Source: Sipunculus nudus
Lineage: Eukaryota > Annelida > Sipuncula > Golfingiida > Sipunculidae
Assembly (NCBI GenBank): GCA_026874595.1
Contig: CM049320.1
Span: 11,001,964 to 11,065,963 of the forward strand
Reading direction: 5' to 3'
DNA: 64,000 nt
A program made the position numbers and the translations under genes. Each line of letters starts with the position of its first letter. Positions within the stretch are counted from its first letter, which is position 1. The notes below the pieces were generated by a model. That model worked only from the letters and a program-made list of their open reading frames with translations. It was not told the origin of the DNA and did no database searches. This document shows, in pieces, positions 1 to 64,000 of the stretch.

Positions 1-210
1 GGGGGGGGGGGGAGCGACTGTCACTGGCAGGGGTAGAAGAGTGATTGAGTTGGAAATATATATTATGTAGGCTATATATGTATATATATATATATATATT
101 ATATATATATACACATTTTATAATGTGTGACATTTGTGTGATGTTGATATTATATATTAATATAGTGCAGGTTTTATGTTTCCACTGAATGTCAACTGTA
201 AACCATGTTT
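1..210. other. Non-coding left flank
   Basis: Starts with a run of G, followed by AT-rich sequence with a short (TA)n stretch around 60-115. I see no gene. The last four bases (GTTT, 207-210) form the left target-site duplication of the element that begins at 211. Confidence 0.6.
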
Positions 211-239
211 GGGCTAGATTTTCTTAACTGTCCACTTTT
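211..239 (+). repeat. Left terminal inverted repeat of the 4.5 kb element
   Basis: 29 bases starting GGGCTAGATT, the mirror of 4689-4717. The single mismatch is C here against G in the right end, at the 18th base. Confidence 0.85.
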
Positions 240-1814
240 ATGTATTTTTATGTCGCCAGCATGTTTTTCAAATCCAGTAGTAGATTTCACTTCAGGACTT
301 GTACCATTGGATAGATCGTCATCTGAGCTTGCTGTACATATGTAACATGACCAGGTGGCACTCACCACTGTCCTTGTTCTTGAATGGAAAACTTAAAAAA
401 TTAATTGATTTTTAAAGAAATGTTATGTCGCCAAAGCAATCCTTTATTTTCAATCGAGTAGCAAGATAGTGTAAAGAGAGTATGGTGAGTAATTAGCTTT
501 GTTCAGCCAAGCAATACACACTCATGATTGTAAAAAAGATATCAAAGCACACCTTGCATAATTACCTTCGAAAAGAATATCGAAAAAATAAATGTCTCCA
601 GAGTCATGTGTTCTCCTTTACAAAACAAAATGCTATACATAGAAATAGCTAAAACATCACTTAACCTATGGCGTATCATTGTTTATTAATTACTGGGTAC
701 CATGGTCTGTGTTGACGACAATTATTTCTGTATGCTTCTGGTTTTATTACGTATATGACAAATCAAATTCTGATACAGAGAGAGATGGGATAAGGAAGTG
801 ATCTCCTTTACGTCCAGTTCCTGAGTTACCATAGTACCAGCAGACTGTTAACACATACTGCTATATTGCTAGCCTACTAGTGACCCCTGTGTAATAAATG
901 AATATAGAAATACACAACACTGCTGTTCATATTAGAAGGCAACACGTCAGGGATGTGAACTCCTTTACGTGTTCTCCTTTATACCAAGACTTTTATGTCT
1001 CAGATTGTATAGAGGTAGTGTCTACATATTGACTCTAAGTTTGCACTTTGAACATCAGCCCCACCGTGTTTCTTGAAGATAGTACCAAGAAAGTGAGTCG
1101 TCGATACCACATGAATGTTTTCTATGACGCAACTTGTAACATTATGAAAACGATATTCCATTCTCCTGTTTCAAAGACCCAATTTAGTAGCCCAAAGCAT
1201 GAAATTAGTACTTTTATTTATTTATACTTTTCGTTTGCATCTTTTGTTTTTATATTAAAGCGAAAGTAAGAACATCTAACTCATAGGTCATCCCTTGAAT
1301 GTGGTATTAAAGAGCTGTAAAGGAGTTCACAGTGTGTGTAAAGGAGATCACTGCCCTAAATCTTTATCTTTTAAGGGCTACCTTCTTTTGATGAAGTGTG
1401 CTGGATTGTTTCAGATAAGAGTAATAAGTAATCTTCAGATGCTTATAAACTGATTTAACTATTATGTTTTATGAAAAATATATATTCTTTCACCAAGGGG
1501 TGCCAATATTCAATATGCCAATAATTTTCTAAATGACAAAATTAAAGCAAAGACATAATGAGGCATAAATTCCTTGTTACAAGGATAAAACCAAACCATA
1601 TCTTGCAAATAATACATGAGAAAGCAAACTATTTTTCATAACATCTAAATCCAGCTGAGATTGGTCAGGGTCAGATGTCACATGCGCAATGCTTATAAAT
1701 TTAAAAGCTGCTGATTTATTTTACTGGTACAGTGTTCTGAATATTCTGGATAAAATGTAAAGTAAAGTTGCCAATTGGTCATTAGCCCCAAAGAACTAGG
1801 ATGGATGTTAAATG

Positions 1815-2180
1815 TCAATATAGGTCCTATCTGACGTCTATTAAGCATAGATAATGTCGTGTATATCTTTATGAAAATAGGCCAGAAAACGCCGTTCTCA
1901 ATACGAAAAGGCTGTTCGTTTTGTTTATATCGTCTTGTTTATATCCACATGTTTATAACATGTGGGAACCGCAAAGGTAATCTTAATACATGCAACAAGG
2001 ACTTCTGGTGGCAAGTCAGATGAACCAGTGCCACTGAAAAGGGCTTTTTGCGACTATAGTGACCTTTCAGCTTCCGCACATGTGGAACCAACAATGTAAG
2101 GAAACAAGGTTATTTTTGTTTGTCAACAATGGCGCATGTACCGTGTTTACAAAGAGCTTGTAGATAAACATATGTATTAA
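1815..2180 (+). mobile_element. Diverged TTAA-family MITE fragment
   Basis: Shares blocks with the copy at 41058-41496 in the same orientation: the GGCCAGAAAAC block, the CATGTTTATAACATGTGGG block, and the CTTCTGGTGGCAAGTCAGAT block. It lies head to head with the better-preserved copy at 2308-2758. The ends are too worn to place exactly. Confidence 0.5.
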
Positions 2181-2307
2181 GAATTTTTCATAACAGAAAT
2201 CTAATACAATACATTAATTATGTATACGAAGTAAGCAATGCATCAATATACCTCTCTACTTCCCTTTTATTTAATATTTATTTATATCTGTGCTTTAATA
2301 TTATTAA

Positions 2308-2758
2308 AGGTGCCGATTCACCTACCTTCTGAAAAAGAATTTATGTGATTTCTGGCTTCCCCTGTATATATAAATGATCTAAGGGTAATGTTGTTTGTGA
2401 AAAGTTCATATAAGGCCTTCGTGAAGGATGAATGAATTTGTTTATCAACAACATGTTTGTAAACACAGCAATGTTGACAAATGGGTATAACATGTAACAT
2501 GTATATGCCGAGGTAGAAAGGTCACTTGTTGCAAATTGCTAACTGCAAAGCTCTGGGTTATATCTGACTTGATGCCAGATGCCCATGTTGAATTTGTTTT
2601 TATTATTTTGACAGCCCCCCCCCCCCCCCCCCCATACTATAAACACATTAATAAAACAAAACAAGCAGCCTGTGTGTGGTGATATCCATGTTTTCTGGCC
2701 TATTTTTATATGCTCTAAAGGATTACCTTTATAAAGGTCAGATAGGTGATTGCCACCT
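2308..2758 (-). mobile_element. TTAA-flanked MITE, copy 1 (451 bp)
   Basis: Begins AGGTGCCGATTCACCTA and ends in the inverted form TAGGTGATTGCCACCT. It is flanked on both sides by TTAA (2304-2307 and 2759-2762). TTAA duplication is the mark of piggyBac-type and some other transposases. It contains a run of about 18 C near 2616 where copy 2 has only a short GGGCCCCC, so the tract expanded after insertion. No coding capacity. Confidence 0.75.
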
Positions 2759-4688
2759 TTAAAAGTGAAAGCTATGTCTGTGATAAAATATATTTGTTTT
2801 TTTGGGGCCCATTTTACATGTATTAAAATTTTCCCCAACACACTTTCGACATGCTTTCTATGCCTTTTTAAAATTACATATGCATACATTTAAAAGCATG
2901 TTTTCAGTATATATTTTCTTTTAACATCCTACAGCAAATGTAGTCCATATGCAATTTTGCCATACCGCAGCCCCCACACAACTTTATATAATTATATTTG
3001 TTAGTTCTTTGAATATTTTTTTCAGGAACTTGAGCCTCTGTAACCCTCACACAGGCACACAGTTTGATTTACTTCATATCGATCTGATATCATTGCTCTA
3101 ATTATACCCTTGTATATAACAATGTTTGCATTTTCAGTCACTCTATTCTTATTGTTAAGGCCTTATATATACTTACTGTACAAACACAATAAAGGAGAGA
3201 TATACCGGCCCCACTATCTAATCCCCAAGTTAATTGCAAAACAATTACTTTTTTATTTTATTTGTAATAATGTGACCGGCTTGACACAGGTTTATAAAGT
3301 TGGCTCCATATGCGCAACATGACATTATATAAAAGACATATTTAGTCATTATAATACATAAGATTCCCCATTATCCACTTTTTCTGCGGGTGTTCTCTTT
3401 TACATAGAATATCTTTTCATATACCGTATCTTGCTGCATCACATACCTATCTTTTTATCTATCTTCCTGTCCTATCTCTTTATCTATCTTCCTGTCTGTT
3501 CTTCTGAAACTACAGCATTTTGTGTTTCCATTTTACTTTTTAAAAGTGATTAAACATTGTTCATTCAAGACGAGCATTTTATATTTTTTGAGATCATGAA
3601 TATTTCCCATCTCAAAGAAATAAAAAACATAATTGATCATATATAGTTCTCAGATTCGCACAATATGTCTGTTGGTGAAATAGATCTCACTAATCCCTGC
3701 ATGTATATTAGGTCTGCAATAGATTTGTTCCTTCTTAATAAGAAGTTATCTGGTTATAATTTCGGTGTTCTCCTTTACATGCCAATTGTCTGAATATAGT
3801 ATCTCGCCATCCCACTTATTTGTATTATCAGTTTAAGATTCAGGCTCATACAGAAAGAGGGTAGTTTCCTTTAATCTATTTGTGGTAAGTTTGGGTATGT
3901 TCTTATTACTATTATTCTGAACCATCACTGGTTATTAAATTTAAGATGAACGATCAAATAGATCTAGTTCTATTGGCCATATAGATCTAGTTCAATTTGC
4001 TAACAATGGTGGTACTGGTAAATGCATCATAACACAAATGCTGATATCAAGTACTTAAAATAAAACATTCCTTCAACAGGTGTTTGTTGTCCTATTTAGT
4101 ATTTCAAATACATAAACATTTGTATACCTTCCTTGTGTTCTCCTTAACATTGTCAACCTCTGTTTTGATGCCACATATGGAATATTTTTTCTGCCTTCTG
4201 GCTCAAAGAGTGAATTAATTTGGGGAAAATGAGATATTGTCTCATTGATAAAAGGCCAGAACCAGCCGAGGTCTTACTTTCTAATGTTCCACATTAATCA
4301 GTAATACATGTTTTAAAATGTTCAGAAAACATGTTTTATCCTAGAAAGACAACCTTTATTTTTCATATGCTTTACTGACACACATTTATATACACACCAA
4401 ATAGTGCCACAACGTTTATTTCCTCGATACATGATTTTCTGTACAGTGCCGGAGGTACTGCAGAATCATGGAGCATTTTTATTTGAAGACATTTCACCTG
4501 CTTCAGTAAAAAAGGTAAAGGAGATCACACACTGAATGCACACCTTATTTTGCTCATATGACAAAATGTGAAGGAGGGCAGTCCGGATGCTGTAATTTCC
4601 GGCACTTATTTTAGAAGACATGTACTTTCAGGCATTATAATTATTAATACGATATTTGAAACTTTATTTTGCTCATTTTTCCTAACTG

Positions 4689-4717
4689 AAAAGTGGACAC
4701 TTAAGAAAATCTAGCCC
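4689..4717 (-). repeat. Right terminal inverted repeat of the 4.5 kb element
   Basis: 29 bases ending ATCTAGCCC, the reverse complement of 211-239 with one mismatch. Directly followed by GTTT, the repeated target site. Confidence 0.85.
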
Positions 4718-5082
4718 GTTTAGATTATTAGATAACCTTATATTTCAGTTAACTCAGAAATGGAAACAAAGTCAAGTTTTCTAATTATTAATATATTACA
4801 TGTCCAATATATAAAAGTAATCGTTACTTCCTCAATATCAGTGTTGGGGATGATTACATTGACCAATCCCCCCTCGTTAAAAAAGTGGGGGGGGGGGGAT
4901 ATATAACCCCCATTCCCTGCATTGATGCCAATGTTTATCTTTAATTATTAAGTCATTTTTAGTTTCAGGGAATTACCAATTAGGAAAAAGGAAGCAAACC
5001 CCCCCCCCCCCCCCGACCCACAAACACACACACCTGGTCATGTCTGGGTGTATATCATGCATGAATGGTATAAATATACATG

Positions 5083-5149
<67 letters not shown>

Positions 5150-5529
5150 TCTCCCTTAAAGGTGAAATATTGGTAAAGGCAACACTGAAAACAGTTTTGA
5201 ATTATTTATTTACTAGATTTTAAATGAGGCCTTGAATAAGGTTTTCCCACTTACATGTCAACCAGAGAAATTAAGATTTCAAAGTCCCTTTATTTTTTTA
5301 AATATTTTTAACAGATGCTTAAACAGAGAGTAAACACAGACCAAACAAATAATTAACAGCTTTGAGATAATTTCCTAAATTTCTTAACATGTTTTAGAAG
5401 AAAAAAAAACATACCATGCTAGCCAAAATGCTAACATTTTAGCCAGTCTTTTTGAAAGAGCGAGAGAGGGAGAGAGAGCCTGGAAATTAAGGCTGCTAAG
5501 GCACAGCCAAATACTGTTTATGTTTTCAG
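4718..5529. other. Non-coding, simple-sequence rich
   Basis: Contains a G-run near 4888-4899, a C-run near 4999-5014, a (CA)n patch, and the (TA)n microsatellite 5084-5143. No gene is visible before the exon-like segment at 5530. Confidence 0.6.
5084..5143. repeat. (TA)n microsatellite
   Basis: About 60 bases of perfect TA repeat. Confidence 0.95.
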
Positions 5530-5622
5530 AAAATGGTCAAGCATTTCCATCAGTTTGGCAGATTCAAAGAAGATTTGGATACCATCATGGCAACTTTCCT
5601 ATTTCTTAAGAATAGGAATTAT
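5530..5622 (+). other. Exon-like segment, possible 5' non-coding exon
   Basis: A 93-base segment preceded by TTTTCAG and followed by the strong donor GTAAGTTT. It is fairly GC-balanced compared with its surroundings. The frame that is open across it has stops in the next exon, so it is best read as a leader exon of the small gene whose coding part starts at 6559, or as part of a non-coding RNA. Confidence 0.4.
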
Positions 5623-6558
5623 GTAAGTTTAAACATCACATAATAATATACTGCCTTTTTAGCTCAGCTGACTGTAAGTCATTTGAGCTACAGGGAAGAC
5701 ACCACCTCTGTCACTGTCATTCACTGAAAACATAGCACATATTGTTCTAGCAAGGCCTAGTGAAACCATCTGTAATGTCCAGGTTTGCTCAACTGGAAAT
5801 TTGCCAGAGACCCCCCCCCCCCCCCCCAACTCTGTTGTGCAGGGTTGCAATTTCCATTCATAATGTGGGTTGGATGGGTTTTTTGACACCCCCTCACTCA
5901 CATATAAGCCTTTGTAATGGGGTATACCACATCTCATCCATCAGTATGCATCAGACTGAGTGCATTTATACTTGTACTAAGATTCAAAATTGGTAGTACT
6001 TGCTTTATACATGTACTTGTCACACCTTAAAAAATAATAACTTTTCAAATAATAGTCAAGTTTATCATCAGGGAACCCGGAAAGATTACGCAGGTTTGCA
6101 TTATGCCTGTAGCCCTTGTTATATTATAATAGTTAGTATATGTAAATACAATTACAAATGTTACATCATTTTGTAATATAAAGGCTGTACTGCATATATA
6201 TTGCTTCCTATTTATAAATCCTCGTACACATGTGATGCTGTTTTTGCACCTTTCTGTTTATACACTGAGTAAAAACATTTGTTGACCCAATATTTACCAT
6301 TTTTATATGCAATAAAGCACTTTTGTTTATTAATTTATATACCTGCACTTACTTTGTAAATATTAATAATATGCCTGGTGCTGAGATTGTCTTTCGTTTG
6401 TTACATGTTTATCAGTTCTGTTTTTATATACTCCTGGAATTTGTTCTACTTGTGCAGGTGTTCAGAGAGCCATACATGCATCAATGATTAGAGGAAAGAT
6501 GACGTAAATGTTCCACGCCTTACCAAACTTAGAGCTGTGAACAAAGTACAAATGCAAG

Positions 6559-7496
6559 ATGTGCAAGGTGCACAACTACACTGGCAAGCAGTTGCAGGGT
6601 AAATTCCTAGCAGAGAACATTGCAGAAAAGGTACACCAAGGTAAGTTTGAATTTTATCATATTTTCTTTTGTAAAGTCCATGGCAATTTGAATAAGCTGA
6701 TGAGTTTAATAATCTGTGAAACAAGTATCTTACATATTGAACATTAGCAGTGATGCTGACCTAAATTCGCCTGCCTGTTTTTCATTCTCTCCATTCATTT
6801 TTATTCTAATAAACTTTTTGGCTTGCTGCTTGATGGAGCTGAGCCACGCTAACCTGACCATCTCTAACCTTACAGTGTCATTTGTCAAACCTGCTGATTA
6901 TTGGCTATTTTTTTTTAATTTTATGCAGTTTGGAACATGTTTACTCCCTATAAAACATTGCAGATATTCTGGTTTTCAAATATTCATAATATAATTATTT
7001 ACAGTTAAATAAAATAAAATCCAGGCCCATAGCCTTACTGTTAATTACTTCATATTTACACATACTTTCATTTGTGCCTTTAAAAATACATTTACAGGTC
7101 GATTGTCTGTAGAAATCATTCTGGAAAAGGACATTTCATAATTAAATCATCAAATCATGTATTTTTTTCCATAACCTTTCATATACGATCAGGTATGCAT
7201 TTTCAAAAGAAGTCTCTTTATTCCAATGAAATATTCTAACTCTCTCATAGATTTTAGAAAGATGGGCACTTAACAGGAAACAGTATTAATGTTATCCTTA
7301 TGCAGTGAATAAGTATTAGCAAGTGTAGTCTTGACCTTTCAGTGTGATGTACATGCTAGGCTTAATTTACTCTGTCAATATTTATTTATCTATACAACAG
7401 ATTTTATGTAAATAATATGGCACATAAAATGAAAAAAAATGATTATTAATCGATCAACTTTCAGTCATTGAGTATGATATTAAAACTGATTCGTTT

Positions 7497-7550
<54 letters not shown>

Positions 7551-8141
7551 TGCATTGTCTGTGTATTTGTATTTGCAGAAGCAAAGCTCCTATATACAGG
7601 ATACTGCCTTCACTGTTTAGAGAATGCAAGGATAATATGGGATTGCAGATGGAGGAGAGGTAATTCTTTCAAAACTGTTATATTTGTGTTAATATATTCA
7701 GCAAGTATTAAAGATAGTTTTAACCTTTTTTTAAGTAAATAAATATATAAAGAAAAATGTTGAAATTGTTAATTTTTTGTGGAGATAGAACAAAATCTTG
7801 GCCAGTTATTGTCTGTAATGTAAATGTAAAGATATATTTGATATAATAATGTATAATTATTTTCACTTCTAAAGGTTCCCATTGACCATAAGAAAACTAT
7901 TTTTGTAGTTATTGTTAAAATTTTGTGAAGAAAGAACAAAAGTTTATTTTCTGTAATGTAAATTAATAGAGCGTCAGACTTTGAAAAAAATCTAAAAATT
8001 AAAGGGATAATTGCACTGAACTATATTCTTGCATATTTCTCTCATGTTTCTTACATTTACAATCTCTCTTTTCTGTTTATTATTTTGTATGCAGGGAATG
8101 AGATCTCCAACACCTGTGAATGTTCAAGATGGGGACTGTAA
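6559..8141 (+). CDS. Candidate small cysteine-rich protein, three coding exons (69 aa)
   Basis: Proposed coding segments are 6559-6640 (in an exon starting at 6458 after TGTGCAG), 7579-7659 and 8095-8141. All junctions have AG/GT borders (donors GTAAGTTT and GTAATT), and both introns fall in phase 1, which keeps one frame open through three separate exons to TAA at 8139-8141. The product has CxxC pairs (GYCLHC in the second exon, CEC in the third). A further CKMC pair lies across the proposed ATG, because a TGA at 6538-6540 blocks the frame upstream. I do not recognise the family. The agreement of frame, phase and splice sites argues for a real or recently real gene. The very short product leaves room for a pseudogene or a non-coding transcript. 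A possible polyadenylation signal AATAAA is at 9047-9052. Confidence 0.4.
7499..7547. repeat. (TA)n microsatellite
   Basis: About 48 bases of TA repeat, in the intron between the second and third exons of the small candidate gene. Confidence 0.95.
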
Positions 8142-9336
8142 CATCACTGTAACGTATGGTGGATGGCCAGAAACTCTCAACCCATGCAAGTTCTTTCTAC
8201 TTCCACTGGAGGCTTGCTATGCGTCATTTTGGATATTTACCCTGGGGTATCCCAAGGGACTAAAAAGACCTTCAGGTTTCTTGATTTTGGGGTAATTGAA
8301 TGCACCTCTAACTGCCCTCCCACTGTCAATAGAGCTGGTTGGTCAGATTTAATGTTTTAATGCTGCATTTTCCTCTATAATATATCAACAATATAGGAAA
8401 TATCAGTTAACGAATATTTCACTTTTAATATTCTTGTGTTTAAGTACCTTAATTAAATCAGGTAATTATCTTATTATTTTTATGGAAAAACGTTTACACT
8501 TGCACCCTTGTTACAGTGTAGGCATTCTCTTCAACTCCCACCAGTTCGAATTTAATTGATGCAAAAATCATTTATTTACCAAGGACCTTTATTTTGGAAT
8601 TCATTATCAGAAGCTTCACACAAAGTAGATGCCTTTACTGTATTTGGTGACATATAAGTTAAATCCATTTCAATTGTTTGACTTGTGTTCTGACCATCTT
8701 TTACTTTAAAGATACCATTAATTTACAACACTATAAATTTATTGATGCACTTTTATCTTTTTTTCAAAGATACATTATAAATAGATTAGGGCCCCATTGT
8801 TAAAAAGGTCAGCAACCTTAATGAGATAACACACAGCATTCATAATAGTAATCATAATAATATTGCACTAATTGCCAAATTTTATATGTTTAGTTGGAGA
8901 CGATTTAACTGCCATGCAGTGTGGTCAAAATGTTTAAATATGTTTGCTTCCTAATGATGCCTTTTGGAAGATCAGTATAATCTGAATAACTATATACATT
9001 AAGTACACGTGTTGTACATGTTGATGATCTGTTGAATATTTCATACAATAAAGAAGTGGTTAGATATTATGTGTGAGCATGCATTTTTAATGCCATTTCC
9101 CAAATTAGCCAAGATGCATTTCCCTCTGTGGATATCCTGATTTGATTTTTGGGACACTTGACTGTCAAACAGAAAGTTACAACTCTATCATCATAAGGAG
9201 ATCTGACTTCGTTCGTAATATTTTTACTGGTAAAATCTAAAAAACATGTTATGAGAAACCTGAAGTACACAGATACAAATAAAGGGTTCGTCCGGATGAC
9301 AAGACAGAAACATTTTGAGAAAGATTATGGAAACCT
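8142..9336. other. Non-coding, possible 3' UTR then spacer
   Basis: The part up to the AATAAA at 9047 could be 3' UTR of the candidate gene. Open frames here are short and have no recognisable content. Confidence 0.4.
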
Positions 9337-9710
9337 GTAACAGTGTATAGCTCCAAGTGTAAAGCACTGTTATTTATTATAAAGTAACAATGTTTTGTTA
9401 TTCTACATATCAAAGCACCGTGAAATAACGGTGCAATGCCCTGATTCCAGTTTAAATCACTGTTTATTCACGTCTCTTAGCACTGTAAAAATCGGCATAT
9501 TGTCCCGTAAAATAACAGATGCCCGTTATTTCCCGTGGCTAAGCACCGTTTATTTACGCCCCAAAGCGCTGTAAAATTACGGTGCAATGCGACGTTATTT
9601 AACGCACTGCGTTATTTCTTTGCACGTAAAATAACGGTGCATTGCACTGTCAACTTTGCTGCCGGTGCAAAGCACCGTTATTTTACGTGCAACTTTTAAC
9701 AGTGTATGGA
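9337..9710. repeat. Palindrome-dense repeat built on GCACCGTTATTTTACG
   Basis: A 16-base core and its reverse complement (CGTAAAATAACGGTGC) recur in diverged form at about 9413, 9541, 9570, 9628 and 9681, in both orientations. The unit is bracketed by TAACAGTGTATAG at the left (about 9338) and TAACAGTGTATGG at the right (about 9698). It looks like a MITE or foldback element made of short inverted modules. There is no coding sequence. Confidence 0.6.
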
Positions 9711-10199
9711 AGAATGCGCAAAATTCAGCTAAGTTCAGCATTATTTTTAGCCAGTTGATGGTCAGTCCAACCCAGTTCCGGTATGTTCATATTCACCACG
9801 GTTAAAGACACATGGTTCATCTTGCTTGCAACATTCAAATTCAACCTATTCATATTCATCAAAACACACAAGTCTGTGAATTTTGTGGCTACCACTTATT
9901 TACTGCATCTCCTTAGATTAGCACATTTTAATTTATCTTGAGCAGGTGTTTTATTACACGTGAAAAACACAATTTCACTACATTTTTAGCCCTTTTATGT
10001 GTTTCAATGTAATCAAACGATCCATCCCTAATATGTTTTGGTCAAGTGGTTGTAATAAGTTCAAGTAATTGCTATTATTCTATTACTAAGGGTTCTATAA
10101 AGATTACTGTTACTATAACAGGTTAAAATTTCTTGTCTATTACTATTAATATTACTATTACTTTGAAAACCTGTAATTTTTTATTATTATTACATATTA
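9711..10199. other. Non-coding spacer
   Basis: Ordinary AT-rich intergenic sequence with a few ATTACTATTA-type short repeats from about 10070 to 10210. No gene seen. Confidence 0.6.
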
Positions 10200-10215
10200 C
10201 TATTACCCCATCCCT

Positions 10216-10249
<34 letters not shown>

Positions 10250-10770
10250 GAAAATGTATTTACGTGTAAATAAAATATTATCTTTCAAATATCTATATTA
10301 AAAATAGCATAATTTAGGCATTATGTATATTCATTTTATATTAATCTATAAATATGTGTAAACAGTATATACATGCTTGTTTGTATGTATGTATTCATAT
10401 ATATTATATATATACATATATTATTTACATATATATATTTTTATATTAAATGTATTATATATTTTATATTAAAATATATAAAAATATATTTAATTAATTA
10501 TATATATATACATATTTTGGTATTGTATATTTTTAATTATATATTTACATTTTATATATTACATTATATATGTATAATATATATTATATATTTTATATAT
10601 TAGGCTATATATTTTCCATATTTTATGTAATATTTATAATATATTTTATATTATATAAGTTTATATTTTTATATAATATTTTGATATATATATAATTTTA
10701 TATATATTTCTTATATTTTATTTATTTTAAATATATATTTTTAATATTATATTTGTGTATATATATTTAT
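10200..10770. repeat. Very AT-rich low-complexity block
   Basis: Mostly TATATTT, ATATTAT and TTTATAT words with a short (GT)n run at about 10229-10248. The open frame across it is a by-product of the scarcity of G and C and encodes only I, Y, F, L and K-type residues. Confidence 0.85.
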
Positions 10771-13298
10771 TTTCGGTAATATATTTTATACATCCCCTGA
10801 AAATAATATATAATATTTTGACTGTTTGGATTAAAATATTTATCAATATTATCAGTGTGTATGTCAGCCCCAGAAATATTGCTTCATGTAAGATCGCCGT
10901 CAAATATATTTCAGAGGATCCTCACGTCATAATGTAAGATCAGGGGGCTTCAGAGGCTGTTACTCTTATCAATGCTTTTAGTGTCATATTGCTTCACTTC
11001 AATATAAACAAATCCTTTGCTATTGAGTTCCTGAAGCGCGCACAGTAATCAGTCATGAGAACGTTACGTTTGGAGACCGGAAGTAGAACATGTCTCCAGC
11101 TCACGCAAATTCACGCACTTGATGAACGAGACTTACGCTCCCTATTCAAGCCAAAGAGTGCATCAATCATATTAGGCCTACACTCTTTGTTCTGGCAATG
11201 AAAAAGTCGTTCACGCTGTAACCTGTTTTGTCATATTTTGGATTATTGATCTCTTTCAAAATCAAAGCAAGGTGAGGTTTTATTCTTTAGCACCTGCAAT
11301 CTTTTGACCAGAAAGGTTTACATTGCTTCACCTGAGTAAAAAAATTATCCCGGAAAAAACTAGCGGACACCCTCACTGAGGCAGACGATACGTCGATACT
11401 TCAAAGACTACTGGGTAAAATGTGTTGTGAAAAAAATAGTTCCGACACTAGCATGGTGTGGAAAGTAGTTTCGACACTAGTATGGTATGGAATGCCATAC
11501 CAGGTTAGTTTGAAATCCTTGTATTTGCCCATGTATCAGGTGACTACATGTGCAGTTTGGGTGATAAATTGCAGTACGCATCGCTCCACTCGGGAATTCC
11601 GCGAAACCGCATGAAGGTCGACGTCATCCATATTATGACGTCACGTCGAAGGGTTGCTTTGCCCAAAGTGCGGCCGTCCATGGTACAGCCCACTATTTCC
11701 AATACCAGTCCCTACCCAAGTCGCCTGTCGAATGTCAAAATCGGTCCGATTAATCGTATAAAAACACAAAAGCGAAAAAAAGTTTCATGCAATTCGCAGC
11801 CAGACTCTATTAAGTACATTTATGCTCCATTTTACCGTCCGCATGTATTGGGCCTGACGGTACACTTCACTGTACAAGTGTACGGTGACTGCACACTCCG
11901 TCCTAGAGTACTGGGAGGTCAGGCTTTATGGTTATGTTACGCAGGGTTGTCATTTGGATCACGGGCCTCGCGTAAGTGCTTCCTCCAAAAACCGGTAGTG
12001 TTGTACAACCCAGCTCATACGTGTGAAGGTAAGGCTGATTTCATGTAGTTAATATCAAATAATTAATATAACAGGAGACAAGAGTTTAGCATTAACAATA
12101 TTTACCATTGGTAAACATTCACAGGAGACCGTACCCTAAAGTATTGACGTTTCCAGCTCACTGCATCCCTGGTCGCACACGGTCTATAACTATATATCCT
12201 TAGCAGGTACTTTCGGAATGTTAGTGCAACACATACATATACACACGCGTGTTAATTTTAAATGGTATATATACAAAAAAATGGTTAAAATAGCTCATTT
12301 TTCTCCGGCATAACAAGATTACATATCGTTGGCCTGAGTAAGGTGCTATGTTACGATTGTTTATTTGTATAAGCGTCGCCGCTTCGTTTTATGTTAGACC
12401 CCTCGATCTTTTATTGGTTGTGCATACACAGCTTGAATCACTCTAGCATATGACCACACTATTTATAAAACCCTGCCTGTATACACTTTTGATAGTAGTC
12501 GTAGCCGTTGTTTGATACAACATCAACACAGTGTACGTCTTTTACGAACTGCGCGTACATAATACTGCTTCTGTCCAGGGCCATCTGTATGTTACTGAAC
12601 AGCATGTATAATATTGACAGGCATAGATACTGTGCTTGAATCAATAGACATATAAAACCATGGAGCAAAATAATATATGTGAAACTATATAAACCACAAA
12701 AATACATGACCGTTTTAAAGGTGTTTCAATTTCTGTTAATTTACCGTAGATATAAAGTAGATGTATACGGTTAATGTTTATATCGCTTCTGTGTTGCATA
12801 TCATGTGGTGGCTGTGTACAAACCAAATACTGTTCAGTACACAGCATGCGGAAGTATTCTGCAGTGTGTATGCATCAGTCCGGAGATATATTCTTATACA
12901 TAATGTATGTTAGACAAAAAACGCCCAGCAAAACATCGTCTGTAGGCTGTGAGTTCTGAATATATATTTACCTACAACGAATTTGAGATTAATAGCAATT
13001 TTTTATGTAAAGTGTGATCAATCATATATTTGCATGAGCGAAGTGAGCCTATGATTAATTAGGCGAGTGGCCACTTTCCCTATAGCTACGCTATCCGGTG
13101 TAATATGCTGTAACATGCTTCCCGTGTACATAAACACAGCATCGTGCCAACAAAGATAACGATCTGTTACCATAGCGACAAACGTTGGATATGTACTGTC
13201 CTTTACCTTATAACGCCAGAGGTCTCTGTCAGTCTCTTGACTGATTTCTCGTCAAGTGGACAAATCGAGTTTGCTTCATGGCGCTTATAACACCAGAA
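10771..13298. other. Intergenic or 5' region upstream of opine dehydrogenase
   Basis: More GC-balanced than its surroundings between about 11000 and 12050. Because the dehydrogenase coding exon starts with a 3' splice site at 13619, a leader exon should lie upstream. One possible donor is GAAG|GTAAGG, with the exon ending at 12028; another is at about 11973 (GTAAGT). Neither can be confirmed by eye. A near-repeat of TCGACACTAGTATGGT-type sequence occurs around 11440-11490. Confidence 0.4.
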
Positions 13299-13383
13299 GG
13301 CGGATCCAGGATTGAGTAAAAATGAAGTTGGGGGGGGGGGATCCGGATCCCTGGAACCCTCCCCCCCCCCCCCTCCCATCCGC
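13299..13383. mobile_element. GGATCC-ended MITE fragment
   Basis: Begins GGCGGATCCAGG, like the longer copy at 15000-15203. It has a G-run then a C-run in the middle and ends near TCCCATCCGC. Short and internally deleted. Confidence 0.5.
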
Positions 13384-13616
13384 TTTAGAACACCGATTTC
13401 CCTGTGCGCGTAACCCCATTTGTAAATATACGTTTAATTATACCAAAAAAATAAATACCCAAGGCACAAGACAAGAGAGAATTAAAATAAACAACATATT
13501 AAGACGATTTACAATTATTAAGGATATGCTTTAAGAAATTATCAGCTTAATTTAGGACATTTAATCAGTCATTTAAATTAATAAACATTAAGATAATTTT
13601 AAATGTTTGCATTTTT

Positions 13617-13619
13617 CAG
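13617..13619 (+). promoter_or_regulatory. 3' splice site before the opine dehydrogenase start
   Basis: TTTGCATTTTTCAG ends here, a good pyrimidine tract and AG, 13 bases before the ATG at 13633. This implies an intron in the 5' UTR and makes the upstream in-frame ATG at 13603 intronic. Confidence 0.6.
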
Positions 13620-13632
13620 AGTTCTATCAACC

Positions 13633-14823
13633 ATGGTCGTAGCTCTCGTATGTGGAGGCGGAAACGCTGCCCATGTTTTGGCGGGAATGGGTGCGTCAAG
13701 ACCGGATACGGAAGTTCGGGTTCTTACTCTTTATGCCGATGAAGCTGAACGTTGGGAAAAGGCTCTAGAGGGCACCACCCTTTGTGTGACGTCCAAGGCA
13801 GATAAAAAGACTTACACTGCAAATCCGACAATGATTTCCAAAGATCCTGCAAAGGTGGTACCCGGATGTGATATCATCGTTATAACGGTTCCGGCTTTCG
13901 CGCATGCGCAATATTTCAAAGCCATTAAACCTCATCTTAAAGAAGGGGTTGTTATCGTCGGATTACCGGGGCGTGCTGGCTTTGATTTCGCAGCACATGG
14001 TATTCTTGGAGAGAAAGCCAAGTACTGTACTTTAATTTCCTTTGAATCTCTGCCTTGGGCTTGTCGGTTGACAGAGTATGGTTTGTCTGCCTCTATCTTG
14101 GGGACAAAACAAATGCTGCAGGGAGCCATGCAGCTCGGGAATCCAAACCCGCCATATGACCCAGTTGCCATGATGCAGCGCCTTCTAGGAGAACGTCCTG
14201 TACTTAAAACATCCGGGCACCTATTGAGCATGACTCTGATGGCGGTCAACTCCTACATTCATCCGTCTATTATGTACGGGTGCTGGCATGACTACAACGG
14301 GCTCCCACTAAAGGAAGCTCCGCTGTTTTACCAAGGCGTTGACGAAATTGCGGCTGATGTATTGACCAAAACCAGTAACGAGGGCGTTAGCGTTGCCAAG
14401 GAAATCATGAAACTCCGTCCTGAGGTTGATCTTACTACGGTGACTCCAATCATCGAGTGGTACCAACGTTGCTATAGCGACGATATCGGCGACCCAACCA
14501 ACCTGATGACGTCACTTCACACGAACAAAGCTTATGACGGTTTGAAACACCCAGTGATTGACAACGGGGACGGAAGCGTGGTTCCTAATTTCAAGTATCG
14601 ATATTTGACAGAAGATCTACCATTCGGTTTGGCCGTAGTCAGAGGCGTCGCAGAAATAATGAACATCAGCACACCTTACGTCGATAAAGTTTTATTATGG
14701 GGCCAGAAAAAAATTGGAAAGGAGTACCTTATTCAAGGCAAATTAAACGGCAAAGACGTCTGTGATACTAGAGCCCCTCAGGCTTATAGTTTAACAAGCT
14801 TGGATGCAATTTTAGGGTTTTAA
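13633..14823 (+). CDS. Opine dehydrogenase (octopine/alanopine/strombine/tauropine dehydrogenase family)
   Basis: 396 residues in one uninterrupted frame, close to the length of about 400 known for scallop octopine dehydrogenase. The family reductively condenses pyruvate with an amino acid using NADH in the cytosol, which regenerates NAD+ during anaerobic muscle work in marine invertebrates. The N-terminus has the dinucleotide-binding GGGNAAH (residues 8-14) of a Rossmann fold. NSYIHP carries His210, matching the catalytic histidine of the scallop enzyme (His212). TEDLPFGL carries Glu327-Asp328 at the place expected for its acidic partner (Asp329). I chose the ATG at 13633 because the family begins directly before the GGG motif, the context (CAACCATGG) is good, and a 3' splice site lies between it and the ATG at 13603. 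Which amino acid it uses cannot be told from sequence. The coding part has no stops, gaps or introns. Confidence 0.93.
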   Translation: MVVALVCGGGNAAHVLAGMGASRPDTEVRVLTLYADEAERWEKALEGTTLCVTSKADKKTYTANPTMISKDPAKVVPGCDIIVITVPAFAHAQYFKAIKPHLKEGVVIVGLPGRAGFDFAAHGILGEKAKYCTLISFESLPWACRLTEYGLSASILGTKQMLQGAMQLGNPNPPYDPVAMMQRLLGERPVLKTSGHLLSMTLMAVNSYIHPSIMYGCWHDYNGLPLKEAPLFYQGVDEIAADVLTKTSNEGVSVAKEIMKLRPEVDLTTVTPIIEWYQRCYSDDIGDPTNLMTSLHTNKAYDGLKHPVIDNGDGSVVPNFKYRYLTEDLPFGLAVVRGVAEIMNISTPYVDKVLLWGQKKIGKEYLIQGKLNGKDVCDTRAPQAYSLTSLDAILGF

Positions 14824-14999
14824 TTATACTCCCTTTAAAATGGCAAACTTGATGTATACTTTGTTTATGCATCGTTAGATCCAGTTTCACTAACAACGTT
14901 TGTATATTATCCCATTCGTCTAGGAACAATATCGCATCACGGTTTGAGAATTGTGCTTTTGAATACATGCATATATGTGATTACAAGTACTTGATCTGG

Positions 15000-15203
15000 G
15001 GCGGATCCAGGTTTTAGGAAAAGGAGGGGTCCAACATTGGAGGACTAATGAAAAAACAAAAAAAAAAGGTCCCCGGGTCAGGAAAAGGGTCGTCCAGCCC
15101 GCAAAAATTGGTCTGAAATCCCCCAAAAAGAATGCGTCGGCTGAAAGGGGGGGGGGGGGGCGGGGGAGTCCGGAACCCCCTGGACCCTCCCCCTGGATCC
15201 GCT
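15000..15203. mobile_element. GGATCC-ended MITE (about 205 bp)
   Basis: Left end GGCGGATCCAGG, right end the inverted form CCTGGATCCGC. The middle is rich in G and C runs, including a run of about 14 G near 15148. It lies 176 bases after the dehydrogenase stop, so it is probably inside or beside the 3' UTR. The antisense open frame across it encodes only proline- and glycine-rich low-complexity sequence. Confidence 0.6.
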
Positions 15204-16571
15204 TCTGTTTATAACATGATCTCTTCAATACCACCATTTAAAGGTTGCAGGTATAGATGACTTACTGGGGTTACCTTGCGTGGCCAATCTTTTTTTTTTG
15301 GTAGCCTGGGATGAATATAGCAGATTTAGAAAGATTGTTTGTAGGAAAGGGAGTAGAGGTCACAATCTCATTTTCTATCGAAATGTGAAATTGATCCTTA
15401 TTGTTATTTTGAATAAAATCACTGGGACCAACGGAGACGTAATGATGTCAAAGGATGTTTTTCAAAAGCAAATAATCAAAATTCTGTTTGGGGGCGAGGT
15501 AAACTACACACCTGGTGATAACAGCTTTGGATGACTTTTCCCTGATCACTCTGGTGTCTGGGCTAAAATTGTATATATACGTGTATAGAGGAAATAAACG
15601 CCACCCTTGACGGAATACAGAATCATATGTAACACTAAATGTGCTTTGCCTTTTTATGGAGAAAAAAAGTGATGCAACTATTATATTTAATTCAAATACT
15701 CTTCATTTATTCATGAACACATATAACAACCAAATTTTCTTGGTAAATATATATATCATTGCAAAATTTAGACAGCATCTTTCATTGTTCCTGTTTTATA
15801 TTGGCGTTTGATTTAAAATTTCACATGTCTTGCTTAGGCCTAGGAGTTACAATGCTCTCAGATTATTGTCCCTTCGTTCGTGGTGCCACTGATACAACAA
15901 AATCGGATTAACCATCAGTGAATGTGTCATATACGGTCCGATGTTTTCTATTTACTTTCGCTACTATTGGCCGACTTTTTAATATCAGACATTTTACAAC
16001 TGCTATAGGGATATATAAAATAAAGAAATACTCGAAAAGCCGTATGAAATGTTGCTTTATTCGAGGAATGTTGTAATATAGAAATTGTACTGGTATAATG
16101 TTTTAATAGTACAAATTTGCACGTTTTTATTCGTTTTTCAAATGACCCTTGGTCGAAATGGGTTAAAAAGGCAACAGGATATTATCAATGGCCGAAAAAA
16201 ATACCCCCTCCCCCCCTTCCCCTTCAACTGGGCGATTATAAGGAATGGGAATATGGCATATGGCATGTACGACTTTAGTCATTAAGTCAAGGTTACAGGT
16301 GAATATCAAGTGGATCCCTGTTGTCTGTGAATAATAACATACCAACAGGTCAGATTTTTAAAGTCACCCATAATTGAGCTCAAGCGCAAAACTGTTTGAA
16401 GAAAGAAAAGAAAAAAGGTTGTGATCGATGATTTTCCATCATGATTTTCTAAAACTGTTTATATAGATAGTGATATACATTTAGAAATTCGCTCATCAAC
16501 CCCAAAAGCTTCCTCTTTCCTCCCTCCGAGCTTTACAAAATTGTATAACATACGGCACTGGTTAGAAGACA
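15204..16571. other. Non-coding spacer after opine dehydrogenase
   Basis: An AATAAA at about 15593 is a possible distal polyadenylation signal for the dehydrogenase. Nothing else is recognised. Confidence 0.5.
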
Positions 16572-16645
16572 TAGGGACTTGCAAGAATACGTACGGACTT
16601 ATTAGGAAACGTACGGACTTGTTAGGAAACGTACGGAACTGTTAG
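16572..16645. repeat. Short tandem repeat, about 20-bp unit
   Basis: Three to four diverged copies of a unit containing AAACGTACGGACTTGTTAGG. Confidence 0.7.
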
Positions 16646-18129
16646 GTTAAAAGGATAAAATTATAGTTATATACAAGATGATTTAACAAATACAAACAAA
16701 GATATCAAACGCTTTTACAAAACAAAGTGTATGATATGTTATTTAATATTTGTCATTTTATCAAAGATTATATCACGTTCGCCATTCATAATTAAAAAAA
16801 AAATCAAAATGTACTACCTCCTGCATGTGAGAATTATAACATTACTTATTTTCTTGTTTATGATACCTGTTTATTATTTAATAAAGACTGCTTATAACCG
16901 ATATTTGGCATTTTCTGTAATACAAGCGTCTTCTTGCAAGCGTCTCATGTATGCTGTAGTGGCAAAAAAACCTCTTTATAATTCCCTTTTTTTCTTATCA
17001 AAGGGATATACTGTCAGCCGATAATGCCGATCAGAAGATCAGATTGGGGCCAATTTAAAAAGGTGATGTTCAGTGGAGTATTATATTTGTTATACCTCGT
17101 GTCGCTCGTTAGTTGCCGACCTCTAGCGGCGAGTATTGTTACTAATTTTCCTGACCAAAACGCCCCATTGATGCACTTGACTGTAACTGGGGCTTGGTAA
17201 GGCCCTTTGAAAAACACTTTTTGCAACAGGATAACTGAATTTTTAGGTGATGCATCCTACATTTTTTATTTCACCAGGAAAACAAATAACACCTGCTTTA
17301 CATATTAAATTAAAAAAAAAAAGAAAACATTACAACTTTAAAGGCTGTCTGAGAGGAATTAAAACTCCGTGCCAAATTTAAATTCATGTCCTGTTAGTGA
17401 CACAAATGTTATTTTGTGTATTGCCCTGATGAAGTTGATCTTCGAGAAACGGAAGTGGGTGTACTTTAGAAGGGACAGGATAGTTGGCAATCAAGAATAT
17501 TTTAAATTAGAGGAAAATTATGGATAGATCTGCCGCTGTAATATTTCTTAAATACCATACCTATAACGTCTGCACTTGTATTGATATCATAGACATATAT
17601 GAAGACATTTAGAATGTGGTCAACGAGATAATGTCCGGTTTTCAAACATAAATATTTCAATAAGTTGATTATTGTCTGGTACGTGGATATTTTAAACGTG
17701 CTGGATCTGGTTGCATGAACAAAAGCAGCGGAAACATACAAAGTTTAAAGCAAAGACGACTTGAATTGAATTTGGCCATGTTCTTATTTACCTGTAAGCT
17801 TTTGTTGTCCAATAAAAGTAAAGATTTTTGCGTGGCCCAAAAAGCGTTATTTCGCCTTATTTAATTTTACAATGCATAGATGAAAAAACTTTTTATTTCG
17901 TCTAAAATAATTCGATTCGAATAAGTATAGTAAATAATATCAGACAAAACAATATCAATAAGTACAGTAGAACATCAAATATTCGCATAGGTTGGGGACA
18001 TAAAGTTTGTTTTGATATTTGAGTTTTTTTTTATAATTTTTTTGGTGGAGGTAACCGCCTCCATTTTTTAATGCTGAATTATCTTATTCTTAACCTAAGT
18101 ATGTACATCTGCAGAGTTTCCATTTCGGT
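16646..18129. other. Non-coding spacer
   Basis: AT-rich with short open frames only. No gene or clear repeat is recognised. Confidence 0.55.
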
Positions 18130-18451
18130 TTGGGACTACTTGACAGGGCGGTAGCACTCGCTTCCTATCATTTTTATATCCTGGTGTCACCCAGGCCCGG
18201 TGTCTACCGCACCTGCGGGTCCTGGGTGTGCAATCGTCCCCATTGCTGGGTCATAACACCGAGGAACCCCCCAAAGACGCACTCGTATGTGAGTGATACA
18301 CGGCTGTGGGGCACAGCCTACCAATTAAGCCTGCAGAGCGCTCACCCTGGGTGGGGGCCGACCGTGAAAAACCTCACCGCCTCGGCTGAGTTCGAACCAA
18401 CGATCTTCCGGCTTTGAGTCCTGCGCTCAACCCCTGAGCTACAGAAGCCGG
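18130..18451 (-). mobile_element. tRNA-derived SINE
   Basis: Read on the minus strand from 18451, the sequence begins with a tRNA-like head. The box A region is TAGCTCAGGGG (18431-18441) and the box B is GGTTCGAACTC (18388-18398), with D-arm-like GGTTGAGCGC spacing between. About 250 bases of body follow. The far end reads, on the plus strand, GGCGGTAGCACTCGCTTCC, which resembles a second, worn tRNA-like D arm facing the other way. It is not counted as a functional tRNA because the anticodon arm and acceptor pairing do not close. Confidence 0.65.
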
Positions 18452-19194
18452 TACTGATTCTAATGTCGATACTGATATTTGAGGTTACGGATTTACGAGG
18501 TACACATTTTTGTCAATACGTATACATAGCTGGTTATTGCTACAGTAATGTCGTATTTTTGTATTTCGGTAATATAGGTAAATTTCGGCTCCTCAGTTTA
18601 AATTTCGGGAAAAAAAACAAATATTCAGAAAAATAGATACGGAAATTCGAGGTTAAACTATATTTAACTCGAAGCGTTTTTGTAACAAATTGTAGCTTTA
18701 TTTCATATATATTTATATAGTGCATGTAAGATTTTGCCATAATCCCAGTTTTGCCGATCTACAGTATTCGAATAAGCTTTGAAGAAGAGAGCGATACATT
18801 TGATGGTTGATGTTTTGTAGTTATTTGAACGGTCGACTTCAGTGAAAGACTTGCATTGTTGTATTCATTTTTCCTTGACATGTTTAAAAGCGAGTCGAAC
18901 AAAAACCCCGACAGTTCATGCTATTTTAAGGCACAGGTGGATTATCATTAATATTATATTTCATTTTACACTATTTGTGGGCTAAAACCACATGCTTCAG
19001 TATAGGGTGGATACATAAACGGTTAATTCGAAAGCACGTTAAATCTCTTTTTATATCAGGGTAAATACCACCGTACCTGCTAAATGGATGAAATGTCACC
19101 ATATAAAGGGATCCCGTCAGCGAAGGGGATAGATTCCTTATCACGTACTGTTGCCCGTTGATGCCACATGAAAAAAAAATATTTTTCGTGCACA
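18452..19194. other. Non-coding spacer
   Basis: No gene or clear repeat seen. Confidence 0.55.
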
Positions 19195-19280
19195 TAAATA
19201 AATAACTCGTGCGAACGACATAATTATCTCGTGCGTGCGACGTATCAACTCGTGCGCACGAGTAAATAAGTCGTGCGCAT
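19195..19280. repeat. TCGTGCG short repeat cluster
   Basis: Four near-copies of ACTCGTGCG followed by a C/T-G-A-rich tail, including the perfect palindrome CTCGTGCGCACGAG. A further isolated copy (AAGTCGTGCGACTC) is near 19531. Confidence 0.7.
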
Positions 19281-19926
19281 GCCCTACTTTAACACTGCGC
19301 ATGCAGTGTTGAAGTGAAGATGGCTGACTCGACCGCTTTAATAATACTCTGCTCCCACCTAGGCTTTATGTATTGTAAAATCACCACAGTTCTTGCTCAC
19401 AAGCACAGTTTTATCATTTCTGAGAGGCACCATTAACGGCTTTTAAGAGATATGGCCTTATTTCACCATTGATATTATATATGAGCTAACTCATATTATG
19501 GCCGTCCTTTCGGTCAAGTGCTACCCGCATAAGTCGTGCGACTCAATATTCTTTTCTCGTGGCACTAACGGGCCACCGTAAAAATGTACTGAGTGTACAT
19601 TCTTAAATAAATCCATGTGTATTACATATCCCTATTCCAACTGCCTGATTATTAGTATGTAGTTTCAGGAGAAATACATGCATTATTAACATCAACAAAT
19701 CACACAGAATAATTTAAAATGTATTCCAACTTAGTATGCAATATCGGGATATTTTCAATCACTTAATGTATTTAAGATACTTGAGAAAAAATATTTTTTT
19801 AATTCTGACCTATACATGTTTACCACAAACAAGCAAACAAATTGAGAAGATAATTAATTCCCTAAGTTACATGAACACCTCATACTTTATCATCTCCGTT
19901 GAGTACTGTCATACAATATGAACAGT
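19281..19926. other. Non-coding spacer downstream of the DUF268 gene
   Basis: No gene seen. The plus-strand open frame near 19736 has no recognisable content. Confidence 0.5.
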
Positions 19927-21435
19927 CTAGAAAGTTTTCCGAAGGACAAGTACTGAATGTGGGTCCATCTTTTTATCTTCCGTGTTGTGGTTCTGTATGT
20001 CGACCACTTCCCAGTTTGCGGTCAAATCCTGCAGTCGCGAGTCACCATAGAGACGGTGAGCGTTCCATTCAATAGCATACGTTTTCTTGTCTTTAGTCAT
20101 CGGAAGTCCAAGAAAAAATACTCCTCCTGGATTAACCATGCACCAGACCTGGGCCACTGCTTCCAGATCACCGAACGGATCCAAAAGTTCACCGTATCTA
20201 CCCAATCCACTGTGTTCAATAGAGGAGAAACTCGCAGCAAAATCGAAAGGTTCCAACTGACCAGATATGAAGTGCTTAGCAACATCCTTTGGATGTTAAG
20301 CTCTCATCTGAGGATGATCCAGGTACAACAGAGTATACTCTGATGTGGTCACGTGGCTCGCATTCAAATTAATTAACATTGCCTCAAGCCAGGGTTTCTT
20401 TGTTCCGATAACGAGACCTCTGCCCCCTTTTATGTGTTGTTTATACTTATGTAAGGTATTTCGACAGAGGTATGAATCAGTGTACCTTTTAATATTCTCC
20501 CCGTCTCTGTCTTTTGCAAGCAAGACTTCAATCTGTTCTTTAGTTATAAATTTTTCCACAGCCTTTCCTTTCGGCTTGAAACCTATCAGGTAAAATGACC
20601 CAATAATGGGACATTCCCCATTTTGGATGAAGTCATTGAACATTTCCTTTCGAGGAAATTTAGGTGGAGGGTATATTCCGCCTCATTGAGGGTACCGCAT
20701 CCGTGTCAAAATATTTTGGCAGCCGACCCTTTTTACAATATACGGGTAAAACGTCGGACACCATTATAGCCACATATCTCGCCACAGGAAGTTTCTACAA
20801 AAACACAATTTCTGACTTGTATTTTCTAAAAGACAAGAGGTGGTTTTAGACTCCACGACAAACATTAAATATTGCATCGAATGAACATGAACAAGATGTA
20901 GATATAGTAACTGGCTATATAAGGGGTTTGAAAATTTGTACAAATTTATCAATGTATTTTTATTTTTGTACGGGTTAGAGTGTACGTCAAATGCAAGGTC
21001 TCGATTTAGATCAAACGTAATAAATCAAGTTATGCAAGAGATGCTAGGCAATTCATGCCAACAGACTAAAATAATCGAAATAATATTAAGATAACTTTTA
21101 GATATATTATATGCAAAATCGGTAATTAAAATATGTAAAAAATGTCTTGTTTCACAAGTATAAAAACACTTTTAGCGGCAGCCATGTTCATGCTAGTTCC
21201 TTATCAGCCAACTGATACGCTGCAGCAGGGCCGCCATAAGTTGAGTGAATGTGACTGCCCTCATAAAGTCAGTTGTCATTGACACATCCTATTCTGGTTG
21301 CTTTGCCTGTTGTGCTTTCTGTGAATCAGTTCTTTGTAATACACTAATACGCTTCTTTATGGCTGGTTATTCAAGTATAGATTATAAAGAGGGATTATCT
21401 TATATTTGTCTTCCTAGTATTAATTTATAGCAAAG

Positions 21436-21439
<4 letters not shown>

Positions 21440-21504
<65 letters not shown>
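21440..21504. repeat. (TA)n microsatellite
   Basis: About 64 bases of TA repeat inside the DUF268 intron. Confidence 0.95.
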
Positions 21505-21509
<5 letters not shown>

Positions 21510-22545
21510 GCTGACCAAACGATGAAAAAATACAGCTCAACATAATTTTAAAATGTTATCTATAGACATAATGCAAAGCCAATGTTTGATAAATTTAAAG
21601 GTCTCTTGATTGCACGTCCGGCGAGATTGATCACACTGACGATCCTTCTATTAACAGTAACCTAAGTTTCAGTTAGCTAGTCACCGCTTTTTGTAAACCT
21701 TCATTGTTAAGATTTACTTTCCTTGTGAAAGCGGGACCTTGAACTATCAATATTTAATCATTAACGCAAGTTATGATGAAAAAGATCTGAATAGCCAACA
21801 ATGAAATTATGACCAACACTGTTCATCAACATGATGCGTTCATTTGATATGACTTCAACAAGGTATTTCAAAGTTCTGTGTGACTTTTCACTGCTGTGTG
21901 TTTCCCCTCGTCTTAAAATTATTAGGTCTCTGCGTGAAAGTTAGCACAATCATTTTTGAGTTGGTTTTTCATACCAAACTTTATAAAAATGGATTATAAA
22001 CAAGCTTTAATTGTTTTTGTAGCCGCAATGCAGTAAACTGGCAAAGGTGTTTTGCTATTAACTAAATCAAGCCTGCAAAAAGTAAGAAGCAAAGCCTCAG
22101 ACACATCAAACATGCTAGGGAGGATATAAAACTGAATATCTTGTCGTAGAATCTGGTCTTAATGATACATTTTTTAATTCAACCATTTTATTATCATTTC
22201 CATATTTTTTGCCTATTTTTGTTTGCATAAATTAAAGGTACACTGGGTCCCACTGGTCAGAGAAGCTGAGCCAGATTTATCACACTAATGGCGGGTATTG
22301 CATTTAACCCAATATTGCTGCCTACGTGATGGCAGGACACGTGTATATCAACCTACCTGAGTCTTTTACCGAAGATTCTTAAAGGAACCATGTCAGGGGA
22401 TATTTCTAAAATGATAGATAGATAATGCATGTACATACATTGGAAACAAAAAAGATTTTTATGGGCCAGGGTAGGAACCATTGAACTTTTTTTTATAGAA
22501 TTAATTGATACGTACAGGTTATTCTGAATAACATTATAACCTTAG

Positions 22546-22549
<4 letters not shown>

Positions 22550-22593
<44 letters not shown>
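22550..22593. repeat. (TA)n microsatellite
   Basis: About 44 bases of TA repeat inside the DUF268 intron. Confidence 0.95.
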
Positions 22594-22596
<3 letters not shown>

Positions 22597-22862
22597 ACTT
22601 TGCACCGGATATTTCTTTCTGTCCTTGATATAATTGCAATGGTTGTCAGCGACTCGGGTTATTGTCGCTCTGATTCGGAAGTTTCCGCGACGTTCTGACG
22701 ATTTCATTCTACTATCGTGCACCCTTTGATTGTAAACGTAATCAAACATAGTATCATTTTTTTTTACAGAGCAATACCCCTACCTGCATCCAGCGACCAC
22801 ATGATCAGCCAGACCGACATCAGCACCGCCAGCAGTATTGTATAAATGTAAAAGCGATTCAT

Positions 22863-24555
22863 TATGGAGTAACTTTTCTGGTAAAGAGGACAGATTCTGA
22901 AAAAAAAATAATAATAATAGTATATTTCTTCACTTGTTTTACAGCAATGTGTTTCATAGAAACGGTTAAGTTACTATTTCTTTGTTACGTAAGCTTTGTA
23001 ACTATTACTTGACGATCCTGAAAATCCTGCCGTTACTGTATTTCTCTGTTTGATTTGTTTGTGGTCCAGTTTGCAAACTGTTCACCGAATTTACTCATCA
23101 AAGTCGAGGAATGTCAAAGTGATGTATTTTGCTGTCTTATGGATGATATTTTTGTCTAGTGAAATATCTGAGAGAATTACTCCTATGCCGAATTGTGACC
23201 AAATATTTTTTATTGGTTAATTTCCAAGGAAGTCAATGGGGTGCATATTGTCATTTGGAATTACTTAAATTAGAACCACTTGTTGCCATTCATGATGTCC
23301 ATTTGGGCGGCTGCAGAAAGGCACACAGTATGCAAACAATAATTCTGGACAGTCACCTTTCAGAAATTAGTTAGCCGAACATAAATTGTTAATATGCTTA
23401 ATGACACGGCAGAAAATGTGAAGAAATAGAATAGAAAATCACGAATTGCACCAGTACTTCGTCCTCTATTATTCACAATGGCAAAAATATGATTTTATTT
23501 TTTCTCTTGCCACCGTTATTCTTGCCCTTCTGGATGGGATTTAGAGTTCCAGTTTTTACAATTTACTTGAAGCAAAAAAAAAAAAAGCTGTATTCTCAGA
23601 CGTCTTAATGTTGTAGCAAAAAGACCCAGACTGCTTAATGTGGTAGCCTTTTTTTCATATGCCTCTGTCGTCATGGCGCACACTGAATATATTACTCACC
23701 CAACCTCCTCCTTTATTGTAGGTTGACAACACCTATGGTGTCTATAAAGTAGACCATGAAATCTGTATAATAATTACTTTGAGGTACGTTTTATTTGGTT
23801 CACAGTATTGACAGTTACGTAGGAAGAATGCATCCAGTAACTAATTATTCCTAAAGAAAACGGATCAAGACTGGTCTTGTCTGCATAAAAAAAAAACGGC
23901 ATCTGATCACCCATCAAGATAAGCTTAAATCTGGCCGAATTCCATACGGTCAGTTTGCAGGTCCCACCATCCTGTTCAAAACATCGCATCCATTCGTCGA
24001 GAGTTATCTTGCACATTTACGGCGGGGACATCCTACATGTCAGCTGTCCACCACACGGTTATGGGACAGTTTCCGTTCAGACAAAGTTGTTGGTCAGCAT
24101 TCTTTACGCGATATTTCTTCATGCTGCATATTTTTTTATGAATGTCTCCACTTTGTATATTTACATACATGTTTTTACATTGTATATTTTTTCGATATTT
24201 CTTATGCTGAATATTTTTTTATAAATCTTCGTGTTGTACATAATCGATATATCATGCGCTTCGTTGCGTGCATTATTTCATGAAGACAATGTACAACATC
24301 AAACCAGATAATGAAGAAATTAGACTAATTTGCACGAATCTTTGGGTCAATATTGGATGTCTCTTCTAGCCGACGCCATGACTAGATTGATATGTTCTTA
24401 GGCCGATAATTGTCGCACAACAAAGATCGGCCTAATATGCCCCCAGCTTTAAATGTCTTTAATGATATGCTTTGATGTGAATCCGGTGAAAAATGCAGGT
24501 CCAACGCAGTGTGTGCGATATCTTACGTTTGTCTATATGATATCGAAGAAATCGG
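22863..24555. other. Non-coding region with one exon-like segment
   Basis: The minus-strand segment 24007-23911 (after GTGCAAG, before GATGG|GTGATC) encodes ITLDEWMRCFEQDGG and onward. It is GC-balanced and protein-like, but no partner exon was found. A pair of near-copies (about 40 bases, 83 apart) lies at 24107-24147 and 24190-24229. Confidence 0.3.
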
Positions 24556-24568
24556 AGAAACCTCTGCC

Positions 24569-24760
24569 TACACTCTAAGAAAAAGTTTCTTGGTGTTTTT
24601 TTAAAGAACCCACCTAGTTCTGGATAGAACCATGGATCATTCTTGACATCTTCCTCCGTGAAGAGGTTCCATCTGGCACTTGGACGTTCGTGCCATGGCC
24701 ATAACTCATAATGAAGTTCCAGATGGAACCTGTGATTTGACCATCGGACGCGCAAACGCA
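24569..24760. mobile_element. MITE-like repeat with CACTCTAAGAAAAA end
   Basis: Begins CACTCTAAGAAAAAG, a common form of MITE end in invertebrates. Inside, the module GGTTCCATCTGG (from 24666) has its reverse complement CCAGATGGAACC at 24718-24731. The right end is not resolved. Confidence 0.35.
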
Positions 24761-27090
24761 GTTACTTGAACTAATGAGGTCAACTGTTCAACGGTTGGGT
24801 ATTTTGGTCTCCCGAAATATTAGAGGAGGAAAGAGTATTCGGTAAAACCTATGTTTATATTTTCATGTGAAAAATGTCGAAGTTATCTGTCTGCAAGCGA
24901 ATTTACGTTCACCTAATCTAAACGTGGTTGAAGGCCGGTGATAAACATGCTATTGTGTTCATGAATTGTTGCAGTCATCAGAAATACCAATTCGTAGTAA
25001 TACAAGTCATGTAGAATCAGAAACAGTTCCAGCATTGTAAAGGAAAATGACCTCTTTTAAACAACAGTCGCCAAACAAAATGTAAATCGGCTTCAGTGTT
25101 TGAAACTAAACTAGCTGGACGATTACACGTCGAATACACTCACAACATCCTGAAGAGTGTTTACATTACTCTACTCTTAGTCATTTCTGTATACTGTCCG
25201 ACTAATCATTGATCATACAAAGAGGCAATCAACAGGGCAATCAGTAATTTTCCATTCCTTTAACTTATGCCGCCTAGGTATGAAGCCTAGTATTCCAAAT
25301 ACGATATAGCATATTATCGATGCAATATAATAGATATTTTATTAACTGAAACCATATTCAAGAATAAAAATATTTGTTTCTATTTATTTTACACCAAGGA
25401 GCACGCCGATGTATCATTTATTTAAACAAACATCGGCACATCTATGAACACACACAACTCGCTGTGGTGTCAGCCACGGGAAAACCCCCTAACCCATGGC
25501 AAAACTTTCTAAGTTTCAACAAAACCCTTCATATATTTTTGACTCTGTTAGCATCGGTTGTTCGGAAAATAATAATAAACTGCATGTTAATCTAGATATA
25601 AATCATTCTTAAAATACTTCCCATGAAGTAAAGCTTAGCCCATAACATCGCCGCCCAATATCTCCTGCGTGCAATTACAGACCCCAGGTAAACATAAACA
25701 AACCCATGCAAACAAACCAACGTGCTAATACATTTACAAAGGATCTATTCTGTCTTTCAAGACTTGGGATTTTTTTTTTGCTTGTATGTGGAATTAAGTG
25801 TGTAATGCAAGTGTTTTAAATATCATATAAGAATTAAAATACAGAGCGTCACATCAGGGTTTAAGGTCTATTAGATGAGCTTGGGAGTTTTTTATAATGT
25901 AAAGTTTGTGTTTATACTGTTATTTGCCATTCTACAATACAATAACTAGCTTCACTACAATACCTACAGTTGATAAACATGTTAGCAAGTTCATATCTGG
26001 CTTTAAGACATTGAAGAAGACACTTGCAGGATTAAGAGAGTCATACCCAAACAGTGAACACGATAATTTACTTTACATTGTGTTTGTTATAAAATGTCGC
26101 ATTTAGAAAAAAAACTATGTCTGAAAAGTTATGTCTTTATAACAATTTATGGTGAATGAATATTTTATTGGTTTAAATTAGTAATGTTTGTGGTGGCGTG
26201 GACAATTCTTATGTGAAACGTTTTAGGGATAGGATATAACGGAAACAGAGTTCTCGATTACAGTCTCTTACACAGACACACAAGGGCCCTCCACAACCCG
26301 CAAGTGTTTCTTCAGATCAAGCAAACGTAGTCCAAATCTCATAATATTATCACATAACACAATTCTATAAAAAATAATAATATAGATTTTACATGAACTG
26401 CAAAAAAATTCCTGCAGGAAAAAAAAATGTGTTCTTTTTATTTTTCCACACCAAATCATTCGTTGGCGTAATTTGTTCAAAAACTGTTGGCACATCTATG
26501 AGCACTGTCAACTTGGCTCTGGGGAAAACTCATAGGGAAATCCTGTGACGAAAAATTCTAGATCTTATCAAAAACTTAGAATTTTTGGCACTGTCAGCCT
26601 TAAATTTTCAAGGAAGGATAAATACAACATGTATTGCTAGATTTATGTCATTGCTAAATATTGCTTGTGACGTCACACATTGCATCAGCCAACCACATCA
26701 CTGCCAAGTCGTAGAACTGGATGAAAAGCTCAATACATATAACAGCAAAACGCGCTATTACGTTTACTCAACCTGTATACGAACGCCAATTTGGGCCTGG
26801 GATTCCACCCGAATCTATTCCGACGAGTTCAAGTTGTGCTTGCGTAGCACACGATTCCGTTCAGCTGGGTAGAGCTGCCTACGAGTCACGCGCATGCATG
26901 AAACACAGTTTCTCTGTCAAAACACTGACAATTTAAGATAACTAATATTGCGCCATTCACGTATGACACATACGTAGGTAACTGTAGCTTCTTAAGCTCA
27001 TGGTCAAGGTGGCAGAGGGATAACAAGTCTGTGTAGCGAGTTAGCATATTAGAACTTATATTCTTGGAATTAATACCCTTTTCTGTAATT
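24761..27090. other. Non-coding spacer
   Basis: No gene recognised on either strand. Open frames of up to about 95 codons have no family features. Confidence 0.5.
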
Positions 27091-28290
27091 AATGCTCTCA
27101 GGCAGTTCCTACCCGCCATCCACCAGGCAGTAAATGACGCTATACGTGATGAATTTGCCCCACGACTCGAAAATTTAGAGCAAAAGGAGTCGGATATTGG
27201 CAGCATGAAAACAATCGTCGGCAGACATGAGAAAAGCTAGGGTGAGCATGAACATTATTTATCCTTCAAGGTGACCAAGTTAAAGATATCCTAGAGAAAT
27301 CTGTACCAGACTTTGATAAAAAATTATGTGACCTCACAGAGAGGATGTGTATCAGGATGCTTGATATGGATATGCATCGTCGGAAGTGGTCGTTAATTAT
27401 TAAAGGTGCCCAATCACCTACCTTTGAAAAAGAATTTATGTGATTCCTGGCTTTCTTTGTGTATATATTGAAAATGTAAGGGAAATTTTGGTTGTGATAA
27501 GTTCTTATAAAGCCTTGTGAAGGATGTGTGAACTTGTTCATCAACAACATGTTTGTAAACAGAGTTATGTTGACAAACGGGAAAAAAATGTAGCCTAAGG
27601 TGTTATGTTGCATAAACGGGGAGGTGGAAAGGTCACTTGTTGCAAAACTCTATTTGCAAAGCTCTGGCTTATCTGACTTGCTGCCAGATGCCCTCGTTGA
27701 ATTTGTTTTGATTATTTTGGCGGGCCCCCATTTATTATAAACATGTTGATGTAAACAAAACAAGCAGCCTGTGTGCGGTGATATACAGGTTTTTTTCCCC
27801 TATTTTTATGAACGCTCCATGGGATTACCTTTAGTTTATAAAGGTCAGACAGGCGATTGGGCACCTTTAACGAACTGAGTAGTGAAGCAGGTGAACATGA
27901 ATCTGATACAAGGGAACAGGTTAGGGCCCTCGCCAAGGATAAACTGCAAGTGACAGGGGCGGCTTCTCATACCATTGCCGGCTGCCATAGCCTATCGCAA
28001 AAGAAAGATGCGGGCATCACCGTGCATTTCGCAGACTTAACAATCACAATGAATGGTAAAGCAAAGCCACATATTTGAAAACTTCTGACTATCCCTGTCT
28101 TCAGATATACCACCTGTCCTAAGGCCACTTAAATCTGATATCCTCCTGCGAAGAAAAGACCTCCCCCCGATACTCAAACCAAAAAAGTCAGTGGAATATT
28201 ACCCTACCTGGTCATACGTTTCGCTCGCCGTGAAAGGCCAGGAATCAAGGCATTCAGCTATCAACAAATACACTTTTATCTCAGAATATC
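27091..28290 (+). pseudogene. Decayed LINE ORF1 (RNA-binding protein of a non-LTR retrotransposon), split by a MITE
   Basis: Blocks on the plus strand read NALRQFLPAIHQAVNDAIRD, then LQGDQVKDILEKSVPDFDKK, then RRKWSLII just before the MITE. After it come NELSSEAGEHESDTREQVRA, DIPPVLRPLKSDILLRRKDL and SVEYYPTWSYVSLAVKGQ. This order (coiled-coil-like helix, KWSLII...GE, DTR, then a P-rich tail with PTWSYVSLAVKGQ) is that of ORF1 proteins from invertebrate non-LTR elements. There are at least two frameshifts, and a stop near 27238. Removing the MITE at 27404-27866 together with one TTAA restores a continuous frame across the break. The 5' end and the ORF2 part are not seen next to it. Confidence 0.6.
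27404..27866 (-). mobile_element. TTAA-flanked MITE, copy 2 (463 bp), inside LINE ORF1
   Basis: Left end AGGTGCCCAATCACCTACC, right end the inverted GGCGATTGGGCACCT. Flanking TTAA is at 27400-27403 and 27867-27870. Same family and orientation as 2308-2758. The host reading frame is continuous if one TTAA and the element are removed, which proves the exact insertion site. Confidence 0.85.
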
Positions 28291-28639
28291 TTGTCCAAAC
28301 ACCTGCACAAGTCCCGCTCCTGGCAGGGCGTTTCACTCTTCGTGATGCCCTAATAACTTTTTATTCAGCCATCGACACAGGTACTAATACTATATCAAGT
28401 TCCCGAACTGTGACGACTAAAACGTCGGCTCACCTGTGCTTTTTTTCTCAATATCGGTAATGCCTTGGAATATGTCGAGACTTTGATTATTGTGCTTGCA
28501 GCTCACGTTATTTTCTTATACCATTTTTTAATCAAGCATAGTTTTAACTGAAAAAAAAACATTTAATTCCATGAAATCCAGAAAATATTCTCAATAATGA
28601 AGCACACGTTACGCACCAGATTCGTTTTATGTTTCTTGT
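28291..28639. other. Non-coding spacer
   Basis: Possible further tail of the LINE fragment. Nothing specific is recognised. Confidence 0.4.
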
Positions 28640-28880
28640 ACAATTGATTATCTTGGATACAAAACTCACTTATTGTCCCCCGCCTCCTTGGAAAGAACGG
28701 GGGACATTGATTTGGGTTTGTCTGTCTGTACCTCTGTCTGTCCCGTCTTACTGTATGTCTGTTCGTCTGTCAGGTTTTCGTTTCCGTGCGATAACTTTCC
28801 TTAATGTTTATCCGATTTTATTCAAATTTGGGTCCGTGATTGCTCTAATGCTTACTTTGGTTGGGATTGGTTTTGGAGTG
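28640..28880. repeat. Dispersed-repeat fragment with GTCTGTCTGT run
   Basis: CCCCCGCCTCC and GGGGGACATTG face each other at the left end, followed by a (TCTG)n-like run and CCGTGCGATAACTTTCC. This arrangement is common in repeat families of marine invertebrates. The element type is not known. Confidence 0.35.
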
Positions 28881-29455
28881 TCTGTCTCACAAGATAATAA
28901 TACAATATGATATTTAATTTTTTTATATGATGAATCACCAAATTTAGTTTCAATAATCATCAAGAGATGTTGTTAATGGTGGACATAAAATACTTGAATT
29001 TTTGGCAGTAACTGCCAGGTGCTGCCATCTTTTGAGTGTGGTTAAAACTATTTCTACTTAATCACCACAGAAAGAAAGTAATGTATGCTTTATCCCTGAA
29101 AAGAAGGCAACAGGCCCATAGTTCCAAATATATGTGAATTTAAAGTCAATACAGAAATAAATATAACAAACTTGTTAACATGTTACGAATATATGTTATT
29201 GTAATCATAATTTACAATTATTTGAAAAAAAAGAAGAAAAAAGTCACAAGAAAATGCAATCCATTTATTCTGGACATTTTTCCACTATGAATTTAATAAC
29301 TGACCTGAAAAAATAAATTGAATACCTGGTTAAATATGTTGTTAACTTTGTTATAAATGTCTATATAACTGTCCTTAACCTCATCTATACTCCACTTAAA
29401 TAAACAGATGTGTACTTAACAGAAAATGTAATTAATAATAATAATAATAATAATA

Positions 29456-29503
<48 letters not shown>

Positions 29504-30320
29504 TACACCAACAACAACAAAGATAATAATAATTCATTTTTAAGCTAAACAATAATAGGAAAATAAAGAATAAATAACTAAATAAATAATAAACAAACAG
29601 GCACCACAGACTTTTAAAATCATCCCGGACGTGGAAGCGGAGGACATAAATTCCTTAAATTTGCTTGTTATTATAGCTTCTTTCAATATTTCAATTGCAC
29701 ATTTTGTATTAACAATTGCACATTTTTCTGAACAATGCAATGTGTTCCAGTTCGGTTAACATGACGTATAGAAGCATCCCATTTTTCTCTTTCATACCTT
29801 TACTTTTTTACCGGACCTCGTATGGAAATGTTCCTTAATGAATTTATGTTAAGGAATTTTGGAGGCCTGGTCAAAAATGACTTGCTAAATCTCATCACTT
29901 AAGAGACGGAACAAGATAGTGTAAAATTAAAAATATAGACCGCTCATCTTACCATACCCGTAAACAATTAAATTATCTAGAAAGTCGGAATTTTCATTTT
30001 TGATTCTATCATTACATTGCCAAAGTCTACATTCTAAGTTCGATAAGCTTTATATTCTTGTCGAATCATGGAAACAATATGGTTATGAATTTGATGCAAT
30101 ATGCCCCCAATAACTTGGCAAGATGATAATTCTTTCTTGCAACTAGAAAACTACAACTGTAAACTAGAATATCAGCAAAAGCTGACAAAAGCCCTCAGCC
30201 AAAAGAACAGTGTTTAGAGGTGGTAACAGTTACAAGTACTAAATATCTGTTCTCACATGGTTGATATCTGTACATATCTCAGTTATAAATTTAAAATGGA
30301 GAGGTATGTACCATGATTCA
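28881..30320. other. Non-coding, AT-rich
   Basis: Contains the (AAT)n microsatellite. No gene seen. Confidence 0.55.
29432..29503. repeat. (AAT)n microsatellite
   Basis: Two adjoining runs of AAT repeats separated by one base. Confidence 0.95.
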
Positions 30321-30330
30321 TAACAATCCA

Positions 30331-30720
30331 CCAAATGCTTCCTGAAAAATAAGCTTCTAAGTTTTATTCTATTATAAGCTCTGTGACCTTGAAAAGTAGG
30401 TCAAGGTCACCCATGTTCGAACATGAACGAGATTTTTGTCGATATACATCTTCACCAAAGAAATAAAATTCCTATTGTGAATCCTTTAAGAGAAATCCCG
30501 CTCACAAGGCCAAAGTTGAAAAATCCAAGAAAAATTCAATAAAAAATCAGAAATTGCAGGTGGCGCCCCCAAACTTGTGCAGCAGTTACAGACCATCAGT
30601 CCCTATGATCATAGTAAGTATTGTGAAAATCCATCCAATGGTTCCAGAGTAATAAGCATCTAAGTGTTTTTTCTATAATCAGCTCTAAAACGTAGAAAAA
30701 TAGGTCAAGGTCACCCATCA
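30331..30720. repeat. Two diverged tandem units about 303 bp apart
   Basis: The segment CCAAATGCTTCC...AGGTCAAGGTCACCCAT at 30331-30415 recurs in diverged form at 30634-30718. Each copy ends in TAGGTCAAGGTCACCCA. The repeated part extends upstream of both. Confidence 0.55.
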
Positions 30721-30846
30721 AAAAAATCATATATCATTTGTTTTGTGTAAATAGACTTTCTCTGACTATCAATAAAACTAAGTATATTATTTTTTTACAG
30801 CAAAAGATGAATGAAATGTAAAAAAATTAGAATTAAAAGCTTTGCA

Positions 30847-31153
30847 GTTAGAAAGAAGGACGAATTCAATTTCCTCGGAATAACTCTCGATGAACATTTA
30901 AGTTAGGATCAACATTTAAATAGATAGCCTTAAAATTATAAATGGATTGGTGTTCTTACTAAGCTTAAACATTATTTACCCGAATTTACACTCAAGACTT
31001 TATAGAATAGTTTGATTTTACCACACCTGAATTACGGTATATTAGCATGGATGTTTTTAAAAGCTAAACTATGTTTAAGTTGCAAAAAGGGCAGTGCTTA
31101 CGGTGACAAGCAATAAATATGAAGCTCACTCAGAACCACTTTTAAAGGCACTC
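30847..31153 (+). pseudogene. Decayed LINE reverse transcriptase, C-terminal part
   Basis: Plus-strand blocks read KKDEFNFLGITLDEHLS, then KWIGVLTKLKHYLPEFTLK, then NSLILPHLNYGILAW. After a frameshift come KRAVLTVTSNKYEAHSEPLL and KALET. These are the thumb and connection motifs at the end of Jockey/CR1-type non-LTR reverse transcriptases (FLGITLDE, LILPHLNYG, KRAV, HTEPL). Several in-frame stops and at least one frameshift make it inactive. No catalytic YADD region is present, so it is a 5'-truncated copy. Confidence 0.75.
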
Positions 31154-31702
31154 GAAACTTAGTTCAAATTAAAACGCCATTTTGTTGCATTTTTTTAACA
31201 CAGGGGTTTCAAAACAAAGCTTATTTCAAATTTATGCTTTCACGTTTCAGTTCGAAACATATTTTAGGGATTGATAATGAAAACATTTTTTGCGTGAGTA
31301 TTTCAGATATGACACTGGTATATTAAAAAGATAATAAATGCAAATTATATTTTGTAAACTAGTAAAACCATTTTTAGATCAACAAAAACTGAAGAACACA
31401 AGGCCCAATTCTCCCTTAAAAATTTAATTTTATATGAAGCTTATTTTGCAACAATGTTGAATATATTTGATATAATGGAAGCCAATGATTAAATAAACTA
31501 CATATATAATATAAATAAGTAACATTCTCCCATATTAAATTGTAACTGACAAGTAAAAACTTAATAAGCATATCAATAGTGTAACTTTTATTGTTTTTAT
31601 CACATGTATTTCAACTAATAGACAGGCTGGAGCCTTGTACAAGTGATAATCCTAAATATCTCAAAATGTTAGAAATTTTATCCATTATTTTATATTGTAA
31701 GA
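31154..31702. other. Non-coding spacer
   Basis: Possible LINE 3' UTR at the start. No gene is seen before the duplicated block begins at about 31703. Confidence 0.45.
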
Positions 31703-32104
31703 ATAAGCAAAAGGATCACGTTGCTTTACTTCTAATTTTAACAAAGCAGCCACTTACAAACTGAAATGAATTCGATGATTCCTACAAGAGGTGAAATAAA
31801 ATTACTGTACACAAAGACAGGTATAAAGTATACATAATTTTAAACCTGGCATAGTGTTCCTTTTTTTGTGTAAAAAACACACTTTAAAGGTACACTTTTT
31901 TATGTACCCAATAATAGTAAGCCGATTTTGTGTGGACTAATAATCAAACTACATAAGAAAATCTCAAAAGCTTTCTTGCTGAAAAAAAATTAGCTAGCTG
32001 TTAAGACTAGCTGTAACAATTAAATGTCTACCAACAGGTAAGTTATAACCAATACTATATATAATAATACATTTGATATATGTGGTTTTCTCTGTTCAAT
32101 AGCA

Positions 32105-32121
<17 letters not shown>

Positions 32122-32152
<31 letters not shown>

Positions 32153-32153
32153 T
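32122..32153. repeat. (AAT)n microsatellite
   Basis: Short AAT run after a (TA)n run. The copy B equivalent near 44552 is shorter, while its TA part is longer. Confidence 0.9.
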
Positions 32154-32787
32154 TTATTCATTTAATACCGCGCCAATATCCAGCACTTAGTGCTACTCAG
32201 TGGCGCCTTTACAGGTGAAGATGAAACATAAAATGATAAAAATTTAAGAAAAAGTTAAGAAATCTAATACAACTATTTGGTTCAAAATAAAATAATTAAA
32301 AATATGATGGTAGGATATGCTTTATATTGTAGCTAAGAGTTCATGATATTCCCATCATGAATATAACTAAATGTAGGCGAAGTTTATAAAGAGAAAAACT
32401 ATAAATTTTAAAAATGCAGCCCGAAACAGATAGGCTATATATATTTCTTGTTGAAAGTAAAATTTATGTTTTTTTTTTATTGAATCAAAATGTAAAAAAT
32501 TTCAGTTTCAATTACATGACATGAGACATGAGGTACTGTCACGTAGTTCAATATCAGCCTGCTAAAATAGAACTTGCTTTTACTGGGGGCTTAAAATAGC
32601 GTACTGAATTAATATGTAAAAAAAATGTGAAAATATCATATATGAAAATCTAAGGAAAAGTAAAAAATATGTATACCCTGAGAAAAAAATACCAGTTTAA
32701 TAAAAATGTATTCTCTATTGTTTTAGTATGAATTAAAAACAACATTTCGACTTATTTTAAATATAAGGGATATTGTCAGTTCTGCCA

Positions 32788-32814
32788 CTGAGAGAGAGAG
32801 AGAGAGAGAGAGAG
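32788..32814. repeat. (GA)n microsatellite
   Basis: About 27 bases of GA repeat. The copy B version at about 45192-45224 is longer. Confidence 0.9.
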
Positions 32815-32875
32815 ATCCCCGGGAAATTTTCTTAAATTGTCATAAGATAAATTTGACACTAAACTAAGTTTTGAT

Positions 32876-32876
<1 letters not shown>

Positions 32877-32927
<51 letters not shown>
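32877..32927. repeat. (TA)n microsatellite
   Basis: About 50 bases of TA repeat. In copy B the matching run (45379-45435) is preceded by about 100 bases that are missing here. Confidence 0.95.
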
Positions 32928-32930
<3 letters not shown>

Positions 32931-33133
32931 CAGCGGGTGTGCCAAATTATCATATTACTATAACACTTTGGCTGGCTTTTATGTCCCTTGCGTACTTAAC
33001 ATTACATGGAGAAAACAGCACAGAGAATGTGAAGCCAGTTTCCAATAAGACTTAAGGGCTTCAAGATAATATACCTTTCAGTTTCAGACATTTTTGTTTG
33101 TTCGTTTCACAAACCATTAAGCCAACTGTTGCT

Positions 33134-33871
33134 CATTGTATTGCCATTCTGATCAGATGGCCTGCGGTTGATCTTCGTGTAAACTGTTTCTTTGGTCTTA
33201 GAGAGTGCTTTTTTTATTTTCAGCTTTTGTTTTTATACTTCATTTTAACCGCAAGTTTAACAGTAAAAGCCTTTTTAATATTAATCAGAAAAGGGAAAAT
33301 ATCATACCTTCAAACAAAAATGTTTTAAACACGTCTCAGACATATTTAGGTGTTTCAACTGCTGCTCATAAATGACTTAGTGTACCACATATATGACTCA
33401 CAAAACATATCATTTGATGCGCGCATGTAATAGTAAATTTGAAACATGAGCGAAAGGGCACTTTTTGCAGCGAATCTGCTTATAATAATACTAATACCTG
33501 ACAGACAAAAAATTGTGGAAACACGTTTCCTGGTTCAAATTAAAACAATATTCCGCCGATTCTTTAAACACGTGGTGGGGTTTCAAAACATAACGCATTT
33601 AACATCTACGCTTTATCGTTTAAGTTTGAACCATGTTTCAGGGACAGGTGATATCAACGTGTTTTGCGATATGTCAAACGCGCATAACATGCTTTAGTTT
33701 TTACATCTTAACCTGAAACAGTTGTCTTACGGACATGAATAATGACATGTTCCAAATGAAAGATAACATGTTTAAGCTTGAAACTGAAAAATGTGTAAAA
33801 CGCAAGTTCGTCTAATCTTTCGCATTTCTAAGCATATAAATCAGCGTTCATATACTTACACTATTTACGAA
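33134..33871. repeat. 738-bp tandem repeat, unit 1
   Basis: Starts CATTGTATTGCCATTC and is repeated at 33872-34609 with only scattered differences. The boundaries share the trinucleotide CAT. Copy B has a single unit here (about 45645-46380). Open frames in it are short and not protein-like. Confidence 0.9.
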
Positions 33872-34609
33872 CATTGTATTGTCATTCTGATCAGATGGCC
33901 TGCGGTTGATCTTCGTGTGAACTGTTTCTTTGGTCTTAGAGAGTGCTTTTTTTATTTTCAGCTTTTGTTTTTATACTTCATTTTAACCGCAAGTTTAACA
34001 GTAAAAGCCTTTTTAATATTAATCAGAAAAGGGAAAATATCATACCTTCAAACAAAAATGTTTTAAACACGTCTCAGACATATTTAGGTGTTTCAACTGC
34101 TTCTCATAAATGACTTTGTGTACCACATATATGACTCACAAAACATATCATTTGATGCGCGCATGTAATAGTAAATTTGAAACATGAGCGAAAGGGCACT
34201 TTTTGCAGCGAATCTGCTTATAATAATACTAATACCTGACAGACATAAAATTGTGGAAACACGTTTCCTGGTTCAAATTAAAACAATATTCCGCCGATTC
34301 TTTAAACACGTGGTGGGGTTTCAAAACATAACGCATTTAACATCTACGCTTTATCGTTTAAGTTTGAACCATGTTTCAGGGACAGGTGATATCAACGTGT
34401 TTTGCGATATGTCAAACGCGCATAACATGCTTTAGTTTTTACGTCTTAACCTGAAACAGTTGTCTTACGGACATGAATAATGACATGTTCCAAATGAAAG
34501 ATAACATGTTTAAGCTTGAAACTGAAAAATGTGTAAAACGCAAGTTCGTCTAATCTTTCGCATTTCTAAGCATATAAATCAGCGTTCATATACTTACACT
34601 ATTTACGAA
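33872..34609. repeat. 738-bp tandem repeat, unit 2
   Basis: Direct repeat of 33134-33871, present only in copy A of the segmental duplication. Confidence 0.9.
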
Positions 34610-34634
34610 CATGTTTAAGGAAGGCAGCCGGGAG

Positions 34635-34715
34635 ATCTCGGCTTAAATTGCTCTCAGCAAAAATTCACGGCTTAAATGACAACTCAGCCAGAAAACCACG
34701 GCTTAAATTCACTAT
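34635..34715. repeat. Three diverged copies of a CACGGCTTAAAT unit
   Basis: The word CGGCTTAAAT recurs at roughly 30-base spacing, three times. It is also present in copy B near 46402-46475. Confidence 0.6.
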
Positions 34716-37700
34716 ATGCATGGCTACTCAGCCATGAAATGTAAAAAAAAAAACTGCCCGGTTTTATGTTGTTGTAATATATTATTTCGATTTCTAATGA
34801 TAATATTTTTTTCTGGATAGGCGTTCTTTGAATACACGTAGGCCTGGTGCAAGTAGGCCTTGATTTCGAAGTAATGTGTTGAAAATCACACTATTCTTCC
34901 TATTTTATCTATTTGTCTCCAATAACTCTTTAAGAGTCTAATAAGACCATTCATGATGCGGCGGTATTCAGGCATAATTAAGTGCTGCATATCATTTGCA
35001 TAGTTACATCGCTGGGATTGCGAAAGAAAAAAGATATATGTTGTATGTTTATTCTTTAAAATAGAATACCCAAGAAATTAATTTAAATTTATTGGTCTTA
35101 TATCATGTAATATATAGTCTATCATCAGAAACTGAAAAAGCAAAAAAGGCAAAAAAAAAAAAAAGATTGTGTGTCAGGAACTTTTTTTTAGAAATCAGTG
35201 CGCCAGTACGATTTTGTTTTTAACCTATTTTTGTATGTTTCTATAAAAATTTCATATGAACAGGGAAAAGCGTGATAATAACAATGCTGTTATGCTAAAC
35301 AGGTAAAAGTACTACATAAAAAGGAAATCTGATAAAAATTGTATTATTTTATCTTCTTCAAAATTTTTATTGAACATCAAAATAAAAATGTTTGATGCGG
35401 GGGAGGGGGTTATAATTGACGCGCGCTTGGTCTGTTTTTGGCCTAAAATTTAGAATTTTGTTTAATGTAATTTTCCGGAAATTACATTAAAAGTGTCATC
35501 GCCCGAACATTCCTCTCCCTTCACTACTCACCTCGGCATGGCCCCGCTTCCAAATGTGTTTGTTCTCGTTCAAAAATAGCCGATATCTGGCACAGCTGAC
35601 TCAATATTCTTAATATGATATAAACAAGCCTTAAGAACTAAACTTATTTGACAGTATCAGCTCAGTGATTTGCTATACCTACTTAATTTTCTGGCGTTTC
35701 ATCCCCCCCCCCCTATTTCTGAGTTGTTTACTTAGTAGCCCGATTTAATCAGACTCAATATTATAGGCCTTATAATATTGAGTCCGATAAAATCGAGCAA
35801 GTTACCGAGTCATGAGTCACCACTATATATGACATGGTTAAACTTCAACATGGAAAGGATTCTATAAATAATGATGTATGTTATGCCAAGCTCAAAACAT
35901 GATTTTAAATCATTGTTTAGCGACGATGTAGCGAAAATACCTGCATAATCGGTTGTCAGACTGAGTCATAATGTTACCTTAATATGAAATTGTAAATAAA
36001 ACAGGTTATACACACTGATACCTAACCATTACTGGTCAAAATGCCTGCAACCTTTAGTCTCCTCTACCTGTCTACCTGTAACTGAAATACACGACTAAGC
36101 AGGTAACTATATTGGACTGGTAAAGCTGTATGAGGTATGACACAAGTCACACAGGGAAATACACTGCATCGGCCATCCGTCCTATTGCATCGATATCGTG
36201 GTAAACAGATAATCTTAACATTATGCTGCGAGTGATGTTACAGCACAAAAAGAAATACACATTGGTAAATCCGTCTCTATATTAACAAACCCTTTCCTGT
36301 GTCTGTACATGATTGTGACCCATCCGAGACATGCTTTCATTCATGCTGTCCAAATTACTGCAACATGCACAGGGGTTTCGCAATATTCTGTGTTACAACT
36401 GATTTTATCTTTCCCGCACACAACTATATCTAACGATTGGTTATTGGTTTATTTAAAGTGACAGCGTTCCAGTAGGCCATGAGGCGTTTTCAAAATGATG
36501 AAAATATTTGGACGGACTTTTTTCCTCGCACACGGCAGGAGAAGTTAAAAGTACTCAAACATATTTTACAACTGGTTTGGTTTATAAAGCGTAGATATTT
36601 ACATCCTCATCAAGTTTTATTGAGCGGTACTTAGCAAAACTTAAGAAGGTCCGAGTAAATAAAAAAAACCCAGAATTTTACAGGATATTTCACAGGTTAA
36701 ACAATAAACGGAATGCAGTAAAATCGATTGATTCTAACATTGACTCATTTTTAATTAATCAAATATGATACAAATAAAGAACACCATTATGAAATATCTT
36801 AACCGTTATTGCAGAGCTTATGACGAAAATCATGTTAAAGTTTAAATGTAGCTCGCTTGAGGTCAAACATTCACGTCAACCATTGATGTGAAACTGTGTC
36901 CGGTGCCAATGTTAAAATGCCTTCTTGTTCAGAAGTTAAACTGTTGCGAATGTTAACATATATCATTTGAATAAGATTTAAAGTTTGACAATGGTTGAGA
37001 TGATAAACATCAAACACCCATATAAAATATCTGGAGAATGTATTAGTATACCTATTTTCTTTTCCAGTGAAACCATCTGTTTTTACGAAAGTCGTATTTG
37101 CAAAGGGTCCAGTAGATTGAAATATGCTGATTTCTTCACCCGTTTGATTCTAAATAATCAGGGCACAGATATATCTCAATCAGAATGCCAAAGAGGTAAT
37201 AAATATGTGTAATGAAGCACTATTTGCTTACACTTATCCTTAATAATTAATTTTCTATCTTTGCGTAATTATTCGCTTGTGGCTACAAGAAAATTCATGG
37301 ATTTTTTAAAAGTGTAAATTAAGGAAATTGATGTTCCTGAACATCAGTGTGGTATTATAAACTGTTTGGATAAATTTCATTTCAAAGAAGTTGCGGTAAA
37401 ATTATCGATAGTAGTAATTAAGATTAATACGACGGAGCTTCCAGTGACATTCGTTCATTTGATGCTGAAATTTACGGGTTGAGAGTAGATTATTGTTTGT
37501 ATACGATCTATGCATATAAACACAGCAAAATCGGTTGGCTCATTCGGTTGTATCTCATTTTCAAATAATCAATATACATATTAGAAACACTTTTACAAAT
37601 ATTAATAATTTGTTTCAGTAAATATGACAAAAAAGGTGTGAAGGTTGAATGTAGCCCGCTGCAGGCCAGAAGTCATCCGTTGATATGACTCATCTTCTGG

Positions 37701-40547
37701 CTACATTTATTTGGCCCCAATATTTGAACTGTGGTTTTAATATATATTATTATATATTCTAAAATAAATCAACACTGCATAAATGTTAGGATGATAAAGA
37801 TCATGCTATAAGTATTATATGTGCGTTCTGGGCAGCTCAGAGTGTGATTGAAGTACATTCGCAGTCTTGACCATTTTCCAGGCAACACCTGGAAAGATTT
37901 TGATTAAGGTTCTAATCAAATCATATACTCATTGTCTATTCCTTCAAGACAATCTCTTATAATGCTGTGTGTAAAGTCGCATTTACAACTTAAACAGATT
38001 ATTGAAAAAAATTGAGCAGCCTAAATCCTTGATCATTGAGGAATTGTCCATTTAGGCATCGCAATCACGACACAAGGTATACAAGCAAGTGATGAAATTG
38101 TCAGAATAGTAACAAAAAACAGCATTTGTTTATATCCTTAGTACTTTCTAACTGGAGGAGACAAATTTGGCTCGTGGTTTTTTTCAGATCAATGCAGTCT
38201 TATACTTAAATACCTTTTGAGTACAAAAGTATGTAAAGTGGGTTTTTCATTCGTTTTAGAAAAAATATATCTCTATAAAAATGTGTCAATAATATTATCA
38301 ATTTACGTTGGTTCAGAATGCAAAATTGCCAAACTTTTTCAAGGCGTTTTAGTCAGTAGCTCTTGCATGTTTAATGGACTGAAAGCAAATTCTTACTCTC
38401 TTCACTATTTTTAATTATGTATTATGAAAAATTTAATTTTGGTATAATAAGTTTGCGGAACTCAACTCTAAAATTAATTCAAATTACCAGGAAAGGAAAT
38501 ATCTAGGTTTTTCGTCCTTAGTAACACATAAGGTATAAAATTACACTTTTCCAATCTAAATTGTTTAGACATATGAAGAAATTTCCAACTGTAACTGTTT
38601 CTGATTATATAGTAATGTAATAAGTATGAATATGCTTATGTTGTATTATGATGCTGAGACCGCCATTTTAGTGTAAGTTTAAAGTTTTGTATAAGCAAAC
38701 ACGAAAATATCTATCATAAAAAGGGATTTAGTCTTGCGTTTATCTACACATTCTGACGAAATATATGGTTCAGAGATGTTTGCTAATGTTGGATTTCTAA
38801 AGCTTAGAACATCTATAGAGGATATTTGGATAAACGAATAACAGAGATATTAGATTTGGATTTCTCATTTGCGATTAAATCATTTATTACATATATTTGC
38901 AATGAATTGGGAAATAAAATGGCCTGTGAAATATAATAATAAATGCATCATGTATTTATGGTATTTATTCTTACATTTATATTTTACATTTACATAATAA
39001 AAAAAAGAAAACACTTCAAAACAGGTGAGAGTTAAGAAAGTAATAACATTCAGGAATAATAAAGGAATAAGAAATATAGGTCAATATTCTATAAGACATG
39101 ATAAGTAATGAATATTCAAGTAACATCGTATTTATTCATCCCTTGTGGGATAAACCGCTGTAAAAACCAAACAGACAGTTTGCTGCATAAAAATGCAAGA
39201 CAGATTCATTGTAAAAAGTACCGCAAAATTAAAAAGACTAAAAGACAGGAAATACAGCACCATCTTCAATTAAGTCTTGAAAATTTAGAATGCATGTGAT
39301 TCAATATGTAATCAAAACAGAGGCAGCAGACAATTTTTCCATCTCAAAAAGAACATGGCAGGATAATTGAAGATTGATCATGTTTATATTTTGCTGAAGC
39401 CTTTAAACCTATGAACGACTTAAACTATTAAAAATTAACTAAAAATGCTACAAATAACTGTTCAAAGGTTGAGGTCTCTATGCGAAATCTAGATCCCAAA
39501 CTAAAGTCAAACTACAATGAGCACAAAGGCAAAGATCAATAAGTCCTTATAAACAATACTCTCAAAAGCAAGCCAACACAATATATAAAAAAATATTAAA
39601 CAATCTCTGTACTTATATATTCCTTTTCACTGAAAACGTTTATTTATTATTTGCTTACATTGTTGCTGACCAACATTTTGAGATCTGTCATGCTCACGCG
39701 ATATTTGTTGAGATATGGGCTTCTTGCTCACGTGGTAACAAATAAACATATTAATTGGTATATCATTTGTGATATTTTTTCCAGAAAAAGCGGATCTCAA
39801 GTGATTTTTCCTTTCCCTAATCCTATTTTTTCAAATTAAATTTCATTATTTCGATGAGCAAATGCCGAATGGATTTATGACACTTAAATGAAACTGGTAT
39901 GAACTTCAGGTGTTCTCCCACTCTAAAATCAAACATCTGGATGTACTGTATCTACCTAAAAAGTAGGTTTTTCCGGTCCGTCAATATTTGCCCCAGATCT
40001 GACGCTAACCCACCTGACTACATGATCTCCTCTTTCACTGAAAGTCCTAGACGTAAAGATAAAAAGTAGGAGTTTAAAATCTGATATCACCGACGATGTC
40101 AGTCTCATCCGACTCTTTGCCTTCCTGGTCTTTCGGTCTATTCTTGTAGCTTTTTCAGCTCACTCGGGAGCATACAACCCAAGCATCCATAACAGGCGCT
40201 AGAAGATTATTTGTTCAACACTTGCCTGACACCCATGACCAGTACCCATTCTCCCTTTTACCCTTGTGGTAAAGACTTTGGCTCGACGGTCAGATCCAAC
40301 TTTTAACCGTTTGGTCACAAGTCCCGCGCACTAACATGGGCCAGCACTGTCAGTTTGATAATAGATAAGTGCCCACCATTGGTTCAACTCAAAATATCGA
40401 CGCATTAACCATGCGCTTGACCACCAAACAGAAAATCTACACCATATCACAGTATTGTTTTGTCGCATGGATTAATGACTATACGCCGCTGGTGAAACAA
40501 CTGAATTGTAATTGACGGGTACTGGGACGGGAAATATCTACACATAA
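34716..40547. other. Non-coding part of copy A, between the tandem repeat and the lectin gene
   Basis: No recognisable exon on either strand. Open frames up to about 75 codons are mirrored in copy B only because the duplication is recent. Holds the palindrome near 35741-35796 and a C-run near 35704. Confidence 0.55.
35741..35796. repeat. Long palindrome (cruciform-capable)
   Basis: GACTCAATATTATA and its exact reverse complement TATAATATTGAGTC face each other across GGCCT. The outer arms CGATTTAATC and GATAAAATCG continue the pairing imperfectly. It is kept unchanged in copy B (about 47501-47557). Confidence 0.7.
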
Positions 40548-40553
40548 TTTATT
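40548..40553 (-). terminator. Polyadenylation signal AATAAA, lectin gene A
   Basis: AATAAA on the minus strand about 205 bases after the stop of lectin gene A. The same signal is at 52321-52326 for gene B. Confidence 0.5.
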
Positions 40554-40757
40554 TTTAAAATATACCATAAACGGAATTAATGTGTTTAAATATCAATCTT
40601 GCAACCTAAAGTTCATGCTTACATCACCGGTGACTGCATTGTCCAATCGACATAATTCTAACATTTAACTGCGTGTACAACATGGATAAATCGAACAAAA
40701 TCCCACATTCATAACGCCCTGCATCGCTCTCACGGTCTTCTTCACTACAGGCAGGGT

Positions 40758-42726
40758 TTATGTTATCGTTTTCTCACATATGAATCCCTGCCGGGAAAGA
40801 TTAGGAATTCTCTTGTTAAGCCAAATATACGTATGAGGTTTAAGTGCAAGATAAGGCGCATAGAAGGAACTCAGTAAATCAGGCTCCATGAATTGCCAGT
40901 TAGTGAAGGTGTCCTGCAGTGTTTCTCCAGTGCTCACCCAGGTCCAAGTATTTGATATGTACCTTCCACCTATCCAGTAGAAATACCCTGCAATAATTCC
41001 CCTTGGAAACAAAATTTTAGCGGAGCTGAATTTGTGTTAACATAATTGTTTTCTTAATGGGCCTAATCGGCTATCTTACCTTTATAACAAAAGGTAATCC
41101 ATTGGAGCTTTTATGAAGAAACAGGGCAAGAAAACCTGGATATCACCGCATACAAGTCTTTTTTATATCAATGTGTTTACAAAATGTGGGGTCCACCAAA
41201 ATAAAACAAATTCAACAAGGGCATCTGGCGGCAAGTCAGATAAGCCAGAAATTTGCAAATTGTGTTTTGCAACAAGTGATCTTTCTACCTCCGCGTATAT
41301 GCAACCTACCACCATAGGTTACATGCTTTTTCCCGTTTGTCAAAATTGCTGTATTTAAAAAACACTTTGTTGATAAAAATATTTCATATATCCTTCAGGC
41401 GTTACAAGAACTTTACATAACCGATTTACCCTTAGATCATGAATATATACAGAGGAAGCCAGAAAACACATCACCTCTTTTACAAAAGTTAGGTAAATGG
41501 GCAGTGTTTATAGTAAATTATTTTTAAATATTCATGACGACTGCAAATATAGATATTCGGACCGTCTAGTGTTCAAAAAAAGAGAAGAGGTATTTCCCTG
41601 TTATATACTCGTAAAAATAGGGATTCTAAAAATATGTAAATATTATCTTATTACATTTAAAATATTTTTAAGGTACCATGTTAATATTATTAGTTCATTG
41701 TTAACGAAGACGGGTAGTAATGTAAGCAATGATAAAAAATCGATAGACTCATCTAAATAGTCAGTATCATAAATTGAAATTACCAAAAAGTTATCACAAT
41801 ATACCTGGTCGGAGGGTTTTATTCGATTTGATGACTCCGCTCAAATGTTCCTGCTCTCCAAAGGACTCAATTGCTACCAAGGAAGCACCCATGTCATTAC
41901 AGGCATCCAGCGCACTATGCCAAGATATAGCAGGCTTAACAGCATATGAGACTTCAAAACGGTAGCAAGATTGCTTATATGGGAAACTGAATCCTTTTGG
42001 GCAACTCTGTAAAACTAAATTAACAAACAGCATATATTCACATTCGACTTTTTATGCACGATGATGTGGTATTATTAACAATAAATTTATATCTTCATCT
42101 TCTAAAATATTTCTCACTCATACTCTCAAATTAAGTGAAATAATATTTATTTTCATGCAAAATTGAATCGTCCAATTGCAAAGACATATTTTTTTACACC
42201 TACCGAAATCTACAGCCGAACACTCTGCCGGACGCCAGGGAAAAACAACTGATGATAACACTGTGCACATGTCTTCACATATATTTATGAACTCGCACTG
42301 TAGACGACTCTGTTTCATGCATGTATTCACACAACGTCCATTCCAAACGGGTCTTGTGTGTCCAAGTTTCCTTCTTAATCTCATTAACATTAAATTAATA
42401 TCACATAGACTGCCCAAAGGTGCTAAAACGGAATAAAAACATTTCAAACGTTGGGTCTAAAAATTAAGTGTCACAGTTTTTTTAAACATTTATTCAGTTT
42501 GTTTTCATTTTCTCTCATTTCATCTGATCAAACATTTCATCACAGGAACCCACCGTCACATCAAATAAAATGAACTCGGGATAAATACAGGGTACCAAAT
42601 TCAAGAAGCATAAAAAAATGTAAATATTTGATTGAATAGTTTGTATGGGTGCCACATTTACCAAACACATAATTACTCACTGTATACAGGAATTAGTATC
42701 ACAAAAAGAAACAATTTCCTGAACAT
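40758..42726 (-). CDS. Secreted C-type lectin-like protein, gene A (copy A)
   Basis: Four coding exons, all joined in phase 1: 42726-42681, 42422-42204, 42014-41805 and 40987-40758, giving 234 residues. Exon 1 is a signal peptide (MFRKLFLFVILIPVY) with donor A|GTGAGT. Exon 2 encodes a cysteine-rich module spaced C-x23-C-x3-C-x7-C-x9-C, plus extra cysteines. Exon 3 gives the first half of a C-type lectin domain: SCPKGF, SCYRF, then W-SAL-C-MGASLVAIES. Exon 4 gives the second half: YFYWIGGRY, W-W-TGETL, NWQFMEPD, and the closing FICEK. The domain has the outer disulphide cysteines but lacks the WND calcium ligand motif and the inner cysteine pair, so classical calcium-dependent sugar binding is doubtful. 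A secreted recognition or matrix role is inferred. Intron 3 holds a TTAA-family MITE. Confidence 0.88.
41058..41496 (+). mobile_element. Diverged TTAA-family MITE in intron 3 of lectin gene A
   Basis: Reads as the reverse complement of the 2308-2758 and 27404-27866 copies from end to end (CTTACCTTTATAAC near the left end, GTTAGGTAAATGGGCAGTG at the right end). TTAA precedes it at 41054-41057. The right flank has decayed to TTTA. The copy B version is cut off at about 52963. Confidence 0.7.
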
Positions 42727-42798
42727 GTTTCCCTTGCCAAACTTCCCCTTAACAGAAATTACTGACGGACTGGATCAGGAGTACGTGTATTTCGCTGC

Positions 42799-42806
42799 TA
42801 TTTTAA
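42799..42806 (-). promoter_or_regulatory. TATA-like box, lectin gene A
   Basis: GGCTTTAAAATAGC on the minus strand about 75 bases upstream of the ATG, with a CGTCAGTA initiator-like sequence between. In copy B the same place (about 53979-53986) reads GGATTTAAAATAGC. Position and conservation fit a core promoter, but no transcript start is known. Confidence 0.3.
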
Positions 42807-43383
42807 AGCCCAGAGAAGAATCAATCACAACAGTCATTTGCTGATGTTGTTTATATTATAATACTGTATAATGCTTATGTTTCCCTAAACAACAAAAGTT
42901 TAAAATTTGCAATAGAAATGCAAACATAGAACTTAATTACCTTAAACAATAGGTAAAATGAAATGAAGTCACGCAACGAAGTCACATCAGACAGAATGGG
43001 ACAAAACAGGTTCAACAGACATGACAAAGATACTCAATTTTTATTGCACCAGAGCCTCGATATGCGGAGCCATTTTGTCACCTACCTAAAATATCTATAC
43101 TCTTCTCTTCCGCCGTTGGAATAACATTTAACTAGAGCATTTTGTTGACAGCTTGGAATTCAGATTTTACATAAAGCTTGTAACAGATATCAAACCTTAT
43201 AATGAGCAAATAATTATAGAGTTAATTGAACTCCGACTAGCTTTGTGTAGATGTCAAACGTTCGGCCTATACAGTGACATGCACCAAAAAATAAAATGCT
43301 GTTTGTTAGTGGTTCATACGAATGAGGATAATATATAGATCAGTGTCAAACCCAAACTTAAACATTCTCATCCACTAATCCAC

Positions 43384-43385
<2 letters not shown>

Positions 43386-43431
<46 letters not shown>
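43386..43431. repeat. (TA)n microsatellite
   Basis: About 46 bases of TA repeat. Copy B equivalent is at 54568-54614. Confidence 0.95.
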
Positions 43432-43439
<8 letters not shown>

Positions 43440-43720
43440 GTCAATGAACATAAAAAGAGGTGAGACATCAACGCCAATATTTGAAACAATCATATTATTT
43501 GGATAACATGTACAGATTGTTGCTAAAATTTCAGCTACCCCTGTAGCCTTTGTCACAGCGAGTGACTAACTGTAAACAAAGCTGATAGTTTGACCCTTCG
43601 CTAGGTCAACGGGGCTGGCTTGCCAGCTATACCCATTAATCTGTATGATGTCTTGTCAGGACTGGCCTGTGTATATCCACATGAAAACATGGCTGTTTGG
43701 GTGTCAAAGACAGGGAGGGG

Positions 43721-44053
43721 TTAGTCTCGAGGGGAAAAGTGTGTGCTGAGTGCCGGGTATTTACAGAGAAAAGCCAAGTTCCTGTTTATTCCTTTTATCT
43801 GCGTACGTAGGGTATGAATGTGCTTTTGTTCTGTCTTTGCTGGAGGGAAAGTTGCCTTTAAGGATGGTGAATGTAAAATCTCGGCGAAAATGGTCGGATT
43901 GTTAAAATGTGCGGCCACGGGGAATCCGGGAGTCTTGTCGCGGATGTTTTTTTTGTGGTTGTTCATTCTGAGTCTGAATTTCGTGCCGGTTCCTCCTATA
44001 TAATTTCCCTCCCAATTGGGGAATTTTTTACAAGTAATAAAGTAAACTAGCAA
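43721..44053 (-). pseudogene. Penelope-like element fragment, GIY-YIG endonuclease end (copy A)
   Basis: Minus-strand frame reads VYFITCKKFPNWEGNYIGGT, then KFRLRMNNHKK and FPVAAHFNNP. The GIY (here VYF), YIG, R and H-x-N positions are those of the GIY-YIG nuclease domain at the end of Penelope-like reverse transcriptases. The typical ILKGNFPSSKDR block is found in another frame, so there is at least one frameshift, and the main frame resumes at HTLRTQIKGINRNLAFL. There is no reverse transcriptase upstream: the fragment starts abruptly at GTAATTGC next to a small GC-rich hairpin. It is an inactive, 5'-truncated copy. Confidence 0.75.
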
Positions 44054-44101
44054 TTACCCGTGCTACGCACGTTTGGGACGAACACAACACAACCATACGG
44101 T
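44047..44101. repeat. Hairpin-bearing repeat fragment at the duplication junction
   Basis: CTAGCAATTACCCGTGCTACGCACG: GTGC and GCAC pair around TA-C. The same sequence with a longer perfect stem (CCGTGC-TAC-GCACGG) closes copy B at about 55234-55284. There it continues into GTATCGGAAATCC...TTAATATATAGAT up to about 55350. Confidence 0.55.
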
Positions 44102-44505
44102 ATAAGCAAAATGATCACGTTGCTTTACTTCTAATTTTAACAAAGCAGCCACTTACAAACTGAAATGAATTCAATGATTCCTACAATAGGGTGAAATTAA
44201 ATTACTGTACACAAAGACAGGTATAAAGTATACATAATTTTAAACCTGGCATAGTGTTCCTTTTTTGTGTAAAAAAACACACTTTAAAGGTACACTTTTT
44301 TATGTACCCAATAATAGTAAGCCGATTTTGTGAGGACTAATAATCAAACTACATAAGAAAATCTCAAAAGCTTTCTTGTTGAAAAAAAAAATTAGCTAGC
44401 TGTTAAGACTAGCTGTAACAATTAAATATCTACCAACAGGTAAGTTATAACCAATATTATATATATCATAATACATTTGATATATGTGGTTTTCTCTGTT
44501 CAACA

Positions 44506-44507
<2 letters not shown>

Positions 44508-44552
<45 letters not shown>
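44508..44552. repeat. (TA)n microsatellite
   Basis: About 44 bases of TA repeat in copy B. Confidence 0.95.
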
Positions 44553-44555
<3 letters not shown>

Positions 44556-45188
44556 ATAATAATTTTTATTCATTTAATACCGCGCAAATATCCAGCACTC
44601 AGTGCTACTCAGTGGCGCCTTTACAGGTGAAGATAAAACATAAAATGATAAAAATTTAAGAAAAAGTTAAGAAAGCTAAAACAACTATTTGGTTCAAGAT
44701 AAAATAATTAAAAATATGATGGTAGGATATGCTATATATTGTAGCTAAGAGTTCATGATGTTCCCATTATGAATATAACTAAATATAGGCAAAGTTTATA
44801 AAGAACAAAACTATAAATTTAAAAAATGCAGCCCGAAACAGATATATGTGTCTTGTTGAAAGTAAAATTGATGTCTTTTTATTGAATCAAAATTTAAAAA
44901 TTTCAGTTTCAATTACATGACATGAGACATGAGGTATTGTCACGTAGTTTATTATCAGCCTGCTAAAATAGAACTTGCTTTTACTGGGTGCTCAAAATAG
45001 CGTACTGAATAAATATGTAAAAAAAATGTGAAAATATCATATATGAAAATCTAAGAAAAAGTAAAAAAATATGTATACCCTGAGAAAAAAATACCAGTTT
45101 AATAAAAATGTATTCTCTATTGTTTAAGTATGAATTAAAAACAACATTTGGACTTATTTTAAAAATAAGGGATATTGTCAGTTCTGCC

Positions 45189-45228
<40 letters not shown>

Positions 45229-45373
45229 CTGGGGAATTTTCTGAAATTGTCATAAGATAACTTTGACACTAAACTAACTTTTCATCCATTTTAAATGTTC
45301 TGTTTATTGTGGAAACTGCCTCTCATGACAGGCGTATTTGGAATGTTATAGAATTTCAAATTAAAACATACAT

Positions 45374-45378
<5 letters not shown>

Positions 45379-45435
<57 letters not shown>
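45379..45435. repeat. (TA)n microsatellite
   Basis: About 57 bases of TA repeat in copy B. Confidence 0.95.
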
Positions 45436-45438
<3 letters not shown>

Positions 45439-46380
45439 CAGCGGGTGTGCCAAATTATCATATTACTATAACACTTTGGCTGGCTTTTATGTCCCTTGCG
45501 TACTTAACATTACATGGAGAAAACAGCACAGAGAATGTGAAGCCAGTTTCCCATAAGACGTAAGGGCTTCAAGATAATATACCTTTCAGTTTCAGACATT
45601 TTGGTTTGTTCGTTTCACAAACCATTAAGCCAATTGTTGCTCATTGTATTGCCATTCTGATCAGATGGCCTGCGGTTGATCTTCGTGTAAACTGTTTCTT
45701 TGGTCTTAGAGAGTGCTTTTTTTATTTTCAGCTTTTGTTTTTATACTTCATTTTAACCGCAAGTTTAACAGTAAAAGCCTTTTTAATATTAATCAGAAAA
45801 GGGAAAATATCATACCTTCAAACAAAAATGTTTTAAACACGTCTCAGACATATTTAGGTGTTTCAACTGCTGCTCATAAATGACTTTGTGTACCACATAT
45901 ATGACTCACAAAATATATCATTTGATGCGTGTAACAGTAAATTTGAAACATGAGCGAAAGGGCACTTTTTGCAGCGAATCTGCTTATAATAATACTCATA
46001 CCTGACAGACAAAAAATTGTGGAAACACGTTTCCTGGTTCAAATTAAAACAATATTCCGCCGATTCTTTAAACACGTGGTGGGGTTTCAAAACATAACGC
46101 ATTTCACATCTACCCTTTAACGTTTAAGTTTGAACCATGTTTCAGGGACAGGTGATATCAACGTGTTTTGCGATGTGTCAAACGCGCATAACATGCTTTA
46201 GTTTTTACGTCATAACCTGAAACAGTTGTCTTTTGGACATGAATAATGACATGTTCCAAATGAAAGATAACATGTTTAAGCTTGAAACTGAAAAATGTGT
46301 AAAACGCAAGTTCGTCTAGTCTTACGCCTTTCTAAGCATATAAATCAGCTTCCATATACTTACACTATTTACGAACATGT

Positions 46381-49300
46381 TTAAGGAAGGCAGCCGGGAG
46401 ATCTCGGCTTAAATTGCTCTCAGCAAAAATTCACGGCTCAAATTACAACTCAGCCTGAAAACCACGGCTTAAATTCACTATATACATGGCTACTCAGCCA
46501 TGAAATGTAAAAAAAAAAAACTGCCCGGTTTTATGTTGTTGTAATATATTATTTCGATTTCTAATGATAATATTTTTTTCTGGATAGGCGTTCTTTGAAT
46601 ACACGTAGGCTTGGTGCAAGCAGGCCTGGATTTCGAAGTAATGTGTTGAAAATCACACTATTCTTCCTATCTATTTGTCTCCAATAACTCTTTAAGAGTC
46701 TAATAAGATCATTCATGATGCGGCGGTATTCAGGCATAATTAAGTGCTGCATATCATTTGCATAGTTACATCGCTGGGATTGCGAAAGAAGAAAAATATA
46801 TGTTGTATGTTTATTCTTTAAAATAGAATACCCAAGAAATTAATTTAAATTTATTGGTCTTATATTATGTAATAGTCTATCATCAGAAACTGAAAAAGCA
46901 AAAAAGGCAAAAAAAAAAAAAAGATTGTGTCAGGAACTTTTTTTAGAAATCAGTGCGCCAGTACGATTTTGTTTTTAACCTATTTTTGTATGTTTCTATA
47001 AAAATGTCATATGAACAGGGAAAAGCGTGATAATAACAATGTTGTTATGCTAAACAGGTAAAAGTACTACATAAAAAGGAAATCTGATAAAAATTGTATT
47101 ATTTTATCTTCTTCAAAATTTTTATTGAACATCAAATAAAAATGTTTAATACGGGGGAGGGGGTTATAATTGACGCGCGCTTGGTCTGTTTTTGGCCTAA
47201 AATTTAGAATTTTGTTTAATGTAATTTTCCGGAAATTACATTAAAAGTGTCATCGCCCGAACATTCCTCTCCCTTCACTTCTCACCTCGGCATGGCTCCG
47301 CTTCCAAATGTGTTTGTTCTCGTTCAAAAAAATAGCCGATATCTGGCACAGCTGACTCAATATTCTTAATATGATATAAACAAGCCTTAAGAACTAAACT
47401 TATTTGACAGTATCAGCTCAGTGATTTGCTATACCTACTTAATTTTCTGGCGTTTCATCCCCCCCCCCTATTTCTGAGTTGTTTACTTAGTAGCCCGATT
47501 TAATCAGACTCAATATTATAGGCCTTATAATATTGAGTCCGATAAAATCGAGCAAGTTACCGAGTCATGAGTCACCACTATATATGACATGGTTAAACTT
47601 CAATATGGAAAGGATTCTATAAATAATGATGTATGATATGCCAAGCTCAAAACATGTTTTAAATCATTGTTTAGCGACGATGTAGCGAAAATACCTGCAT
47701 AATCGGTTGTCAGACTGAGTCATAATGTTACCTTAATTTGAAATTGTAAATAAAACAGGTTATACACACTGATACCTAACCATTACTGGTCAAAATGCCT
47801 GCAACCTTTAGTCTCCTCTACCTGTCAACCTGTAACTGAAATACACGACTAAGCAGGTAACTATATTGGACTGGTAAAGCTGTATGAGGTATGACACAAG
47901 TCACACAGGGAAATACACTGCATCGGCCATCCGTCCTATTGCATCGATATCGTGGTAAACAGATAATCTTAACATTATGCTGCGAGTGATGTTACAGCAC
48001 AAAAAGAAATACACATTGGTAAATCCGTCTCTATATTAACAAACCCTTTCCTGTGTCTGTACATGATTGTGACCCATCCGAGACATGCTTTCATTCATGC
48101 TGTCCAAATTACTGCAACATGCACAGGGGTTTCGCAATATTCTGTGTTACAACTGATTTTATCTTTCCCGCACACAACTATATCTAACGATTGGTTATTG
48201 GTTTATTTAAAGTGACAGCGTTCCAGTAGGCCATGAGGCGTTTTCAAAATGATGAAAATATTTGGACGGACTTTTTTCCTCGCACACGGCAGAAGAAGTT
48301 AAAAGTACTCAAACATATTTTACAACTGGTTTGGTTTATAAAGCGTAGATATTTACATCCTCATCAAGTTTTATTGAGCGGTACTTAGCAAAACTTAAGA
48401 AGGTCCGAGTAAATAAAACAAACCCAGAATTTTACAGGATATTTCACAGGTTAAACAATAAACGGAATGCAGTAAAATCGATTGATTCTAACATTGACTC
48501 ATTTTTAATTAATCAAATATGATACAAATAAAGAACACCATTATGAAATATCTTAACCGTTATTGCAAAGCTTATGACGAAAATCATGTTAAAGTTTAAA
48601 TGTAGCTCGCTTGAGGTCAAACATTCACGTCAACCATTGATGTGAAACTGTGTCCGGTGCCAATGTTAAAATGCCTTCTTGTTCAGAAGTTAAACTGTTG
48701 CGAATGTTAACATATATCATTTGAATAAGATTTAAAGTTTGACAATGGTTGAGATGATAAACATCAAACACCCATATAAAATATCTGGGGAATGTATTAG
48801 TATACCTATTTTCTTTTCCAGTGAAACCATCTGTTTTCGAAAGTCGTATTTGCAAAGGGTCCAGTAGATTGAAATATGCTGAATTCTCCACCCGTTTGAT
48901 TCTAAATAATCAGGGCACAGATATATCTCAATCAGAATGCCAAAGAGGTAATAAATATGTGTAATGAAGCACTATTTGCTTACACTTATCCTTAATAATT
49001 AATTTTCTGTCTGTGCGTAATTATTCGCTTGTGGCTACAAGAAAATTCATGGATTTTTTAAAAGTGTAAATTAAGTAAATTGATGTTTCTGAACATCAGT
49101 GTGGTATTATAAACTGTTTGGATAAATTTCATTTCAAAGAAGTTGCGGTAAAATTATCGATAGTAGTAATTAAGATTAATACGACGGAGCTTCCAGTGAC
49201 ATTCGTTCATTTGATGCTGAAATTTACGGGTTGAGAGTAGATTATTGTTTGTATACGATCTATGCATATAAACACAGCAAAATCGGTTGGCTCATTCGGT

Positions 49301-52300
49301 TGTATCTCATTTTCAAATAATCACTATACATATTAGAAACACTTTTACAAATATTAATAATTTGTTTCAGTAAATATGACAAAAAAGGTGTGAAGGTTAA
49401 ATGTAGCCCGCTGCAGGCCAGAAGTCATCCGTTGATATGACTCATCTTATGACTACGTTTATTTGGCCCCAATATTTGAACTGCGGTTTTAATATATATT
49501 ATTATATATTTTAAAATAAATCAACACTGCATAAATGTTAGGATGATAAAGATCATGCTATAAGTATTATATGTGCGATCTGGGCAGCTCAGAGTGTGAT
49601 TGAAGTACATTCGCAGTCTTGACTGGACCATTTTCCAGGCAACACCTGGAAAGATTTTGATTAAGGTTCTAATCAAATCATATTCTCATTGTCTATTCCT
49701 TCAAGACAATCTCTTATAATGCTGTGTGTGAAGTCGCATTTACAACTTGAACAGCTTATTGAAAAGAATTGAGCTGCCTAAATCCTTTATCATTGAGGAA
49801 TTGTCCATTTAGGCATCGCAATCAAGACACAAGGTATACAAGCAAGTGATGAAATTGTCAGAATAGTAACAAAAAGCAGCATTTTTTTTTTATAAATATC
49901 CTTAGTAATTTCTAACTGGAGGAGACCAATCTGGCTCGTGGTTTTGTTCAGATCAATGCAGTCTTATACTTTGAATACCTTTTGAGTACAAAAATATGTA
50001 AAGTGGGTTTTTCATTCGTTTTAGAAAAAATATATCTCTATAAAAATAAGTGTCAATAATATTATCAATTTACGTTGGTTCAGAATGCAAAATTGCCAAA
50101 CTTTTTCAAGGCGTTTTAGTCAGTAGCTCTTGCATGTTTAATAGACTGAAAGCAGATTCTTACTCTCTTCACTATTTTTAATTATGTATTATGAAAAATT
50201 TAATTTTGGTATAATAAGTTTGCGGAACTCAACTCTAAAATAAATTCAAGTTACCAGGAAAGAAAATATCTAGTTTTTTCGTCCTTAGTAACACATAAGG
50301 TATAAAATTACACTTTTCCAATCTAAATTGTTTAGACGTAGGAAGAAATTTCCAGCTGTAACTGTTTCTGATTATATAGTAATGTAATAAGTATGAATAT
50401 GCTTATGTTGTATTATGATGCTGAGACCGCCATTTTAGTGTAAATTTAAAGTTTTGTATAAGCAAACACGAAAATATCTATCATAAAAAGGGATTTAGTC
50501 TTGCGTTTACCTACACATTCTGACGAAATATATGGTCCAGAGATGTTTGCTAATGTTGGATTTCTAAAGCTTTGAACATCTATAGAGGATATTTGGATAA
50601 ACGAATAACAGAGATATTAGATTTGGATTTCTCATTTGCGATTAAATCATTTATTACATATATTTGCAATGAATTGGGAAATAAAATGGCCTGTGAAATA
50701 TAATAATAAATGCATCATGTATTTATGGTATTTATTCTTACATTTATATTTTACATTTACATAATAAAAAAAGAAAAAGAAAACACTTCAAAACAGGTGA
50801 GTTCAGAAAGTAATAACATTCAGGAATAATAAAGGAATAAGAAATATAGGTCAATATTCTATATGACATGATAAGTAATGAATATTCAAGTAACATCGTA
50901 TTTATTCATCCCTTGTGGGATAAACCGCTGTAAAAACCAAACAGACAGTTTGCTGCATAAAAATGCAAGACAGATTCATTGTAAAAAGTACCGCAAAATT
51001 AAAAAGACTAAAAGACAGGAAATACAGCACCATCTTCAATTAAGTCTTGAAAATTTAGAATGCATGTAATTCAATATGTAATCAAAACAGAGGCAGCAGA
51101 CAATTTTTCCATCTCAAAAAGAACATGGCAGGATAATTGAAGATTGATCATGTTTATATTTTGCTGAAGCCTTTAAACCTATAAACGACTTAAACTATTA
51201 AAAATTACTAAAAATGCTACAAATAACTGTTCAAAGGTTGAGGTCTCTATGCGAAATCTAGATCCCAAACTAAAGTCAAACTACAATGAGCACAAAGACA
51301 AAGATCAATAAGTCCTTATAAACAGTACTCTCAAAAGCAAGCCAACACAATATATAAAAAAATATTAAACAATCTCTGTACTTATATATTCCTTTTCACT
51401 GAAAACGTTTATTTCATATTTGCTTACATTGTTGCTGACCAACATTTTGAGATCTGTCATGCTCACGCGATATTTGTTGAGATATGGGCTTCTTGCTCAC
51501 GTGGTAACAAATAAACATATTAATTGGTATATCATTTGTGATATTTTATCCAGAAAAAGCGGATCTCAAGTGATTTTTCCTTTCCCCAATCCTATTTTTT
51601 TAATTAAATTTCATTATTTCGATGAGCAAATGCCGAATGGATTTATGACACTTAAATGAAACTGGTATGAACTTCAGGTGTTCTCCCACTCTAAAATCAA
51701 ACATCTGGATGTACTGTATCTACCTAAAAAGTAGGTTTTTCCGGTCCGTTAATATTTGCCCCAGATCTGACGCTAACCCACCTGACTACATGATCTCCTC
51801 TTTCACTTAAAGTCCTAGACGTAAAGATAAAATGTAGGAGTTTAAAATCTGATATCACCGACGATGTCAGTCTTATCAGACTCTTTGCCTTCCTGGTCTT
51901 TCGGGCTTGTTTATTCTTGTATCTTTTTCAGCTCACTCGGAAGCATACAACCCAAGCATCCATAACAGGCGCTAGAAGATAATTTGTTCAACACTTGCCT
52001 GACACCCATGACCAGTACCCATTCTCCCTTTTACCCTTGTGGTAAAGACTTTGGCTTGACGGTCAGATCCAACCTTTAACCGTTTGGTCACAAGTCCCGC
52101 GCACTAGCATGGGCCAGCACTGTCAGTTTGATAATAGAGAAGTGCCCACTATTAGTTCAACTCAAAATATCGACGCATTAACCATGCGCTTGACCACCAA
52201 ACAGAAAATCTACACCATATCACAGTATTGTTTTGTCGCATGGATTAATGACTATACGCCGCTGGTGAAACAACTGAATTGTAATTGACGGGTACTGGGA

Positions 52301-52320
52301 CGGGAAATATCTACACATAA
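46381..52320. other. Non-coding part of copy B
   Basis: Counterpart of 34610-40547, with the same palindrome, C-run and short open frames. No gene seen. Confidence 0.55.
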
Positions 52321-52531
52321 TTTATTTTTAAAGTATACCATAAACGGAATTAATGTGTTTAAAATATCAATCTTTCAACCTAAAGTTCATGCTTACATCA
52401 CCGGTGTCTGCATTGTCCAATCGACATAATTCTAACATTTAACTGCGTGTACAACATGGATAAATCGAACAAAATCCCACATTCATAACGCCCTGCATCG
52501 CTCTCACGGTCTTCTTCACTACAGGCAGGGT

Positions 52532-53906
52532 TTATGTTATCGTTTTCTCACATATGAATCCCTGCCGGGAACGATTAGGAATTCTCTTGTTAAGCCAAAT
52601 ATACGTATGAGGTTTAAGTGCAAGATAAGGCGCATAGAATGAACTCAGTACATTAGGCTCCATGAATTGCCAGTTAGTGAAGGTGTCCTGCAGTGTTTCT
52701 CCAGTGCTCACCCAGGTCCAAGTATTTGATATGTACCTTCCACCTATCCAGTAGAAATACCCTGCAATGATTCCCCCTGGAAACAAAATTTTAGCGGAGC
52801 TGAATTTGTGTTAACATAATTGTTTTCTTAATGGGCCTAATCGGCTATCTTACCTTTATAACAAAAGGTAATCCATTGGAGCTTTTATGAAGAAATAGGG
52901 CCAGAAAACCTGGATATCACCGCATACAAGTCTTTTTTATATCAATGTGTTTACAAAATGTGGGTTATCACAATATACCTGGTCGGAGGGTTTTATTCGA
53001 TTTGATGACTCCGCTCAAATGTTCCTGCTCTCCAAAGGACTCAATTGCTACCAAGGAAGCACCCATGTCATTACAGGCATCCAGCGCACTATGCCAAGAT
53101 ATAGCAGGCTTAACTGCATATGAGACTTCAAAACGGTAGCAAGATTGCTTATATGGGAAACTGAATCCTTTTGGGCAACTCTGTGAAACTAAATTAACAA
53201 ACAGCATATATTCACATTCGACTTTTTATGCACAATGATGTGGTATTATTAACAATAAATTTATATCTTCATCTTCTAAAATATATCTCACTCATACTCT
53301 CAAATTAAGTGAAAATAATATTTATTTTCATGCAAAATTGAATCGTCCAATTGCAAAGACATATTTTTTTACACCTACCGAAATCTACAGCCGAACACTC
53401 TGCTGGACGCCAGGGAAAAACAAGTGATGATAACACTGTGCACATGTCTTCACATATATTTATGAACCCGCACTGTAGACGACTCTGTTTCATGCATGTA
53501 TTCACACAACGTCCATTCCAAACGGGTCTTGTGTGTCCAAGTTTCCTTCTTAATCTCATTAAAATTAAATTAACATCACATAGACTGCCCAAAGGCAGGT
53601 GTGCTAAAACGGAATAAAAACATTTCAAACGTTGGGTCTAAAAATTAAGTGTCACAGTTTTTTTAAACATTTATTCAGTTTATTTTCATTTTCTCTCATT
53701 TCATCTTATCAAACATTTCATCACAGGAACCCACCGTCACATCAAATAAAATGAACTCGGGATAAATACAGGGTACCAAATTCAAGAAGCATAAAAAATG
53801 TAAATATTTGATTGAATAGTTTGTACGGGTCCCACATTTACCAAACACATAATTACTCACTGTATACAGGAATTAGTATCACAAAAAGAAACAATTTCCT
53901 GAACAT
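52532..53906 (-). CDS. Secreted C-type lectin-like protein, gene B (copy B)
   Basis: Duplicate of gene A with exons 53906-53861, 53603-53379, 53188-52979 and 52761-52532, all phase 1, giving 236 residues. Same signal peptide start (MFRKLFLFVILIP), cysteine module and lectin fold. It differs from gene A by two extra residues after the start of exon 2 (AHLPLGSLC against APLGSLC). It also differs in the second lectin exon, where MEPDLL becomes MEPNVL and IPNLSR becomes IPNRSR. Intron 3 is only 217 bases, against 817 in gene A, because about 600 bases have been deleted from inside the MITE to near the exon 3 donor. Reading frame and splice sites are intact, so both duplicates look functional. Confidence 0.87.
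52832..52963 (+). mobile_element. Truncated TTAA-family MITE in intron 3 of lectin gene B
   Basis: Left 130 bases of the 41058-41496 element, ending abruptly at AAATGTGG, after which the sequence jumps to the bases next to the exon 3 donor. Confidence 0.7.
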
Positions 53907-54563
53907 GTCTCCCTTGCCACACTTCCCCTTAACAGAAAGTACTGACGGACTGGATCAGGTGTACGTGTATTTCGCTGCTATTTTAAATCCCAGAGAAGAA
54001 TCAATCACAACAGTCATTTACTGATGTTTTTTATATTATAAAACTGTATAATGCTTATGTTTCCCTAAACAACAAAAGTTTAAAATTTGCAATAGAAATG
54101 CAAACATAGAACTTAATTACCTTAAACAATAGGTAAAATGAAATGAAGTCACGCAACGAAGTCACATCAGACAGAATGGGACAAAACAGGTTCAACAGAC
54201 ATGACAAAGATACTCAATTTTTATTGCACCAGAGCCTCGATATGCGGAGCCATTTTGTCACCTACCTAAAATATCTATACTCTTCTCTTCCGCCGTTGGA
54301 ATAACATTTAACTAGAGCATTTTGTTGACAGCTTGGAATTCAGATTTTACATAAAGCTTGTAACAGATATCAAACCTTATAATGAGCAAATAATTATAGA
54401 GTTAATTGAACTCCGACTAGCTTTGTGTAGACGTCAAACGTTCGGCCTATACAGCGACATGCACCAAAAAATAAAATGCTGTTTGTTAGTGGTTCATACG
54501 AATGAGGATAATATATAGATCAGTGTCAAACCCAAACTTAAACATTCTCATCCACTAATCCAC

Positions 54564-54567
<4 letters not shown>

Positions 54568-54614
<47 letters not shown>
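54568..54614. repeat. (TA)n microsatellite
   Basis: About 47 bases of TA repeat in copy B. Confidence 0.95.
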
Positions 54615-54618
<4 letters not shown>

Positions 54619-54902
54619 GTAGTCAATGAACATAAAAAGAGGTGAGACATCAACGCCAATATTTGAAACAATCATATTATTTGGATAACATGTACAGATT
54701 GTTGCTAAATTTTCAGCTACCCCTGTAGCCTTTGTCACAGCGAGTGACTAACTGTAAACAAAGCTGATAGTTTGACCCTTCGCTAGGTCAACGGGGCTGG
54801 CTTGCCAGCTATACCCATAAATCTGTATGATGTCTTGTCAGGACTGGCCTGTGTATATCCACATGAAAACATGGCTTTTTGGGTGTCAAAGACAGGGAGG
54901 GG

Positions 54903-55235
54903 TTAGTCTCGAGGGGAAAAGTGTGTGCTGAGTGCCGGGTATTTACAGAGAAAAGCCAAGTTCCTGTTTATTCCTTTTATCTGCGTACGTAGGGTGTGAA
55001 TGTGCTTTTGTTCTGTCTTTGCTGGAGGGAAAGTTGCCTTTAAGGATGGTGAATGTAAAATCTCGGCGAAAATGGTCGGATTGTTGAAATGTGCGGCCAC
55101 GGGGAATCCGGGAGTCTTGTCGCGGATGGTTTTTTTGTGGTTGTTCATTCTGAGTCTGAATTTGGTGCCGGTTCCTCCTATATAATTTCCCTCCCAATTG
55201 GGGAATTTTTTACAAGTAATAAAGTAAACTAGCAA
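54903..55235 (-). pseudogene. Penelope-like element fragment, GIY-YIG endonuclease end (copy B)
   Basis: Duplicate of 43721-44053 with the same truncation and the same internal frameshift (VYFITCKKFPNWEGNYIGGT, HFNNP, then the ILKGNFPSSKDR block in another frame). The shared damage shows that the element was already dead before the segmental duplication. Confidence 0.75.
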
Positions 55236-55284
55236 TTACCCGTGCTACGCACGGTTAGGGACGAACACAACACAACCATACGGT

Positions 55285-57319
<2,035 letters not shown>

Positions 57320-57320
<1 letters not shown>

Positions 57321-57498
57321 CACGGATGGTGTCGTTCAGCAGTCTGTAGGGATGGAGGAAAGATAAGCACCCGGAGAAAAACCATCGACCTTGGAAAAGG
57401 GCACTACTACCCACTCCCATAGCAACGGCATAGCGTCGAACCCGGATATCCAGCGGAGAGCGCCGAGCGTTTTACCGCTCAACTGCTCTGGCTCCCCG
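57320..57498 (-). mobile_element. tRNA-derived SINE head and part of body
   Basis: On the minus strand from about 57498 the sequence has box A-like GAGCAGTTGAGCGGT and box B GGGTTCGACGC (57433-57443). A body with GGTTTTTCTCCGGGTGC and TTTCCTCCATCCCTACAG follows. The family differs from the SINE at 18130-18451. Confidence 0.55.
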
Positions 57499-58325
57499 TT
57501 CAAGTGGAAGGAGTCGCAGGGTAAATTTGGGGTCCCGTGAATCACAGAAAAAACGTAGTGGTCCAACTGAAAAAAAAACCCTGGCTATCTGTTGAGCGTT
57601 ATTGTCACTAGAAAACTGTGATTTGTTTATTATTTATTGGAGGATTGCACATTTAATAAGGATAGTATAACCAAATGATATTTTTCTAGATATTGTTGTA
57701 TATTAATATGCCGTATCATGTATCGATGTTTGCTTGGTAACGTAGGTATAAATAACCCAAGTGTTTTATTTGAAATTAGTTTCAGTCTAGTCGTAATTCC
57801 GTCAGAATTGGTTCCTGTCAGACTTAGTCTAGACAGTTTCCTGTAACAGCACTATTTCATGTAGATTTCAAAGACAACGCACCTTCAAACTTGATTTTTC
57901 TCACACTTTGGTCCCTGGAGGCGTGTCAATTTTGATATTCATGCACTGAACGACACTTTTCATAATATTGTAAGGCCATAGGCCAAAAGCGATCAAGACG
58001 TTTCTAACATATCCGCTTGTCCTTTAATACATCTCGTCTGTCAGTCTATTTAGAATGCTAAGAGACCTGTACAAAGCAATTTCATAGATGGGCCTCATCG
58101 TAAATTCATAAAGTGAAGCATTGAACGGAATTTTAATTGATACCAATGTCGTCGCCAGCAGTTAAATTACGTGTTTGAAATAAAGCAAATTAGTTTTATC
58201 CATATATTGTCAAATTAAACAGAAGTAGATTTAATAGAAAAATAATCGATTATGTAAATTATTTTGCACAATGCATTCAGTGACTGATTTTGTGGAATCT
58301 AGCTCCCATTTTCCGTAACGCGACG
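57499..58325. other. Upstream region of lectin gene C
   Basis: AT-rich. No clear TATA box within 100 bases of the ATG. Nothing else is recognised. Confidence 0.45.
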
Positions 58326-61300
58326 ATGAAGCTCCTATCTTACATTCTGCTAGCTCTACTGACGATTAAATGTAAAGGTAACTATGTCCAAGGTTATTTA
58401 AAATCGATACGATAAATTTGTTACTATGCGCATTCATGTAAAATGTTCACGTGCCGAATAAAAGCCTAAAGCGGATTTGAAATAGTCATGCTTTTATACG
58501 TTGTGGCGTGCATGGACGCTTATGACGTTCGTGGAAGCTTGTTTAAATATTTACTTGGAAGGAAAGCCTCAATATGTTCGAAAACAAAGTTGGTTTCCGA
58601 TTTCAAGAGTGCCATTGAAATGTATTTGCAAACGATCTTTGTTTGTTTTAGTAAAATAGTATTTTGTCCGGTTATATTGGATATCTTTGCTTCTGTAAAT
58701 TATCCAGTTTACTTTTCAGTATTCATTGTGAATCTTAAACAAAATAAATTACATCTGTTTAAAGAATTTTGTTTCTTGTAGCAGAAACAGGGACCCATTG
58801 CCGCAGTCAGGATGGGTCACCTCCGAAAGAAATTAAACGCGTGTACAGACGACAGATGTCAACTAAAGCATGTCAAGAAATATGTCGGCGACAAGGCAAC
58901 CCTCCTTGTGACATTACAAGCCATTACGGGAACGCTTGTTTGATCCTTGCACTAAAATTAATGATACACCGCCCGATGCAACAGACCTCCGTCTCCCCGG
59001 CCATTGGTATACAGGTGCTTGCAATAGTCAAGATTAAGTGACCTAGACAGTAGGATGTAAACCAAGTCCTTATGTTTAATGGTTTAGTATATTTTCCATG
59101 TTTAATAGTATAAAACGGATTAATTAAATAATGGGAACCCACAAAAGCCAATTAGTGCAAACTCTGAATAATGCGTATTAAGCCATTTTTTTCAGTTCTA
59201 TCAAGCATTGTTATACAAAATAAACCAAAACTGTAATCGTAAAACATGGCCTAACTCTTATTATTCTTGAACCACCTACCTTGACGGTCCACTTAATTTC
59301 ATAAAAACATCTAATGTTGATTAATATTTCATAATGCTTTATTGTGAAAGAAATGTTGAAAATACATGTTTATATACTGGAGAAACAAAATACGCTCATG
59401 CTCAATAAGCAACGGGTTAATTCATTCAACTTGATGATTCGGGCGCGAGTAAAAAACAGCGTTATTCCACTCTTCACTTTGATACATCTCCTTGCCACCA
59501 AACGTTTACCGTAAATAGGTTCTCGCCTGAACGCTGTCTTTCGAGTACTTTCGTTTTGTATGCATACGCCCTTTTCTAACCCTGACAGTTTTTTTCCTTC
59601 CAATTTGTCGAAACCGCTTACGGGTCTTGCCATATTGCATACACACTTAATACCAGATGATACAGATCGCGTGTCGAAAATATGGGAAAACCGCTAGTAT
59701 CATTTAATTTGCCACTGAACTGACCAAACAGGTTGGAACAGATTACGTTTGATACATGGATATAAATTGTACAAGGTATATTGAAGTCTTGAAAATGTTT
59801 TAATCGTAAAAACAAAGTATTAGGAAAAAGATATCGGTGGCGTAGCTGATAACCTTATTTTTAAACAGCGGTTTCAGGATGGATGCCTCTTCGTGCAATA
59901 TAATATTTAAGCCTGTTTTACTATAAGCATACTTTCATATGATTCTAACATGCCAATTTATTCCTGTTGGTTGGGTCATACTTTTGATGAAATGTGCCTA
60001 GAAAGCGAAGACCTCCTTCAACGCAGCTCAATACCCTCATGTGGCATTGTCAGAAATGCTACGTTTCCCTATATAAAATGGCTCCCATGCTAAACTTTTA
60101 CTTACCGACACCTTTTAGGGAAACGGCACGGACACGTGGAGTGACGTCTTTGTCCTCTGTGACATCAAGTCTGTTACGTCACGACTCGCACTCCAAAGAT
60201 GGCCAAATCGTCAAATGCTACGTCCCCGTGTAAAAAAATGCGCTATAAACCTCATAAAGACACTCATTCTGGGTGTTCCTTTGATCAATCCCGAGCTGTC
60301 TTGAAATTTTCATCAAAATGTTTAAAAAAATGTTTGCGTTATGTTGCTAATAGACAAACACAGAAAAACAGACAAAGTAACGCCACCAAAAACATAACCC
60401 CCGCAGCTTGGCGGAGGTAATAATAACAAGACAGAACAGCTCAATACAAACCGATAATTTCAGATAATTTCAGATTCAGTGGGAGCGAGCTGTCCAAAGG
60501 GATTCGACTATTTGTACTCGGCGTCCTGTTACAGATTTCACAAACAGCCCGGTCAAAAACACGACAGAGTGTGGTTTTCCGCGTTGGCAACCTGTAATAA
60601 AATGGGAGCTGCCTTGGTTACCATCGAGTCGAAAGGAGAGCAAAAACATATAACTAACATCATCAAAGCAAGAAAGTCCCTGCAACCCCCAGGTATTTAT
60701 ATGTTAAAATATAGCCTACAATATATAAGATTTTACGATGTGGTCTGTTCTCTTAGGGCTAAAGACAGTGGCGTACTTAAGGGTGGCGGGAGGGCGGCAG
60801 GAGCTATCAGCCTGGGGCGCCACGTGCCGGGGGGGGGGGGGGATTTTGATGAATTGGCATAATATTGAAAAGCAGCACGAGTTAACCAAAGTCCAAATTT
60901 GGAGTTACGAATTCGGCTTTTTTTAATTGTTGAATTGAGTGCTTTTAGGCTGTTCTCTGAACGGTAGGAAACATTTTTCATCTTTATATAAATAACTCAC
61001 TCCGCCAAAAGAGCGCACCCCACTGGCCCTCATTTCAGGTCTTCCGTGCATTATTAATAAGGCAATTGAACTAATTAAATGACTCATGGACGGTCCTCTT
61101 CAAAAGCTACGCTGCTACGTAAGCTACAAACTACAATACAAATCTGTTGCTATTTTTTATATCAGTAGAATTTCAATGCATGGCAGAGATTATGACGAAT
61201 CATTAAAAAAATGTATGTTAAGGGCGTACAATGAGAGAAATTCCATAGGGGTCATTTGCCAGGGCGAAGCGTGCTTGAAGACCAATGTCCCTTGATGGTG

Positions 61301-62346
61301 GTGGATGGGGGGGGGGGGGGGGTTGCTAACACACTGTAAGAAAAATGTTAAAAAAATCGAATTAATGGTTCTGGGTGAGTTTCCTTGTAATTTATTACGA
61401 ATTTTCACTCATAAATTCATCAATATGTCATCATATTAAAAAAGGCCTGAAAATTCTTCTAGCGTGATTCTTTATCATCATACCTTTGTCACGTTAAAAT
61501 AAAACAAAAAAAAAACTATATATATATATATATTATATATATATATTTAAGATGTCTGAAATGATTGAAAATAGGGGCGCTCCCCGGTCCCTATACGTAA
61601 CAGCACGACTACATGTCGTTCACAAACTGAAATAAAAATACATTTGCTGCACTGTAATGTTATTAACTCTTTAACTGATCCACTAAATCTACAGATATTT
61701 ACTGTGTTTATGAAACAGTTTCCAGCTGATATAAAGACAAAGAATGTTCAGGACCGTGAAACTCTTGTCGTATATCGAGATAGCCGGTTAACCAAGATGT
61801 TTGTTAGGCGAGGTTTTCATAAAGGAAAACTAATGTCAGCACAAAATACTGAACGCAGAGTGAAGTTCAATTGGTTTAATTAAATATATAATAAAGAATT
61901 CCTAAGTCTGTACACCAAGTGACTTCGCAATTATCAACTCCTAAATTAACCTGAAATTACGCCAACACTCAATTAGACAGACTGGCCATCGTTTGCTATA
62001 GAGCCAACAGATGGCGCCACCTGCTGACGCTAGTTAGTGTGTAAGATAAATTGGTAATTTTGCATGAATCGACAGCTCAAGAAAATATGTTTATTTTCAA
62101 GGTTACATCTTAGGACGTTGTTTCTACTGGCTAGGTGCCCGATACAAGTCGTTTGCCTGGAGATGGGAGACGACAGGACAAACACTGATGGACACCTACA
62201 GTAACTGGGAAAGAAAACAGCCGAACGCGTTTGTTTCAGATTTCGAGCCTTTCCTGGTCCTCAGAGCCGGTGGAACATTCGGGTGGATGCAAACCAATCG
62301 GCCTCCAAACTGGGTAGGCTTTATTTGCGAGAAAGCACCGTTGTAA
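58326..62346 (+). CDS. Secreted C-type lectin-like protein, gene C
   Basis: Four coding exons, 58326-58377, 58782-59006, 60480-60692 and 62102-62346, all joined in phase 1, giving 244 residues. Exon 1 is a signal peptide (MKLLSYILLALLTIKCK). Exon 2 carries the same C-x23-C-x3-C-x7-C-x9-C module as genes A and B although the other residues differ greatly. Exon 3 reads SCPKGFDYLYSASCYRF then W-SAL-TC-MGAALVTIES. Exon 4 reads CFYWLGARY, W-WETTGQTL, NWERKQPN and ends GFICEK followed by APL and the stop. As in A and B, WND and the inner cysteine pair are missing. It lies on the opposite strand to genes A and B and is clearly diverged (about half identical in exon 3), so it is an older paralogue. 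Intron 2 holds a repeat fragment and intron 3 a G-run and a (TA)n tract. Confidence 0.9.
60300..60422. repeat. LINE/SINE-like 3' tail fragment in lectin gene C intron 2
   Basis: A run of ACAAACA/CAGAAAAACAGACAAA-type repeats followed by AACCCCCGCAGCTTGGCGGAGGTAATAA, a layout common at the 3' ends of retroposons in marine invertebrates. The family is not identified. Confidence 0.35.
60766..60845. mobile_element. DNA-transposon end fragment (CAGTGGCG)
   Basis: CAGTGGCGTACTTAAGGGTGG is a typical terminal sequence of several cut-and-paste families, here followed by G-rich sequence and a run of about 13 G. The other end is not seen. Confidence 0.35.
61518..61550. repeat. (TA)n microsatellite
   Basis: Short, slightly interrupted TA repeat in intron 3 of lectin gene C. 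Confidence 0.9.
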
Positions 62347-62435
62347 TTGATATCATTGTCACTCAATGATATTACTGTGCCTTTTTACAGGGTTTGTTTT
62401 GGAGTAACCAACTTTATGTTGTACTTTGTTATTCT

Positions 62436-64000
62436 GAAAAGATAATAAGGTAAACTTGATATTGAAAAGATTATCAGGAAAACTTGATGTTGAAAAGATA
62501 TCAGGAAAAAACATTATGTTGAAAAGATAACCAGGAAAATATTATGTTGAAAAGATAATCAGGAAAACATTTTTTGTTGAAAAGATCATCAGGAAAACAT
62601 TATGTTGAAAAGATAATTAGGAAAACATTATGTTGAAAAGAAAATCAGGAAAACTTTATTTTGAAAAGAAAATCAGGAAAACATCATGTTGAAAAGATAA
62701 TCAGGAAAACATTACTTTGAAAAGATAATCAGGAAAACTTTATGTTGAAAAGATAATCAGGAAAACATCATGTTGAAAAGATAATCAGGAAAACTTTATA
62801 TTAAAAAGATAATCAGGAAGACATTTGATGATAAGATAATCAGGAAAACATTTATGAAAAGAAAATCAGGAAAACATTATGTTGAAAAGATAATCTGGAA
62901 AACTTTTTTTGTTGAAAAGATCATCAGGAAAACATGCTGAAAAGATAATTAGGAAAACATTATGTTGAAAGATAATCAGGAAAACATTACTTTGAAAAGA
63001 TAATCAGGAAAACTTTATGTTAAAAGATAATCAGGAAAACATCATGTTGAAAAGATAATCAGGAAAACTTTATATTGAAAAGATAATCAGGAAAAGATTA
63101 TGTTGAAAAGATAATCAGGAAAACATTTGATGAAAAGATAACCAAGAAAACATTATGTTGAAAAGATAACCAGGAAAACGTTTTTGTTGAAAAGACAACC
63201 AGGAAAACATTGTGTTGAAAAGATAATCAGGAAAACTTGATATTGAAAAGATAATCAGGAAAACATCTTGTTATAAAGATAATCAGGACAACATTATGTT
63301 GAAAAGATAATCAGGAAAACATTATGTTGAAAAGATAATCAGGAAAACATTATGTTGAAAAGATAATCAGGAAAACATCATGTTGAAAAGATAATCAGGA
63401 AAAGATTATGTTGAAAAGATAATCAGAAAAAAGGTTATGTTGAAATGATTATCAGGAAAACATTTGATGAAAAGATAATCAGGAAGACATTTGATGAAAA
63501 GATAACCAAGAAAACATTATGCTGAAAAGATAATCAGGAAAACCTTTTGTTGAAAAGACAACCAGGAAAACATTATGTTGAATAGATAATTAGGAAAAGA
63601 TTATGTTGAAAAGATAATCAGGAAAGCATTATATTGAAAAGAAAATCAGGAAACCTTAACATTGAAAAGATAATCAGAAAAACATTACGTTTCAAAGATA
63701 ATCAGTAAAACTTCAGATTGAAAAGATAATCAGGAAAACTTTATATTGAAAAGATAATCAGGAAAACTTTATATTGAAAAGATTATCAGGAAAACATTAC
63801 GTTGAAAAGATAATCAGGAAATCTTTATATTAAAAAGATAATCAGGAAGACATTTGATTAAAAGATAACCAAGAAAACATTATGTTGAAAAGATAACCAG
63901 GATACGTTTTTGTTGAAAAGACAACCAGGAAAACTTTGTGTTGAAAAGATTATAAGGAAAACATTATGTTGAAAAGATAATCAGGAAAACTTTTTTTGTT
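62436..64000 (+). repeat. 28-bp minisatellite, more than 50 copies, runs off the window
   Basis: The unit is close to TTGAAAAGATAATCAGGAAA followed by ACATTATG, with variants in the last 8-10 bases (CTTTATA, CATCATG, CATTTGATG, GTTTTTG). The core AAAAGATAATCAGGAAAA is strongly kept. The array starts 90 bases after the stop of lectin gene C and continues past position 64000. Unit length is not a multiple of three and stops occur in all frames, so it is not coding. Confidence 0.95.

Follow-up and report, generated by a model that had tools for sequence, protein, structure and literature searches.

Sola transposons are described, in the parts of the accounts cited here, as having 4-bp TSDs (AT-rich in Sola2), short TIRs, a length mostly of 2-9 kb and a DDD transposase, which in one Sola2 example is 888 aa long (PMC10741241, PMC3627910). 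In the CACTA elements En/Spm and Tgm, a word of 12-17 bp is repeated in both arms and in both orientations, asymmetrically between the arms; in En/Spm the protein that recognises the repeats is TNPA and not TNPD, and the repeats are needed in cis. In the soybean element Tgmt they extend no farther than 159 bp from one end and 732 bp from the other (PMC2613891, cited sections). Galileo, of the P superfamily, is reported to carry several dispersed THAP binding sites at distances of up to ~0.7 kb from the end; they lie within long TIRs that also contain tandem repeats, and were proposed to supply specificity (PMC3688188, cited sections). The hAT element Herves has a left end of 1,478 bp with 100-bp tandem repeats, and its transposase binds subterminal sequence, according to the cited sections of PMC3143072.

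In the window, by which we mean the whole 64-kb stretch of DNA analysed, we delimited a DNA transposon whose features are collected in Table 1. Beyond the TIRs, no inverted repetition links its two arms. No transposase match was found in the ORFs or frames of the element, where Pfam gave sub-threshold matches only, nor was a coding remnant found. The nested zone consists of a MITE between TTAA sequences at ~2304-2762 and a partial second copy, inverted, at ~1826-2178; similar sequence is present at 27.4-27.9 kb, 41.06-41.5 kb and 52.84-52.96 kb of the window.

Table 1. Coordinates of the transposon, its ends, conserved blocks and 14-bp sites in the window
Feature	Position	Strand	Remarks
DNA transposon, non-autonomous, 4,507 bp, Sola-like by structure	211..4717	+	TIRs, TSD, no transposase match
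Left TSD, GTTT	207..210	.	4 bp
Right TSD, GTTT	4718..4721	.	4 bp
Left TIR, 29 bp	211..239	+	28/29 positions pair with right TIR
Right TIR, 29 bp	4689..4717	-	28/29 positions pair with left TIR
Conserved block, left arm	251..269	+	at least 14/15 identical to L012
Site 1	608..621	+	exact, GTGTTC type
Site 2	798..811	+	exact, GTGATC type
Site 3	955..968	+	exact, GTGAAC type, head-to-tail with site 4
Site 4	969..982	+	one mismatch in window copy; exact in L031, L032
Site 5	1317..1330	-	exact, GTGAAC type
Site 6	1338..1351	-	exact, GTGATC type, 21 bp from site 5
Nested MITE zone without 14-bp sites	1820..2764 (about)	.	similar sequence elsewhere in window
Site 7	3390..3403	+	one mismatch common to most alignment rows; exact in L012
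Site 8	3765..3778	+	exact
Site 9	4135..4148	+	one mismatch, among aligned rows in window copy only
Site 10	4515..4528	-	exact, GTGATC type, 189 bp from right end
Conserved block, right arm	4580..4594	+	at least 14/15 identical to L012

The sequence-only reading had reported ten copies of a 14-bp word, in both orientations and with close pairs at 955/969 and 1317/1338, in the two flanks of an element of about 4.5 kb. All ten copies and both pairs are present, and the flanks are those of the element at 211-4717. The word, GTGWWCTCCTTTAC, occurs seven times exactly and three times with one mismatch (969, 3390 and 4135), the left arm holding six sites and the right arm four; no eleventh site was found in the 64-kb window at up to two mismatches. 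The arms are not mirror images. The outermost sites are separated from the ends of the element by 189 bp (right) and 397 bp (left), and the innermost by up to 1.3 kb. The word is missing from the nested MITE zone (~1820-2764), as had been noted; this absence alone has a chance probability of 0.095 and fits a separate TTAA-flanked MITE insertion.

That the array is far from chance was likewise confirmed. Shuffling the window 100 times gave a mean of 1.28 matches (maximum 5) at up to two mismatches, and 200 dinucleotide shuffles of the element gave none at up to one mismatch, vs. ten observed. When the members of any 11-mer family were counted de novo, the element held 10, compared with 3-5 in 100 shuffles and 3-6 in 12 other 4.5-kb stretches outside a 28-bp satellite. 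PWM scores were bimodal (the ten sites at 21.3 or more, the next best in the window at 10.4), the PWM being built from the same ten sites. Chance or base composition was thus rejected as the source of the array.

Gene content suggests an animal host, probably a mollusc. In its genome the exact motif occurs at 149 places in 1.4265 Gb vs. 40 for the reversed pattern used as a control, and a search for the TIR at up to two mismatches gave 45 places vs. 0 for its control. Among the 100 motif places listed of the 149, 77 have one of the 45 TIR places no more than 6.5 kb away and 4 more are clustered, which gives 81 near TIRs or clustered and 19 isolated. The four clustered places lie in L017 and L019, both of which align with the element; every motif cluster among the 100 is in or next to an element copy, and of the 19 isolated places at least two are likewise next to element pieces (L023; C4:62699651). 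The reversed control predicts a background of ~27 per 100 places, which the isolated places do not exceed. The genome-wide count proposed by the sequence-only reading therefore places the motif, among these 100, at no more than background outside the element's relatives, and an ordinary genome-wide factor site was not supported. In the more distant relatives L038-L040 of the same genome, neither ends nor a clear array were found. The TIR patterns had no matches in viral and genome contig collections, and a search of viral contigs with protein P0001 found no relative. Paired-motif patterns in viral and bacterial contigs gave one viral and two bacterial places, none with a TIR at up to three mismatches; those in L001 and L002 lie inside bacterial or phage open frames, and all three were taken as coincidence.

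Copies of 6,264 and 6,282 bp were found, with TIRs that match the 29-bp repeat. One 6.26-kb relative, L012, has the same TIRs and carries all ten sites in identical order and orientation and with similar spacing. It contains an intact ORF of 877 aa with 14-bp sites on both sides; the other ORFs of at least 90 aa within the element are all 116 aa or shorter and overlap the long ORF or lie in an arm. The 877-aa protein had no significant match in Pfam, NCBIfam or PDB. In alignment, D499 and D584 are shared by all nine sequences (P0001 and eight relatives), and D625 by all 8 that reach this position. The ORF may encode a DDD transposase of Sola-like type.

Comparison of the window copy with L012 revealed a clear difference between the sites and their surroundings. 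In the left arm, 80 of 82 site columns are identical, vs. 784 of 1225 in the rest of the arm (Fisher p 5e-13), and in the right arm 53 of 56 vs. 740 of 1260 (p 2e-9), with columns treated as independent. Over both arms this makes 133 of 138 site columns, whereas the arms outside the sites are 59-64% identical. The conserved footprint has a sharp onset at the word's first base and extends over 14-17 bp. Nine arm blocks have at least 14 of 15 identical bases: the two TIRs, five with sites and two others; the five site-bearing blocks hold six of the ten sites, the other four sites falling below this threshold. Intervals are also kept. In the left arm and towards the right end they measure, in the window copy and L012, 368/367, 176/176, 143/143, 334/331, 7/7, 366/367 and 160/160 bp; two right-arm intervals differ more (361/345 and 356/344 bp). 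Position and orientation of the sites, which the earlier reading had proposed to compare, are conserved between copies, and so is their spacing. The array is present in both subfamilies and reflects one inheritance, not ten independent events.

All ten sites (up to two mismatches) were found in 7 of 10 two-ended copies scanned, and 9, 5 and 5 in the others. In 15 representative rows without L012, conservation of the sites again exceeded that of the arms (left p 6e-7, right p 0.003); among the matches listed, none of these other copies matched the 877-aa protein. For single closer copies compared with the window copy (L031 and L032 are 99.5% and 99.4% identical to it), most site-vs.-arm comparisons were not significant, and the right arm of L018 showed the reverse trend, with 34 of 42 site columns identical vs. 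893 of 1021 in the rest. The word is thus found in both arms, is confined to the family among the 100 of 149 places listed, and is conserved above the arms except in the right arm of L018. Such conservation within drifted arms is strong comparative evidence for what would be protein-binding sites needed in cis. A word left nearly unchanged while the surrounding DNA drifted suggests a docking place for the mobility machinery of the element.

Identical 4-bp flanks were seen in 8 of 11 two-ended copies (ATAT four times, ATAA, TTAA, TACT and GTTT), L014, L015 and L034 having none. Both flanks of L026 and the left flank of L032 are AT repeats, so that TSD length is unreadable there. Of two split copies, one has TGCT on both sides and one has no such repeat. 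As hAT elements have TSDs of 8 bp and P elements of 7-8 bp, the 4-bp TSDs here led us to reject both. The termini begin with GGGCTAG, not CAC, which argues against CACTA/Chapaev (CMC), Chapaev termini being given as CAC...GTG in the cited part of PMC4079192; they read GGGC...GCCC and not 5'-TG...CA-3', by which Ginger is defined (PMC10741241, cited section). The 4-bp TSD, a size within 2-9 kb and TIRs of at least 11 bp are those expected of Sola, and the DDD-like motifs and protein size, taken with the TSDs, would fit the Sola superfamily (Sola2-like), as judged from described features.

The ten sites probably serve a family of cut-and-paste DNA transposons as a subterminal binding array, to which the transposase or a partner protein of the same element would bind. 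The sequence-only reading had offered a transposase-binding array as one explanation, and the conserved sites in arms of ~60% identity, together with the gene-bearing relative, argue for it. Points against it are the long distances of the sites from the ends, the unlike arms, the comparisons with single closer copies and with L018, the four sites below the block threshold, the absence of a significant match between the ORF and any known transposase family in the libraries searched, and the single inheritance of the array. The window copy would be a gene-less 4.5-kb member that has kept its TIRs and arms and is mobilised in trans; a full-length 6.26-kb member carries the same array and the 877-aa putative DDD transposase. 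The transposase, or a partner from the same element, would bind the word at its six left-arm and four right-arm places; the bound protomers could then gather both arms into one complex and deliver the catalytic domains to the 29-bp TIRs, and excision of the element and its insertion, with a 4-bp duplication, would follow. In a large genome the word by itself turns up by chance, so that specificity would come from the array and not from a single site.

Within this reading, the sites may be bound by a second, accessory protein encoded by the element, like TnpA in En/Spm, a version that we hold possible but not likely. The TNPA precedent (as given in the cited part of PMC2613891) favours it, as does the TIR, which has no significant copy of the word (9/14 match, chance 0.235) and is not supported as a degenerate form of it; against it, L012 has only one long ORF, although a second product could arise by splicing.

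The alternative named in the sequence-only reading, a site for a host factor, is unlikely. Such a factor, of transcription or of chromatin, would let the sites act as an enhancer, insulator or silencer, by which the transposase gene is expressed or the element protected. The Su(Hw) sites of gypsy act in this way, short sites arrayed in both orientations are typical of such regulatory elements, and in L012 the sites flank the ORF on both sides; conservation would look alike for a host and an element protein in the present measurements. Yet gene-less copies have nothing to express, and their sites are still more conserved than the arms; moreover, the motif is at background outside the family, with its clusters in or next to element copies, among the 100 of 149 places listed.

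For binding by a protein of the element itself, we also considered a stricter form, which we regard as speculative and rather improbable. Sola-type transposases would assemble on an array of fixed geometry, in nucleosome-scale steps of ~185 bp over 1.1-1.3 kb per arm, with chromatin folding joining the sites and the array, not the TIRs, serving as the main identity tag. A periodicity of 184-185 bp in the sites (p 0.0008, or 0.008 when each close pair was counted as one) was tested after the spacings had been seen, and we do not build on it.

The sites could, finally, be passive traces of old tandem duplications of ~375 bp in the right arm and other lengths elsewhere, in which the 14-mer has merely not yet decayed. 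Successive right-arm sites are 375, 370 and 380 bp apart (chance 0.00013, a test made once the spacing had been noticed); without gaps, self-identity rises slightly at lag 365 in the left arm (z 3.1) and, in the right arm, at lags 390 (z 2.7) and 375 (z 2.5), among 500 lags per arm; there is weak similarity between the upstream flanks of 3390 and 3765 (p 0.0036) and between those of 3390 and 4135 (p 0.014), among 84 comparisons, and the relative L038 has ~280-bp tandem repeats in one arm. We consider this account very improbable, since passive repeats would not remain 95-98% identical inside arms of 59-64% identity, the sites occur in both orientations with otherwise unrelated flanks, and lag 375 is not among the eight best in a banded self-alignment; tandem duplication may explain the origin of the sites, not their maintenance.

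If binding by an element-encoded protein is correct, the family offers its ends, a set of recent copies, a candidate transposase that is intact and a precisely defined candidate binding site for studying end recognition, and an entry into a poorly characterised type of animal transposon. Comparison of gene-less with gene-bearing copies, in which the TIRs and the sites stand out, could then serve generally for locating transposase-binding sites. Kept spacing at sites over 1 kb from the ends would also inform on the amount of end DNA organised by a transposase complex.

Compared with known systems, the array resembles that of CACTA elements in its short repeated word, present in both arms and orientations; it differs in that the ten sites reach 1.3 kb and that CACTA termini and a 3-bp TSD are absent. 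With Galileo it has in common several dispersed sites, which in Galileo bind the DNA-binding domain of the transposase; here, however, no inverted repeat extends beyond 29 bp and the TSD is 4 bp. The distances of the sites exceed those of the CACTA and Galileo arrays as described in the cited sections of PMC2613891 and PMC3688188. A long left end with (here putative) subterminal binding recalls Herves, whose TIRs, given as 11 bp in the cited part of PMC3143072, differ from the 29 bp found here. A subterminal repeated motif is not mentioned in the cited parts of the Sola accounts (PMC10741241, PMC3627910) or in titles and abstract openings among the matches listed for Sola2 and subterminal, and the letters of the motif, TIR or transposase motif were not found in print in main texts, as distinct from figures and supplements. 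With proteins compared by description, the likeness to Sola2 lies in the 4-bp TSDs, the 29-bp TIRs, the length of 6.26 kb and the 877-aa putative transposase with D499, D584 and D625.

Allowing up to two mismatches, we found ten occurrences of the 14-bp word GTGWWCTCCTTTAC within 608-4528 and none in the rest of the 64-kb window. Chance was ruled out alike by shuffles, by de novo word counting and by scanning with a PWM, which bears out the sequence-only reading of this recurrence. The sites have only the 14 bp in common, perhaps with 2 or 3 bases 3′ of the word, and their flanks are unlike. Two W positions vary (TT, AT, AA) and the remaining twelve are nearly fixed, a pattern such as would be expected of a protein-binding site. 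The left arm also has two copies of a second word, TATGTCGCCA, at 249-258 and 424-433, the first of them overlapping a conserved block (251-269).

All ten sites lie inside a non-autonomous transposon bounded by terminal inverted repeats (TIRs). No transposase match was found in its open or read-through frames, and the few Pfam matches in its frames were all far under the cut-offs. The claim that sites are missing from the nested MITE zone also held, as none falls within it; sequence like that of this zone is present at three further places in the window. In L016, an 11.7-kb copy of the element, more than 20 exact repeats of a 24-bp MITE-zone segment (window 2130-2153) lie between 6351 and 7903 at multiples of about 28 bp, a minisatellite that seems to have been seeded by the MITE segment.

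Coordinates of the element, its conserved blocks and the gene-bearing copies
Feature	Position	Length	Details
Element (window copy)	211-4717	4,507 bp	all ten sites inside; GTTT flanks at both ends
TIRs of the element		29 bp	28/29 pair; start GGGCTAG
Element middle	about 1820-2764		TTAA-bounded MITE plus part of another copy, inverted
Five site-bearing blocks			hold sites 608, 955, 969, 1317, 3765, 4515
Two other conserved blocks	251-269, 4580-4594		
L012, gene-bearing relative	G000:C1:91935854-91942117	6,264 bp	TSD ATAT
L037, second gene-bearing copy	G000:C14:9894830-9901111		TSD ATAA; 99.1% DNA identity to L012

Arms were aligned for the window copy, L012 and 18 (left) or 16 (right) further rows. 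Between the window copy and L012, which as one pair of subfamilies give the strongest comparison, site columns are 97.6% (80/82) and 94.6% (53/56) identical in the left and right arms vs. 64.0% (784/1225) and 58.7% (740/1260) for the arms outside TIRs and sites. Identity by offset is 0.5-0.8 upstream of the word, 0.8-1.0 at offsets 0-16 and 0.3-0.9 thereafter. Nine blocks have at least 14 of 15 bases identical; two are the TIRs, five contain sites and two are other sequence, and sites 798, 1338, 3390 and 4135 fall under this threshold. Site order and orientation are the same in both copies. In the left arm, and again between site 9 and the right end, the intervals agree to 3 bp or less; the two inner ones of the right arm are off by 16 and 12 bp.

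Closer copies, compared one at a time with the window copy, often gave no significant difference, since few changes have accumulated. In L018 the right-arm sites are less well conserved than the remaining arm sequence (34/42 vs. 893/1021), and in L031 and L032 they are slightly below it because of a change at 4135 private to the window copy; L033 has an additional change of its own at that site. A column test was run on 15 rows, leaving out L013, L026 and L031-L033 as near the window copy and L037 as near L012. The higher conservation of the sites persisted when L012 was removed (p = 6e-7 for the left arm, p = 0.003 for the right), these values being for related copies and non-independent columns.

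In the 1.4265-Gb genome the exact word occurs at 149 places vs. 40 for the reversed pattern, and the TIR pattern (up to two mismatches) at 45 vs. 0 for its reversed control. Among the 100 word places listed of the 149, 77 have a TIR place no more than 6.5 kb away, four more are clustered in L017 and L019, both of which align with the element, and 19 are isolated, at least two of them adjoining element pieces (L023 and C4:62699651). With at least 26 matches to a 318-bp right-end piece, the family looks small. Some copies are recent, as L031 and L032 match the window copy at 99.5% and 99.4% identity across about 4.5 kb. Identical 4-bp flanks, mostly AT-rich and four times ATAT, border 8 of the 11 two-ended single-locus copies; TSD length is unreadable where the flank is an AT repeat, as it is in L026 and at one end of L032. 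A 22.9-kb copy (G000:C10:64466940-64489792) is flanked by TGCT at either end and, between its outermost right site and the remainder, contains about 18 kb of other sequence.

An 877-codon open frame (product P0001) lies between the arms of L012; in L037 this frame is split into two pieces. L012 and L037 differ by 2 synonymous and 3 non-synonymous changes in 720 codons, too few to judge selection. P0001 gave nothing significant against Pfam, NCBIfam and PDB sequences, nor did a four-sequence profile of it against PDB. At least 53 genome matches reached E ≤0.001 (122 candidates, 52 scored); none of the other element copies examined is among those listed. Comparable proteins are probably widespread among invertebrates, possibly as members of Sola. 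Aligned with eight relatives picked for long open stretches, P0001 has invariant columns including C379, H382, D499, E502, H553, D584, Q589 and H619, and D625 is present in all eight of the nine sequences that reach it. The D499/D584/D625 pattern suggests a candidate DDD nuclease. L038 and L039, more distant relatives on separate contigs, share 99.7% identity across 6.17 kb or more. Their encoded protein is 36-37% identical to P0001, and one arm contains tandem repeats with units of about 280 bp; a look for the element ends at these loci found none.

Elsewhere in the window, about 12 kb is present twice side by side (31703-44101 and 44102-55284, 93-98% identity), probably a recent tandem duplication; one ORF in it matches GIY-YIG, under the curated cut-off. 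An uninterrupted 406-aa ORF at 13603-14823 matches octopine/opine dehydrogenase (Pfam E 6e-30), and a satellite of about 56 28-bp units ends the window (62435-63990). Outside this genome, three tandem matches to the word (up to two mismatches) at 5731-5774 of L002 lie within a Candidatus Parabeggiatoa open frame and were taken as coincidence.

A non-autonomous copy would require just the cis sequences recognised by mobility proteins. As the sites are fixed in gene-less copies, they point to a role in mobility more than in gene expression, and we favour on this ground an array whose ten sites would be bound by the transposase of the element or by a partner protein that it makes. Overall, the recurrence is real and looks functional, and its explanation reaches class level: the array is probably the subterminal binding array of a transposon that resembles Sola.

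Compared by description, the family fits the features given for Sola and Sola2 in the portions of the sources available: 4-bp TSDs, lengths that mostly fall in the 2-9 kb range and TIRs of at least 11 bp for Sola, whose transposase is of DDD type (PMC10741241), and AT-rich 4-bp TSDs including ATAT in amoeba Sola2 examples, one with an 888-aa transposase (PMC3627910). P0001 would be the candidate for a DDD transposase here. It has neither the CAC ends ascribed to CACTA/Chapaev in the excerpt compared (PMC4079192) nor the TG ends of Ginger. A limited literature search, including parts of PMC3627910, PMC10294476 and PMC10741241, met no repeated subterminal motif in Sola, and a ten-site array with 1.1-1.3 kb per arm and kept spacing was not found in the excerpts compared. 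Multiple dispersed transposase sites are known in Galileo, for which the excerpt describes three, reaching to about 0.7 kb inside the end (PMC3688188). The TIR itself showed no significant copy of the word, so that recognition of the TIR and of the array probably falls to different surfaces or proteins. In this it would resemble En/Spm, in which, according to the part of the account compared, TNPA reads the subterminal repeats (PMC2613891).
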